In this document: in pieces, positions 1 through 49,012 of the stretch
Position numbering within the stretch: the first letter of the stretch is position 1
How the letters are laid out: every line of letters begins with the position of its first letter
Source: Bacillota bacterium
Lineage (GTDB): Bacteria > Bacillota > SHA-98 > UBA4971
Direction of reading: 5' to 3'
Length of the DNA: 49,012 bases
Assembly: GCA_012842395.1 (NCBI GenBank)
Contig: DUSX01000038.1
Coordinates: 1 to 49,012 of the forward strand
The notes under the pieces: model-generated
Told to the model about the DNA's origin: nothing
The model's database searches: none
Seen by the model: only the letters and a program-made list of their open reading frames with translations
Made by a program: the position numbers and the translations under genes

Positions 1-520
1 CAGGTTTAGGCTGCTCGTGGATGAACCCCTTGTAAGCGACGAGGCCACCCCCGGGAAAGAACCTGGGAGCGACGTGCTCGGTCACCTTGCCCGATTCCCC
101 GACGTTCACGATGCGGCACCCGTACATGGCCTTGGGCGCGTGCCCGCAGGCGACCGCCTTCAGCGCCGCCCCTGAAGACGCGTCGAGACGCTCATCCGCA
201 TCGAGCACGAGTATCCACCCGCACGTCGCGTGCTTCAGGCTCTCGTTGCGGGCCGCGGCGAAGTCGTCGTTCCACTCGTAGTGGTATACCTTCGCGCCAT
301 ACTGGCGGGCGATCTCCACGGTGCAGTCGGTGGAGCCGGTGTCAACGATGACTATCTCATCGACAACGCCCTTGACGCTGTCGAGGCAACCGGGGAGGAA
401 CTCCTCCTCATTCTTCACGATCATGCAGAGGCTGATCTGGTGCTCCTTCTCGCTTTTCACGCGCCTTGCCTCGGCTCGTCTCTTTGCCTGCTTCTTCTTG
501 GTTGCGCGTCTATTTGCCAT
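1..520 (-). CDS. Family 2 glycosyltransferase, 3' end cut off by the window edge
   Basis: The reading frame opens at an ATG behind an AAGGAG site and runs off the left edge, so only about 173 N-terminal residues are visible. After a basic Lys/Arg/Ala-rich leader come the GT-A hallmarks of GT2 enzymes: MIVKNEE, the nucleotide-binding DTGSTD motif, and LDADE, whose last acidic residues bind the metal. No signal peptide or membrane segment is seen, so it should act in the cytoplasm. It lies divergent from a chemoreceptor gene and has its own sigma-28 promoter, which places it in the flagellar late-gene regulon. Modification of flagellin or another surface protein is the likely role, but the acceptor is inferred from the promoter only. 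Confidence 0.9.
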
Positions 521-582
521 CGTCGTGCAACGCTCCTTCGAACCGTGTCGTTCCGAACCGTGTCATATCGTGTCCATTCATC

Positions 583-609
583 ATATCGGCAATCGCGCGC
601 GCCCCTTTA
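583..609 (-). promoter_or_regulatory. Sigma-28 (FliA/SigD) promoter for the glycosyltransferase
   Basis: On the minus strand the sequence is TAAA, 15 bases, GCCGATAT, which is the sigma-28 consensus at both boxes with ideal spacing. The leader to the start codon is about 60 bases. A second such promoter on the opposite strand about 120 bases away serves the chemoreceptor. Confidence 0.85.
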
Positions 610-730
610 GCCCGGTCAAACCGGCCTGGTACAGAAACGTTCACACCAGCCGGCACGCGCCAGCACACTCAAGCGGGCCGTGCAAGAGATTGCCACGAGT
701 CTGATACTTGTCGGCAAAGCCACGAGGCTC

Positions 731-757
731 TAAAACGGTGGCGAAACCTGCCGATAT
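731..757 (+). promoter_or_regulatory. Sigma-28 (FliA/SigD) promoter for the chemoreceptor
   Basis: TAAA, 15 bases, GCCGATAT, 45 bases ahead of the chemoreceptor start. It supports late flagellar control of this gene and helps to reject the much longer upstream reading frame as the true start. Confidence 0.88.
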
Positions 758-801
758 ATGTACTTGACGAGTCTCTGGATACCTGGAGGGGTGGGGCGCC
801 T

Positions 802-2721
802 ATGAGATCTCGGATCCGGTTCGGGATGGGATTCAAGATCCTCGGGAGCTTCTTGCTGCTTCTTCTATTCATGGCGGTCATCGGATACTTCGGCCTGCAA
901 GGAGTCACCAAGGTCAGCACCGACCTCGGCAAGGTCGTCGACGAGCAGATGCTCCGCCTGACGCAGATCGAAGCCCTGCACGGAGCATTCGAGAGGTTCG
1001 CGATCGCGCTGCGCGGCTTTCTCCTCTTGGGTGATTCACGGCTCAAGACCGCCCTCAACGAGGCAGACACCGAGATTCAGCAGCAATTCGACGCGCTGTC
1101 GGGGGCCACGGTAAAAGGCGGAGGCGACGCGTCGAGCGACACCGGCGCCACCAGTGACACCGGCAGCATCGGCGACGCCGGAGACATCAAGACCGTCGCG
1201 GACATCCGGAAGCTCTGGGACGCCTGCCGGAACACGATCTTCCAGTACATCGATAACGGCCAGCTGGGCGAAGCGCTTGGCTACATGATGGCGGAGGGCG
1301 ATGGCATCATCAACGACATCCGCGACGAACTCGCGACGGGCCTGAAGGCCTACCAGGACGCAGCGGCGTCCGCGAGCGATGCGGCCAAGATAGCCGCGAA
1401 GAACGTCCGGGACCGCGCCATAGCCATCTTCGCTGCCGCCGTGGTGCTCGGTCTCATCCTCGCCCTCGCACTTGCGGCAAGCATCACACGCCCGACGAGG
1501 GCCCTCGCTCGCGCGGCCCAGGAGGTGGCCGCTGGCCACCTCCAAGTCGAGGTGCCCGGCACAAAGCGCAGTGATGAAGTAGGCGTCATGGCTCGCGCCT
1601 TTTCCGACATGGTCTCAAGCCTCCGCACCGTAGTAGAGGAGCTACGCGGCCACGCGAGACACGTGGCCTCCACCGGCCAGGAGCTCGCCGCGAGCACGGA
1701 TGAGGCGGCCATCGCCACCGAACAGGTAGCCAAGACCATCGAGCAGGTGGCAAAGGGTGCCGCGGAGCAAAGTGCAAGCGCCCATACGACGTCCACCGCC
1801 ACAAGCCAGCTCTCGGCCGCCATCGACCAGATAGCCAAGGGCGCTCAAGAACAGGCGGCCTCTGTGAATGAAGCCAACTCCGTGGTCGCGTCAATGGCCC
1901 GCCTTATGGAAGGGGTCTCGAAGGCCGTGGGCTCGCTCATCGCGGCCGCCGACAAGAGTCGCGCCGCCGCCGGGAGCGGCTCCCGCGCCGTCGACGACGT
2001 CATCGCGGGCATGGACGACATCCGCAAGCAGGCCGAGGCGGTGGCCGCAGGCATCAAGGACCTGGGAGCCCACTCCAGCGAGATCGGGAAGATCATCGAG
2101 GTCATCGACGACATCGCCGAGCAGACGAACCTTCTCGCGCTCAACGCTGCCATCGAAGCGGCCCGCGCAGGCGAGCACGGCAAAGGGTTCGCCGTCGTCG
2201 CCGACGAGGTGCGCAAGCTCGCCGAGCGCTCGGGCAAGGCGACCAAGGAGATCGCGGGGCTCATCACAACCATGCAGCGCAGCATTGAGATGGCGAAAAG
2301 CGCGACAGACGTGCAGGCGAGCCGGGTGTCCCAGGGCACTCAACTTGCGGGCCAGGCCGGCCAGGCCCTCCGCGAGATCGATGCGACCATGAACGCCATG
2401 AACGCCGAGGTCGAGAAGATCGCCGCTGCCGTGAAGGAGCTCGAGTCCTCCAGTGCCCAGGTGGTCAAGGCCATGGACAACGTGGCCAGCATCACCGAGG
2501 AGAACTCATCGGCCACCCAAGAGATGACCGCGTCCGCTGAGGAGGTCCGCAACGCGGTCCAGGCGATGGCCAGCGTATCCGAGCAAACCGCGAGCGCAGC
2601 GGAGCAGGTGTCTGCCTCCACGGGTCAGATGAGTTCCGCCATAGAGCAGATCGCCGCGTCCGCTCAGGACCTCGCGAAGATGGCGGCGGACCTTGAGAAG
2701 CTGGTGGCGAGGTTCGCGTAA
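802..2721 (+). CDS. mcp: Methyl-accepting chemotaxis protein
   Basis: A 639-residue transmembrane chemoreceptor. The ATG chosen follows a GGAGGGG site and lies just downstream of the sigma-28 promoter; the open frame extends 112 codons further upstream but that part is not credible. Residues 10-32 form the first membrane helix. A sensor region of about 170 residues follows, helical at its ends, with a low-complexity stretch rich in Asp, Thr, Gly and Ser. A second membrane helix lies near 205-228, then a HAMP domain, then the long coiled-coil signalling domain. The hairpin tip carries the conserved [16 protein letters not shown] near residue 450. It should signal through the CheA/CheW proteins encoded next door. 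The ligand cannot be predicted. Confidence 0.95.
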
Positions 2722-2784
2722 GAAAAAATGCGCCTAAGTGTGGCGCAGCGCCGTAAGTCTTCGCCACTATCCTTGAGGGTGTTA

Positions 2785-2899
2785 GGGGTTGACGGTGCTT
2801 GCACGACGGGGCGTCGAGAATTTGGCGCGCCCGCGCGCCAAATTCGAACGAGGCGCGCCCCAAGCGCGCCGTCCCCGGAGGGCAACACCGGCAACCCCG
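2785..2899 (+). repeat. Dispersed structured intergenic element, copy A
   Basis: Outer arms GGGGTTGACGGTGCTTGC and GGCAACACCGGCAACCCC can pair with few mismatches. Inside are a perfect 12-base-pair hairpin (2818-2829 with 2834-2845) and a perfect 7-base-pair hairpin (2852-2858 with 2864-2870). Related copies lie at 20974, 36088 (opposite strand) and 42552, with a half copy at 24099. This copy sits between the chemoreceptor and cheW. It may act as a terminator, as an RNA stabiliser or as a mobile palindromic unit; the sequence alone does not decide. Confidence 0.7.
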
Positions 2900-2972
2900 G
2901 ACAGGGCTCACCCGCTGAAAAGCGACACGAGCTTTTGGCGACCTACGCAGGAACGAAAGGAGTGGTCACGGC

Positions 2973-3518
2973 ATGTCAGCTTCAGTCAACGCGCCGGTCG
3001 GCGCAACGAACCTGAGGGATGAACCGGCGGGGGCCCGCGTCCAGGCGCAGGCGTCTTCCTCCGCCACGAAGCACGTCGTCGTGTTCCAGCTCGGCAAGGA
3101 GCTCTACGCCGTGAGCATCAGCGATGTCAGGGAGATCGTGCGCATGCAGCCTATCACACCGGTGCCCAGCGCCCCTGATTACGTGGAAGGCGTCGTGAAC
3201 CTGCGCGGCCAGGTGATCCCGGTGCTGAGCCTCGCGAGACGCCTGGGGCTTCCCGTCCAGCCGGTCACGTCCGCCACCCGTATAGTGGTGGTCCAGGCGG
3301 GGCAGGACACCATCGGAATGATCGTGGACTCTGTGGTCAAGGTGGCCCACATACCGGAGCAGGACATAGAAAAGCCGCAGGCTCTCACCAGAGAAGCGGC
3401 AGCTCTCGCATACGTGGTGGGCATCGCGAGGGCGGAGGACAGGCTCATCACTTTGATCGATCTTGAGCAGGCGCTTTCATTTGCCTCCACGCCCGGGCAA
3501 GCGCAGCGAAGTCAGTGA
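2973..3518 (+). CDS. cheW: Chemotaxis coupling protein CheW
   Basis: A 181-residue single CheW domain after a roughly 30-residue Ala/Ser-rich leader. Visible signatures are the opening VVVFQLGKELYAVSI, the segment VEGVVNLRGQVIPVLSL, and the strand IGMIVDSVVKV. The protein links chemoreceptors to CheA in the cytoplasmic array. The start follows AAAGGAG at good spacing. It is on the plus strand, facing the main motility operon, and its last 71 bases overlap the 3' end of csrA on the other strand. It may be cotranscribed with the chemoreceptor unless the repeat between them terminates transcription. Confidence 0.95.
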   Translation: MSASVNAPVGATNLRDEPAGARVQAQASSSATKHVVVFQLGKELYAVSISDVREIVRMQPITPVPSAPDYVEGVVNLRGQVIPVLSLARRLGLPVQPVTSATRIVVVQAGQDTIGMIVDSVVKVAHIPEQDIEKPQALTREAAALAYVVGIARAEDRLITLIDLEQALSFASTPGQAQRSQ

Positions 3519-3717
3519 GCGTGGCCCCTGAGGCCGCCTCGTTCTCGCGCTTTATCTCCTCGTAGATCTCCTCGCGGTATATCTTAAGGTCGGCAGGCGC
3601 GGTGATCCCCAGCTTCACGTATGCCCTGCCGGCCTTCGTGTCCACAGAGATGATCGTCACCTTGATGTCGTCGGCGATGATCACGCTCTCACCGCACCTG
3701 CGCGTCAGGACAAGCAC
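3448..3717 (-). CDS. csrA: Carbon storage regulator CsrA
   Basis: About 89 residues. The N-terminus (LVLTRRCGESVIIADDI) and the following beta strands are typical of this RNA-binding translational repressor, which blocks GGA-containing ribosome binding sites such as that of flagellin. The usual protein ends near residue 60; this one has a further ~30-residue Ala-rich helical tail. The GTG start gives the family N-terminus; a TTG 12 bases upstream is better spaced from the ribosome binding site and is possible. The gene overlaps the end of fliW and is the last gene of the motility operon. Its 3' end overlaps cheW tail to tail by 71 bases. Confidence 0.9.
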   Translation of the reverse strand: MLVLTRRCGESVIIADDIKVTIISVDTKAGRAYVKLGITAPADLKIYREEIYEEIKRENEAASGATLTDFAALARAWRQMKAPAQDRSK

Positions 3718-4138
3718 CGGCCAACCCAACCTTTCCCTCGCGGATGTCTTCGGGGAAGATATGCGCGGCGAGCGGAAAACCTGACCCGCGCAGAGGCACC
3801 TGCCTGCCCTTGCCGGTGCGCCCGTTCACCACAAGCGGCGCGAAGAGATTCGCCGTGGCAAGCAGGGGGTTATCTGGAACAGTCACGATCACGTACAGGG
3901 ACAACTCTCTCCGGTCGGTTCCGTCAACAAGGTCCGGGCATGCGCTGGCTATGTCGGGGTCGTAGTCGGGCCAGAAGAGGTGCGGATCCACCACTATGAA
4001 AGCGAGCTTTTCCGAGGTCGCGCGAAGCCACCTGAACGGGCCCCGTTCCTCGGGATCGACCAAGAGCTCGTACTCTCGGATGTCTTCAAAACCGAGAATA
4101 CCCTCGTCAAATACGATCCTCACGCGGTCCGTCGTCAC
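3689..4138 (-). CDS. fliW: Flagellar assembly factor FliW
   Basis: A 149-residue protein with the FliW pattern: FDEGILGFEDIREYELL near the N-terminus, a central YVIVTVPDNPLLATANLFAPLVVN block, and a short C-terminal tail. FliW binds CsrA and is displaced by free flagellin, so the pair couples flagellin translation to secretion. The gene overlaps csrA by about 29-41 bases depending on the csrA start, which indicates translational coupling. Confidence 0.93.
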   Translation of the reverse strand: MTTDRVRIVFDEGILGFEDIREYELLVDPEERGPFRWLRATSEKLAFIVVDPHLFWPDYDPDIASACPDLVDGTDRRELSLYVIVTVPDNPLLATANLFAPLVVNGRTGKGRQVPLRGSGFPLAAHIFPEDIREGKVGLAGACPDAQVR

Positions 4139-4181
4139 CTCCGGTCACCCCCTCCGGCCACCGCCCCTCCCCTGTCGTTCG

Positions 4182-5132
4182 TCACTCAATGGCGGTTATG
4201 AGCGTCGTCTGGTGCTCGGGCCGGGCAAGGTCCATCTCGGTGGACGTCTCCACCCACACGCCGTCCGCCTCTTGCTTGACGAGCCGCACCACCGGGCGCG
4301 TCACCATACCGCGGGAGAGCCTCTCCACCGCCGCGAGCTCCCCTGTGCTGAGGCGCACGAACGCCCCCTCGGGGAACGGCGATACACAGCCGAGCATGGC
4401 CCGCACCACGTCCTTGTCGAACTCGAAGCCGGCCGCGCTCATCATATAGTCCACGACCTCGCCCGGAGTCATATGCCTTTGGAAGCGGGACCGCACGAGC
4501 ATGGAGCTGTACGCGTCAGCACACGCGACGATCCGCGAGAACGGGTGGATGTCGGAGCCCCGCAGGCCCCTGGGATACCCGCTCCCGTCCATCCTCTCGT
4601 GATGCTGGGCAACGATGGCTTTCGTAAACGCCGAGATCCTCGGGTGCTGCCGCAAGACCTTCACGCCGAGCTCGGGATGCGTGCGCATTTGCTTCGCCTT
4701 GTCGGGTGACAGCCCCTCGCCCTCCGTGTAGCTCGCTTCCGGCGCGACGGGAACAAGCGCCATGCCGACATCATGGAGCAACGCCCCCAGCCCGATGTCT
4801 TGAATGCGGGCCTTCTCCCCCATGGCGAGCGCGATCGCCACCGAGAACACCGCCACGTCGAACGGGTGCACGCACTCGTATTCGTCAGGCTCGTCGAAGA
4901 GAGTCCAGGACACCAGCACGTTCGGGGAAGCTTTGGACACGCTGGATTTGATGCCCTCCACGACCTCAACCAAATCATCGTAGGGCGGCTCAACCGCGGG
5001 ATCGCCGGCCTCCCTGAGCTGCGAGAGGAGGTCCTGCATGATCCTGATGGCTCGGTTCCTCACATCATCCGGGACGATGCCTGTCCCTCGTGCAACCAAC
5101 GGTACCACCTCGGCAAGAACGAACGTTGTCAC
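4182..5132 (-). CDS. HD-GYP domain protein, putative cyclic-di-GMP phosphodiesterase
   Basis: A 316-residue protein with no membrane segment. An N-terminal helical region of about 85 residues leads into an HD-GYP domain: HDVGM at 120-124, HHERMDGSGYP at 177-187, and the following RIVACADAY. The final 70 residues look like a small beta domain. The usual HDxGK motif has Met instead of Lys, so activity may be altered. HD-GYP enzymes hydrolyse cyclic di-GMP and commonly govern the switch between swimming and attachment. It sits between cheR and fliW in the motility operon, with a GTG start 21 bases after cheR. Confidence 0.88.
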   Translation of the reverse strand: MTTFVLAEVVPLVARGTGIVPDDVRNRAIRIMQDLLSQLREAGDPAVEPPYDDLVEVVEGIKSSVSKASPNVLVSWTLFDEPDEYECVHPFDVAVFSVAIALAMGEKARIQDIGLGALLHDVGMALVPVAPEASYTEGEGLSPDKAKQMRTHPELGVKVLRQHPRISAFTKAIVAQHHERMDGSGYPRGLRGSDIHPFSRIVACADAYSSMLVRSRFQRHMTPGEVVDYMMSAAGFEFDKDVVRAMLGCVSPFPEGAFVRLSTGELAAVERLSRGMVTRPVVRLVKQEADGVWVETSTEMDLARPEHQTTLITAIE

Positions 5133-5153
5133 GCCCGGCCGCCTACGCCACGC

Positions 5154-5945
5154 CTACGCGACGACCGGGTTCCGCTTTCGGTAGAAGAACGGTGAGACGA
5201 GCTCGAACCCGAGCTCGGACGCGGTCATGATGGTCTCAGTGCCCCCGATGAACAGAACGCCGCCCGGCCGTAAACTGGCGTTGAAGCCTTTGAAGACCCG
5301 GGTCTTGGCATCCTCGGTGAAGTATATCATCACGTTCCGGCACAGGATGAGGTCACAGTCCTGCTCGTACGGGTCGGCCAGCAGATTGTGGACCCGGAAC
5401 TCGACCATTTGACGCACCGAATCTTTCAGCCTGAGCTTGTCGCCTTCGGCCATAAAGTATTTCTTCACAAGCTCCGGCTTTACCTCTTTGACATCGTCGC
5501 GCGTGTAGATCGCCTCGCGCGCAAGGCGGATGGCGGATGCGTTTATGTCTGTGGCAATGATCCGGTGCCTCGTGCCCGGCGCGACCTCGCTCAGGATTAT
5601 GCCCACCGTGTACGGCTCCTGGCCTGTGGAGCAGCCTGCAGACCACACCTTGAGGTTCGGGCGCGTCTTCAAGAGGCCCGGGAGGATCGTTCCAGCGAGC
5701 TCGTCAAACTTTTCACGGTTCCGGAAAAAACTGGATACGTTGATGGTCACGAAGTCCACGAATTCACGGAGCACTGCGGGGTCCTGCTCCATTGCGCGCC
5801 AGTACTCGAAAAGGCTCGCATATCCGGACCTTGTGAGCGCCGCGGACAGCCTGCGCTTCATCTGGTTTTCCTTGTAGCAGCTCAGGTCGATCCCGGCTGC
5901 CTGCATCACTTTCCACCGGAAAAGGCTATAATCCATGTCTTGCAC
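5154..5945 (-). CDS. cheR: Chemotaxis protein methyltransferase CheR
   Basis: A 263-residue SAM-dependent methyltransferase that adds methyl groups to glutamates of chemoreceptors. The N-terminal helical domain is followed by the Rossmann domain with WSAGCSTGQEPYT (SAM binding), then IIATDINASAI and LILCRNVMIYF. The C-terminus lacks a pentapeptide-tether-binding extension. The GTG start follows a GGGAG site; an ATG three codons in is an alternative. It is encoded directly after cheB, the opposing methylesterase. Confidence 0.95.
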   Translation of the reverse strand: MQDMDYSLFRWKVMQAAGIDLSCYKENQMKRRLSAALTRSGYASLFEYWRAMEQDPAVLREFVDFVTINVSSFFRNREKFDELAGTILPGLLKTRPNLKVWSAGCSTGQEPYTVGIILSEVAPGTRHRIIATDINASAIRLAREAIYTRDDVKEVKPELVKKYFMAEGDKLRLKDSVRQMVEFRVHNLLADPYEQDCDLILCRNVMIYFTEDAKTRVFKGFNASLRPGGVLFIGGTETIMTASELGFELVSPFFYRKRNPVVA

Positions 5946-6025
5946 GTATACTGCAACTCCCGAGATGCATAGTCGCGCCGCCGTTTCTGCTGCTCGTGCC
6001 GCAATTCCTGTTGTCGCCTGGCCGC

Positions 6026-7153
6026 CTATGGGATTTGGTTGACCATCTGCACGATGGCACCGGCCACCTCCTGGAGCGGAACCACCAGATCCGCGAGCCC
6101 TTGATCGACCACGGCCTTGGGCATACCGTATATGACGCAGCTCGATTCGTGCTCTGCTATGGTCCTCCCGCCCGCCGCCTTGATGGCGGCCATGCCGGCC
6201 GCGCCGTCCCTTCCCATTCCGGTGAGCACCACCCCGACAAGCCGGTCTCCGTACACCCGGGCCGCGGACTCCATCGTGGCGTCCACAGACGGCCGCACGC
6301 CATTTCGCGGCGGATCGGTGGAGAGCGCCACCTCCCCGTCAGCGGTGAGCAACATATGGTATCCGCCCGGTGCCACGAACGCCACCCCGTCCGTAAGCTT
6401 GTCGCCCGACTCAGCCTCCTTCACAGCTATGGCTGAGGTCTCTGCGAGCCTCGCGGCCAGCGACTTTGTGAAGCCAGGCGGCATGTGCTGCACGATAAGC
6501 ACTCCGGCAGAGAGGTCGGCGGGCAAAGCGGGGAGGACCTGGTTGAGCGCGGACGGCCCCCCGGTGGAGGCACCAATGACCACAACCGTGTCGCACTCTT
6601 CGCCCGGCCCGGCGCCCTGCCTCGCCCCCTGCCCGAGATGACCGCGCTCTCCTCGAGAGGCAGCCTCCCCTGGAACGCCTGAAGAAGGACGTGGTCCACC
6701 CCCGGCCGTCCCGTCCACGCCGGGCCTCGCGAGCCTGGGAACATGTACCTTGGCGCGCGCCGCCAGCTTCACTTTGGCAACGAGCTGGTCCCGCACCTCA
6801 CCCAGGCCCACGGTCATCGAATGAGACGGCTTTGCCACGAAATCGACCGCGCCGAGCTCCAGCGCCCGGATGGTGGTAGCCGCGCCCTCCTGCGTCAGGG
6901 CGCTCAACATGACGACAGGGACGGGGCGTTCGCTCATGATGGCCCGCAACGCAGCAAGCCCGTCCATCACCGGCATCTCCACATCCATCGTGATGACGTC
7001 GGGCTGGAGAGCACGAGCCTTCTCCACAGCGGCCTTGCCGTCCCTGGCTATGTCAACGACGGTGATGTCTGGGTCCGACCCCAGCATATCCGAAACCACT
7101 TTACGTGTAAAGGCCGAGTCATCCACAACGAGGACTCTGATTGGTAGGTTCAC
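6026..7153 (-). CDS. cheB: Chemotaxis methylesterase/glutamine deamidase CheB
   Basis: A 375-residue two-domain enzyme. The receiver domain (1-120) carries VLVVDDSAFTRK and the phospho-acceptor Asp near residue 57 in ITMDVEMPVMDG. A Gly/Ala-rich linker of roughly 55 residues separates it from the catalytic domain, which shows GASTGG (nucleophile Ser), QHMPPGF (His) and GMGRDGA (Asp). It removes methyl groups from receptors and deamidates glutamines when phosphorylated by CheA. The GTG start lies 44 bases after cheY. Confidence 0.95.
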   Translation of the reverse strand: MNLPIRVLVVDDSAFTRKVVSDMLGSDPDITVVDIARDGKAAVEKARALQPDVITMDVEMPVMDGLAALRAIMSERPVPVVMLSALTQEGAATTIRALELGAVDFVAKPSHSMTVGLGEVRDQLVAKVKLAARAKVHVPRLARPGVDGTAGGGPRPSSGVPGEAASRGERGHLGQGARQGAGPGEECDTVVVIGASTGGPSALNQVLPALPADLSAGVLIVQHMPPGFTKSLAARLAETSAIAVKEAESGDKLTDGVAFVAPGGYHMLLTADGEVALSTDPPRNGVRPSVDATMESAARVYGDRLVGVVLTGMGRDGAAGMAAIKAAGGRTIAEHESSCVIYGMPKAVVDQGLADLVVPLQEVAGAIVQMVNQIP

Positions 7154-7197
7154 GACGGAATCCGATCTCCCCCGTCTCGGCCGCGGCCGCCCGGCCG

Positions 7198-7554
7198 TCA
7201 GCCGACCAGCTTCTTGAGGGACGCGAGCACCTTGTCAGGATCAAACGGTTTCAGGAGGTAATCACGTGCCCCGGACATGATGGCCTCCATGACCAAAGAC
7301 TGCTGGCCCACGGCGGTGCACATGATGACCTTGGCATGCGGGTCGCGCTTCTTGATCTCCTTTAGAGCGGCGATGCCGTCCATGACGGGCATGGTGATGT
7401 CCATGAGGACCGCGTCGGGAGCGCTCTCCATGTATTTCCTGACAGCCTCCTGCCCGTCTTGTGCCTCCTCGACCTGATAGCCGTGCTCCTCCAGGAGTTT
7501 GCGCGACCTCATCCTCATGAAGGCCGCGTCGTCCACGATGAGCACCTTGGGCAC
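7198..7554 (-). CDS. cheY: Chemotaxis response regulator CheY
   Basis: A 118-residue stand-alone receiver domain. It shows IVDDAAFMR, the phospho-acceptor Asp52 in VLMDITMPVMDG, Thr in MCTAVGQQ and Lys in LLKPFDP. Once phosphorylated by CheA it binds the flagellar switch. The GTG start directly abuts the cheC stop codon, so the two are translationally coupled, fitting CheC as its phosphatase. Confidence 0.95.
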   Translation of the reverse strand: MPKVLIVDDAAFMRMRSRKLLEEHGYQVEEAQDGQEAVRKYMESAPDAVLMDITMPVMDGIAALKEIKKRDPHAKVIMCTAVGQQSLVMEAIMSGARDYLLKPFDPDKVLASLKKLVG

Positions 7555-8286
7555 CTATATCACCCCGTTCCCCTTTGCGTTGTCCGAGCTCAGCGCATTG
7601 AGGATCGTTGCGAGAGAGTTGTTGGTCGGCACGATGAAGAACAACGCCTCGACGCTCTCAAGGCTTTGCTTGAGCACCGTCTGGGCTACCAGTGCGTCCG
7701 TACCACCGTCCGCGCGGCCTGCGCCACCGGCGGGCCGCCCGCCCACGCATTCTCCCCCGGTGCCGGGCGACGCGGCCTCTTCATTGGTAGCCACCGAGGC
7801 CTCCAGCATCTTCGCGACAAACGTCTCCCCATCCAGCACAGGCGGGGCGGGCATGGCACGCAAGCCGGTGGCCTCCGCCAGCGAGTTCAAAAAGAAAGAT
7901 CCCGCGAGGTTGCCTACCTCACACAGGGCTGATCCGCCCATCTCCGTCAGACTGGTGGTCGTTCCCGGCTTGTTGCCCATGAGAATGTCCACCAGGCGGT
8001 AGGCGCTAGCACGCGGGAAGATGAGGATGACATCACCCGTAACGTCACCTGTGAGCCCGATCCTCACTCCGACAGTGGGTTCTTCCACGCTGTGCTTCGA
8101 CGCCTTGGCGATGTCCCGGCACGCCACGAAACACACGTCGGGCACGCTCATCTCGATCTTGCGGCCTATCATGTCGGAGAGCACCGATGCGGCGCTCTCC
8201 ATGCCTCTCGCCAGGATACGTTTCAGCGTATCGAGCTCGCTAGCACTGTAATTGATACTCGAAACGATCCTCGTTCCCTCCCTCAT
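7555..8286 (-). CDS. cheC: CheY-P phosphatase of the CheC/CheX family
   Basis: About 243 residues. The second active-site helix is intact: S119 ALC E123 VG N126 followed by a proline 22 residues on, matching the family pattern of Ser/Asp-x3-Glu-x2-Asn-x22-Pro. The equivalent first helix (from residue 18) reads LDTLKRILARGM, where the catalytic Glu and Asn positions hold Arg and Ala, so only one site looks functional. A Gly/Ala-rich insert of about 35 residues lies in the second half. The chosen ATG overlaps the end of cheA by 47 bases; starts further upstream would overlap more. No cheD, the usual CheC partner, is in this window. Confidence 0.88.
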   Translation of the reverse strand: MREGTRIVSSINYSASELDTLKRILARGMESAASVLSDMIGRKIEMSVPDVCFVACRDIAKASKHSVEEPTVGVRIGLTGDVTGDVILIFPRASAYRLVDILMGNKPGTTTSLTEMGGSALCEVGNLAGSFFLNSLAEATGLRAMPAPPVLDGETFVAKMLEASVATNEEAASPGTGGECVGGRPAGGAGRADGGTDALVAQTVLKQSLESVEALFFIVPTNNSLATILNALSSDNAKGNGVI

Positions 8287-10567
8287 AACCTGAGCCCGAC
8301 CCCGAGACATGGCTGCGGCCCACGGCCTTCTCCAGCACCCGCGCGACATCCAGGATCAGAGCGACTCGCCCGTCACCGAGAATGGCGCCACCCAGGACGC
8401 CCTTGGCACGCCTGGCGAGCCTGCCGAGGCTCTTGATGACTATTTCCTGCTCCCCGAGGAGCGAATCAACAATGATCCCCACCCGCATGTCCTCGTACCG
8501 CGCTACTACCACGAAGGCCCGCCCGCGAGCCCGCTCACCAGACTGCTCATCCGAACGGCTCGTGGCTAGCTCACCAGCCGGCTCGCACCCCCCGACGCTC
8601 GCTGCGGAGCCCCCGCCGCCCTCCCCAGACGAAGCCGGTGCACTGGCATCGTCTCTCCGCGCGAAATCCCGCAAGTCAAACACCGGCAGGACCTTGCCCC
8701 TCAGCACTATCGCGTGCCCCTGCCCGACTGGTTTGACCTCGGTAAGCGAGACGCGAGTAACCTCTACCACGGAAGACAGGGGGATCGCGAATTCCTGGCC
8801 ACACGATTCGACGAGGAGAGCTCTGAAAACCGCGAGCGTGAGCGGCACCGACAAGACGAAAGCCGTTCCCTTCCCGGCAGCGGTGTTCACACGCAAGGTG
8901 CCACCCAGCTTCTCGATGTTGGCGCGCACGATGTCCAAGCCGACCCCGCGTCCCGACACGTCATTCACCTGGGTCGCGGTGGAAAAGCCCGGTTGGAAGA
9001 TGAGCTCAATGGCCTCCTCGTCCGAAAGGGCCGCGGCCACCTCGGCGGAGATCATCCCCTTTCGCACCGCGGACTCGCGGACCCGCTCGAAGTCGATTCC
9101 TCCGCCGTCGTCCTCCACGGTGATGACCACGCGGTCCTCCACGTGTCGGGCAGCCAGCCGCACCCGCCCCTTTTCGGGCTTGCCGCGGCGGACGCGCTCT
9201 TCTGGCGGCTCTATGCCGTGCCCGACGGCGTTCCGGAGGAGATGTATGATGGGATCCGCGACCTCTTCTATCAAGGCCCGGTCGAGCTCAGTATCCTCGC
9301 CTTCCACGACGAACTCCACCAGCTTGCCAGAGCTTGCGGCGGTGTCCCTGACCATCCTGGGGAAGCGTTTGAACAAGCTCGAAAGCGGCGTCATCCTGGC
9401 CTTCATGACCTCTTCTTGGAGCTCGGTCGTGAGCCGGCCCATGTGGGCGGTGATCTGCTCGAGGTCCCCGATGGACTCCGAGTGGCCGTCGAGTGACGCG
9501 AGACGCCTTTGGACCTCGGCGAGCCTGGCCTCGTCTATGGCAAGCTCTGAGACTATGCGCACCATCTTGTCAAAGGCCTCGATGCCGACCCGGATGGTGT
9601 CCCCCTGGGATCTTCCCAAGAGCTTCGGCACATCGGACGCTGCCGTCCCGGTCTCATCGGCATTCTCGCCAGCCCCGCGAGCGCCGTTCCCGCCGGCACC
9701 AGCGGCAGCCTCGGCCTCGGCCTTAGCCTCGGCCTCAGGGCGGACCTGAGCGCAAGCGTGACGATCAGCCCCGGCACCGGTGTTCACATCAGCGTCCCCC
9801 TCGGCGTCAACCCCCGCCCCGCTGCCTGCGGCAGCAGCACCGGCGGAAGATTCCGGGCCCGCCCCCGCCGTAGCACCGTGCGCGCCAGGATGCACGCAGC
9901 GCACCTCCACGCGCTCGACGTCGGGCACCTCGCCGACCTTGCGCTCCACCTCTGCCTCGCTCACGGGTGACCCGAGCAGCAGCACGGCCGAGAGGTCCAG
10001 GCCCGCTTTCTCAGCCTTGATGTCATCCAGCGACGGCTGCGTCCCGGCGACCGTTCCGAGCTCTTGGAGGGCTTGTATGACCTGGAGAGCACGCACGGGC
10101 GGCATCGCCGTGTCATCCGCGAACCTCACATGTACCTCATACGTGCCGACCCCCAGTGAAGCGGCGCTCGCGAGCCGGGCAACGAGCGATTCGACGTCGA
10201 TTTCGCCGGCGCCGCGGACGCGCGGACCGCCGCCGGAGGCGTCGAGCTCCGCGGCAAGCGCCCGTAAGCCATCGACCGCTTCCAAGAGCACGTTCACCAG
10301 CTCTTGGCGAGGCGCGACCCTGCCGTCCCGCATGGCCGCAAACACATCCTCCATGGCGTGCGCGAGCGTGGACATCCTGGCGTGGCCTACGGTTGCCGAC
10401 GAGCCCTTCACGGTATGCGCTATGCGGAACATGTCCTGAAGGAGGGGCTTGTCGTGGCCCTCGCTTTCGAGCCTGACGATCTCCTCTTCGAGCGCTTCGA
10501 GCTCGTCGAGGGTTTCATCGAGAAAAAGCCTGATGTCCTCCGGAGTCAACGAATATCCTTCCGCCAC
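8240..10567 (-). CDS. cheA: Chemotaxis sensor histidine kinase CheA
   Basis: About 775 residues from a GTG preceded by TAGGGG. Domains in order: HPt with phosphorylated His51 (HTVKGS); a ferredoxin-like P2 region around 150-240; a long Ala/Gly-rich linker; the P3 dimerisation helices; the ATPase (N box HLLRNAVGHGIE, G1 box VEDDGGGID, G2 box GRGVGLDIV); and the CheW-like P5 domain, which has its own ~50-residue low-complexity insert. In the N box the usual DHG reads GHG. The short C-terminal tail overlaps cheC. It phosphorylates CheY and CheB under control of receptors. Confidence 0.96.
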   Translation of the reverse strand: MAEGYSLTPEDIRLFLDETLDELEALEEEIVRLESEGHDKPLLQDMFRIAHTVKGSSATVGHARMSTLAHAMEDVFAAMRDGRVAPRQELVNVLLEAVDGLRALAAELDASGGGPRVRGAGEIDVESLVARLASAASLGVGTYEVHVRFADDTAMPPVRALQVIQALQELGTVAGTQPSLDDIKAEKAGLDLSAVLLLGSPVSEAEVERKVGEVPDVERVEVRCVHPGAHGATAGAGPESSAGAAAAGSGAGVDAEGDADVNTGAGADRHACAQVRPEAEAKAEAEAAAGAGGNGARGAGENADETGTAASDVPKLLGRSQGDTIRVGIEAFDKMVRIVSELAIDEARLAEVQRRLASLDGHSESIGDLEQITAHMGRLTTELQEEVMKARMTPLSSLFKRFPRMVRDTAASSGKLVEFVVEGEDTELDRALIEEVADPIIHLLRNAVGHGIEPPEERVRRGKPEKGRVRLAARHVEDRVVITVEDDGGGIDFERVRESAVRKGMISAEVAAALSDEEAIELIFQPGFSTATQVNDVSGRGVGLDIVRANIEKLGGTLRVNTAAGKGTAFVLSVPLTLAVFRALLVESCGQEFAIPLSSVVEVTRVSLTEVKPVGQGHAIVLRGKVLPVFDLRDFARRDDASAPASSGEGGGGSAASVGGCEPAGELATSRSDEQSGERARGRAFVVVARYEDMRVGIIVDSLLGEQEIVIKSLGRLARRAKGVLGGAILGDGRVALILDVARVLEKAVGRSHVSGSGSGYEGGNEDRFEYQLQC

Positions 10568-10580
10568 TTGGCACCGACCC

Positions 10581-11525
10581 CTACCGCAAATAGTCCACAA
10601 GGGAAGTCTGCATTATCCCGGCAGCCGCCCCGAGGGCCGCCTTGTACACCGTCTCCTGCAACTGCAGGTCAGAGATGGCCTTGAACACGTCCGCATCTTC
10701 GGTCTTCGACAGAAGCGCCTCCAGCTCCACCTCGTCCTCGGACAGCTTGGCTGATGCCCGGTCTAGCCGTCGCACCTTCGCGCCGACGCCCGTGACGAGG
10801 TTCATGATCCGGTCTTGAGCCGCCTGGGTGGCACTGACGTCGGACGCGATATCGTCGTAGTACGTGGATGATGCATCGCCTGCGAGGAGGTGATCCCGGA
10901 GGTCCACGAGGATCTGGAAGAGGTTCCTATTGCCCGCCTCGCTGATGCCCTGCATGAACACCTCGCCGCCGTTCGCGTTGACCTGCATGGTCGTGCCGGG
11001 CTCGACTTCGACCTGCTTGCTGCCGTCGAGACCCTCATAGGTAACGGTCGTAACGGTAACGCCCGATGCGTCAGTGTTCTCTGTCAGCACAAAGGGCTTC
11101 GTGAGGGTCTTCAGGCCGGCGAAGATGTACCTGCCGTCGTATTCCGTGTTGGCGAGGTCCACGAGCTCGGCGATGAGGCCGTTCACGTCCTGCGCGAGCG
11201 CCTGCCGCTCGTCACCGGAGAGAGTGCTGTTCCCGGCGCGGAGCGCGGCGTCGGCGGCATTCTGGAACACCTCCTGTGCCTTCATGAGAGCCCGTTCGGT
11301 CGCGCCGAGCCAGTCCTTGGCATCGTCTATGTTGGTCTTGTGTTGCGCGACCCCTGCCCGAAGCGCCCGGATGGCCATGCCCCGCGAGGCGGCGATCGGG
11401 TCGTCTGATGGTTTCCGCACCCGCTTCCCGGTGGATATGTCCTCCGAAAGTCTCTGCATCCGAGCAAGTTGCTGGCTGATGTCCCTGGAAAGGTTGTTCA
11501 GAAGGTAACTCGTGCTCACACGCAA
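10581..11525 (-). CDS. flgL: Flagellar hook-associated protein 3 (hook-filament junction)
   Basis: About 314 residues with the FlgL pattern: an N-terminal coiled coil beginning RVSTSYLLNNLSRDI, the STGKRVRKPSDDP segment, a central beta region, and a C-terminal helix ending in LQTSL-like residues (MQTSLVDYLR). It is exported and joins the hook to the filament. The TTG start gives the canonical Met-Arg-Val N-terminus behind GGGAGGGG; a GTG three codons upstream is possible. It lies between flgK and cheA with a 13-base gap to the latter. Confidence 0.94.
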   Translation of the reverse strand: MRVSTSYLLNNLSRDISQQLARMQRLSEDISTGKRVRKPSDDPIAASRGMAIRALRAGVAQHKTNIDDAKDWLGATERALMKAQEVFQNAADAALRAGNSTLSGDERQALAQDVNGLIAELVDLANTEYDGRYIFAGLKTLTKPFVLTENTDASGVTVTTVTYEGLDGSKQVEVEPGTTMQVNANGGEVFMQGISEAGNRNLFQILVDLRDHLLAGDASSTYYDDIASDVSATQAAQDRIMNLVTGVGAKVRRLDRASAKLSEDEVELEALLSKTEDADVFKAISDLQLQETVYKAALGAAAGIMQTSLVDYLR

Positions 11526-11570
11526 CCCCGTCACCCCCTCCCGCTACTGGATCGCGGGTGTTACCTAGGC

Positions 11571-13034
11571 CTACCGGCCTACGATGCCCGTGCCGTTGAT
11601 GAGGGTATCGAGCATCTCATCAATGGCTGTCGTCAGCCTGGCCGCTGCCTCGTACGCCCGCTGATAGCGCATGAGATTCACCATCTCCTCATCGATGGAG
11701 ACCCCTGAGATGCTATCCTTGTTGTTCGTGTATTGCTGCAGCGTCGCGTCGTGTACCTGCGCCATGTGCGCGGCCTGCCGCGCGCACGTCCCCACGTCGG
11801 CGACGATCTGCTGATAGAATCCCCCGAAGCTCACCTTGTCCCCGCCCATCGTGAGCGCGTCCTCGAGACCTGCAATGGCAAGCGCGACCGAGCCGTCCCC
11901 GACAAGCCCCGGCTGTGCGGCCGCGGCCACCTTCGCCACGTCTCCACCGGCGTCTGGGTCGAGGTCCGGGTTCACTGAGAGAGTGCGGCGCCCGGCGTCA
12001 TATACAAAGAAGTCGATGCCGTGCGTCGGGGTCAGGGCATCGTCTATGCCATAGCCGTCCTTATGGAGCTGGTTGACCTCGTCAGCGAGCGTGGTCACGA
12101 GCTGCTCCACGTCCTTGTAGTACCCAGTGACATCGGCGTTCCTCGCCTGCAGCAGCCCGCCCACTTCGCCTCCGGTGGCTTCCACCGGACTCCCATCGTT
12201 CGCCCAGACTATCTGAGATCCCAGCTCGGTTGCCCCAGGGTCGAGCGCCTCTCCGGGCAGAGTCCCGGACTCGAACCGGAGCTCGCTTGCGGCGTCGCCG
12301 CGCACGAGCTCTGCAGAGCCGACTTGAACGACTACGGACCCGTCCTGGGTCTCGAAGGCGCTGATATTGATGAGCCGTGATAGCCTCTCGATGGCGACAT
12401 CTCGCGCGTCCTTGAGGTCGGCAGGATCGTTCCCGATCGCCGTGATCCTCACGATCTCCTTGTTCTGCGCAGCGATCTCCCTGGCAAGCGAGTTGATCTC
12501 GTCGACGCGCGTGGCTATCCCCTCGTCCAGGTCGCGCGCAAGCTCGCGCAGGCCACTGAGCTCGTTGTTGAAGTAGGACGCAAGGGTCTTGGCCTGCTCC
12601 ACCAGGGCCGTGCGGACGGCGATGCTCTCCGGACGCTTCGATAGCTCGTCCCACGCCGCGAAGAACTCGGTCAAAGCGTCGGCCAGCCCGGTATCGGAAG
12701 GCTCTCCGAAAACCGCTTCCACCTGCGAGAGCGCATCGCTCTTGCCTTCCCAGAACCCGAGGGATACCCCAGCCTGGCGGATTCGGCTTTCGACGAACCC
12801 ATCGAAGACGCGCTTTATCCTGACCATCTCGACTCCCGTGCCCACCGTGCCAGGCCGCTTGAAGCCGGCCCCGGTTTCCACCACGTACCCCGGCGTGGCC
12901 GCGAGCACGGGCTCACGCCGCACGTAACCTTGCGTGCCGGCGTTTGCGATGTTGTGGCCGACCACTTCGAGCGCTCTTTGTTGAGCAACCAAGGCGCGCC
13001 TTGCGGTCTCAAGGCCGAGAAAAGTGGAACGCAT
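11571..13034 (-). CDS. flgK: Flagellar hook-associated protein 1
   Basis: A 487-residue protein. The N-terminus (LETARRALVAQQ, then VVGHNIANAGTQGYVRR) is the flagellar rod/hook family signature, and the C-terminus has MVNLMRYQRAYEAAARLTTAIDEMLDTLIN, characteristic of FlgK. It is shorter than the enterobacterial protein, with a reduced central domain. It is secreted through the flagellar export apparatus and starts the hook-filament junction. Its first 26 bases overlap flgN, which encodes its likely chaperone. Confidence 0.95.
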   Translation of the reverse strand: MRSTFLGLETARRALVAQQRALEVVGHNIANAGTQGYVRREPVLAATPGYVVETGAGFKRPGTVGTGVEMVRIKRVFDGFVESRIRQAGVSLGFWEGKSDALSQVEAVFGEPSDTGLADALTEFFAAWDELSKRPESIAVRTALVEQAKTLASYFNNELSGLRELARDLDEGIATRVDEINSLAREIAAQNKEIVRITAIGNDPADLKDARDVAIERLSRLINISAFETQDGSVVVQVGSAELVRGDAASELRFESGTLPGEALDPGATELGSQIVWANDGSPVEATGGEVGGLLQARNADVTGYYKDVEQLVTTLADEVNQLHKDGYGIDDALTPTHGIDFFVYDAGRRTLSVNPDLDPDAGGDVAKVAAAAQPGLVGDGSVALAIAGLEDALTMGGDKVSFGGFYQQIVADVGTCARQAAHMAQVHDATLQQYTNNKDSISGVSIDEEMVNLMRYQRAYEAAARLTTAIDEMLDTLINGTGIVGR

Positions 13035-13542
13035 GCGGCCTTCCCGCCTTTCTTCTCAGAGCGGTGGTGTTCACTGAATACGTGTTCCGGCCATCACGGC
13101 ACGCGTACACCCGAGTCGCGAAATCGACGTAGTCGAGGATGTTGTTTATGAGCACGATGTTTCCACCGTTGATGACGGCGTGTTCCTCGAGGATGGGCGC
13201 AAGCTGCTGGAGGATGCTCCTGTACCTCTCGAGACAGCCATCCCCTGCCGAAGCCATGACCTCCTCACACGATACGCGGTCGCTGCCGCGAGACGCGGCG
13301 CCGCCGGGACGGCCGAGGCTGCGCGTGACCTCGCCGAGGAGCGCGAGCCTCGCGTTCATGACCGCCCGGACCTTCCCGATGAGGGCCTCAACCTCGCGCA
13401 ACGTGGCTGTCAAAGCATCTACATCGAAAGAGACGAGAAGGCCCTGTTCCCGGCGGGAGAGGTCCAGGAGATCCCTGTGAAGGGCGGCCTCTTCCTCGAG
13501 AAGATCGAGGATCTCGTTGCACCGTTGAGAGATGTCGTGCAT
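13009..13542 (-). CDS. flgN: FlgN-like flagellar export chaperone
   Basis: A 177-residue, mostly helical protein. Position between flgM and flgK, length, and the pattern of Leu/Glu-rich heptads (CNEILDLLEEEAALHRDLLDLSRREQ) fit FlgN, the chaperone for FlgK and FlgL. A Gly/Ser-rich loop interrupts the helices in the middle. Sequence conservation in this family is low, so the call rests on context as much as on sequence. The 3' end overlaps flgK by 26 bases. Confidence 0.8.
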   Translation of the reverse strand: MHDISQRCNEILDLLEEEAALHRDLLDLSRREQGLLVSFDVDALTATLREVEALIGKVRAVMNARLALLGEVTRSLGRPGGAASRGSDRVSCEEVMASAGDGCLERYRSILQQLAPILEEHAVINGGNIVLINNILDYVDFATRVYACRDGRNTYSVNTTALRRKAGRPHAFHFSRP

Positions 13543-13636
13543 CTCGATTCACTCACCCCGCGTCGCCGCACGACGCTGGCCCAGGCACACGGCACGCACA
13601 TGAGGTGGGGAAGCCGGCTGGCAGCCGGCAGCCCTC

Positions 13637-13945
13637 CTAGGACGGCCTCAGGAGCTTCCGGGCGACCATGTCGCCGCTCACCTTGTATGTGCCGGTCTCC
13701 AGATCCTTGCGAATGGTCTCAACCTTCGCCTTTCGCGCGGCAGCGATCTCATCGAGCCTTTGATGTGCGCGTTGCAACTCGCGTGCGCGGTCGGAGACCA
13801 CGACCTCGTCCGCCTCCGCCTCCGCCTCCGCCTCCGCGCTTTCCCGTTTCTTTTGCGCCTCTTTGGCTTCCTTGGACTTCGTCGCCTCGGCTTGCTCCGC
13901 GTACCTGCTGAGGATCCTGCGGAGTCCCTCGTTTTCGACCTTCAC
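13637..13945 (-). CDS. flgM: Anti-sigma-28 factor FlgM
   Basis: About 102 residues from a GTG behind GAGAGGTG. The C-terminal half (VVVSDRARELQRAHQRL, then ETGTYKVSGDMVARKLL) is the sigma-28-binding region of FlgM. The middle has a run of Ala-Glu repeats. FlgM holds sigma-28 inactive until the hook is finished and FlgM itself is exported. The gene has its own sigma-28 promoter, so it autoregulates, as in Bacillus subtilis. Confidence 0.93.
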   Translation of the reverse strand: MKVENEGLRRILSRYAEQAEATKSKEAKEAQKKRESAEAEAEAEADEVVVSDRARELQRAHQRLDEIAAARKAKVETIRKDLETGTYKVSGDMVARKLLRPS

Positions 13946-13986
13946 TGGACGCACCTCTCTCCGATGCCGACTCGTTCTCGGTGATC

Positions 13987-14014
13987 TTATCGGCAAGTCG
14001 CGACAAGGTGTTTA
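13987..14014 (-). promoter_or_regulatory. Sigma-28 promoter of the flgM operon
   Basis: Minus-strand TAAA, 16 bases, GCCGATAA, a full consensus -10 element. The -35 TAAA overlaps the stop codon of flgJ, so the late operon begins exactly where the rod/ring operon ends. Genes flgM through csrA are probably transcribed from here. Confidence 0.85.
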
Positions 14015-14437
14015 GCCCTCCTTGGCATCATGCACGCCGCGGGGCCCGTCCAAACGGTGGCCTCCTAGCTGCGATGGCGTCGCGGACTGCCGTGACAGCT
14101 GTCTGTAAAGAATCTCGGCGAGACCGATGCCGCCCCGCGCAGCCATGGCTTTCGCGATCTCCTGGTCGAACATGCTCTGGAACACTTCTTCGCCGCGCCC
14201 GCCACCAAAGAGGTCGTCCTTCGGAACCGTCTTGCGCATTTCTTTGAGAAGCTCTTCCAGGAACACGGATTCCAGTTCCTGGCAGGCTTTCATCAGTTCT
14301 CGGTCGGTACCTGCGGAATGCGTACGAGCCCCGGCCTTCGCGCCCGCCACCGGCCCGCGCGACTCGGCAGCGGTGCCAAGCGAGGCTTTGACCGCGCCGT
14401 CCGACCTGGTGACACCGCTCATCATGTCCCCGACCAA
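14012..14437 (-). CDS. flgJ: Rod-binding protein, FlgJ N-terminal type
   Basis: About 141 residues, equal to the rod-cap half of FlgJ without the muramidase domain. The core runs from ACQELESVFLEELLKEMRKT through GGGRGEEVFQSMFDQEIAKA to GGIGLAEILYRQL. The TTG start sits 7 bases after AGGAGGAGGT, which is why it is preferred over ATG codons at 14458 and 14425. It follows flgI as in many flagellar clusters. Its absence of a peptidoglycan hydrolase domain means another enzyme must open the wall for the rod. Confidence 0.85.
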   Translation of the reverse strand: MVGDMMSGVTRSDGAVKASLGTAAESRGPVAGAKAGARTHSAGTDRELMKACQELESVFLEELLKEMRKTVPKDDLFGGGRGEEVFQSMFDQEIAKAMAARGGIGLAEILYRQLSRQSATPSQLGGHRLDGPRGVHDAKEG

Positions 14438-14572
14438 CGGTCTACCTCCTCCTCCCATCGGTCGTCCCGGCCCGGCCGCCCATGCGCCGTGAGAGACGCC
14501 CCGCCTGCCGCCGCCTGCCGCGCGGCCGCCTGCCTCGCGATGTGTCCGCGGCCCTTGGCCCCGCATTCATGG

Positions 14573-15754
14573 TCACAAGACTTCTATCTCCGCGAGAAGG
14601 GCGCCGCACGCCTTGAGCGCCTGCAAAATGGCGATGATGTCGCGGGGCGTCGCGCCAACGGCGTTGAGCGAGGACACGAGAGCGTCTACAGTGTCCATCG
14701 AGGAGACATCGAAAACCGTCCCGGCCGCCGTCGCATCGGGGCCGCCCTTGTCTCGCGAGGTGGAAGGGGATCCCTCGTCTCGGGCGGTGGAGGCGGACCC
14801 ACCGTCAACGCTGGAGGAGATCTGAACGCGCAGGCTGCCATGGGAAACCACGGCCGGGAGCACTCTCACGTTTCCGCCGATCACGACCGTGCCTGTGCGC
14901 TCATTGAACACGACGCGCGCCGGAACGTCCGCGGTGACCGGGATCTCCCCAATGAGCGCGACGAGCCCCACGGGGTCGCCAGCATATCCCGCCGGCACTC
15001 GCACCTCCACGGCCCCCGCGTCGAGGGCCTTTGCAGTGCCATCCCCCAGGCGTGCGCAGATGGCTTTCGCTATGCGGTCGGCCGTAGCGAAGTCCGGTTG
15101 AGACAGAGACAGGGTGATCTTCCCGTTCTCCGCGCCGGAAATAGCCTCCTCAAGCTCCCGTTCGACCGTCGCCCCCTCCGGAATGGTGGCCACCGTGGGA
15201 TGCGTTTTCTGGCGCGCCGTCGAACTGCCAGCCCCGCCGCCCAGCGAGACGACCCCTTGCGCCGCCGCGTACATCTTCTCGTCGGCGCCGAGGAGCGGCG
15301 TAAGGAGAAGGGTCCCTCCCTCAAGGCTCCGCGCGTCGCCGAGAGACGACACCACCACATCGAGCCGGTCGCCCACCCGTGCGAACGGCGGCAGCTTCGC
15401 GGTCACCATCACGGCCGCGACGTTCTTGACGCGCATCTCGTCGGGCGAGACCTTGACGCCGAACTTCATCAGCATGTTCGCAACCGACTGGACGGTGAAC
15501 ATCGCGCCGCTGGAGTCCCCCGTGCCCTTCAACCCGACCACCAGGCCGTAGCCGATGAGATCGTTCTCTCTCACGCCCTCAATCCGCGTGATGTCCTTGA
15601 TCCTTGACTCTGCGCTTGCCACAGACACGAGCGCGACGGACTCGACCGCGGCCACCAACGCCAGCCCCACGAACACGGCGAAAAGTGCGGGCCTGAGCCT
15701 GAAGCCGCGTAGGCCGCGCGCGGTCCGGATGGCATGCTCGCTAGCTCGTTTCAT
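14573..15754 (-). CDS. flgI: Flagellar P-ring protein FlgI
   Basis: About 393 residues. The ATG follows GGAGGTGGG. An N-terminal signal peptide ends near ASAESRIKDI, followed by the diagnostic RIEGVRENDLIGYGLVVGLKGTGDS. The C-terminus shows LVSSLNAVGATPRDIIAILQALKACGAL. A Ser/Asp-rich insertion of about 30 residues lies before it. FlgI forms the bushing around the rod in the peptidoglycan layer of bacteria that have an outer membrane. It lies between flgH and flgJ, the usual order. Confidence 0.95.
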   Translation of the reverse strand: MKRASEHAIRTARGLRGFRLRPALFAVFVGLALVAAVESVALVSVASAESRIKDITRIEGVRENDLIGYGLVVGLKGTGDSSGAMFTVQSVANMLMKFGVKVSPDEMRVKNVAAVMVTAKLPPFARVGDRLDVVVSSLGDARSLEGGTLLLTPLLGADEKMYAAAQGVVSLGGGAGSSTARQKTHPTVATIPEGATVERELEEAISGAENGKITLSLSQPDFATADRIAKAICARLGDGTAKALDAGAVEVRVPAGYAGDPVGLVALIGEIPVTADVPARVVFNERTGTVVIGGNVRVLPAVVSHGSLRVQISSSVDGGSASTARDEGSPSTSRDKGGPDATAAGTVFDVSSMDTVDALVSSLNAVGATPRDIIAILQALKACGALLAEIEVL

Positions 15755-15801
15755 TGCAGGTCCCACCTCCTGCTGGACCAATGGCTCCGTCCTTCCCGTC
15801 C

Positions 15802-16506
15802 CTAGAACAGGAAATCGAGCACCCCGGCGAAAAACCTCCCGAGGAACGACAGCAAGCCCTTCTTCTGCTCGACATTGAGCGAGCCCTCGTACTTGATCTC
15901 CGCATCCGCGATGTACGTCGAGAACACGGTGTTGTCGGCACCGATGTCCTCGGGCCTCACGATCCCAGTGATGACGATGTTCTGTCGCTCCCGGTTTATT
16001 ACGAGGGCCTGCGTCCCTTCAATCCTGAAATTCCCGTCGGGCAGCACCTCCGTGATCTTCGCCGTCATTCTGGCCACGAGGCTCCCGGAACGGGACGTAG
16101 CGTTCCGCCCGTTGGACTTCACGTTCGTAGAAAAGCCCGTTTCGGGCAGGAACGAAAACATGCCAACTCCCTCGGCAACGGTAAGCCCGGCGCCTTTGCC
16201 GGTCGATGTCTGCGCATCGTTGCTCGCATACGACCTTTCCGAGATGAGGACGGTTATCAGGTCGCCGACCTGCCTTGCCCTATGGTCTGCGAATAGAGAG
16301 CGCGCATGGTCGCCCCACAGCGACAACTGGGGCTGCACGGCCCCTTGGTTGGCTCCGGCTTCGTCGGCCACGGCCGCCGCATGGGCCCCAGCGGGTGCCA
16401 TGCTCGCGAGCCACCACATCGCCCCAAGGACGAGCAGGACTCCAACGCAACGCGGCCTAGGCCGTGCGCCGCGGAGACCTACGGTGAACCCACATCTATC
16501 GGACAC
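15802..16506 (-). CDS. flgH: Flagellar L-ring protein FlgH
   Basis: About 234 residues. After an N-terminal hydrophobic export signal come SLWGDHARSLFADHRARQVGD and LITVLISERSYASNDAQT, the FlgH signature, and a C-terminal GIVRPEDIGADNTVFSTYIADAEIKYEG. FlgH forms the outer-membrane ring of the basal body. No clear lipobox cysteine is visible at the end of the signal, unlike the lipoprotein FlgH of Proteobacteria. The GTG chosen has GGGGTGAT 8 bases upstream; a GTG 18 bases further up lacks such a site. Confidence 0.93.
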   Translation of the reverse strand: MSDRCGFTVGLRGARPRPRCVGVLLVLGAMWWLASMAPAGAHAAAVADEAGANQGAVQPQLSLWGDHARSLFADHRARQVGDLITVLISERSYASNDAQTSTGKGAGLTVAEGVGMFSFLPETGFSTNVKSNGRNATSRSGSLVARMTAKITEVLPDGNFRIEGTQALVINRERQNIVITGIVRPEDIGADNTVFSTYIADAEIKYEGSLNVEQKKGLLSFLGRFFAGVLDFLF

Positions 16507-16558
16507 GACGGCATCACCCCGCACACGTCGTTGTTGATTTGAGTCACGCAGCGCGGTG

Positions 16559-17677
16559 TCACATCGCGCGGACCACCTTCGCGGAGATCACCACGGCACG
16601 AATGATCGCACCGGACGCCGTGTTCCTTACGCGGATGCGAGCCCCCTCACACCCGTCCTCCAGTGCCTCTCCCGGGCTCGCTACGGTGACACCCGCAAGC
16701 GCAGCCTCGATGGTCACGGCGTCGCCCTTTCGCATGAGCGGCGGCCGCTCGACGCTCGATCGCGCGAGCACTTCCCCGGCGGTGATCGTGTGGCTCGCCC
16801 GCATGCCTACGACGGCGGCGGCATCGAAGAACACGTCCTGGGGAACGCGGCCGAGGTCCCGGGTCTCGAGCCGGATGTCCGGCGTCCCGATGATCTCGTG
16901 TCTCTGGATGGTTCTGGCGGCCACGACAACCGCTTTCGCCACGTCCACCCTTGCCCTTACCGGGAGAACTCTGTAAGCCTCCCCGTCCACCGACACGGTG
17001 ACCCTAACGCTCGTGGTGCCGATGAACGTAGTCGTAGGCAGCGGCTCCACCTTGAGCGAGATCTCGCCGTCCGGCACGAGGACGCTCTCGTTGGGGTCGA
17101 GCAACACCGACACCTCTGCCTCGCGGTCGTCCCAGGGCATCGACGCCGTCATGTAGTCCCGCACGGCGGCTGCGATGGCGTCCGCTGTCACCAGCGTGGC
17201 GCGCGTTCTCACGACTATCGTGGTAGGGCCCGAGATGACCATTTGACCCGGGTCGAACCCAGCCTGCCTCAGCCTGATACGGACTATAGCGAGGCTCAGC
17301 GTGCGTTCCTGCCCCGGAAACGGCGCTCGGCCGATCTCGATCGCCTTGAGGCGAGAAACAAGGTCCGCCTCGCCGGGCTCGGGGCAAGACCCAACAAGGG
17401 GAGCACCCGCGCCGGGGACCGAGCCGGGGCTCCTATCTAGGCGGGAGCCGCGAAGACACTCCACGCTCGCGATATCTCCCAGCGTGATCACGGTCCCACG
17501 GACCTCGACCGGGCTCGTTATTTCGATCCTCGCTATCGTCCCCGGGTCTTCGGCGGCGCCCCGGCTTCCTATGGTGAGGAACAGCGCCCCCACGACGGCG
17601 ATGGCCTTTGCGACGACGCCCAGCTTCTTGCAAACGCACCCGTATCGAGCACACGTGTTCATAGCCCGGCCATCCAC
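16559..17677 (-). CDS. flgA: P-ring assembly chaperone FlgA
   Basis: A 372-residue exported protein. The N-terminus has Lys-Lys followed by a hydrophobic stretch (residues ~20-42). The C-terminal third is the SAF/FlgA domain, with VVAARTIQRHEIIGTPDIRLE and a final GARIRVRNTASGAIIRAVV. It assists assembly of FlgI in the periplasm. It is longer than enterobacterial FlgA and has an extra N-terminal beta region. The GTG start follows AAAGGGG; an ATG five codons on is an alternative. It starts 10 bases after flgG. Confidence 0.92.
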   Translation of the reverse strand: MDGRAMNTCARYGCVCKKLGVVAKAIAVVGALFLTIGSRGAAEDPGTIARIEITSPVEVRGTVITLGDIASVECLRGSRLDRSPGSVPGAGAPLVGSCPEPGEADLVSRLKAIEIGRAPFPGQERTLSLAIVRIRLRQAGFDPGQMVISGPTTIVVRTRATLVTADAIAAAVRDYMTASMPWDDREAEVSVLLDPNESVLVPDGEISLKVEPLPTTTFIGTTSVRVTVSVDGEAYRVLPVRARVDVAKAVVVAARTIQRHEIIGTPDIRLETRDLGRVPQDVFFDAAAVVGMRASHTITAGEVLARSSVERPPLMRKGDAVTIEAALAGVTVASPGEALEDGCEGARIRVRNTASGAIIRAVVISAKVVRAM

Positions 17678-17687
17678 CCTTGCCCCT

Positions 17688-18476
17688 TTAGCGCTTGAGG
17701 TTGTTCGCTATGGAGAGCATGTCGTCGGATGTCTGGATGGCTTTGGAGTTCACCTCGTAAGCGCGCTGGGCGATTATCATATTGACCATCTCTTCGACCA
17801 CCTTCACGTTGGACATCTCCAGAAACCCCTGGGATATGGTCCCGAAGCCCTCGAGCCCTGGGGTGCCCACTGCCGGCTGGCCAGAAGACGCAGTCGCGGT
17901 GAACAGGTTGCGTCCGATGGCGGAGAGGCCCGCCGGGTTCACGAACTTGGCGAGCTCGATCTTGCCGAGTTCCTGGGGCTCGCTCTCGCCCGACAGGATC
18001 ACCGACACCGTGCCATCGGTGCCTATGGAGATGTCCACCGCTTCAGGAGGAATGGTGATCTCGGGCTCGATGGGGAAGCCGTCGGACGTGACGATCCTGC
18101 CCTCGCTGTCCTTCTTGAACGAGCCGTCCCTCGTGTAAGCCACGGTGCCGTCCGGCATGAGCACCTGGAAGAACCCGTCGCCCTCTATCACAAGGTCGAG
18201 AGGCCCTTCGGTCTGCACGAAATCACCCTGCGAGAAAATCCTTTGGATAGCGGCGGGCCTAGTACCGAGACCGACCTCTATGCCGGCCGGCACCCTCGCG
18301 CCCTCCGCCACGGTGGACCCGGACGTCCGGAGCTTTTGATACATGAGATCTTGAAAGTCCACCCTGCTCCTCTTGAACCCGTATGTGTTGAGGTTGGCCA
18401 GGTTGTTGGCGATCACGTCCATATTGAGCTGCTTCGCCAACATGCCCGTGGCCGCACTCCATAACGCTCGCATCAT
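17688..18476 (-). CDS. flgG: Flagellar distal rod protein FlgG
   Basis: A 262-residue rod protein. N-terminus [20 protein letters not shown] then [18 protein letters not shown] is the FlgG signature, with [11 protein letters not shown] in the core and [27 protein letters not shown] at the C-terminus. It is exported and assembles the distal rod that crosses the P and L rings. The start is the first of two adjacent ATG codons behind AAGGCGGTGAG. A gap of 289 bases separates it from flgF. Confidence 0.95.
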
Positions 18477-18765
18477 CTCTTGCTCACCGCCTTCGACCGA
18501 ACTTCCCGTTGCACTCGATCTGCCTCGTCTGAACCTCTCCTGAACAAACAGCGAGGACGACCTTGCACCCGCACGGGGCGCGGTGCAAACGCAACGCGAC
18601 GCGCCGCACACCCCGCATTCACCGGGAGAGCCGTCCTCCAACATACCCCGCCTTACCTCGTCCTGCCGGGACCGCCTCAGTCGTTCAGCGGCCCGTGGCC
18701 CCCGCTTGCGCGGTCCGGCCACCATACCGGGATCGTATCATGGATTCATGCCTGACGGACAAACC
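18477..18765. other. Intergenic gap between flgF and flgG
   Basis: The gap is unusual inside a rod operon. The flgG frame remains open through it but has no family similarity and no good start. I see no convincing gene, promoter or terminator. Confidence 0.5.
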
Positions 18766-19563
18766 TCAGGCTACTCTCCCGACGTCGTTAATGGATTTGT
18801 CGAGGGTCCCGTCCAGAAACCACACCACTCTCTGGCACGTCTCGTACGCCCGCATACCGGCGATCATCTGAACCATCTCCGTCACGACGCTTACGTTGGA
18901 CATCTCGAGGAACCCCTGCCGCACCACCGTCCCATCCGCAGCCCCAACTGGGCGCGCCGTCGCACCGGATGCCGCCACAAAAAGGCTGCCGCCCGCCTTG
19001 GCGAGCGAGGATGGATCATCGAACGCCACGATCCTGAGCCTCCCAACGAGCCGCCCATCCGCCGTGACCCGACCGTCGCCGCGCACCTCCACGGACGCCC
19101 GGCCGTCGGCGCCGGAAGGAGAGGAAGGAAGGGTTATCGGTCCGGACTCGCCGAGCACCGGCATGCCGTCCATGGTGACTAGCTCGCCACGGGAATTGAG
19201 GGTGAACGACCCATTGCGCGTGTACGCCTCACCCTGGGGGGTTTCGACCACGAAATACCCGTCCCCCTGGATGGCGAGGTCCAGAGGCGCGCCGGTCTCG
19301 ATGAATGGCCCCTCGCTCGGATCAAAGCCCGTGCCTCTCACGTAAACCCCGGGTCCCAGCCCACCTATGGGAACGGTCCTCGCGAGGCGCCACGGAGCCC
19401 TGCTTTCGACTCGTACCGCCAGCTCGTCCGCAAACGCGCCGACCAGCGCGATGTCCTTCTTGTAGCCAGGCGTGTCGACATTGGCGAGATTCTGCGCGAT
19501 CACGTCCTGCTGAAGCAGCCCCGCGACCATGCCGGATGCCGCCGCGTAAAGCCCGCGAACCAA
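18766..19563 (-). CDS. flgF: Flagellar proximal rod protein FlgF (FlgG-like)
   Basis: About 265 residues from a TTG behind AAGGGGGGTG. It has the rod family N-terminus (VRGLYAAASGMVAGLLQQ, VIAQNLANVDTPGYKKD), core LAIQGDGYFVVETPQGEAYTRNG, and C-terminal MSNVSVVTEMVQMIAGMRAYETCQ. It is the more divergent of the two FlgG-like proteins and stands first in the operon, so FlgF is the better name. It is the first gene after a consensus sigma-54 promoter. Confidence 0.9.
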   Translation of the reverse strand: MVRGLYAAASGMVAGLLQQDVIAQNLANVDTPGYKKDIALVGAFADELAVRVESRAPWRLARTVPIGGLGPGVYVRGTGFDPSEGPFIETGAPLDLAIQGDGYFVVETPQGEAYTRNGSFTLNSRGELVTMDGMPVLGESGPITLPSSPSGADGRASVEVRGDGRVTADGRLVGRLRIVAFDDPSSLAKAGGSLFVAASGATARPVGAADGTVVRQGFLEMSNVSVVTEMVQMIAGMRAYETCQRVVWFLDGTLDKSINDVGRVA

Positions 19564-19646
19564 GCTCTCACCCCCCTTCTTTCCAGCGTATGGGAGCGGC
19601 AAAGGGCCCTTGTGCCTTGAGCGGAGAACGTTCGCTCCCAGTGGCA

Positions 19647-19663
19647 AGCAACTCCCGTGCCAG
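19647..19663 (-). promoter_or_regulatory. Sigma-54 (RpoN) promoter of the flgF rod/ring operon
   Basis: The minus strand reads C TGGCACG GGAG TTGCT, matching every specified base of the -24/-12 consensus (TGGCACG-N4-TTGCW). It is on the correct strand 84 bases ahead of flgF. A perfect match is expected about 0.01 times by chance in this window, by a simple composition estimate. A palindrome suited to an activator site lies about 150 bases upstream. Confidence 0.78.
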
Positions 19664-19797
19664 AGTTGGCACCAAAGGAGACGAACGAGTCGGCCGGCGT
19701 CGCAGCGGGTGGGAAGGCAGCAGGCGCAAAGACTTGCGGCACACCCGTATGTGGGACGGGCCTCCATCCCTTTCCGGCCCCCCCGCAAAAGTCACTC

Positions 19798-19827
19798 CAC
19801 GGGTGAGCAAGTTTTGCCCACCCCGTG
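19798..19827. promoter_or_regulatory. Inverted repeat, candidate enhancer (UAS) for the sigma-54 promoter
   Basis: Arms CACGGGTGAGCAA and TTGCCCACCCCGTG flank a 3-base centre and are complementary apart from one bulge and one mismatch. Its distance from the -24 element (about 150 bases) is typical for binding of a sigma-54 activator. It could also serve the divergent CheW-like gene. The rest of the 506-base gap between these two genes holds no gene that I can support. Confidence 0.45.
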
Positions 19828-20069
19828 AGCAGCCTGCTCCGCGACCAGGCAGAACCGCAGCGCACGACCTCTGACGTACGTCTCGTCGACCTGCGGCGAG
19901 TGGCTCCCTCAGGCGCAGGCACCTGGATACGTGCCGGCCGCGCGCGTGCGAGTGACGCCCGCGACTGATGGCGTCATGGATCGGCCTGTGCAGGAAATAG
20001 CAGATCCGGCCGAGAATACGAATTTCATCCTCGCGCGCTTGCGCAGCACAAAGAAGGGAGGTACGCTCC

Positions 20070-20906
20070 GTGAACGTGCTCCTGGTCTCGGCCGGTGAGA
20101 GACTGTACGGGCTCTCGCTCGACAACGTGGTGGAAGTCGTGCGGGCGTTGCGTTCGGATGTGAAGACTGCAAAGGGCAGGCCCGCCATAACCATCCGCGA
20201 GAGGGTCGTGCCCCTCGTTTGGCTCGCTGACGTGCTCGCCTCGCCTGGTGGCGGGCATCTCAAGGCGACGTTTCACGATCCGTTGCACACCCTTTCCCTC
20301 GACGAGGCCGTCGAGAAGGCCAAACCCGTGCTGGAGCAGGCCGCCCGCGATCCCAGAGCGGCATCCATGGACCCAGGCGCCGCCCTCGCGGTGCTCCGTG
20401 AATTGCTCGACGCGCATTGGTTCCTGGAGGTTGCATTCGTGATGAGGAAAGACGGCCGCGTCATCGCAGGCCCGATCGCGCGCGAGGGAGTGAAGATCGC
20501 AGGCGAGCTCGACATGGCCGCGCAGGATTGGTCTGCCCGGTCGTGGTTCCGCAACGCCATCCGAGGGGCGACCCACGTCACCGAAAAGTATGTGTCCGCA
20601 GCCACAGACTCGGTCTGCGTCACGGTCTCGACCCCGATAAGGAACGCATCCGGCGAGGTCATAGGGGTGATCGGCGCCGATGTTTCAGCGACGGTGGTGA
20701 GGGATCGGCTCTACGTAGTCATCGTGAACGACCAGGCACGGCAGGTCGGGGTGGTCGTGGATAGAATCGTGGGCAAGCGCGACGTCCAGGTGGAGCCCTT
20801 ATCGTTCGCGTTCGCCGGCCCGAATCTCTTGGGCACGGCGGTCCTCGACGACGGCGCCATCGCCATAATCGCGGACATGGAAGGCATAATGAAAGCAGCG
20901 TCGTGA
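20070..20906 (+). CDS. CheW-like protein with a Cache-type sensor domain inserted in the CheW fold
   Basis: A 278-residue soluble protein. Residues 1-57 look like the first half of a CheW domain (VLLVSAGERLYGLSLDNVVE, then IRERVVPLVWLADVL). Residues 213-275 look like the second half (LYVVIVNDQARQVGVVVDRIVG, then LLGTAVLDDGAIAIIADM). Between them lie about 150 residues with a helix and then a Cache/PDC pattern: WFRNAIRG, Y-S-AATDSVCVTVSTPIR, and SGEVIGVIGADVS. The insertion point is the loop where this genome's CheA P5 domain carries its low-complexity insert. No signal peptide or membrane helix is visible. I infer a cytoplasmic coupling protein that senses a small ligand directly. The GTG start follows AAGGGAGGT. 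It is alone, divergent from the flagellar operon. Confidence 0.85.
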   Translation: MNVLLVSAGERLYGLSLDNVVEVVRALRSDVKTAKGRPAITIRERVVPLVWLADVLASPGGGHLKATFHDPLHTLSLDEAVEKAKPVLEQAARDPRAASMDPGAALAVLRELLDAHWFLEVAFVMRKDGRVIAGPIAREGVKIAGELDMAAQDWSARSWFRNAIRGATHVTEKYVSAATDSVCVTVSTPIRNASGEVIGVIGADVSATVVRDRLYVVIVNDQARQVGVVVDRIVGKRDVQVEPLSFAFAGPNLLGTAVLDDGAIAIIADMEGIMKAAS

Positions 20907-20973
20907 GGCACTCCGGGCCCGTCGAAGGAGGCGGGGCTAAGTGGGGGTGCAAAAACGCTCCCGACGTTTGCAA

Positions 20974-21088
20974 GGGGGTGCCGGTGATTGCACGAGGGGT
21001 GTCAAAATCCGGGCACCAGCCGGGCAGGCCGGATTTTGTCAAGGTGCCCTGCTTGGGGCACCGTCCCCGAGTGCAACACCGGCAATCC
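20974..21088 (+). repeat. Dispersed structured intergenic element, copy B
   Basis: Outer arms GGGTGCCGGTGATTGCAC and GTGCAACACCGGCAATCC pair closely. The first inner hairpin pairs CAAAATCCGG (21003) with CCGGATTTTG (21029); the second pairs GGTGCCC (21043) with GGGCACC (21056). Compared with copy A both inner stems have different bases but stay paired. This copy lies between the convergent CheW-Cache gene and the next gene. Confidence 0.72.
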
Positions 21089-21129
21089 GGCAACTACTGG
21101 AAGAGGGGCGAGGACTAATGCGCCCTCAC

Positions 21130-21612
21130 TTAGCTCTCATGACCATCGAGGGTGCCAGCGGCACGTCCGGGCCGGAGCTCGCGAGACGGCGAAGGCGCGC
21201 GGGGCGTGTCCCCTTGGGCGCGAGGGTACACGGTGTGCTTCCAATACCATGGGGCGTCAGTGGCCTTGAGCTGACGCCTCGTCCTGGGAAGCTTGTACAG
21301 CTCGTACTCGGCCACAAGCCACCACTGAAAATCGGGGATCCTCCTGCCCGGTTTCGGGGGTCGGAACTCGCGGCACAGCTGGAATGCTCCCCTGTCCGTG
21401 ATAACGAGGTAATACTTGTGCGGGCGCTCCCAGTACTGTTTTAGTATGTGGAGTATACGGAAACACCGGCCGTTCCACCAGAAGCAGATGGGCTCAGGCG
21501 TCGGGGGATACCTGAACCCGACGAGCACGGACGCGTTTATGACCCTTACGACCTTTCGGAAGCCTTTGGCGTGTATCTGGACGCGGGGTCTTTTCTTTGG
21601 GGTCTTCCCCAT
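21130..21612 (-). CDS. Conserved-looking protein of unknown function, Trp- and Arg-rich
   Basis: A 160-residue protein with a good ATG behind GGAGGAGGG. The core (residues ~30-110) is a compact beta-rich segment with many aromatic residues: PICFWWNGRCFRILHILKQYW, HKYYLVITDRGAFQLCREF and DFQWWLVAEYEL. This resembles small DUF6504-type domains, in which a similar W/Y pattern recurs, but I cannot confirm that. The C-terminus is basic and Pro/Arg-rich. It is convergent with the CheW-Cache gene and divergent from murD. No function is proposed. Confidence 0.75.
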   Translation of the reverse strand: MGKTPKKRPRVQIHAKGFRKVVRVINASVLVGFRYPPTPEPICFWWNGRCFRILHILKQYWERPHKYYLVITDRGAFQLCREFRPPKPGRRIPDFQWWLVAEYELYKLPRTRRQLKATDAPWYWKHTVYPRAQGDTPRAPSPSRELRPGRAAGTLDGHES

Positions 21613-21726
21613 GCGCCAGCCCTCCTCCGGAAAGGATACAAACGAAACCAGAGGAACGAGGAAACGAAAGGCCCTTGTTACATTATTGTATCGCAATTGG
21701 GCAACTTTTGGAAAGGGCGAGTTCGT

Positions 21727-23190
21727 ATGACCGAGACGTTTCGCATGAGCGAGAGGCAAAAGGAGTACGTGGCGAGGTTTAAAGGCAAGCGGGCGGCCGT
21801 GCTCGGCATCGGCGCGAGCAACGCCCCGGTGATAAGGTTTCTCGTCGAGGCCGGCGCAAGGGTGACCGCATGCGATGTCAAGACAAAAGAGGAGCTTGGG
21901 GACGCGTACGAGAGAGTCGCAGGCCTGCCCGTCGAGTTCAGGCTGGGCCCCGGATACCTCGACGGCCTCGAGGAATTCGACATGGTCTTCCCTACCCCGG
22001 GGATGCCGCTTGACCTCCCAGAGCTCGTGAAGGCGCGCGAGCACGGAGTCCTGCAGTCGAACGAGGTGGGGCTCTTCCTCGACCTTTGTGAGGCGCCCGT
22101 GGTCGGGATCACCGGTAGCGACGGGAAAACCACCACCACGACCCTGGTGAGCGAGGTCCTCAAGGCCGCGGGCAAGAAGGTGTTCACCGGGGGCAACATA
22201 GGAAACCCGCTTCTCGCCGAGGTCTTCGGCATCACCCCGGATTCCATCGTGGTTTTGGAGCTATCTAGCTTTCAGTTACAGCCGCTTTCGAGGAGCCCGC
22301 ACATCGGAGTGGTGTTGAACCTGACCGCCAACCACCTGGACCACCACAGGTCCATGGAGGAATACGCTGACGCCAAGAAGAATATCTTCAGGCACCAGGG
22401 GCATGGCGACTTCACCGTCCTGAACTTCGACAACGCGTACACGCGCGCCATGGGGGACGAGTGCCCGGGCCGCAGGGTCTTCTTCTCGCGGCGCCGTGAG
22501 GTGCCCGGCGGAGTTTTCCTGCGTGGTGACGACATAATCGTGGCGATCCGCGGAGAAGAGGAATTCGCCGCAAGTCGGAACGACATACAGATCCCTGGCG
22601 ACCATAACGTGGAGAACGTGCTCGCGGTCGCGGCCGTCGCTGCGCTCTGCGGGTGCGACTTTGCGGCTTTGCGCCGGGTGTTGCGGGAATTCAAAGGAGT
22701 TGCCCACCGAATCGAGTTCGTCGCAGAACTGGGCGGAGTTAGGTTCTACGACGACTCCATCGCTACGACACCGAGCCGGGCCGTCGCGGGGCTGCGCTCT
22801 TTCCGCGAGCCCGTGATCGTCATAGCGGGCGGGTCGGGCAAGAATGTGCCGTTCGACGAGTTTGCGGAGGCAGCCGTGGAACGCGCGAAAGCGGTGGTGC
22901 TCGTGGGCGAGACCGCGCCTCAGATACGGGCCGCCATCGAGGCGGCCGGAGCTGTGGCCGGAAGGGCCGTCCGCATGGTGGAAGCCCGCGGTTTCGAGGA
23001 AGCCGTGCATCTCGCCGCAGATGAGGCCTCGCCGGGCGATGTGGTGCTTCTTTCGCCTGCGTGTGCGAGCTTCGACATGTTCAGGAATTACAAGGAGCGC
23101 GGAGACAGGTTCAAAGAGATCGTGCGGGCTATGGCACGAGCGGGGGAATCGCAAGGCGATGACCTCGCTCCAATGACAGAAAGGGACTGA
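21727..23190 (+). CDS. murD: UDP-N-acetylmuramoylalanine--D-glutamate ligase
   Basis: A 487-residue Mur ligase that adds D-glutamate to the peptidoglycan precursor in the cytoplasm. It shows the N-terminal Rossmann-like domain ([19 protein letters not shown]), the ATP-binding [41 protein letters not shown], and the C-terminal domain with [18 protein letters not shown]. The ATG follows GAAAGGG; a longer upstream frame is spurious because it overlaps a gene on the other strand. It lies outside any division cluster and is followed 14 bases later by folD. Confidence 0.95.
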
Positions 23191-23204
23191 AGGAGGCCGC
23201 GGGT

Positions 23205-24074
23205 ATGGCTGCAACAATCATCGACGGCAAGGCTGTGGCGAGAGATGTCCGGGCCGAAGTGGCCGCGGGGGTGGAGGAGTTCGCAAAAGCGCACGGATTC
23301 CCACCCGGGCTTGCGGTGGTCATAGTGGGAGACGACCCGGCGTCGCGGGTGTATGTGGACAGCAAGAAGAAGATGTGCCGCGCCCTCGGGATCTATTCCG
23401 AAGAACACGCGCTTCCCGTCGCGACGACCCAGCGCGAGTTGCTCGACCTCATCGAACGCCTCAACAACGACCCGAGGATCCACGGGGTCCTCGTGCAATT
23501 GCCGCTTCCGGGCCATCTCGACGAGGGAGAGGTCCTCGAGGCCATCGATCCGCGCAAGGATGTGGACGGGTTTCATCCCGTGAACGTGGGGAAGCTCCTC
23601 GTAGGGGCCGAGTGTTTCGTCCCGTGCACGCCCGCAGGCATCCTGGAGCTCATCAAGAGGACCGGCGTCGAGATCAAGGGCAAGCGCGCGGTCGTGGTCG
23701 GGCGCAGCAACATCGTGGGCAAGCCCGTGGCCATCCTGCTTCTCGCCGAGCACGCCACAGTCACCGTATGTCATTCGCGCACTCGCGACCTCCCAGCAGT
23801 GTGCCGCGAGGCGGACATCCTCGTGGTGGCCATCGGCAAGCCTGAGATGATCGACGCAAGCTACATCAAGCCAGGTGCCGTGGTGATCGATGTGGGCGTG
23901 AACGAGGTGGGCACCAGCGAGAGCGGCAAGCGCAAGCTGGTCGGGGACGTGAACTTCGACTCCGCGGTGGAGGTGGCGGGGTACATCACACCTGTTCCAG
24001 GCGGGGTCGGGCCGATGACAATAGCGATGCTCATGAGGAACACCCTCGAGGCCGCGAGGAGGGCCTCGCGCTGA
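23205..24074 (+). CDS. folD: Methylenetetrahydrofolate dehydrogenase/cyclohydrolase FolD
   Basis: A 289-residue bifunctional enzyme interconverting 5,10-methylene- and 10-formyl-tetrahydrofolate with NADP. Visible motifs are the catalytic [57 protein letters not shown] and [14 protein letters not shown]. Length is standard. AAGGAGG precedes the ATG, and the short gap suggests an operon with murD. Confidence 0.97.
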
Positions 24075-24098
24075 CCGGGAGCCGCTCTTGCGCACCGA

Positions 24099-24155
24099 GT
24101 TCGAACGAAGCGCGCGCCACAAGCGCGTCGTCCCCGGAGGGCAAGGCCGGCAACC
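24099..24155 (+). repeat. Dispersed structured element, 3' half copy (D)
   Basis: These 57 bases closely match the 3' half of copy A (2841-2898), including the TCGAACGA start, the second hairpin region and the ending GGAGGGCAA plus CCGGCAAC. The 5' half is missing or decayed. It lies just after folD. Confidence 0.55.
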
Positions 24156-24212
24156 TTCTCCATGTCTTCCATGCATCTCCGTCTTGTACATGTCTCCCTG
24201 GCCCCGCTCGAG

Positions 24213-24241
24213 TTGCGCAGGCATGAAAGGAGCTGTATACT
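24213..24241 (+). promoter_or_regulatory. Candidate sigma-A promoter upstream of the ECF sigma gene
   Basis: TTGCGC and TATACT are separated by 17 bases. The leader to the sigma gene would be about 260 bases, so a second, closer promoter is likely. The 433-base gap holding it has no gene that I can support. Confidence 0.4.
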
Positions 24242-24395
24242 GCAATTGCAGCAAGCCTGCACCCGGAGCCTTTGCCCCTTCGAGGCTTCGGCCTTTCATG
24301 GCTCGATGTAGCCTTCGACGGGGCGGGGCGTCCTTCCGGCTTCAGCATCCCGGCGTCGGCGCTCCCCGGGAGAGTCCGCGGGACCGCGGCGCCGA

Positions 24396-24425
24396 GGAAC
24401 TTTTGAGGGCGCGCTGCGTTTCTAG
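24396..24425 (+). promoter_or_regulatory. Candidate autoregulatory ECF (sigma-E type) promoter
   Basis: GGAACTTTT is followed by TCTAG. The first is the classical sigma-E -35 element; the second resembles the TCTGA-type -10. Spacing is about 18 bases, two longer than ideal. Its position 83 bases ahead of the ECF sigma gene fits autoregulation. Confidence 0.4.
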
Positions 24426-24507
24426 TGAGTGATTGAGGCCCCGGCAGCGAAGGTCTCTCGGGGGCGCCGGGACGGCACAGCATGCCGGCACGGCAGGGAA
24501 GCAGGTG

Positions 24508-25113
24508 ATGGGCATGTTGAACACGGAAGCCCTCGCCGGAGTCCGTTACAAGGAAAACGACGTGCAAGCCTTCGAGGAGCTCGTCAGGCGGTACGACCGA
24601 AAGCTCTATAACATCGCTCTAAGACTGACGGGAAATGCAGACGAGGCGAAGGATCTGGCACAGGAGGCCCTCCTACGGGCCTACCGCGGCTTCGGCAGCT
24701 TCCGGCTGGGCACGTCATTTGAGAAGTGGCTCTTCCGGATCGCGTCGAACCTCTACATCGATCGGCTTCGCAAGCAGCACAACGTGAGGTTCGAATCGCT
24801 GGATGAGCCGGTGCTCACCGCAAGCGGACAGGTCGAGAAGGCGTTGCCCGACTGGTCCAGCAATCCGGAAGACGTCGCGGAGAAGAATGAGCTCGCCAGG
24901 GAGATCCAGGGGGCTCTTCAGTCCCTACCGCTCAACTACCGGCTGGCGGTGATCCTGTATGATCTCGAGGGGTTCTCCTACGAGGAGATCAGCGGGATAC
25001 TGCATTGCTCCATCGGCACCGTGAGATCGCGCATACATAGAGGCCGGAGGCTTTTGCGTGAGAAACTCGCGCCGTACGTGAAGCCCGCAGCCTCTGCTGG
25101 GGCCAGGTGGTGA
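24508..25113 (+). CDS. ECF-type RNA polymerase sigma factor
   Basis: A 201-residue group 4 sigma factor. Region 2 is FEELVRRYDRKLYNIALRLTG then EAKDLAQEALLRAYRGF and FRIASNLYIDRLRKQ; region 4 is NYRLAVILYDLEGFSYEEIS then CSIGTVRSRIHRGRRLL. It is followed with overlapping stop and start signals by a zinc-type anti-sigma factor, an RseB-like protein and HtrA, the arrangement of envelope-stress systems. ATG at 24508 is chosen; one two codons later is equally plausible. Confidence 0.93.
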   Translation: MGMLNTEALAGVRYKENDVQAFEELVRRYDRKLYNIALRLTGNADEAKDLAQEALLRAYRGFGSFRLGTSFEKWLFRIASNLYIDRLRKQHNVRFESLDEPVLTASGQVEKALPDWSSNPEDVAEKNELAREIQGALQSLPLNYRLAVILYDLEGFSYEEISGILHCSIGTVRSRIHRGRRLLREKLAPYVKPAASAGARW

Positions 25114-25118
25114 TCGCG

Positions 25119-25811
25119 ATGACATGCGAGAAGGCCATGAGCCTCATTTCTGCCTATCTCGACAAGGAGCTCGGGTTCGACGAGTATCGTCAGGTCGAGC
25201 TGCATCTTGCATGCTGCGAGGCGTGCTCCGAGGAATACGAAGCGCTCAAGGCCACCCAGGAGCTTCTCGGCACGCTCCAAGCGGCCGAGCTCCCCAGGGA
25301 GTTCTGGCCCGAGTTGCGCGAGAAGCTCGGTAGGGTCGCCGCCGAGGAGCGTTCTTCCGGCCTCGCGAGGTCCGGAGACTCACCCAGCAGCCCGCGGACG
25401 CACGAGCCTTGGTGGCGGGGCCCCGTGCTCGCAGGGGCTGGAATCACAAAGGGGAGTCTCCTCTCTTCCGCCGCCGTAAAGGGGCTCGCCTCGGCGGCGC
25501 TGGTCCTCTTGCTCGCGACCGCACCGATGGTTTGGAGCGCTCACAAGAGGTCAAGCGCGACCGAGGCTTCGTCGCAGATCGACAGCTTGGAACCGTATTT
25601 CCACGACTACATCATCTCGGAGTACGATAGGCCTCTGTCCGACAAGACATCCGTCGGGTTCGTCGTGACTGGCCAGGCGGTCACGATGTATACATCGGAT
25701 TTGCTCGGGCCATCAACCAGGGTCACGCAGGCCGGCAGCCTCAGGGACACGTCGCCCTCGGCTTTGAGCCCCGCGGGCACGGAGTACACGCTCATCTCGT
25801 ACCCGAGGTAA
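25119..25811 (+). CDS. Zinc-finger anti-sigma factor with one membrane helix
   Basis: About 230 residues. The N-terminal anti-sigma domain has the zinc motif His29-x3-Cys33-x2-Cys36 after SAYLDKELGFDEYRQVE. A single membrane helix lies near residues 120-140, giving a cytoplasmic N-terminus and an outer domain of about 90 residues. It should sequester the ECF sigma factor encoded just before it until released by regulated proteolysis. Upstream GTG codons (25107, 25110) overlapping the sigma stop are alternatives. Confidence 0.9.
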   Translation: MTCEKAMSLISAYLDKELGFDEYRQVELHLACCEACSEEYEALKATQELLGTLQAAELPREFWPELREKLGRVAAEERSSGLARSGDSPSSPRTHEPWWRGPVLAGAGITKGSLLSSAAVKGLASAALVLLLATAPMVWSAHKRSSATEASSQIDSLEPYFHDYIISEYDRPLSDKTSVGFVVTGQAVTMYTSDLLGPSTRVTQAGSLRDTSPSALSPAGTEYTLISYPR

Positions 25812-25864
25812 GCACAGTCAACGAAGGCTAAGCGGAAGGGTTCACGGAAGGTGACCACCTCGTT

Positions 25865-27133
25865 ATGAGCAAGAGGCTGGTTGCTGCGGTCGTCGTAGCG
25901 CTTGTTGCCATGGTCCTTGCCGGCATCCTGGCCTACCAGCCCGCAGCCCAAACCCAAACGAATATGAGCCCGAGGCTCGGTTCTCCACCAAGCCGGGCGC
26001 CTGGTTCAGACTTGGCCCACTCCTTGCTGAGGGCCGTCATAGAGAGGGGCAACGAGGTCAGTTTCAAGGCGACTCAGACGATAATCCTATGGTACCCCAC
26101 AGGAAGCAGCGCGTGCATCACTAACGTCGTACACAAGGCCCCAAACCTCACCAGGACCGACTATCTCCCCTCGGCAACGGCTACGTCAGGCTATCGAGTG
26201 GTCATCTCGGACGGCGAATCGACATGGCACTATGAGCCGTCGCTGGGAGTCGTGTTTCACATGCCCGGCACGGCACCGGACAAGTCACGAGGAGGAAGCC
26301 GAGGAGGCCCGGGCGCCGACAGCCCCGGCACGGTCTCCGCAGCGGGAGGTGACGGGCTTGCGCTTATCGAGGCGAACTACGATATCTCGCTGGTGTCTAC
26401 GGAGAGCCTCGCAGGTCGAAAGGCGCACGTGATAAAGCTCAAGCCAAAGAATCCGGGAAACCCGTCGCGGAGGATATGGGTGGACACAGAGCTTCCGTTC
26501 ATCCTCCGGACTGAAAAGTACGGTCCGGACGGGTTCATATCGTCGCTGTCGTTTTACAATTATATTGAGTTTACGTCGCAAATCGACGATGATGTCTTTA
26601 GACTTCAGGTCCCACCCGGCGTGGCCATCGTGACCATCCCTGGCACGGAGGACCTGATGACGCTGGAAGAACTCCAAAAGAAGGCAGGATTCGCCGTGCC
26701 CGTGCCGGAATTCGTGCCAGCCGGGTACGTCCTGGAGGGCGGCACTCTCACGAGACGCGGCGATGCCGAGGTGGCGCACATCCGCTTCACCGACGGGCTC
26801 AACACCATATCCTTTTTCGTGGAGCCGCCAGCGCCCAGGGCCGGCCGGAGACCCGGTGTTCCAGGCTTCTCGGACGACGTCGGCACAATGAATGTGGGCA
26901 GGCAAGTCGCCCTTGACGGCTCAAAGGGGCTGCTGGCCGACTACCAAGATGCTACGCTGGTGCGCTGGGAAGCATCAGGGTACGAGTTCACGCTAATCGG
27001 CGAGGTGGATGAGTCGCTGCTCCTCGACATGGCCAAGTCGGTGAATGCGCCCCAGCCGCGGACCCCGGCGAGGGACTCGTTCGGAGGCTCGGTGATCAAA
27101 TTCTTCTACGAGTTCTTCTGGGCGGGTAGGTGA
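25865..27133 (+). CDS. RseB/MucB-like sigma regulator with LolA-type fold
   Basis: A 422-residue exported protein: signal peptide or anchor at 5-24, then a LolA-like beta region (VSFKATQTIILWYPTG, YRVVISDGESTWHYEP, RKAHVIKLKPKNPGNPSRRI, LPFILRTEKYGPDG) and a C-terminal domain (FAVPVPEFVPAGYVLEGG to VRWEASGYEFTLIGEV) of the kind found in outer-membrane-sensor proteins. RseB binds the anti-sigma factor and mislocalised lipids or lipoproteins. A Gly/Ser-rich insert lies near 140-165. Position between the anti-sigma gene and htrA supports the assignment. Confidence 0.85.
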   Translation: MSKRLVAAVVVALVAMVLAGILAYQPAAQTQTNMSPRLGSPPSRAPGSDLAHSLLRAVIERGNEVSFKATQTIILWYPTGSSACITNVVHKAPNLTRTDYLPSATATSGYRVVISDGESTWHYEPSLGVVFHMPGTAPDKSRGGSRGGPGADSPGTVSAAGGDGLALIEANYDISLVSTESLAGRKAHVIKLKPKNPGNPSRRIWVDTELPFILRTEKYGPDGFISSLSFYNYIEFTSQIDDDVFRLQVPPGVAIVTIPGTEDLMTLEELQKKAGFAVPVPEFVPAGYVLEGGTLTRRGDAEVAHIRFTDGLNTISFFVEPPAPRAGRRPGVPGFSDDVGTMNVGRQVALDGSKGLLADYQDATLVRWEASGYEFTLIGEVDESLLLDMAKSVNAPQPRTPARDSFGGSVIKFFYEFFWAGR

Positions 27134-27253
27134 GACAGGACGCTTGTTCGGAGCCTATGGAGCCTGTGGAGTCCAGACTGAGGTGTTCTTGCCGAACTTG
27201 CGAGATGCGAAGACAAGACCAGAGATCGTAGATCAGGGGAGGCGTAAGCATCT

Positions 27254-28447
27254 ATGAGATTCCGTGAGTCGATGAAAACGTACATGCCCTACGTGATGAT
27301 CGCGGTGATAAGCGCCCTCGTCACCGGGGTCGTTGTCGTGCAGTTCGCCGGCAACCGCCCGACTTTCGCTGCCGGCGGCGACCAAGCCGCGGGGACGGCG
27401 CAGGTTGAGATAACGCCTTCGTCTTCGGTGGCTGCGGCCGCGCAGACCACGGGCGGGTTGTTAGGGCGCGATACCATCGCGAACGTGGCCGAGCGAGTGA
27501 GCCGGGCAGTGGTGAACATCGATACCAAGAGCACCGTGAAAGTGCCGGTGGTCCCGTTCGGCGACTTCTTCTTCGAGTTCTTCGGCCAGGCACCGTCGGG
27601 CAGCACCAGGGAAATGACCGTGCCGGCCATCGGAAGCGGCTTCATAATAAGGTCCGACGGCTATGTGCTGACCAATAACCACGTCGTTGAAGGGGCGAAG
27701 GAGATCGTCGTGACGCTCGCCGATGGCAGGAAGTTCAACGGCAGGGTCACAGGCACCGACTCCAGGTACGACCTTGCGGTCGTAAAGATAGATGCAACGA
27801 GGCTGCCCACCGTGGAGCTTGGTGACTCGGATCGTATCCGGCCCGGTGATCTCGCGATAGCCATCGGCAACCCGTACGGCCTGCAGCACACCGTCACCGC
27901 GGGGATAATCAGCGGCCTCGCACGTTCGATCGACGGCGACCCGACGGAACCCGGCATCTACATCCAGACGGACGCTGCCATTAACCGTGGCAACAGCGGC
28001 GGGCCGCTCGTGGACATCGACGGTCGCGTGGTCGGAATCAACACTGCCATAATACCGCAGGCTCAGGGCATCGGCTTCGCGGTCCCCATCAACGTAGCGA
28101 AGAACGTCCTCGATGACCTGATCGCCGGCAAGAAGCTGGTCTACCCATGGATCGGTGTGGGGCTCCAGGAGCTCACGCCCGACCTCGCGAACTATTTCGG
28201 CGTGAAGGACAAAACGGGCGTTGTGATAGCCTATGTCTACCCCGATTCTCCCGCCGAGAGGGCTGGGCTCACCGAAGGGGATGTCATTCTCAAGCTTGAC
28301 GGAAAGCAGATGAAGACTGTCAGCCAGGTCCAGAAGGAAGTGCAGAATCGCAAAGCCGGGGACAAGATAACGCTCCAGATATGGCGCGATAGGGCTGCAA
28401 GGTACGTGACCGTTACGTTGGAGGAGAAGCCTGACGAAACCGAATGA
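27254..28447 (+). CDS. htrA: DegP/HtrA-family serine protease with one PDZ domain
   Basis: A 397-residue envelope protease. An N-terminal membrane anchor (12-33) leads to an S1C protease with catalytic His143 (TNNHVVEG), Asp173 (RYDLAVVK) and Ser248 (RGNSGGPL), followed by one PDZ domain (WIGVGLQELTPDLA to DGKQMKTVSQVQKEV). It degrades misfolded extracytoplasmic proteins and may also activate the preceding sigma pathway. The gap of 120 bases ahead of it shows no clear promoter, so cotranscription with the regulators is likely. Confidence 0.95.
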   Translation: MRFRESMKTYMPYVMIAVISALVTGVVVVQFAGNRPTFAAGGDQAAGTAQVEITPSSSVAAAAQTTGGLLGRDTIANVAERVSRAVVNIDTKSTVKVPVVPFGDFFFEFFGQAPSGSTREMTVPAIGSGFIIRSDGYVLTNNHVVEGAKEIVVTLADGRKFNGRVTGTDSRYDLAVVKIDATRLPTVELGDSDRIRPGDLAIAIGNPYGLQHTVTAGIISGLARSIDGDPTEPGIYIQTDAAINRGNSGGPLVDIDGRVVGINTAIIPQAQGIGFAVPINVAKNVLDDLIAGKKLVYPWIGVGLQELTPDLANYFGVKDKTGVVIAYVYPDSPAERAGLTEGDVILKLDGKQMKTVSQVQKEVQNRKAGDKITLQIWRDRAARYVTVTLEEKPDETE

Positions 28448-28480
28448 CGTCGCGGGCCACAAGGCGAGGCGTGCTTCAGC

Positions 28481-28512
28481 AGAATCCGGCCCCCAGGCAG
28501 GGGCCGGATTCT
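28481..28512. terminator. Perfect 13-base-pair hairpin after htrA
   Basis: AGAATCCGGCCCC pairs with GGGGCCGGATTCT around a 6-base loop. It lies between convergent htrA and ribU, where a bidirectional terminator is expected, but no T-run follows on either strand. The stem resembles the first hairpin of the dispersed element (copy B). Confidence 0.5.
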
Positions 28513-28582
28513 GATTGGGCAGCCTGGTCCAGGCGGGGGCGGGCCCCAAGTCACGCACAATCGTCCACACCTGAGGCGCGAG

Positions 28583-29242
28583 TCAACCCACCCGCGAGTG
28601 AGATGGGTGGGCGCCAGCCCCATCGCCCGGCCTGGCGGGAGCGGGGCGGGCACCGCTGGCCGCGGCCGTTGCTGAGAAGTCCTGTACCGCGTTGCGTCCC
28701 TCCTCGCCCGTGGCGAAGTTCTTCACAAGCCACGACACCCTCTTGTACACGAGAAACGTGAGCGCCGAGTTGATGCTAGCCTTGAGGGCGTTGAAGGCGA
28801 CCAACACCCACATGATGGACAGAACCTGAGCGCGCGTGTACCCGTACAGAACTGGCATGAGCATGAGGTTAGCTACGGGCATGAGAACCGTCATGGCCAC
28901 GGTGCCGCAGACAAGGGCGACAACCGCGCCGCTCCTCGTGTGGTACCGCCTGTACACAAGGCTCGCCGTGCCAACCAACGCCCCGGTCGCGAGGAAGTGC
29001 ATCAGCGCGCCGACCATCCCGTCAAGGCCCGTTATGAGTGCCATGAGCACCGCCATGACGAGCGTGACCACGAGGCCGGGGCCTGGGCCCAGGGCGAACC
29101 CGGCGATGAGCACCGGAACGTCCGCGGCCTCATAACGCAAGAAAGGCGCTGCAGGAAATATGGGCCAATTGGCGAGGGAAAGAAGCACCGACAAAGCCGC
29201 CATGACTCCGAGCGTGACGAGTCGTTTCGTTCTGAAATGCAT
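28583..29242 (-). CDS. ribU: Riboflavin ECF transporter substrate-binding subunit RibU
   Basis: A 219-residue membrane protein with about six hydrophobic helices. The N-terminus (RTKRLVTLGVMAALSVLLSL) and the following APFLRYEAADVPVLIAGFALGP segment are the RibU pattern. It binds riboflavin and works with a shared ECF energising module not seen in this window. The ATG follows AAGGAGGT; a longer frame reaching into the riboswitch is rejected. Control by the FMN riboswitch immediately upstream supports the substrate. The C-terminal 40 residues are a Pro/Ala-rich tail. Confidence 0.93.
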   Translation of the reverse strand: MHFRTKRLVTLGVMAALSVLLSLANWPIFPAAPFLRYEAADVPVLIAGFALGPGPGLVVTLVMAVLMALITGLDGMVGALMHFLATGALVGTASLVYRRYHTRSGAVVALVCGTVAMTVLMPVANLMLMPVLYGYTRAQVLSIMWVLVAFNALKASINSALTFLVYKRVSWLVKNFATGEEGRNAVQDFSATAAASGARPAPARPGDGAGAHPSHSRVG

Positions 29243-29342
29243 CTTAAAGACCTCCTTGGAAAGCTTCTCGAAGACCCTCGCGCAACCCCGGGGCCGCCTG
29301 CCCGTCTTCCACTGCCCCGCCCCGCCCGGATGGCGGCAAGCG

Positions 29343-29373
29343 AAAAGCCCCGAGGCAACCGACCTCAGGGCTT
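29343..29373 (-). terminator. Riboswitch-controlled intrinsic terminator
   Basis: On the minus strand AAGCCCTGAGG pairs with CCTCGGGGCTT (one G-U pair), followed by a short T-run. It lies between the FMN aptamer and ribU, so it is the likely off-switch when FMN is bound. Confidence 0.75.
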
Positions 29374-29418
29374 GTAGGATCCTTTCTGGACCCACCATCT
29401 GCAAGCAAACGCTTGCGA

Positions 29419-29550
29419 CCCTCTTCCATCCGGACTTTACCGTCGGTGCCGGTTTCTCGCCGGCTCTGCCGCGCTTCCGCAGCTCGTGGACTTGTCCCGG
29501 GGCTCACCCCGGGGCATCACCACCGGTCGGGAATTGGTCTTGCGCCAGCA
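29419..29550 (-). promoter_or_regulatory. FMN riboswitch (RFN element)
   Basis: On the minus strand the conserved RFN blocks appear in order: ATTCCCGACCGGTGGTGAT, CCCCGGGGTGAGCCCCGGG hairpin, AGAGCCGGCGAGAAACCGG, CACCGACGGTAAAGTCCGG and ATGGAAGAG. These form the FMN aptamer. With the downstream terminator it should switch off ribU when FMN is plentiful. Confidence 0.93.
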
Positions 29551-29633
29551 CGCCTGCATAGTAAGCGGCGCGCCGCGACACACCTCACCCTGCCCTGAAG
29601 GTCTCGCGCTATGCAATTGGTCTCTCCGAAGTT

Positions 29634-29662
29634 ATACTACTCTTGTTCCACCGCCCGCGCAA
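29634..29662 (-). promoter_or_regulatory. Candidate sigma-A promoter for the ribU riboswitch RNA
   Basis: Minus-strand TTGCGC, 17 bases, TAGTAT, about 85 bases ahead of the aptamer. Both boxes match the consensus at four of six bases. Confidence 0.4.
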
Positions 29663-29805
29663 GACCCCTCCGCAAGAAACCTGCGCCGTGCGGCGGCAGA
29701 GGGGACCGGTGCCCAAATCAGCACGCACTTCGCCAGAATCCGGCCCGCAAAGCCGGTGCCCGGTATCTGACACCCATCGCGCGCAAGGCGGCGACCTTTA
29801 CCAAG

Positions 29806-30432
29806 TCACAAGAACACCTCGCCTTGAGCCACCATTTTTACCTCTCCCTCCAGGCGGACCATAGGCGCCTCTCCCGCCCGCCCTCGATGGCCGAACTCAA
29901 CGCCCACGTACAAAACGCCTCCGGGTTGCCTCGAGGCGAAGCGCCCGGGGCGCCACGCTGCCACCGACCTTGCCAGCGCCACTGCCACAGCGCCCGATGC
30001 GCAACTCGACTCCCAGATTGTGGTGCCCGTGGCCCTGACATGCACGAGAGGTACCACGCGTTCGCATGCATCCTCGCCTTGGGCCTCATGGTCACGCTTG
30101 TCCTCACCGTCTTGGTCTTGTCTGTCCCAGCCCCCACGTCCGCGCCCACCGTCGCGCCCGTAGCAGAACATGATGCCAACGCACGGGTCTCGCTCCAGTC
30201 CCAGCACGCCTGTCAACCGAAAGAGGACGTCCTCGCGGGGCGCCCACTCATCGGCATCCAGCACTACATGGGTTATTCCGGGCAACGACACAACAGCCAC
30301 CGAGCTCTGGCGGGCGCAAGGTGGGCTCGCCTGCAGAGGCGTTATCCTCGCCTGCTCGGGCACGGGAACCGGGTCGAGAATGAAGATCGTGGTGTTCCCG
30401 GTCGGGTTCAACTTGGCAAACCGCAGCCTCAT
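29806..30432 (-). pseudogene. CntK-like histidine racemase (DapF fold) with an internal deletion
   Basis: A 208-residue frame. The start (RFAKLNPTGNTTIFILDP) matches the N-terminus of staphylopine histidine racemase CntK, and the second half carries the matching VGIMFCYG, TIWESSCASGAVAVALA, RQPGGVLYV and final LEGEVKMVAQG. Between them roughly 110 residues are missing, including the region with the first catalytic cysteine (Cys-Gly-Asn). The second catalytic Cys is kept in ESSCASG. A charged insert of about 30 residues is also present. No stop or frameshift is seen, so it could be a repurposed short protein. It lies 147 bases after hutH on the same strand. Confidence 0.6.
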
Positions 30433-30579
30433 AGCCTCATGGCCGCCCTTCCGCCCCTGCTTTCACCTCTTGCTGTTCCGTCCCGTCCCGGCGCGTCCAG
30501 TCCCATTCCAATCCTATACGCGCACCAGGCCTGGTTCTGGCCTACACCTTGACGACGCGGCCCGCCGCGCGGCCCGCTC

Positions 30580-32109
30580 CTACGCCACCGACCCTGGCGA
30601 GAAGGCCGCCACTACCTGGGCGATCTTTTCTTCCACGATGAGCCGCGCCACCGCCTCGAGATCCGGGTGAAGCCACCTGTCTTCCTCAAGGGGCGGCACG
30701 ACCTCGCGCACCACGTCGTAGATGGCGCGCGTAGCAGGCGCCAGGTTCTGCGGTCCCCTGAAGTCCGCGGCCTGACAAGCGCACATGAGCTCCACGGCCA
30801 GCACCTTGGCGACGTTGTCCACGACCTGACGTGCCTTGCGCGCCGCGATGGTGCCCATGCTGACGTGGTCTTCCTGGGATGCCGACACGGGAATCGAGTC
30901 CACGCTGGCCGGAGACGAAAGCACCTTGTTCTCGGAAACGAGTGCGGCGGCCGTGTAGTGGGCTATCATGAACCCGCTGTTCACGCCGCCATGGCGCGTC
31001 AGAAACGCGGGGAGTTCCGACAGCGCGGGGTTGAGAAGCCTTTCGATCCTCCGTTCAGACACGCTTCCAAGCTCTGACACGGCCATGCACAGGAAGTCCA
31101 TGGCGAGCGCCACGGGTTCGCCGTGAAAGTTCCCTCCTGAGATCACGGTCCCATCCGCGAATACCAGCGGATTGTCGCTCGCCGAGTTTATTTCTACCTC
31201 CAACACCCGTTTCACGTACGCGAGGGCGTCCCTCACGGCACCATGGATCTGCGGGACGCACCGGAGGGAGTACGCGTCCTGCACTCTCAGCTCCCCGGGC
31301 GCGCTCACGAGCCTGCTTCCGTGGAGCAGCGCTCGGAGCGTGCGCGCGCACGCTACTTGCCCTGGATGAGGCCTCGCTTCGAGGTGGATCCTCTCGTCGA
31401 ACGCCGAAGGTATCCCCCGGAGAGCCTCGATCGAAAGGGACGCAGCGGCATCGGCCGTTGCGGCAAGAACCTCGGCATCGTGAAGCGCCAGCGTGCCGAT
31501 GGCCGTCATGGTTTGGGTGCCGTTGATGAGAGCCAGCCCCTCTTTGGGCGCAAGGACCAAGGGCTCGATCCCGGCCCGTCCCAGGGCCTCTCTTGCAGTC
31601 ATCTCAGCCCCGCCCATCCGGACGGAGCCCTCGCCGAGCAACGCGAGGGTGAGGTGGGCAAGGGGCGCGAGGTCGCCGGAAGCGCCGAGAGACCCCTTCT
31701 CCGGAACTAGCGGGCAGATGTCTGCCTCGAGGAACTTGAGCAGCATTTCGATGACCTCGAACCGGACTCCCGAAAGACCCTTAGCAAGGGAGTTTGCGCG
31801 AAGAAGGAGCATTGCGCGCACGACCTCATCGGGAAGCGGATTCCCCGTGCCCACCGCATGGCTCAAGATGAGGTTGCGTTGGAGCACAGCGAGTTCGTCA
31901 TGCGGGATCTTGACCCTGGCCAGGTGGCCGAAACCTGTGGTGATGCCGTATGCCGGAGCATCCCTCGCCGCCAACGCCTCGACCGTCCTGCGGCTCAGCT
32001 CAACCCTTTCCCTCACACCGGGTGCGATCCCGACCGCCTTTCTCCGTCGCGCCACGCTTACCATGTCGTCGCACGCGAGGGTCACTCCGTCGATCAGCAC
32101 TGATGACAC
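30580..32109 (-). CDS. hutH: Histidine ammonia-lyase
   Basis: About 509 residues. It removes ammonia from L-histidine to give urocanate. The Ala143-Ser144-Gly145 triplet in GSLGASGDLAPLAH forms the MIO electrophile. Other motifs are YGITTGFGHLA, LINGTQTMTAIG, QDAYSLRCVPQIHGA, SASDNPLVF and SASQEDHVSMG. The GTG start lies 7 bases after AGGGGAGG; an ATG eight codons earlier has no such site. No hutU, hutI or other hut gene is present, so the context is unusual; the only histidine-related neighbour is the racemase remnant. Confidence 0.95.
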   Translation of the reverse strand: MSSVLIDGVTLACDDMVSVARRRKAVGIAPGVRERVELSRRTVEALAARDAPAYGITTGFGHLARVKIPHDELAVLQRNLILSHAVGTGNPLPDEVVRAMLLLRANSLAKGLSGVRFEVIEMLLKFLEADICPLVPEKGSLGASGDLAPLAHLTLALLGEGSVRMGGAEMTAREALGRAGIEPLVLAPKEGLALINGTQTMTAIGTLALHDAEVLAATADAAASLSIEALRGIPSAFDERIHLEARPHPGQVACARTLRALLHGSRLVSAPGELRVQDAYSLRCVPQIHGAVRDALAYVKRVLEVEINSASDNPLVFADGTVISGGNFHGEPVALAMDFLCMAVSELGSVSERRIERLLNPALSELPAFLTRHGGVNSGFMIAHYTAAALVSENKVLSSPASVDSIPVSASQEDHVSMGTIAARKARQVVDNVAKVLAVELMCACQAADFRGPQNLAPATRAIYDVVREVVPPLEEDRWLHPDLEAVARLIVEEKIAQVVAAFSPGSVA

Positions 32110-32278
32110 GCGATTTCCTCCCCTATCCCTCATTGGCCAGCGCCGGCATCAACGGGCGGCGCGCAAGGCCCCGGAGCCGAGGCGGACGCCTGGCGTGACG
32201 CTCATGCTAGCGATAGGTATTAGGACGCAGCACGGATCAATTCGCCGGATCAGTGCCTTTTCCTCCGGCAGCCAGCCG

Positions 32279-32316
32279 CTCACACCGAGCGCGATTCCGA
32301 CCGCCTTTCTCTCTCG
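32279..32316 (-). repeat. Short duplicate of the hutH 5' region
   Basis: These 38 bases match 32012-32049 inside hutH at 33 of 38 positions, in the same orientation. The corresponding hutH residues are around RRRKAVGIAPGV. It may be the trace of an old partial duplication upstream of the gene. Confidence 0.5.
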
Positions 32317-32536
32317 GTGACGCCTCCGGTCGCGGGAGCGTCTTCCAGGCGCGGAAAGGGCTCTGGAACGGCGGCAGCGGCGTTTGAGCGTCGCGTTTCC
32401 GAATGGCGCGGCGTCGAAGCGTTCCGCCGGGAGGGTAGCACAAAGCCATTGCAGGTGAGTGTGGACGCCAAGGGCGAAGAAAGGCCCCAGACAGTTGTCA
32501 CCAAGAGGATAACCGCGGTTCCTCCAGACAAGCGAG

Positions 32537-32565
32537 TTGCCCCTGACCCGTAAGTTTGATAAGAT
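32537..32565 (+). promoter_or_regulatory. Sigma-A promoter for the DUF1232 gene
   Basis: TTGCCC, 17 bases, TAAGAT, 33 bases before the start codon. Confidence 0.6.
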
Positions 32566-32597
32566 CGGGGTGACTCAAAGAAGGAGCGTGGCGGGTC

Positions 32598-33029
32598 TTG
32601 AGGTGTCCGAGATGCCGTGAAGAAGTCGCGTTCGCGCGCGTGTGCCCCTATTGCGGCCAACGGATCCCGTCGTCGCCCGCGGCCGCCGCGAGCGAGAGCG
32701 GGAACGGAACGTCCCACAAGTCAGAGTCCGCCCGCGAGGAACCCCGCGGGCGTTTCAGGGGCGTCATAGAGCCAACGTCGAGGGCCCGGAGTTCGTCTCC
32801 CGCCGAAGAGCTTCGCATCTGGCTGCTCCTGCCCAGGTATCTCCTGGATAGATCCGTGCCGCTACCCCGCAAGCTTCTGCTCCTCCTCGGGGTTCTCTAC
32901 ATCATAGTCCCGTTCGACATCACGCCCGATTTCATCCCGCTCCTGGGCTGGCTCGATGACATCGGCGTCGGCGCGTTCCTCTGGTATTACTTACGGAACG
33001 AGCTCGTCAACTATCGCCAGCGCTTGTGA
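32598..33029 (+). CDS. Zinc-ribbon and DUF1232 membrane protein
   Basis: A 143-residue protein. Two CxxC pairs (CPRC and CPYC) in the first 20 residues form a zinc ribbon. A Ser/Arg-rich linker follows, then the DUF1232 (YkvA-like) domain with PLPRKLLLLLGVLYIIVPFD and DFIPLLGWLDDIGVGAFLWYY, containing one or two membrane helices and the typical P-D-x-I-P turn. Function of the family is unknown. The start is TTG behind AAGGAG at a somewhat long spacing. Confidence 0.82.
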   Translation: MRCPRCREEVAFARVCPYCGQRIPSSPAAAASESGNGTSHKSESAREEPRGRFRGVIEPTSRARSSSPAEELRIWLLLPRYLLDRSVPLPRKLLLLLGVLYIIVPFDITPDFIPLLGWLDDIGVGAFLWYYLRNELVNYRQRL

Positions 33030-33047
33030 ACCGGTCGGCCCGTCGCA

Positions 33048-33584
33048 TCAGGCAGTAACATAGGGACGCCCCGCAGCGGGCGGCAGCGCTATCAATACGA
33101 TGGTATCCTCCCTTGTCACGGAGACGTCGAGCCGCACAAGCCCACCAAGCGTGGGGCCGGGCGGCCCATCCCAAACCACCGTTGTCACGGAGACCTCAGC
33201 CTCCGCCTGCACGCCCTCGCGGAACTCGACCCCCGGTAGGTCAACGAGGGCCGAAACCGGGAGTTCGAGCAGGATGAACCCCACCAGCCCGTCGCTCCTC
33301 ATGTAAGTGATGGCAAAAGCGAGCGCGCCTGCGACGATGACCCTGGTGCCGTTCCCGCCGTCACCACGGACCGCCAGCGCGCGCACCCGGATGCCGCCCC
33401 GCACCGGCCGGACCCTCACCACCTGCGAGCTCGAAACCAGCCCTGGGATGGCCGAGGTTGCGAAGACGTCCTTCCAGGCCCGCCCCACGATCACGCTCAC
33501 GCTGGCGGGTACTCTGATGAGCGCAGGGGGCCCGGGCCCTGCTCTTACGATGTTGTTCTGGTTAAGAGCCATCGCCGTGAACAT
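33048..33584 (-). CDS. SPOCS/DUF3794-like protein
   Basis: A 178-residue beta-rich protein without a signal peptide. The pattern VIVAGALAFAITYM followed by LLELPVSALVDLPGVE and AEAEVSVTTVVWDG resembles the SPOCS (DUF3794) domain found in spore coat and cortex-related proteins of Bacillota. The first 50 residues, VPASVSVIVGRAWKDVF and after, may be a diverged preceding strand set. It is tail to tail with the DUF1232 gene. The assignment is by pattern only and is moderate. Confidence 0.6.
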   Translation of the reverse strand: MFTAMALNQNNIVRAGPGPPALIRVPASVSVIVGRAWKDVFATSAIPGLVSSSQVVRVRPVRGGIRVRALAVRGDGGNGTRVIVAGALAFAITYMRSDGLVGFILLELPVSALVDLPGVEFREGVQAEAEVSVTTVVWDGPPGPTLGGLVRLDVSVTREDTIVLIALPPAAGRPYVTA

Positions 33585-33837
33585 AGGGCACCCGTACGAA
33601 CAGCCTATTCTTCAATGACCCGCTGGGATCGGGGGATCGCCGGAAGCCCGCGTTGGTCTCTCAGCACGTCAACGCGTGCCCCCGCGCGGGACTGCCTGCC
33701 CTGCCCCCCTTGCCCCCATGGAATGAAGGCGGAGCCCCGCGCGCCCCTCGGCGCGGCGTCGAATCCCGCGAGTGTTTCGAGCGAGTCCGGCCTGCGGAAT
33801 GTCCAAACCCCCGTCGCCTCGTCACGCGGTCGCTTGG

Positions 33838-35889
33838 TCACGTGAATGTGTCCGCGATCACCCTCGCCCACCGGCGCCGCCATCTCTCAAGGCTGAAGGC
33901 TTGCGCCACGTCGCGCGCGGCATTTCCCAGCCGCACGCGTTCTTCCCGGTCGTCGATGAGTTCGCCCAACACCTCTATGAGGTCTTGCACCGTGGGCTTG
34001 ATGAGGCGCCCATTGTAACCGTCGATGACCAGGTCCGAAAGCCCTCCGGTGGCGCCCGCCACTACCGCGCAGCCTGCACCCATCGCCTCGAGGCACGCAA
34101 GGGACGTCCCTTCCGTCGACTTGGACGGGATGATGGCGATGTCCATGTTGCGGTACACCCACGGCATCAATCCGGGTGGGCGCCAATAGTAGAATATCCT
34201 GCCGGTTGCGTTCGCCCATCTCATCATGTGGCTTTCGAGAACGTCGTCGTGCGCCCGGCCGACGAAATGGAACTCCACGTTATCGTATTCTTTCGTGAGC
34301 ACCTCGGCCGCCCTGGCCGCCTCGTTGACCCCTCGCACTGACGTGAGGCGCCTTGGAAACACGATTCGAACCCGTTCGTGCGTTTCGGGCTCTGGAAGGC
34401 AGCGATACGCGGCCAGGTCCACGAAATTGGGGATGTACTCGAACTTCTGGTTGAGGCCCGGCCATGTGGCCGCCACCCACTGGATCGTGGCCGTGTCGAC
34501 CGAGACCACTTTCCGCACGGCCGCCAGCGCCATGAGTAGCCTGCGACGCCACTCTCGCCTCGCCTCGCTTCCGCCGAGGGTGGCTTCAAAAGTGGGGTAG
34601 TCCCAGTATATGCCGTGTGATATGCTGATGCTCTTCTCGAGCGCCTGCGGGTAGGCGAGAAACGTAACGAAGTATATCGCGCAGTCGATGCCCGTGGCGC
34701 GCTCGTGAAAGGTATGATTGAGGCGCGGCGCCGTCTGGAACTGGGCGTCGCCCTCGGGGATCGATCTTACAGGCACGCCCGGGATGATGTCCCGCTCCCA
34801 CCCCGTCCCGACCTGCCACCACTCGACCTCGAACCCCATTTCCACGAGGAGCCTGGTCAGCTCGACCCCGTACCGCTCGGCCCCGCCATAAACCACGCGA
34901 TTCCCATCGGGTGCGAAATGGTTCGTCGTGAGAATCCCTACTCGCCGCTTCACACGCGATGGCCGCCTTCCGGAGCCTCCGGCCTTCTCACCGCCACCGC
35001 TGGCGACCACGCGAAGCCTGCCCGGCACCGGGGTCCTGACCCCCGGAACCGTCCAGGAGCCCGGTCCCCCTCCGCCGCCGGACCGCTGCTCGCCGTCGCC
35101 GGTCTGGGTGCCGCCTGCCGTTTTGAAAAGCGACGCGTATGGGAGCGGCTTGGCGTCGCTCCATTTCTCCAGCTTGACATCGTGAGCCGGTGCCACGATG
35201 CTCTCGGTATGCTTTGATGGAGCACCGCGTGTTTCGATCTCCCTGGCCCGGTACAGCTCATACTTGAGCCGGTGCTCTTCCGGCCTCGCCCAGCCCAGAT
35301 GCTTCACGCGTATGTCGGATTGGAAAGTCGAGAGCGGCCCCCGGTATTCAAGCGGCCAGCGCCCGACGTGGAACGGCACATCCGGCCAAGTACAGACCTT
35401 GCCCGGCACATAGCGTGCCAGAAGCCGGACGAACCGGTTCCACGGGTTCCACTCGCCATCCACTCTGTAATGTGTGAGAGAGCCCCAGAAGTCGAAGAGC
35501 CTGAACTCGACCGCGTCGTATTCCGTCTGGTTGATGATGTCCCTGACCTCGTGCCGCATCCTGGGCTCGAACAGCTCGTCTGCGTCTATCGCGAGAATCC
35601 AGTCAGGGTGGGTCTCCTCGACCATTGCCCAGAGCCGCGCCCGGAGATTCCCTTCGTGGACCATGAACATGGGCAATGGGTTTCTTTCGAACCGAGTCAC
35701 CTTCGGACAGGCTTTACAAATCGACGGAGTATCGTCATCGGATGCGTCGTCCAGGATGACGATCTCGTCTACCCATTCGGAAAGGTCGTCCAGAACCTGG
35801 CGAAGGTACCTTCCCGCTTCGTTCCGGACGACCATCATCGCGGTCAGCTTGTTGCCCCATGATTTGCGCACGGACACCCACTTCGCCAT
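33838..35889 (-). CDS. Fusion glycosyltransferase: GT2 domain plus GT4 domain
   Basis: A 683-residue protein with two catalytic domains. The N-terminal GT2 domain (about 14-240) has TAMMVVRNEAGRYL, VILDDASDDDT and LAIDADELFEPR. A Gly/Arg-rich linker follows. The C-terminal GT4 domain (about 315-683) has ILTTNHFAPDGNRVVYGGAER, PNFVDLAAY, VFPRRLTSVRGV, and the E-x7-E motif in TEGTSLACLEAMGAG. No membrane helix is seen. It may build a two-sugar unit on a protein or polysaccharide. The ribosome binding site is unusually close to the ATG, so the exact start is uncertain. Confidence 0.92.
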   Translation of the reverse strand: MAKWVSVRKSWGNKLTAMMVVRNEAGRYLRQVLDDLSEWVDEIVILDDASDDDTPSICKACPKVTRFERNPLPMFMVHEGNLRARLWAMVEETHPDWILAIDADELFEPRMRHEVRDIINQTEYDAVEFRLFDFWGSLTHYRVDGEWNPWNRFVRLLARYVPGKVCTWPDVPFHVGRWPLEYRGPLSTFQSDIRVKHLGWARPEEHRLKYELYRAREIETRGAPSKHTESIVAPAHDVKLEKWSDAKPLPYASLFKTAGGTQTGDGEQRSGGGGGPGSWTVPGVRTPVPGRLRVVASGGGEKAGGSGRRPSRVKRRVGILTTNHFAPDGNRVVYGGAERYGVELTRLLVEMGFEVEWWQVGTGWERDIIPGVPVRSIPEGDAQFQTAPRLNHTFHERATGIDCAIYFVTFLAYPQALEKSISISHGIYWDYPTFEATLGGSEARREWRRRLLMALAAVRKVVSVDTATIQWVAATWPGLNQKFEYIPNFVDLAAYRCLPEPETHERVRIVFPRRLTSVRGVNEAARAAEVLTKEYDNVEFHFVGRAHDDVLESHMMRWANATGRIFYYWRPPGLMPWVYRNMDIAIIPSKSTEGTSLACLEAMGAGCAVVAGATGGLSDLVIDGYNGRLIKPTVQDLIEVLGELIDDREERVRLGNAARDVAQAFSLERWRRRWARVIADTFT

Positions 35890-36337
35890 CCTCTCCGCAC
35901 ACTTATCTCTCGCATAGCGCCACTACACCGCCGCTTTCGGCCCTCATCGCCATGGCTCATCGTTTCCTCCGCATCGTGTCATGCTGCCGGCAAGGCTCGC
36001 ACGCCCGCGCTACCCTGCCTGCAGCGTTTCTCCAAGTGAGCCACCACACGCTCGCCGCACCGTTTTCCAGCGTCGAGGTCTCGCCCAGGGTTGCCGGCCT
36101 TGCTCAGGGTCGCTGACTTTGCCCTCAGGGGACAATGCGCTTAGCGCGCTTGTCGCGCTGGCGGCACACCTCATTCGAAACCCAGTGCGCGGGCAGGCCA
36201 GATCCTCCGCACCCCATCGTGCAAGCACCGGCAACCCCGGCCCCCTCAAGACCCCCTCAGGAAAAGAGACGCAGAACTCGTGCCACTTGACTTGGTCCGC
36301 CCTCATCTATTCGTCTGTCCGGCGAACACTCACCAAA
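35890..36337. other. Gap between the TasA-like gene and the fusion glycosyltransferase
   Basis: Apart from copy E of the dispersed element I see no gene or clear promoter here. Confidence 0.5.
36088..36238 (-). repeat. Dispersed structured intergenic element, copy E (minus orientation)
   Basis: On the minus strand it opens GGGGTTGCCGGTGCTTGCAC and closes with AAGGCCGGCAACCCT, matching the arms of copies A and C. The interior contains TTCGAATGAGG and GTCCCCTGAGGGCAAA, as in copy A, but the first inner hairpin is decayed and there is an extra stretch of about 25 bases near the 3' end. Confidence 0.6.
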
Positions 36338-36799
36338 TCAGGCCTGAGTCGCCACGAACACGAAGTCGACGGCAAGATCCCGGTTTTGAACCAAGTTCCC
36401 GGCACCTGGGTCGAGCGCTACCGTGATTGCCACCTCTTGGACCGAGCCAAGGGGGAGCGATTGCCCGCCAGCCGGCTGGTCCACGAGGCCCGTGAGCGCC
36501 CCTGTGTAGATCGTGGTCGTCGGCGGGCTAGCCACGACGCTCACGTTGAGCGAGCTCGCAAGTATGTGAGCCATGCTCGCAGTAGTTGGCGACACGGCGG
36601 CCCAGTCGGCGGAAACAAAGTAAAGGCAGTCGACATCGCCGGCGTTAGACACAGCGACCGTGCCCGTGACAGAAGCCCCCGGCAAAAGCGGCGGAGACGC
36701 GAGCACGGCGGTTTCGGGCGATATGGCAATGCTTACGGTAGCAGTAAGCACCTGGTTGCCGGTGTTAGCGGCATCTCCGGTGAACGTGAATGACGGCAT
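36338..36799 (-). CDS. TasA/camelysin-like structural protein
   Basis: A 153-residue beta-rich protein. VTGTVAVSNAGDVDCLYFVS and the closing LAVDFVFVATQA fit the TasA/CalY family, whose members form matrix fibres or surface proteins. Unlike those, it has no signal peptide: the protein starts directly with MPSFTFTGD behind GAGGGGG. It could stay cytoplasmic, act in the spore, or be secreted another way. It is followed by copy E of the repeat and then the fusion glycosyltransferase on the same strand. Confidence 0.7.
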   Translation of the reverse strand: MPSFTFTGDAANTGNQVLTATVSIAISPETAVLASPPLLPGASVTGTVAVSNAGDVDCLYFVSADWAAVSPTTASMAHILASSLNVSVVASPPTTTIYTGALTGLVDQPAGGQSLPLGSVQEVAITVALDPGAGNLVQNRDLAVDFVFVATQA

Positions 36800-37307
36800 A
36801 CGAATACCCCCTCGAAAGAGGCAACGGCCGGGGCAACGCGTCGCGGGCCCAAGACAAGCCCGGCGCGGACCTGGCGCTGCACCTGGCGCTGCCCACATCG
36901 GGATCGCGATCCGCGGTAAGCCACGGCCTCCGCGCACATCCGGGTATCCCTGTCGTGGTGCTCCGAGACCGTGCATGCGGCCAAGCATAACCGCGACCGC
37001 TGTTCCTTCTGTCAAATGTTATGCGCGCCAGTCAACGATCGTGAACAACGTTGCTGACCAAGCCTGCGGGCTTCCGTGTGGATGGATCAGGCAAAGGCAT
37101 TGCGAATGCATATGGATGGACGGATGGATGGCTGTATGCATGCATTCCTAAGCACAGGGCCGCCGGACGAGCCGGCGGCCCGAGGTGCGAGACCATTGCC
37201 CCAAGCGCGACACCGTTGCCCGAGGATGGCGACGAAGCCGACCTGTGCATGGTGCGTGGCGTGGTGCGTGTACCCCGGTACGTGAGGTCCGTGCCGGTAT
37301 GCCGGTA
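36800..37307. other. Intergenic region without a supported gene
   Basis: It contains a weak minus-strand promoter-like pair (TTGACA at 37010-37015, TATGCT at 36984-36989, spacing 20), a tract of GGATG/GCATG-type short repeats near 37100-37145, and a perfect 10-base-pair hairpin at 37157-37181 (GGGCCGCCGG with CCGGCGGCCC). No coding sequence is convincing. Confidence 0.5.
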
Positions 37308-38489
37308 TTAGGCCCTCTCACCCGCGAGGGCCCGGACGGCTTTCAATAGAAGCTCTACCTCTTCCTCGGTGTTGAAGAAATGTATCGAAGCCCGAACCGC
37401 GCGCGGCCACGGGATCGACCGCGTCACGATGTTCCATCTCTCGAAGAGCGCCTCGCAAGCGCGCTCAGGTTCCCATCCGCCAATGTCGAAAGCCACAAGT
37501 CCAGCGGAACGACTCGCCTCAACCGGGGTGAAGAGCAGCACGCCTGGGACTTTCAGGAGTTCTCTCTTGAGGTGACCGCAGAGCCCTGCGATCCTCGCTT
37601 CGATCTCGCGCATTCCCACGCGTGACAGGAAGTCGATCGCCTCGCCAAGGGCCACGAAGGTCGACGCGTTCACCGTCGCGAGCTCGAATCGCGCCGCGCT
37701 TGCCTTCAGGCGGTATCCGTCCCAGATGCTGCTCGAGTCGATGGACGCCCAGGCCACGCCGCGAAGGCCGAGTGTTCCAGCTTCCAGCCGGTCCCGGCGG
37801 CAGTAAAACGCGCCCGTCCCCTCCGGCCCGAGGAGCCATTTTTGCCCCGGTAGCGCGTAGAAGTCGCAGCCGATCTCGTGGACATCAAGGTCGATCGCGC
37901 CGACCGCCTGGGCCCCGTCGACCAAGAACGGTATTCCGCGCCCGGCGGCAAGCTCGGCTACCTCTTCCACCGGCAGCCGCGCGCCTGTGCAGTATGCCAC
38001 GTGGCTCATGCAGATGAGCCTGGTCCTGGCCGTCAGCGCCGAACGCACGTCCGCGACTGTGATCTCGCGCACCGCGTCAGAAGGACTTTGCGGGCCGACG
38101 ATCTTCACCTTGATGCCCTTCGTGTCCCTAAGGTAGAACCACGGGAGGTAGCCGGTGGAATGCTCTAGCGCCGAGATCACGACCTCGTCGCCTTCTCGCC
38201 AGTCAATGCCGGCAGCGACTGTGTTGACCCCCTCGCTCGTATTCTGCAGCAACGCGATTTCATCGGGATCCGCACCTACGAACCGGGCGACGCGCGGACG
38301 CACCGAGGCATAACGCAGGTGGAGGCTCTCCGCAACGTCCGGCACGACGGGGCCTTCGTAATTTTGGAACCGTTCCGAATCAACCAGCGACTCCACGACC
38401 ACCCGCGGACACGGGCCCGAAGAGCCGGTATTCATGTAGACATGCTTCGAAAGCGCAGGGATGCACCGCCGAATCTCTTCAACATCCAT
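37308..38489 (-). CDS. Class V aminotransferase (cysteine desulfurase/epimerase-like)
   Basis: A 393-residue PLP enzyme. It shows VYMNTGSSGPCPRVV near the N-terminus, LEHSTGYLPW, MSHVAYCTGARLPVEEV, LVDGAQAVGAIDLDV, and the Schiff-base Lys in LPGQKWLLGPEGTGAFY. The resemblance is to the isopenicillin-N-epimerase and cysteine-desulfurase-like group; no conserved Cys loop typical of true IscS/SufS was identified. The ATG follows GGGAGGTG; a frame 33 codons longer is rejected. It stands alone, so the substrate is not known. Confidence 0.88.
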   Translation of the reverse strand: MDVEEIRRCIPALSKHVYMNTGSSGPCPRVVVESLVDSERFQNYEGPVVPDVAESLHLRYASVRPRVARFVGADPDEIALLQNTSEGVNTVAAGIDWREGDEVVISALEHSTGYLPWFYLRDTKGIKVKIVGPQSPSDAVREITVADVRSALTARTRLICMSHVAYCTGARLPVEEVAELAAGRGIPFLVDGAQAVGAIDLDVHEIGCDFYALPGQKWLLGPEGTGAFYCRRDRLEAGTLGLRGVAWASIDSSSIWDGYRLKASAARFELATVNASTFVALGEAIDFLSRVGMREIEARIAGLCGHLKRELLKVPGVLLFTPVEASRSAGLVAFDIGGWEPERACEALFERWNIVTRSIPWPRAVRASIHFFNTEEEVELLLKAVRALAGERA

Positions 38490-38749
38490 AGGACGCACCT
38501 CCCGAGGAAAGCTCATGCGCGGCCCCCCCCGAACTGAGTCGAGCCGCGCTCTCCCCGTCGCAGCCGCGGGCAAGCCTTGGTGTTTCACTTCTTTCTGCGA
38601 CGGCGTGCTTTCTCCTGCAATTCACGATCGTGGCAGCGGGCGGGCAGCGTCGCAACACCAGGTCCCGGCGCCGCGAGTCGCGCCACCGACAGACGAGGCA
38701 AAAGCCACAAATCGCGCTCGAAACGGCACGAAAACATCGCCCGCCTCCC

Positions 38750-38779
38750 TTGACACACGGATGGAAACGCTACTATACT
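38750..38779 (+). promoter_or_regulatory. Sigma-A promoter of the uracil permease leader
   Basis: TTGACA, 18 bases, TATACT. The -35 is perfect and the -10 has one mismatch. It precedes a PyrR-type attenuator. The rest of the gap back to the aminotransferase gene shows nothing that I can support. Confidence 0.75.
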
Positions 38780-38796
38780 GCTACTTGAGACAAGGG

Positions 38797-38837
38797 TTAC
38801 CCTTTAAGACGGTCCAGCGAGGCCGGCAAGGGAGTAT
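38797..38837 (+). promoter_or_regulatory. PyrR-binding anti-antiterminator leader
   Basis: The loop GGTCCAGCGAGGCCGG matches the PyrR binding loop (TCCAGAGAGG core) and is closed by CCCTT pairing with AAGGG. When uridine nucleotides are abundant PyrR would stabilise this stem and favour the terminator that follows. No pyrR gene is in the window. Confidence 0.75.
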
Positions 38838-38861
38838 AGGCGGACACGCGCCGCGCAATGC

Positions 38862-38898
38862 AAGGCACTTCCTGTCCGGCAGGCGGAAGTGCCTTTTT
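38862..38898 (+). terminator. Attenuator terminator ahead of the uracil permease
   Basis: AAGGCACTTCC pairs with GGAAGTGCCTT over 11 bases, followed by a run of T. It lies downstream of the PyrR loop and about 70 bases before the start codon. Confidence 0.88.
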
Positions 38899-38969
38899 GT
38901 GTGTCCCGCTCCGTGTGTCCCGCTCCGGGGGTAACCGGGCAGACTCACACTTGGAGGAGGTCGAGCACC

Positions 38970-40307
38970 ATGTCTACCCAGACAAATACCCAGATCGTCG
39001 GCTACCTTCCCGATGACACGCCCCCAGCGTGGAAACTAGTGTTTTTCGCCTTGCAACAGGTGGTCGTCATGTTCCCAGCCACCGTGCTGGTAGCGCTGCT
39101 GACCGGGTTCCACGTTTCCACCACGCTCTTCGCAAGCGGCCTTGCGACCCTCGGTTTCATTCTGGTCACTCGCGGTAGAATCCCACTCTATTACGGTTCC
39201 AGCTTCTCGTACATCGCGGCGGTCGCCGCTATCACGGGCGTGAAGACCCTCGGCGCAGTCGCCCCAGACTCCCTCATCTCTCAGGCGCAATGCGGCATCG
39301 TGGCTTCGGGCCTCGTGTCCATCCTTGCGGGCATCATTATAAACCGCTTCGGTAGAGACAAGGTGGAGAAGGTTTTGCCGCCTGTCGTGACGGGCAGCGT
39401 AGCCATTGTCATTGGAATATCCCTCGCCGGCACGGCAATGAGCGGCGCTGCAAGCAACTGGACAGCGGCGCTCATAACGCTCCTAGCCACCATTCTGTTC
39501 TCGGTGTACCTCCGGGGCACTCTCGGGCAGCTTCCAGTGCTCCTCGGCGTGGCCGTGGGCTATCTCGTCAGCATACCGCTCGGCCTGGTTGACTTCGCCA
39601 CGATCGGTCGCGCCGCGGCCGTGACCGCTCCCCACTTCACGTTCCCGTCGTGGAGCCCGGTCGCCATTCTCGCCATCATGCCGATCGCCATCGCGACCAT
39701 CCCGGAGTCCACGGCTCACCTCTACCAGATCGACCTTTACGTCAACAACCTCGCCAAGCAACTCGGGCGCAAGAAGAGCTATCCCATAGCGAGCCTGCTC
39801 GGCACGAACCTCATCGGTGACGGGCTCGGCGATATGATCGCCGGCGCGATCGGCGGGCCAGCCGGGACCAACTACGGCGAAAACAACAGCGTCATGGCCA
39901 TCACCCGGAACTTCTCCGTGCCGGTCCTAGTGCTGGCGGCGGTCATAGCGATGGGCTTGTCCTTCTTCGGAAAACTCGCCGCGGCGGTCAGCAGCGTGCC
40001 CGGCGCAGTCATCGGCGGCGTATCCATCTACTTGTTCGGAGTCATAGGCGTGCAAGGCGTGGCCCTCATGATCTCGGAGAAAGTGGACCTTTTCTCCCCC
40101 AGGACTCTTGCGGTCGCCGCAACCATCCTGGTTATCGGCATCGGCGGCAGCTTCGCCTTCCCCAACGGGATGATCCCGGCATTCGGGATGAAGCTGCCCG
40201 CTATCGCTAGCGCTGCCATATTCGGCATCATCCTAAACCTTATTTTCGAATTCTTCCCGGTGAGAACCCGGGCTGCAGCGGTGGAGTCATCGTCGGAGGC
40301 CGCGTAG
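38970..40307 (+). CDS. pyrP: Uracil permease (NCS2 family)
   Basis: A 445-residue membrane transporter with about 12-14 hydrophobic segments. NCS2 features are IPLYYGSSFSYIAAVAA, LPPVVTGSVAIVIGISLAG, the ESTAHLYQID segment with its conserved Glu, and GLGDMIAGAIGGPAGTNYGEN. It takes up uracil with protons. The PyrR-type leader supports uracil over xanthine. The ATG follows GGAGGAGGT; the open frame extends upstream into the leader but is not used. Confidence 0.93.
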   Translation: MSTQTNTQIVGYLPDDTPPAWKLVFFALQQVVVMFPATVLVALLTGFHVSTTLFASGLATLGFILVTRGRIPLYYGSSFSYIAAVAAITGVKTLGAVAPDSLISQAQCGIVASGLVSILAGIIINRFGRDKVEKVLPPVVTGSVAIVIGISLAGTAMSGAASNWTAALITLLATILFSVYLRGTLGQLPVLLGVAVGYLVSIPLGLVDFATIGRAAAVTAPHFTFPSWSPVAILAIMPIAIATIPESTAHLYQIDLYVNNLAKQLGRKKSYPIASLLGTNLIGDGLGDMIAGAIGGPAGTNYGENNSVMAITRNFSVPVLVLAAVIAMGLSFFGKLAAAVSSVPGAVIGGVSIYLFGVIGVQGVALMISEKVDLFSPRTLAVAATILVIGIGGSFAFPNGMIPAFGMKLPAIASAAIFGIILNLIFEFFPVRTRAAAVESSSEAA

Positions 40308-40384
40308 GCCGTACATGCTGCGTAGCTGTATGAAGTTGGCCGAGACGACGGCCCGCAGACCCACGCAAGGCTATGGTGGAGGCT

Positions 40385-40422
40385 GGGCAGGCCGCGCATG
40401 CCCATGAATGCGCGGCCTGCCC
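40385..40422. terminator. Perfect 15-base-pair hairpin after the uracil permease
   Basis: GGGCAGGCCGCGCAT pairs perfectly with ATGCGCGGCCTGCCC around an 8-base loop. No T-run follows, so factor-independent termination is uncertain; RNA 3'-end protection is possible. Confidence 0.5.
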
Positions 40423-40589
40423 ATGCATGCATGCGCGCGCAGAAGTCGCCCGTCCGGCCCCCGCGGACCCGTGCACGCTTCCGCGCGGCCCGTGCATCAC
40501 CCGTGCAACGCGCGCATGCCCACACCCGCACGTCCGCCACACCTCCGCACCTCCGCGCATTGTGCATCGGCGCTGAAGAGATGGGGCCC

Positions 40590-40609
40590 GGCCCGCCTTC
40601 GAGCGGGCC
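40590..40609. terminator. Hairpin at the end of the ABC transporter operon
   Basis: GGCCCGC and GCGGGCC form a 7-base-pair stem with a 6-base loop, 54 bases beyond the stop codon of the last minus-strand gene. There is no clear T-run. Confidence 0.4.
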
Positions 40610-40662
40610 TCCTCATCATCCCGCATTGCCCGTTGATGTTATCCTTTGACCGCCGCATGACG

Positions 40663-41565
40663 CTATCCCTTAACCGCCCCAGCGGACACGCCTTTCGTGA
40701 TCTGGTTGCGGAAGACAAGATAGAAGGCTAGCATGGGAAGCATGCCAATTACGAGGGCAGCGAACTGCTTCCCGTAGTCAGAGGATAAGGTGCCTGAGAA
40801 CTTCATGATCCCTACGGGCAGGGACTTGAGGGAGTTCTTCGACACGAGGATGTTTATGAGCATGAACTCGTTCCACACGCTTGTAACGTTCAGTATCGCC
40901 AGGGTCGTGGTCACCGGCCTCGCCATGGGCACAACTATGGAGGAGAAGATCCTGAGATAGCTCGCGCCGTCGATCCGCGCGGACTCGATCACCGAGTCGG
41001 GGATGCCCTTGACGTATTCCGTGCACAGGTACACACCTAGGGGAAGTCCTATGCCCGTATAAGGGATGAGGACCCCAAGGCGCGTGTTGTAGAGATGCGT
41101 CGCGTTGGCCATCAGGAAGAGCGGAACCATGATCGACTGCAGCGTCAGCAGGATGCCCACTACAAAGCTCCCGTGGAGAAACGGCGTGGCCCGCGACTTG
41201 AGCTTCGCGAAAGCGAACGATGCCGCAAGGGACAAGATGACTATCGCCGCCGTCGATACGCCCGTATACAGCAGGCTGTTGAGAAACAGCACGCTGAATC
41301 CGCCGATGCGCCAGGCGTGAGGATAGTTGTCGAGAGTCCACGATCGGGGCAGGCCGAGGCGGTTAACCTGAAACTCCTGTGTCGTTTTGAATGAGCTGAA
41401 CGCGAGCCACACGATCGGATAGGTGGTCATGATGGTGAACCCGATCAGCACAGAGTAGACCAGCACCCGGCCGAAGACGCCGATCTCCCTCCTCCCCAGC
41501 TCCCCCGTCTCGCCCATCCTCCTTTGCCCCGTCGCCCTTCGCTTGCTGCGCAGTCTTCCCATCAT
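40663..41565 (-). CDS. Carbohydrate ABC transporter permease, MalG type
   Basis: A 300-residue inner-membrane permease with six hydrophobic segments. The EAA loop that contacts the ATPase is ESARIDGASYLRIFSSIVVP. A 30-residue basic N-terminal extension precedes the first helix. Its start overlaps the stop of the preceding permease by 4 bases (ATGA). It forms the heterodimeric channel with that protein. No ATPase gene follows, so a shared MsmK-type ATPase elsewhere is expected. Confidence 0.93.
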   Translation of the reverse strand: MMGRLRSKRRATGQRRMGETGELGRREIGVFGRVLVYSVLIGFTIMTTYPIVWLAFSSFKTTQEFQVNRLGLPRSWTLDNYPHAWRIGGFSVLFLNSLLYTGVSTAAIVILSLAASFAFAKLKSRATPFLHGSFVVGILLTLQSIMVPLFLMANATHLYNTRLGVLIPYTGIGLPLGVYLCTEYVKGIPDSVIESARIDGASYLRIFSSIVVPMARPVTTTLAILNVTSVWNEFMLINILVSKNSLKSLPVGIMKFSGTLSSDYGKQFAALVIGMLPMLAFYLVFRNQITKGVSAGAVKG

Positions 41566-42473
41566 TCCCTACCTCCGAACCGCCCCTCGATCGCTTTCGT
41601 CGCGAGGATGAGGGCGAAACTGATGATCACCATGAACGTGGAGATGGCGTTGGCAAGCGGGTAGTCCGGCGCACCACGAAACGCGTTATCGTACATGTAC
41701 AGCGACAGCACCGATGTCCTCCTCGCGGGGTTTCCGCCAGTCATCGCGAAGATGAGGTTGAAACTCTGAAAAGAGCCTGATATGGCGAGGATGGCCGAGG
41801 TGACGATCACCCCGGAGAGAGCCGGCAATATCACGTATTTCAGCACCTGACCTTCGGACGCGCCGTCTATCCTGGCGGCCTCTATGATGCGAGGCTCGAT
41901 CTTCTGCAGGTTGGCCAGGAAGATGATGAGGTAGGTCCCGGTGTACATCCACAACAGCACGAAGAGCACAGGCAGCATGGCGGTCCTGGGGTTTATGAAC
42001 AAGGTGTTCTCCCACCCGGGCCTCAGGCGCTGCATGAACTCGGAAAACGGGCCGTACGGCGAGAAAAACGACTGCCAGAGGATTCCCACCACGATCGTAG
42101 ATATGGTGCATGGGAGGTAGATCATGGTCTGGAAAAAACCCGGCATCCTCACAAGCTTTCTAAAGAGTATGTAAGCGAGCACGAACCCGAGGGGGATCTG
42201 CCCAAAGACGGAAATGAGGATGATGTAAAAGTTGTTCTTCAGCGCTATCCAGAAGTACGGGTCGGAGAACATTCTCACATAGTGCGCGAGCCCGGCGAAA
42301 TGGACCGGATTGGCGCTGCTGAAAAGCCGGCCCCCGTTATAATCGGTCAGACTGAGCGCCACCGAGAACACGGTAGGGAAGGCCATAACGAGCCAGTAGA
42401 CAAGGACGGCCGGCAAGACCAAGACAAGGTAGGCACGACGCTGCTCTGTCTTCCATTTGCTGTGCTTCACCAT
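41562..42473 (-). CDS. Carbohydrate ABC transporter permease, MalF type
   Basis: A 303-residue permease with six hydrophobic helices (first at about 13-35) and the EAA loop EAARIDGASEGQVLKYVILP. It pairs with the MalG-type protein encoded next. The ATG follows GGGGGTAGC. A gap of 340 bases containing copy C of the dispersed element separates it from the binding-protein gene. Confidence 0.93.
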   Translation of the reverse strand: MVKHSKWKTEQRRAYLVLVLPAVLVYWLVMAFPTVFSVALSLTDYNGGRLFSSANPVHFAGLAHYVRMFSDPYFWIALKNNFYIILISVFGQIPLGFVLAYILFRKLVRMPGFFQTMIYLPCTISTIVVGILWQSFFSPYGPFSEFMQRLRPGWENTLFINPRTAMLPVLFVLLWMYTGTYLIIFLANLQKIEPRIIEAARIDGASEGQVLKYVILPALSGVIVTSAILAISGSFQSFNLIFAMTGGNPARRTSVLSLYMYDNAFRGAPDYPLANAISTFMVIISFALILATKAIEGRFGGRE

Positions 42474-42813
42474 AAGCTACCCCCGTAACACTGCCAGACC
42501 CGCGCGTCCACGCGGCAGGGCATCGGCCTGTGCCCCGTTTCCGGCGGGTGCGGGGTTGCCGGTGATTATTGCACGAGGGGTGACAAAGCCCGGCTATCTG
42601 CAAAACAAGCGGGGTTTTGTCAGCGCGCCCCATTTGAGACACCGTCCGCGCGCGTAACGCCGGCATCCCGACACCCAAGAGTCAAGAGTTGCGACCGTCT
42701 CCGCATCCCCACATAGGGCAAGCAGCGCACTCCTGGGCTGGCGGGGGAGCCCCGGAGCGGAGCTCATACCACGGGGTTCACCCCGCCAGCCAGCCTACGA
42801 GACTCCCAGAGCG
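42474..42813. other. Gap between binding-protein and permease genes
   Basis: Within this operon the gap is long and is mostly filled by copy C of the dispersed element. No gene is supported in the remainder. Confidence 0.5.
42552..42669 (+). repeat. Dispersed structured intergenic element, copy C
   Basis: Outer arms GGGGTTGCCGGTGATTATTG and CGTAACGCCGGCATCCC pair with some mismatches. The inner hairpin pairs TGACAAAGCCC (42581) with GGGTTTTGTCA (42612), keeping one G-U pair. The second hairpin seen in A and B is decayed. It lies between the binding-protein and permease genes, where structured repeats often set unequal expression. Confidence 0.65.
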
Positions 42814-44148
42814 TCACTTCTGGGAAGCCCTCCAGCTTTCCAAGGCCTTTTGGACCTTCGCAGCCACCTGCTCAGGCGTGGACAGCCCGAGCCCGATCTC
42901 CTGAAGACCCACGTTCAGCGGGCCGTACACTTGTGCATGCAGGACATTGTCAAGCACGTACGTGCCGCCGAATTTGCCATAGAACTGGGCCCGCTCCTGG
43001 GCGAGGGGCTCCAGCCTGTCGCTGGTCACACCCTTTCTGGACGGGAAGGCTGCTCCGGTCTCCAGGCGGATCTTCTGGACCTCGGGGGAGGTGAGCCACA
43101 TGATGAGCCTCCATGCTGCCTTCTCCTTCTCGGAACCGGCGGGTATGTCGGCATTCATCCCGAAGCCCGCGCCTGGGACGGAAGATGTGGTGTTGTGGTT
43201 AATCTCGCCAGGGATCTCGGGGAAGACGGTCATGACGAAGTTCTTCTGGTCCCGGGGTGGGATGAGGGCCTGGCTCGTAGTCGGATCGGTCAAGAAGTTG
43301 CTCACCTTCCAGTCGCCGTCGATCATGAACGGAGCCTTGCCCGAAGCGAACAAGCCATTCACCTCGTTGTACGGCGTCTGCAGGACTTTCCTGCTGAGCA
43401 CCCCATCAGCGTAAAGCGACTCATAGAACTTGAGCGCCTTCACAAACGGCGCGTCCGTGAACTTGGCCTTCCCCGCCAACACCTCATCTATGTACTTGTC
43501 ACCGCACATCCTGCCCACGATCATGCTGAACAGGCAGGACTGCATCACCCAGTCGTCCTGAGCGCCCATGAGGATGACGTCTTTGCCGGCGGCCTTCAAC
43601 TTCGGAACCATCGCCTTCAGATCGTCGTACGTCTTGGGAATGGCAAGCCCCATATCGCGGAGCATCTTGGCATTGACATAGAGCACATGAGTGGCGGTAA
43701 CACCGACCGGCAGTTCAGCCAGGTATCCGCCGGCTTGGGGCACCAGGGCGGCCTCGGAGAACTCCTTCCTCATCTCTCCCAGGAACGGTGCGAGGTCCTT
43801 CACCAGATGTTTGGTGTGCAGAGTGCTGGACCTTCCCCCGGGCCACATGTAGAGGACGTCCGGCAACTGCCCTGCCGCCGCGTAAGCCTCTGTCTTCTGG
43901 TGGAACGGTTCGTTGAAGAGGTCTTCGCGTTCGATCTTGATATCGGGATTATTCTTCTCGAAGGCCTCCCAAACCTCCGTGATCTCACGGTACGCCGCAG
44001 GGCTCGTGGCGTCGAGATAGTTGAGGACCCTGAGAACGATGGGCTTATCTGCCGCAATCCCGGCGCCGCCTCCCAACCCGCCCATGACCGCGCCGGCCAT
44101 CAAGACGCATACCAGGGTTACGAGCGCCTTTCGCTTTCTGGACAACAT
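42814..44148 (-). CDS. Extracellular sugar-binding protein of the ABC importer
   Basis: A 444-residue family 1 solute-binding protein. The signal peptide covers about residues 1-32 (basic start, hydrophobic core, AGIAAD cleavage area) with no lipobox Cys. Body features include VWEAFEKNNPDIKIE, LPDVLYMWPGG, FASGKAPFMIDGDWKVSNF and KAAWRLIMWLTSPEVQ. It captures a carbohydrate for the two permeases encoded downstream. The neighbouring GH3 and ROK genes suggest amino sugars or chitin/peptidoglycan fragments, but that is context only. Confidence 0.93.
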   Translation of the reverse strand: MLSRKRKALVTLVCVLMAGAVMGGLGGGAGIAADKPIVLRVLNYLDATSPAAYREITEVWEAFEKNNPDIKIEREDLFNEPFHQKTEAYAAAGQLPDVLYMWPGGRSSTLHTKHLVKDLAPFLGEMRKEFSEAALVPQAGGYLAELPVGVTATHVLYVNAKMLRDMGLAIPKTYDDLKAMVPKLKAAGKDVILMGAQDDWVMQSCLFSMIVGRMCGDKYIDEVLAGKAKFTDAPFVKALKFYESLYADGVLSRKVLQTPYNEVNGLFASGKAPFMIDGDWKVSNFLTDPTTSQALIPPRDQKNFVMTVFPEIPGEINHNTTSSVPGAGFGMNADIPAGSEKEKAAWRLIMWLTSPEVQKIRLETGAAFPSRKGVTSDRLEPLAQERAQFYGKFGGTYVLDNVLHAQVYGPLNVGLQEIGLGLSTPEQVAAKVQKALESWRASQK

Positions 44149-44271
44149 GTGAGTCCCTCCTCGCCTCGCAAGACTTGTGATCCTGGACCCCTGACCCTTG
44201 ACACCTTACCCCTGACAACTTGCCTGAGCTCCCGTGACTATCCCACAAACGCTCCAGTGATTCTGGCATCC

Positions 44272-45987
44272 TCACATCCGGACCGGGATCACCCCCTTAG
44301 GACTCGCTTTCCCTGCCAGTACCCGCGCGAGTGCAAACAGGACAACGCTTTCGGTGCTGTAAGTAAACAGAGCCGGGGCCCGGTGTGCCAGCGCCGCCTG
44401 CACAGGGCGCACTTCGCGCGGATCCCTGATGCCTATCAAGAGCAGGCTCGACCTCCGCTCCAACGCGGCCGCCAACGCCGCCTGCCCTGGGGCGCCGCCG
44501 CCGTTTCTGATTATGAGCGCCACCCGCGGCAGACACGTGGCAGCCCCGTCCACATGCGGACTTGCCGCACCCAAGCCCTCCGAGCCTGCTGAACCCCCCG
44601 CCCTTTCGAATTCTGTCCCGGTTGCCGCATCCGCGTAGCGCAGCCCCGTCCCCATCGCCGAGCCGCGTTTCATGGCGCGCCAGTAGCCCTCCACGAGTGA
44701 GACAACATCCTCTATCTCTCGGAGGTCCGGATCCATCGAACAGCGCACTCTCACGCACTGGACACCGCAGGCATCAAGCTCTTGGAGGAGCAGCGAGACG
44801 TCCGCCGAGTCCTCGGCCAGGGTGATCCGGTCCATGGCCGGCGTCACCAGCACAAGCGGGCCTGGACCGAACACCCACGGTCCTGATGACGTCTTGCCAT
44901 TCACCAACGTGACCACTCGCTCACCCAGCGCGTCCAGGCACTGGATTTGCGATGCCGCTGGCAATGAAGACGCGCGCACCGTCACCCCGAGCCCCTGCTT
45001 CCACTCACGAATTCTCGCCACGGACCGCTCCACCCTCTCCAGGCTGATCCTCCCCGACAAAACCGCCTCTCGCACCGCTTGGAAAGCCGCCTCCTGAAGT
45101 CCCGGTGTGTGGCTGATGAGGATGATGTCACAGCCCGCCTCTATCGCCATCACCGCAGCCTCGGGCACCGAGCCAACGGCTTGCGCCCCGCCCATTTCGA
45201 GGCAATCGGTGAGCACCACCCCCTCAAAGCCGAGTTCGCCCCTGAGAAACCCGGTCACCAACGGGTAGGAGAGAGAGGCAGGGTGATCTCGGTCGAGGCC
45301 GGTGAACCTGACGTGGGCGACCATCATAGCCGCCTGGGGGAGCTTGCCGACCTCGATGAATGGGACGGCATCTTCAGCCAGCAGGTCATCCTTGGACATC
45401 CCGCACTCGGGGAGCGAGAAATGGGAATCCTCCGACACACTCCCGTGACCCGGGAAGTGCTTCGCCACGAAGCGGATACCTGCGTCCAGGAGACCATTGG
45501 CGTATGCCGCTCCGAACTGCGCGACCCTGCGCGGGTCATCACCGAACGAGCGGGTTCCGACCGCGGGGTTCAACGGCTCGCGGGCAAGGTCGAGAACCGG
45601 GGCGAGGTTTACATTGATGCCAAGAGACAGAAGACCGCGCCCGGTCACATAGCCCGCCCAGCGGGCGGCCTCGGGATCTCCCGTAGCAGCGAGCCCCATG
45701 TTGCCTGGAAGGGACGGGACAAGCCCTTTGAGCGGGGACAAAGTGCCACCCTCCTGGTCGATGGCCACGAGCGGCGGACCGAGGTCGTGGCCGTGCCGCG
45801 TTGCGAGGTCTACTAGGGCACGAGTAAGCTCCTTTACCTGTGTGGAGTCGTGTATGTTCCTGCCGAACAGTATGAACCCGCCGCTCGGACAACGAGAATA
45901 GTGCGTCTCGAAGTCGCGGTCCACTTCAAGTCCCGGCAGGCCGGTAATGAAGAGTTGGCCGATAAGTGACTCCAGGTCTTGTCTCAT
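44272..45987 (-). CDS. Family 3 glycoside hydrolase, beta-N-acetylhexosaminidase (NagZ-like)
   Basis: A 571-residue enzyme without a signal peptide, so cytoplasmic. The catalytic TIM barrel (1-340) has AIDQEGG, LAPVLDLAREPLNPAVGTRSFG, KHFPGHGSVSEDSH (the acid/base His-Asp dyad region) and the nucleophile Asp261 in GVVLTDCLEMGGA. This loop is the mark of NagZ-type hexosaminidases. About 220 more residues form a C-terminal domain that E. coli NagZ lacks but Bacillus-type enzymes have. The ATG follows AAGGAG. It likely cleaves GlcNAc from sugars imported by the adjacent ABC system. Confidence 0.9.
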   Translation of the reverse strand: MRQDLESLIGQLFITGLPGLEVDRDFETHYSRCPSGGFILFGRNIHDSTQVKELTRALVDLATRHGHDLGPPLVAIDQEGGTLSPLKGLVPSLPGNMGLAATGDPEAARWAGYVTGRGLLSLGINVNLAPVLDLAREPLNPAVGTRSFGDDPRRVAQFGAAYANGLLDAGIRFVAKHFPGHGSVSEDSHFSLPECGMSKDDLLAEDAVPFIEVGKLPQAAMMVAHVRFTGLDRDHPASLSYPLVTGFLRGELGFEGVVLTDCLEMGGAQAVGSVPEAAVMAIEAGCDIILISHTPGLQEAAFQAVREAVLSGRISLERVERSVARIREWKQGLGVTVRASSLPAASQIQCLDALGERVVTLVNGKTSSGPWVFGPGPLVLVTPAMDRITLAEDSADVSLLLQELDACGVQCVRVRCSMDPDLREIEDVVSLVEGYWRAMKRGSAMGTGLRYADAATGTEFERAGGSAGSEGLGAASPHVDGAATCLPRVALIIRNGGGAPGQAALAAALERRSSLLLIGIRDPREVRPVQAALAHRAPALFTYSTESVVLFALARVLAGKASPKGVIPVRM

Positions 45988-46085
45988 TGGCTTGCTCCTT
46001 CTTTCCCTGGCCCGGGTCGGACGAGGTCCCTGGCGCTCAAAGCAGGCCCGGGAACGATGTGCACGATAAGATGTTGGATGTGCGC

Positions 46086-46114
46086 GAACCATCGGTGACA
46101 GAGACCGTTGGTTC
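46086..46114. promoter_or_regulatory. Inverted repeat upstream of the nagZ-like gene, candidate operator
   Basis: Arms GAACCATCGGT and ACCGTTGGTTC are complementary at 10 of 11 positions around a 7-base centre. It lies about 100 bases ahead of the start codon. The ROK regulator encoded just upstream is the obvious candidate to bind here. Confidence 0.45.
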
Positions 46115-46209
46115 TCGGACACTAGACATTACGGCGATGCGGCTCGCAATGCGGCCCGGGCGAACTGCGCAAGCAAAGCCTTCCCCGTGGTCAGCCGAGC
46201 TGGCAGGCA

Positions 46210-46440
46210 GTGCCGAACTTCAACAGCCGCGTAACAACCTACTTATATGCGAACTGCAAAGAAGTGGCTAACCTCCAGGGCAACGGCAGGCTGAATTCCC
46301 GCCCCGTCGTCGCGGGCGCGCCTGCAACCGTTGCGCGGGTGTCTGCCACCCTGGCACTCACGGTGCTAGCTCCCGCGGGGACAGCCGGAAAAGCTTTCAA
46401 GCTGCACTCCTCGGGTGCCTGGAACGATGCCTGGGCCTGA
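46210..46440 (+). CDS. Doubtful small protein
   Basis: A 76-residue frame from GTG, opposite in direction to its neighbours. It is Ala/Val-rich (PVVAGAPATVARVSATLALT), predicted mostly beta or hydrophobic, with no recognisable family and a poor ribosome binding site. It may be the remnant of a TasA-like or surface protein, or simply chance. Confidence 0.25.
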   Translation: MPNFNSRVTTYLYANCKEVANLQGNGRLNSRPVVAGAPATVARVSATLALTVLAPAGTAGKAFKLHSSGAWNDAWA

Positions 46441-46478
46441 GCGCGCCAATACGCGAGAATGATGCCCGGATACGACGC

Positions 46479-47657
46479 CTATATCGGTGGGGTGAACCAC
46501 CTGTTGATCACGATGCCAACCGCACCGCGTATGTCGGAATCCTCCCCCAGCGCCGAACCGCGAACCTTGAGGGTCTTGGCCAGCCCACTCCGCTCTATGA
46601 TCTCGTTGCAGCGCTTCTCCACCGGGCCGCAGAATCTCTCCCCAAGCTCCCCCCAAAGCCCGCCGACGACTATGAGGTCGAGATCCAGCATCGTAGCCGC
46701 AACCGACGCCATCACCCCGAGCGCCTCTGCGGCCTCGCTCATCATCCCCTGAGCCGTTGGGTCACCAGAGACTATAAGCTCGAAGAAGTCCCTCGGTTGC
46801 TCGAGGTGGATTCCCGTTTCAGCCTCGTACCGCCTAAGCAGGCCCTGGGCATATAGATAGGTCTCCAGGCACCCGCGCTGGCCACACACGCACTCGCGCC
46901 CGTCCTTTATGACAGGCGCGTGCCCGATCTCGCCGGCCATCCCGCGCGGGCCGGCCATGAGGCTTCCGCCGCATACTATGCCTGCCCCGACACCGGTGTC
47001 GGTCTTGAGATACATGAAGTTGGACACATCTCGGGCACAGCCGAACCACAGCTCAGCAAGGGCCGCAGCATTAGCGTCGTTCTCTACCACTACCGGGAAT
47101 CCCAGCGCCCCCTCCAGCGCCTCGGATATCGGCACGTCGCGCCACCCAAGGTTCACCGAGCGAACCAGGAGGCCCGTATCTGCCCTCACTATTCCAGAAA
47201 TGGCGAGCCCGCTCCCCAGTATGTGCTCTCTGTTTAGTCCGTTCATACCTAAAAGAAGTTCGAATTCCCTAGACAGCTCGGCGACGAGGCTCCTGGGCTC
47301 AAGGGAATATGGCTGGAACACCCTCTTGACAAGAATCTGCCCCTTTAGGTCGCATAGCCCAAGAGCGACGCGGTCCCGCACCAGTTGAATGCCGACCACG
47401 TAAAGCTTGTCATAATTCAACCTGAAAATAACTGGCTTGCGCCCGCCGGTGGATTCCGCGACCGTATACTCGCTTACGACGCCCTGTTCCACAAGTTCCG
47501 AGATGATTCTCGTCACAGTGGCAGGGCTCATGCTCGTTATCTGAGAAATCCTCGATTTCGGGCACGCGCCTTCCCGGTATAATGTCCGGAGCACCGAGAC
47601 CACATTGAAAGACCTTATGAACCTGGTGCTGGAGAGCGAGCGCCTCTGTCCCGGCAT
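46479..47657 (-). CDS. ROK-family transcriptional regulator (NagC/XylR type)
   Basis: About 392 residues. An N-terminal winged helix (CPKSRISQITSMSPATVTR, ELVEQGVVSE) precedes the ROK sugar-kinase-like domain with VVENDANAAALAELWFG, GAGIVCGGSLMAGPRGMAGE, GEIGHAPV and the zinc-binding CVCGQRGCLE. It should sense a sugar, probably an amino sugar, and control the import and hydrolase genes downstream. The ATG lies after AAAGGGG; a GTG seven codons earlier is the alternative. A clear sigma-A promoter precedes it. Confidence 0.93.
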   Translation of the reverse strand: MPGQRRSLSSTRFIRSFNVVSVLRTLYREGACPKSRISQITSMSPATVTRIISELVEQGVVSEYTVAESTGGRKPVIFRLNYDKLYVVGIQLVRDRVALGLCDLKGQILVKRVFQPYSLEPRSLVAELSREFELLLGMNGLNREHILGSGLAISGIVRADTGLLVRSVNLGWRDVPISEALEGALGFPVVVENDANAAALAELWFGCARDVSNFMYLKTDTGVGAGIVCGGSLMAGPRGMAGEIGHAPVIKDGRECVCGQRGCLETYLYAQGLLRRYEAETGIHLEQPRDFFELIVSGDPTAQGMMSEAAEALGVMASVAATMLDLDLIVVGGLWGELGERFCGPVEKRCNEIIERSGLAKTLKVRGSALGEDSDIRGAVGIVINRWFTPPI

Positions 47658-47698
47658 GAAATGTGCCCCTTTTATCACTATGAAAAGATCTCGGTTTA

Positions 47699-47727
47699 AT
47701 GATACCCTTGGCGTTGATGGATGTCAA
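47699..47727 (-). promoter_or_regulatory. Sigma-A promoter of the ROK regulator
   Basis: Minus-strand TTGACA, exactly 17 bases, TATCAT, about 40 bases before the start codon. A partly palindromic stretch with CTTTT and AAAAG ends at 47669-47687 lies between promoter and gene and could be an operator. Confidence 0.8.
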
Positions 47728-47780
47728 TGGTCACGTTGAGAATTCCCGACTGAGAATATGGCGCGGTCCCAGAGGAGGTC

Positions 47781-47830
47781 GGCGGTTGCTATTCTCATCT
47801 CAAAGGCGACCAACTCATCTCATAGGTGAC
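47781..47830. repeat. IS-end-like block with two tandem repeats
   Basis: It begins GGCGGTTGCTATTCTCATC and contains CTCATCTCAAAGGCGAC followed by CTCATCTCATAGGTGAC (15 of 17 identical). Multiple short terminal repeats of this kind occur at the ends of IS21-family elements. The family assignment is inference. Confidence 0.45.
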
Positions 47831-48356
47831 TTAAGCACGAGGTCACAACGATGCCCGCGTCCCTGCCGCGCCTCGCCGGCTGCCGCTCAGTCGAGTAGAC
47901 GAAAACACGTACAGCTTGTGGGTTCGAATTCGGGAGCCCCTATCAGTGGGGCCATATCAATGGGGCGCTCGAATTCTCACCCTCTCGCGGGTCTCTGTCG
48001 CCACCTGATACCTGCAACTCTTCTGCCAAGCACAAGATCCCAGTGCGGTCACTCTCGTGCTCGCGCGGCAGGACCTTGCCGCTCGTCCGATTGCAGACGC
48101 CCGATGCTCAACTTGCGGTGAGATAGGCGCGTGTTCACGTCATGGCATGGCGCCCATGCATATGGAACTCACGCAATGCCGTTACCGTGGTCGCGGACCT
48201 GGTTGTCCGTGTTGTCCATGCCTGCCCGACTCTGCAGCTCTCAAGCTCCACCGGTCTTGGCACACTCAGGTAACACCGTGTGGACATCTCGCGTAGACTG
48301 CTACTGGCATCAGGCTGGTCCGCGTTGGACCTCAGATGCTAAGGAGGGAAAGCGAA

Positions 48357-48683
48357 ATGGAGGAGCAAGAGGTAAAAAGGCCTGTGGATTCCGGCTTCGT
48401 TCCTCATTCTAACCCGTTGCTAAGCGCGCTCAAGCACATAGGGGACCCGGACTCGCTCCGCGTCACCGTTGATTTTCAATGCGGCGAGTGCTGCAAGAGA
48501 GTCATCAACGCAAAGATTCTGAAAGCAACAGACGAGTTCCTGGTCCTGGGCAGCTGCGAGGACAGTTGCGTTGTAGTGAAAACGATCAGCGACGGAGAAG
48601 TGATAGGGACGGAACTAGTCAAGGCAATTGCCATTCCACTCGACAGGGTCTGCTGCATAGAAGTGGGCGCTGTGCAGGTGTGA
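48357..48683 (+). CDS. Small cysteine-rich protein of unknown function
   Basis: A 108-residue protein with an excellent AAGGAGGG site 8 bases before the ATG. Seven cysteines occur in clusters: CGECC (42-46), CEDSC (67-71) and CC (99-100). The segment FLVLGSCEDSCVVVKT to IAIPLDRVCCIEVG has the short-strand rhythm of Sm- or SH3-like beta barrels, as in some small spore-associated proteins. The first 35 residues look disordered. A metal site or disulfide cross-linking is possible. It lies between IS remnants and has a hairpin after it. Confidence 0.8.
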   Translation: MEEQEVKRPVDSGFVPHSNPLLSALKHIGDPDSLRVTVDFQCGECCKRVINAKILKATDEFLVLGSCEDSCVVVKTISDGEVIGTELVKAIAIPLDRVCCIEVGAVQV

Positions 48684-48740
48684 TGACGGCGTTTGCCATT
48701 GGCCCCATGGAAAAGGAGCTTGCGCTCCTTCTCAGTAACC

Positions 48741-48767
48741 GAGCCCAGCCCCGACGGGACTGGGCTC
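48741..48767 (+). terminator. Hairpin after the cysteine-rich gene
   Basis: GAGCCCAG pairs with CTGGGCTC around an 11-base loop. A smaller hairpin (AAGGAGC with GCTCCTT) lies just upstream. T-richness after the stem is weak. Confidence 0.5.
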
Positions 48768-48791
48768 TGTCGTAGCTACCCCACAATAGGC

Positions 48792-48810
48792 GGCGGTTGC
48801 CATTCTCATC
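48792..48810. repeat. Second copy of the IS-end-like motif
   Basis: GGCGGTTGCCATTCTCATC matches 47781-47799 at 18 of 19 bases in the same orientation. The two copies flank the cysteine-rich gene. Confidence 0.5.
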
Positions 48811-48894
48811 CTTTCGCTGGTACCAACTGTAGACCGGCATGGAGAACTACCCCGAAAATAACCCCATCGGAGCCGCGGACCCCCAGGGGCAGTA

Positions 48895-49012
48895 TTAGGC
48901 GGCCTCCTCCAGGGTTACCTTGTATCCGAGGGCTTCGAGTCGCTTGACTGCGCGGCGGACCGTCGCGTTGCGGTTGAGCTCGTCAAAATGATTGGAGCCT
49001 AGATCCTGGTAC
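48895..49012 (-). CDS. Transposase, C-terminal fragment, 5' part beyond the window
   Basis: The last 38 residues of a protein enter from the right edge and end in a TAA stop. The ending, YQDLGSNHFDELN followed by RRAVKRLEALGYKVTLEE, is the pattern seen at the C-terminus of many DDE-type transposases. The family cannot be set from this fragment. It supports mobile DNA at this end of the window. Confidence 0.65.
   Translation of the reverse strand, partial: YQDLGSNHFDELNRNATVRRAVKRLEALGYKVTLEEAA

Follow-up and report, generated by a model that had tools for sequence, protein, structure and literature searches.

Two flagellar operons of an uncultured member of the Bacillota, those that begin with flgF and flgB, are very probably driven by sigma-54 together with a dedicated kinase-regulator pair, with FliA acting next. 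The pair is called FlgS/FlgR here for its role and not for its family. The analysis started from a 49,012-nucleotide stretch of DNA (the window) in a genome of 3.14 Mb (G000; 61 contigs, 98% complete), in which an exact -24/-12 promoter sequence stands before the flgF operon. The closest named relatives are the uncultured Bacillota MAGs JACIXY01, JAAYXB01, JASEJE01, UBA5449 and UBA4981.

A diderm-type flagellar cluster

On the minus strand, the window carries flagellar genes in the order flgF-flgG-flgA-flgH-flgI-flgJ-flgM-flgN-flgK-flgL, followed by che genes. The products of the first six are FlgF (18766..19563; TTG start, TIGR02490 above cut-off), FlgG (17688..18488; Pfam rod/hook domains, 84-98% identical to the FlgG of relatives), the P-ring chaperone FlgA (16559..17677; PF13144), the outer-membrane L-ring protein FlgH (15802..16524; PF02107), the P-ring protein FlgI (14573..15781; PF02119) and the rod-binding FlgJ (14012..14566; PF10135). 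The anti-sigma-28 gene flgM (13637..13948; PF04316) has an inferred start codon, set downstream of its sigma-28 site. It is followed by flgN (13009..13542; PF05130), flgK (11571..13034; PF22638), flgL (10581..11534; recognised by its flagellin N/C domains and its place after flgK) and the co-directional cheA-(cheC)-cheY-cheB-cheR-HD-domain genes (4182..10600; Pfam). A gene divergent from flgF, at 20070-20906 on the plus strand, encodes an unusual coupling protein, in which a weak Cache-domain match separates two CheW-like stretches.

Since FlgH and FlgI form the L- and P-rings, an outer membrane is to be expected in this cell, and the host group of uncultured Bacillota appears to have one. The flgF-G-A-H-I-J cluster that defines the diderm Bacillota flagellum is thus present in a Bacillota genome. 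The earlier note on this DNA had called the cluster Bacillota-like; more precisely, it belongs to the diderm Bacillota type, which has FlgH and FlgI, and not to the Bacillus type. The layout matches that of the diderm Bacillota (Negativicutes, Halanaerobiales), whose flagella are chimeric, with a Bacillus-type flgB operon and a flgF-G-J-A-H-I cluster (PMC5007114); that paper makes no mention of RpoN.

Two further observations concern other parts of the window. At 24433-28447 on the plus strand, an ECF sigma factor, a zinc-finger anti-sigma factor, an RseB/LolA-like protein and a trypsin-PDZ protease are encoded consecutively; the set looks like a sigma-E/RseA/RseB/DegP-type envelope stress system, consistent with an outer membrane in the lineage. 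An FMN riboswitch (78.7 bits; 29414-29606, minus strand) lies directly ahead of the gene at 28583-29404, which encodes an ECF-type transporter S component matching riboflavin transporters.

A consensus -24/-12 site before flgF

The site upstream of flgF (TGGCACGGGAGTTGCT; 19647..19662, minus strand) agrees with TGGCACG-N4-TTGCW in 12/12 letters, and its GG-N10-GC core is exact. It ends 84 bp upstream of the flgF start codon, a TTG at 19563 preceded by a GGGGGG ribosome site. The earlier note's report of an exact sigma-54 consensus on the right strand, 84 bases before flgF, is therefore accurate. In the 49-kb window, 8 core-bearing sites reach at least 10/12, and only the flgF site scores above 10/12 with the core. 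Genome-wide (3.14 Mb), the pattern TGGCAYGN4TTGCW occurs at 5 sites, and its reversed control at 2. At about 4 full-consensus sites per 6.3 million strand-positions, any one upstream stretch of 150 bp would contain a match by chance with a probability of ~1e-4. Three of the other four genomic sites lie within about 2.5 kb of the gene for an enhancer-binding protein, which is the usual mark of a functioning sigma-54 system.

Judged from the spacing (~12 nt below the -12 element), transcription of flgF is predicted to start at about 19636. Exactly there lies an element of ~45 nt (GCGAnnGTTCTCCGCTCAAGGCAnAAGGGCCCTTTGCCGCTC; 19593..19637, minus strand) that occurs once in the genome and is near-identical in six genus members; it contains a palindromic core and a CCGCTC direct repeat. 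An Rfam search at the flgF promoter matched nothing, and the predicted fold of the element is no better than that of shuffled sequences; its role could be that of an operator or of a leader RNA.

Conservation of the site and a second operon

The flgF site is present in all 16 lineage carriers first examined, with differing flanks: six genus members, all five sister-genus members that are flagellated, four from families f2 and f3, and one from family f42 (G055). Overall it spans the genus, the sister genus and families f2, f3, f42, f63 and f73, and the weakest example (G016) still scores 9/12. When flgF upstream regions are aligned between genera, the motif is the sole strictly aligned block. 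In contrast, none of the 13 other flagellated genomes of the phylum that lack FlgR and have flgF in the locus carries a right-strand site of at least 10/12 before flgF (L043 was dropped, as its locus has no flgF).

In a wider named set, no -24/-12 site was found before flgF in Halanaerobiales, a Limnochordia MAG, Heliobacteria, Tepidanaerobacter or Lachnospiraceae. Candidate flgF sites were found there in Aerophobetes, Coatesbacteria, Hydrogenedentota and several Desulfobacterota-like genomes. Hence, the sigma-54 habit for rod and ring genes is wider than the proteobacteria, to which the earlier note had confined it.

A second site of this kind (TGGCATCACAATTGCT) lies on contig C35, before flgB. 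The flgB cluster runs on one strand and comprises flgB, fliF, fliG, flgE, motA, fliR, flhB, flhA, flhF, fleN and fliA, its continuity as an operon being judged by strand and gene order. The last gene, fliA (C35:19096-19770), is co-directional with the rest, and its product scores above the family cut-off. The flgB site scores 10-12/12 in 16/16 lineage genomes. Scores in the controls, flagellated Bacillota without FlgR, do not exceed 9/12, so that 0/12 of them qualify at flgB. An FlgB-like match in G127 proved to be FlgE and was rejected as flgB.

A probable dedicated activator tracks the promoters

The genome has rpoN with a complete C-terminal domain (PF04552, 5.9e-66; TIGR02395 above cut-off) and encodes 12 full enhancer-binding proteins. 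One of them, FlgR, has a REC-AAA+-HTH_8 architecture (PF00072, PF00158, PF02954); its gene lies behind flaG and fliD and ahead of flgS, which encodes a GAF-PAS-HisKA-HATPase kinase. In G004, G013 and G015, flgF...flgL...fliD-flgR-flgS form a single cluster on one strand. FlgR scores 348.8 against the Campylobacterota FlgR model (NF049963) and 370.9 against that of Caulobacter FlbD (NF050807), and so reaches neither 750-bit cut-off. The sequence-based checks proposed in the earlier note thus gave a positive answer: rpoN is in the genome, a dedicated flagellar enhancer-binding protein is encoded beside fliD, and sites of this kind precede flgF and flgB in 16/16 lineage genomes at each.

FlgR orthologues occur in 19/398 genomes of the phylum sample. 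They are present (at least 58% identity over the conserved part) in all promoter-bearing genomes of the first set except G012, an 81% complete genome in which the promoters were found and FlgR was not. In two sister-genus drafts, G008 and G011 (90% and 88% complete), flgG, flgB and FlgR are all missing, and the whole flagellar system has probably been lost. The only further orthologues in the 398 genomes are those of G092, G096, G127 and G234 (55-61% identity). These four genomes were chosen by FlgR alone, and all four carry a 10-12/12 site before flgF; G092 and G096 also have the flgB site. FlgR orthologues therefore mark the lineages of the phylum that have -24/-12 flagellar promoters.

The FlgR set forms one clade (support 100/100), although the tree gave no placement of it relative to candidate activators from other phyla. 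In all members of the clade, the loop that contacts sigma-54 departs from GAFTGA at its fifth residue (GAFTSA, GAFTNA or GAFTHA), with GAFT kept. No FlgR-like match was found in the two genomes searched for the Halanaerobiales/Limnochordia comparison.

An upstream inverted repeat lost together with the DNA-binding domain

Alignment of the flgF upstream regions also revealed an inverted repeat, with GTGGGCAAANNTTGCTCAC as its genus form. The window copy (GTGGGCAAAACTTGCTCAC; 19803..19821, minus strand), centred ~151 bp upstream of the -24 element, is a proposed FlgR site. A genome search returned a lone 0-mismatch copy, that at flgF, and one other true dyad, which lies on contig C35 before flgB and is centred 102 bp upstream of the -24/-12 site there. 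Both distances fall in the range of about -80 to -200 at which activator sites of sigma-54 promoters are looked for. In genomes that have kept the FlgR HTH, the dyad lies ~85-190 bp upstream of both promoters. Compared with shuffled sequences in these intact-HTH genomes, it gives Fisher p values of 1e-8 at flgF (12 regions, all from outside the genus) and 8e-17 at flgB (16 regions), values that ignore relatedness and use a dyad consensus derived from the genus flgF sites. Taken singly, the flgF dyads of the sister genus are weak (p 0.07-0.26).

The dyad is absent at both flgF and flgB in G055 and G096 (shuffle p 0.61 to 1), although the flgB sites of both genomes are perfect (12/12). These are the two genomes with a defective FlgR HTH: in G055 the frame stops just past the AAA+ lid and the other frames show no trace of an HTH, and in G096, of the same family, the HTH is strongly divergent. 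Such coupling is what would be expected if the dyad were the FlgR binding site, as we propose. In this sub-lineage, the HTH-less FlgR probably acts from solution.

A predicted sigma-28 second tier

A sigma-28 (FliA) promoter, TAAA-N16-GCCGATAA, lies before flgM (13987..14014, minus strand) and scores 12/12; across G000, G004, G013 and G015 the flgM site takes the form TAAA-N15/16-GCCGATAA, at 12/12 in each. Two more 12/12 sites are found in the window: TAAA-N15-GCCGATAT (731..757, plus strand) before a gene for a methyl-accepting chemotaxis protein, and a second promoter in the opposite direction (609-583, minus strand). Upstream of flaG-fliD-flgR-flgS, a sigma-28 site scores 12/12 in G015 and 11/12 in G013, and none was found upstream of flaG in G000. 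With fliA at the end of the sigma-54 flgB cluster and the 12/12 site at flgM, the two-tier cascade from RpoN to FliA that had been suggested is supported at the sequence level. The simplest reading, which these sites support, is a cascade from sigma-54/FlgR to FliA/FlgM and on to the late genes and probably more FlgR.

Proposed mechanism and alternatives

Building on the sites, genes, orthology, co-occurrence and coupled loss described above, we infer phosphorylation, binding, a start site, operon read-through and a temporal order as follows. RNA polymerase with sigma-54 would form a closed complex on the -24/-12 site of the flgF operon, which encodes rod, P/L-ring and hook-junction proteins. 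FlgS would phosphorylate the receiver domain of FlgR; phospho-FlgR would oligomerize on the inverted repeat ~85-190 bp upstream, and its AAA+ domain would remodel sigma-54. A like pair of sites would drive flgB...fliF-fliG...flhB-flhA-flhF-fleN-fliA, so that the next sigma factor would be switched on by the one activator that also serves the MS-ring, export-gate, rod, ring and hook genes. Restrained by FlgM, FliA would then transcribe flgM and the late genes, and the sigma-28 site ahead of flaG-fliD-flgR-flgS in two relatives would close a positive loop. Points that tell against the scheme are the altered GAFTGA loop of FlgR, the presence of the promoters in G012, where FlgR was not found, and the weak flgF dyads of the sister genus. 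A more far-reaching version, to which we give slightly less than even credence, has one two-component master switch governing the whole regulon through sigma-54, fliA included, with sigma-28 feedback on flgRS making motility all-or-none; in one sub-lineage the activator would, as in Helicobacter, have shed its DNA-binding domain and its enhancer jointly, in an independent event.

The reading that competes most directly with a top-level FlgSR switch places the pair at a second-tier checkpoint, where the MS ring and export gate are first produced from a basal vegetative promoter, FlgS detects them and output is then boosted from the sigma-54 promoters. Campylobacter FlgSR operates in this way, switching on the rod and hook genes once it reads a completed MS ring and export gate (PMC7064773), and flhF and fleN/flhG are present here. 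If FlgS sensed the MS ring and export gate, those genes would require prior expression. However, fliF, fliG, flhA and flhB are probably under the flgB sigma-54 promoter, so that the checkpoint would require the very products that it controls, and a scan of the flgF region, to which that search was limited, showed no sigma-70-like promoter. We consider the checkpoint unlikely on this evidence: given that the MS-ring and export genes have an FlgR-type promoter, FlgSR looks like the top-level switch, barring a basal promoter.

It is also conceivable that the sigma-54 promoters are real and respond to another of the 11 remaining enhancer-binding proteins, FlgR having a different flagellar role. 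The genome does hold 12 full proteins of this type, and non-cognate activation is known in general; nevertheless, in a survey made for FlgR, its orthologues track the promoters phylum-wide, flgR is located in the flagellar cluster, and loss of the FlgR HTH coincides with loss of the dyad, which leaves this account quite improbable. Hardly more credible, and in our estimate a shade less so, is the idea of relics or minor promoters, with the operons mostly read from sigma-A or by read-through. Promoter prediction is poor for GC-rich uncultured bacteria, and sigma-A reads Bacillus-type operons, but a near-perfect site kept across genera with diverged flanks and coupled to FlgR and the dyad is unexpected of a relic. 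As for a chance match, the 8 core-bearing sites in the window might suggest one, yet a site kept across genera with dissimilar flanks removes it, as do the second operon, the co-occurrence of the activator and the out-of-sample prediction; its probability is negligible. The operons are thus best read as driven by sigma-54 with FlgS/FlgR.

Comparison with known systems

The FlgS/FlgR pairs of Campylobacter jejuni and Helicobacter pylori are alike in joining an NtrC-like regulator to a kinase, in being dedicated to flagella, in serving sigma-54 rod and hook promoters and in having FliA/FlgM downstream. In contrast to them, the FlgR described here appears to control the MS-ring/export/fliA operon too, its kinase gene adjoins that of the regulator, most members have an HTH and an upstream site, and the host belongs to the Bacillota. 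H. pylori FlgR is an enhancer-independent activator, according to the title of Brahmachary 2004 as cited in PMC9449129, and such action without an enhancer resembles the mode proposed for the HTH-less FlgR of G055.

The FlrA-FlrBC system of Vibrio and the FleQ-FleSR system of Pseudomonas likewise place sigma-54 first and FliA later, and FlrC/FleR share a REC-AAA+-Fis build; they have two enhancer-binding tiers, whereas one is seen here, no FlrA/FleQ-like master being recognised among the 12 enhancer-binding proteins. Caulobacter FlbD is also a sigma-54 activator of flagellar operons, and it is coupled to the cell cycle. The fla/che operon of Bacillus subtilis, which is read by sigma-A, has a similar order (flgB...fliF...flhA-flhF-flhG...sigD) that ends in the sigma-28 gene, and FlgM is shared as well. 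The operon here is set apart by its -24/-12 promoter with an upstream dyad, and the genome also contains P/L-ring genes.

Significance

Bacillota flagella have been described from Bacillus as sigma-A/sigma-D systems. Sigma-54 flagellar switching is known mainly from proteobacteria, and no description of it for Bacillota was found in the searchable literature. For RpoN control of flagella in Bacillota or Negativicutes, the full-text literature, with subscription journals mostly outside its scope, held nothing closer than the following: a study of the Clostridiales sigma-54 regulon reports no flagellar regulon and mentions flagella once in passing (PMC6615313), and a 2025 survey gives scattered predicted sites at motility genes in Liquorilactobacillus nagelii and Anoxybacillus (PMC12316311).

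It has been proposed that sigma-54 is tied to flagella and to an LPS outer membrane (PMC3162934), and a sigma-54 module that is conserved in diderm Bacillota is directly relevant to that proposal. The module also bears on whether sigma-54 control of flagella is ancient in the Bacillota or an acquisition. Finally, the FlgR variants with and without a DNA-binding domain form a natural series for the switch from enhancer-dependent to enhancer-independent activation.

Follow-up and report, generated by a model that had tools for sequence, protein, structure and literature searches.

The P5 domain of CheA normally resides in the rings beneath the chemoreceptor tips, beside CheW. In Treponema denticola the soluble protein CheWS (CheW-CheRlike) joins a CheW-fold scaffold to a cytoplasmic metabolite sensor; it senses SAM from within the array and has been proposed to provide direct input to CheA (PMC10653840). 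In Vibrio the AIF domain of ParP is a P5-like CheW-fold domain that lies outside CheA and within the array core unit; it is closer to P5 than CheW is, and both the domain and a ParP-P5 fusion enter arrays (PMC5706961). CheV (CheW-REC) and the CheW-PAS and CheW-CZB fusions likewise unite the CheW fold with an extra input domain, and the CheWS paper reports unstudied CheW architectures, PAS fusions included (PMC10653840).

In the window – the whole stretch of 49,012 nucleotides analysed, from a member of the Bacillota – a complete gene on the plus strand (20070..20906, stop included) encodes a protein of 278 residues in which residues 1-57 and 213-278 form one CheW-fold domain around an inserted PDC/Cache domain (hereafter the P5-PDC protein). 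As in CheWS, a CheW-fold scaffold and a cytoplasmic sensor domain occur in one soluble protein, which by its architecture belongs to the same kind; the sensor of CheWS, however, is CheR-like and C-terminal, and its CheW is joined end to end, whereas here a PDC domain is nested within a scaffold of the P5 type. ParP has an N-terminal ParC-binding part for polar localisation, and no sensor insert is described in the accessible part of its account (PMC5706961); the P5-PDC protein has its P5-like domain at the very N-terminus. From CheV, and from the CheW-PAS and CheW-CZB fusions, it differs in its input domain. Its novelty lies in three features: the nesting itself, a scaffold of the P5 type and a PDC domain as the sensor. 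A sequence-only reading of the window had taken the architecture to be undescribed: this stands for the three features just named but not for the underlying principle, since CheWS is already a published case of a CheW-fold protein that brings in a metabolite signal independently of receptors (PMC10653840). No description of a nested CheW-Cache architecture was found in the accessible literature.

The gene starts with GTG. Inspection of the sequence places a Shine-Dalgarno sequence, AAGGGAGG, at 20054..20061 (plus strand), with GGGAGG 8 nt 5' of the start codon, and the GGAGG core is kept upstream of all six orthologues. The first half of the CheW fold (aa 1-57, 20070..20240, plus strand as are all parts of the gene) begins at the same point as the P5 domain of CheA. 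It is followed by an entry linker of variable length, fast evolution and low model confidence (aa 58-75, 20241..20294), by the PDC/Cache sensor domain, which is supported by Pfam, profile and model (aa 76-208, 20295..20693), and by the P5-type second half (aa 213-278, 20706..20903), which reads GTAVLDDGAIAIIADM versus GGAILGDGRVALILDV in the genome's own CheA. A gene on the opposite strand was considered and rejected, the antisense frame being interrupted by stops. No membrane helix was found in the 278 residues (the highest 19-residue Kyte-Doolittle mean is 1.24), in keeping with the earlier view that the protein is soluble.

Evidence for the nested layout came from sequence profiles and from a structure model. 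Pfam CheW (PF01584) matches the ends of the protein as two separate segments (E 1.2e-16, 61 bits); once the central part is removed, these become a single full-length match spanning profile positions 2-136 of 138, and the score rises to 71 bits. Two sensor families match the middle: MCP-like_PDC_1 (PF22673), whose curated cut-off is exceeded (37.5 versus 27 bits, E 3.5e-9), and dCache_1 (PF02743), at E 3.7e-10 and slightly under the cut-off of that family. A profile search from the six orthologues only found CheA P5, in both halves, and a PctA-type Cache domain; in T. maritima CheA merely 11 residues separate the matched P5 halves. Viral contigs were searched with orthologue, P5 and PDC profiles in order to deepen the alignment, and yielded no relatives.

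Given five orthologues alone, AF2 was uninformative (pLDDT 35.6). With an eight-row alignment consisting of the orthologues, the P5 halves of the genome's own CheA and its own CheW, mean pLDDT was 74.5 and pTM 0.49, the orientation of the domains not being fixed by the model; pLDDT below 50 was restricted to residues 58-73, 140-153 and 208-212. The CheA-P5 and CheW rows of this alignment favour a CheW fold, but the fold is not owed solely to them, because the orthologue-only profile search agrees. Residues 1-276 of the model align with residues 544-671 of T. maritima CheA as a single domain, over 127 residues (Z 18.0, rmsd 2.4), CheW proteins coming after CheA P5 (Z 14-15; CheW 2qdl 14.7), while residues ~61-213 align with the PDC sensors KinD, CitA and PctB (Z 13-14). 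The PDC part is built of helices 77-92 and 102-115 and then strands, and the long N-terminal helix of the PDC fold is present. The flanks thus match both halves of PF01584 and close into one domain of the CheW fold, and the insert, with a profile match above cut-off and a PDC fold, belongs to the PDC/Cache superfamily. The sequence-only reading had seen the two ends as halves of one CheW fold and the centre as Cache-like, and had named structure prediction as the means of checking; on all of this it proved right, the middle forming a PDC domain separate from the closed flanks.

The same reading had spoken of a coupling protein, a term that did not survive comparison with two reference profiles drawn from related genomes, one built on 20 CheA P5 domains and the other on 22 CheW proteins. 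The excised protein scores 86-92 bits on the CheA-P5 profile versus 17-24 on the CheW profile, and a leave-one-out control with eight members per class sorted every one correctly. It is therefore closer to CheA P5 than to CheW proteins, and the best match in profile and in fold, across the full domain, is the P5 of CheA (T. maritima 4jpb, 2ch4 and 3ur1; E. coli 6s1k); in the orthologue profile search the PDB sequences matched by the flanks are CheA, with no CheW among them. Nor is the protein a CheA: it is free-standing, lacks P1-P4 and with them Hpt, dimerisation and HATPase domains, matches only CheW and Cache/PDC/PAS families, and carries a PDC insert of ~150 aa where T. maritima has a loop of 11 residues. 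The genomes of the genus encode ordinary CheW proteins besides it. The one at 2973..3518 (plus strand), a presumed array partner, served as CheW-type reference, and the CheA at 8240..10600 (minus strand; Hpt, P2, H-kinase_dim, HATPase_c, P5) is likewise a presumed partner. The P5-PDC protein is better called a free-standing, or detached, P5-type scaffold than a coupling protein.

The descent of the flanks is less certain than their profile affinity to P5. In the tree the six orthologues fall on the CheA-P5 side of a split with 100% support, the strongest branch; a branch joining them with CheW proteins is not rejected (p-AU 0.42), and descent from the genus's own CheA is neither shown nor rejected (p-AU 0.375), so that the tree does not fix the exact ancestor of the P5-like flanks. 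CheW has an E38-R62 salt bridge that is required for function and not for assembly (PMC3828127); the corresponding pair in the P5-PDC protein is E22-R43, which is invariant in the six orthologues.

The insert occupies the loop that connects the two halves of the P5/CheW fold, corresponding approximately to residues 569-580 of E. coli CheA. In the same genome the P5 of CheA (window 8531-8656, minus strand) and a second CheW (G000:C10:65784-66335) both carry long, low-complexity, Ala/Gly/Ser-rich insertions in this very loop, which indicates that it tolerates insertions; in the P5-PDC protein the insertion-tolerant loop has taken up a folded domain.

Most Cache domains (78%) are extracellular (PMC4822843), and a cytoplasmic one had at first seemed unusual. 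The relatives of the insert argue otherwise. Outside the genus, most of the sequences that match it best are PDC domains that form the last ~125 residues of Bacillota MCPs and stand behind the cytoplasmic signalling domain; since hydrophobic segments are confined to the N-terminal region in nearly all of these receptors, cytoplasmic PDC domains are common in Bacillota. The closest of them (e.g. loci L010, L043 and L045) share with the insert the N-terminal helices and the motifs R-x-W-[FY] and Y-[VI]-S, and differ in that their PDC ends a membrane-anchored receptor, whereas that of the P5-PDC protein lies inside a soluble scaffold. MCPs ending in a cytoplasmic PDC were seen at L010, L012, L013, L043, L045, L046, L047, L050 and other loci; a limited literature search found no description of such Bacillota receptors. 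Among the MCPs of the genus itself none matches PF22673, the matches to this family falling in the P5-PDC gene. The six genomes of the genus each encode a divergent MCP whose signalling domain is matched weakly, at 76-85 bits (G000:C34:340894-341352; orthologues L111, L112 and L114-L117).

Residues R157, W159, Y174 and D204 of the insert are invariant in the six orthologues and correspond to R126, W128, Y144 and D173 of PctA (PMC10104139); the R, W and Y of this pocket are likewise unchanged throughout the aligned PDC domains from the C-terminus of MCPs. The amino-acid motif of dCache_1AA comprises these PctA residues together with Y121 (PMC10104139). In the insert Q152 takes the place of Y121, and S176 stands where PctA has an Asp, two residues past Y144. 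Lacking a Y121 equivalent, the insert has an incomplete amino-acid motif; with this, and with a single PDC rather than a double Cache, it falls outside the dCache_1AA amino-acid sensors.

Each of the five further genomes examined in the genus carries a full-length, stop-free orthologue (71-81% identity). The family thus shows the nested arrangement that the first reading had proposed to look for, and an assembly fusion or chimera is excluded by six orthologous sequences and common gene neighbours. All domains are under purifying selection: dN/dS is 0.06-0.18 in the first CheW half, 0.05-0.23 in the second and 0.10-0.27 in the PDC domain, against about 0.2-0.9 in the entry linker (aa 58-75), making the domain borders visible in the evolutionary rates. 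Values well below 1 in all domains also exclude a decaying fragment. Mean pN is 0.130 for the PDC versus 0.069 and 0.105 for the P5 halves.

Loci from four relatives agree with the window in what lies 3' of the gene: a conserved ORF on the minus strand, then murD, folD and a gene resembling those of sigma factors. The small ORF between the gene and murD (MGKTPKKRPRVQIHAKGF..., ~21300-21640, minus strand) has 58-67% identity in the four relatives and is without a Pfam match. On the other side a divergent flgF and flg cluster adjoin the gene in the window and in all but one of the four relatives; at the remaining locus, L040, no flg gene occurs in the 10 kb upstream, and the murD side is conserved. 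The window as a whole contains a che/flg cluster with CheA, CheB, CheR, CheC, CheW and an MCP, and the P5-PDC gene stands alone, outside any che operon. The listed TTG start of the MCP (window 466-2721) lies ~350 bases upstream of the likely ATG; the protein is probably shorter.

A search of 398 genomes from the phylum turned up the nested layout in each of the six belonging to the genus and nowhere else; the sister genus is without the nested gene although some of its members have CheA and CheW. Three further class-level searches found none, two of which used a threshold of 1e-16 without a positive control and so show little. Plasmids yielded none, the best match being annotated as a PDC sensor protein, and an all-phyla scan with narrow patterns returned the genus only, a result that does not establish absence elsewhere.

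What might such a protein do? We think it reasonably probable that it is a soluble array-scaffold sensor, whose P5-like part sits in the rings while the PDC senses a cytoplasmic metabolite and shifts CheA; by analogy with the systems described above it probably feeds an intracellular signal straight into the chemotaxis kinase array. The gene, its nested two-domain layout, its conservation and its P5-type affinity have been computed; array entry and ligand sensing are what we infer. There is a good likelihood that the P5-like part would enter the rings of CheA and CheW, in a position resembling that of P5 or of CheW. The PDC would, with fair probability, bind a small metabolite of the cytoplasm, perhaps a carboxylate or a compound akin to an amino acid. 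Ligand binding might then alter the relation of the two barrels, or the occupancy of the array, and so shift CheA activity without a transmembrane receptor, a step on which we are more hesitant. The P5-PDC protein would be expected to combine, in nested form, the P5-type array entry of ParP with the sensor-on-scaffold input of CheWS.

Sensing need not be part of the role. The protein could be a structural array adaptor whose PDC is only a dimerisation or docking module: the N-terminal part of ParP likewise tethers arrays to the pole, and P5-type domains are able to integrate without kinase parts (PMC5706961). An incomplete pocket motif and the somewhat faster evolution of the PDC would also suit an adaptor; the invariance of R157, W159, Y174 and D204 in all orthologues, and of the R, W and Y in the C-terminal PDC domains of MCPs, would not, and we consider this role unlikely. 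The absence of Hpt, dimerisation and ATPase domains from a protein of P5-type affinity also raises the prospect of a kinase-less decoy that competes with CheA for CheW and receptors, leaving fewer active core units, perhaps under the control of a ligand. The authors of the ParP study propose that a P5-like domain takes over from some of the CheA-P5 (PMC5706961). The first step of a decoy is, however, the same as that of an array sensor, and we regard a decoy as improbable.

Action outside the chemotaxis array, for example in flagellar regulation, is suggested by the divergent position beside flgF in the window and three of four relatives, and by the absence of the gene from any che operon. The flg linkage is not fixed, however, as L040 shows, and the conserved P5 fold with its E22-R43 pair points to array partners; the chances of such a role seem to us very slight. 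As to a relic or artefact – a decaying detached CheA fragment or a misassembled frame, such as might be suspected of a single gene in metagenome-derived genomes – five orthologues, common neighbours and dN/dS well below 1 leave it hardly credible.

If the P5-PDC protein is indeed a soluble array-scaffold sensor, one may tentatively ask whether it represents a separate class of array component, one that occupies a P5 site within the rings, tunes CheA directly by an intracellular metabolite, and was made by moving the C-terminal sensor of a chemoreceptor into the baseplate; we see this as possible rather than probable. Were the sensor role true, the protein would be the second example, after CheWS, of a baseplate-built sensor, structurally different from it and equipped with a well-understood sensor fold. 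A sensor inside a scaffold domain would, in addition, offer a simple test of whether shifting the P5/CheW barrels suffices to switch CheA, and it draws attention to the cytoplasmic C-terminal PDC domains of many Bacillota chemoreceptors.
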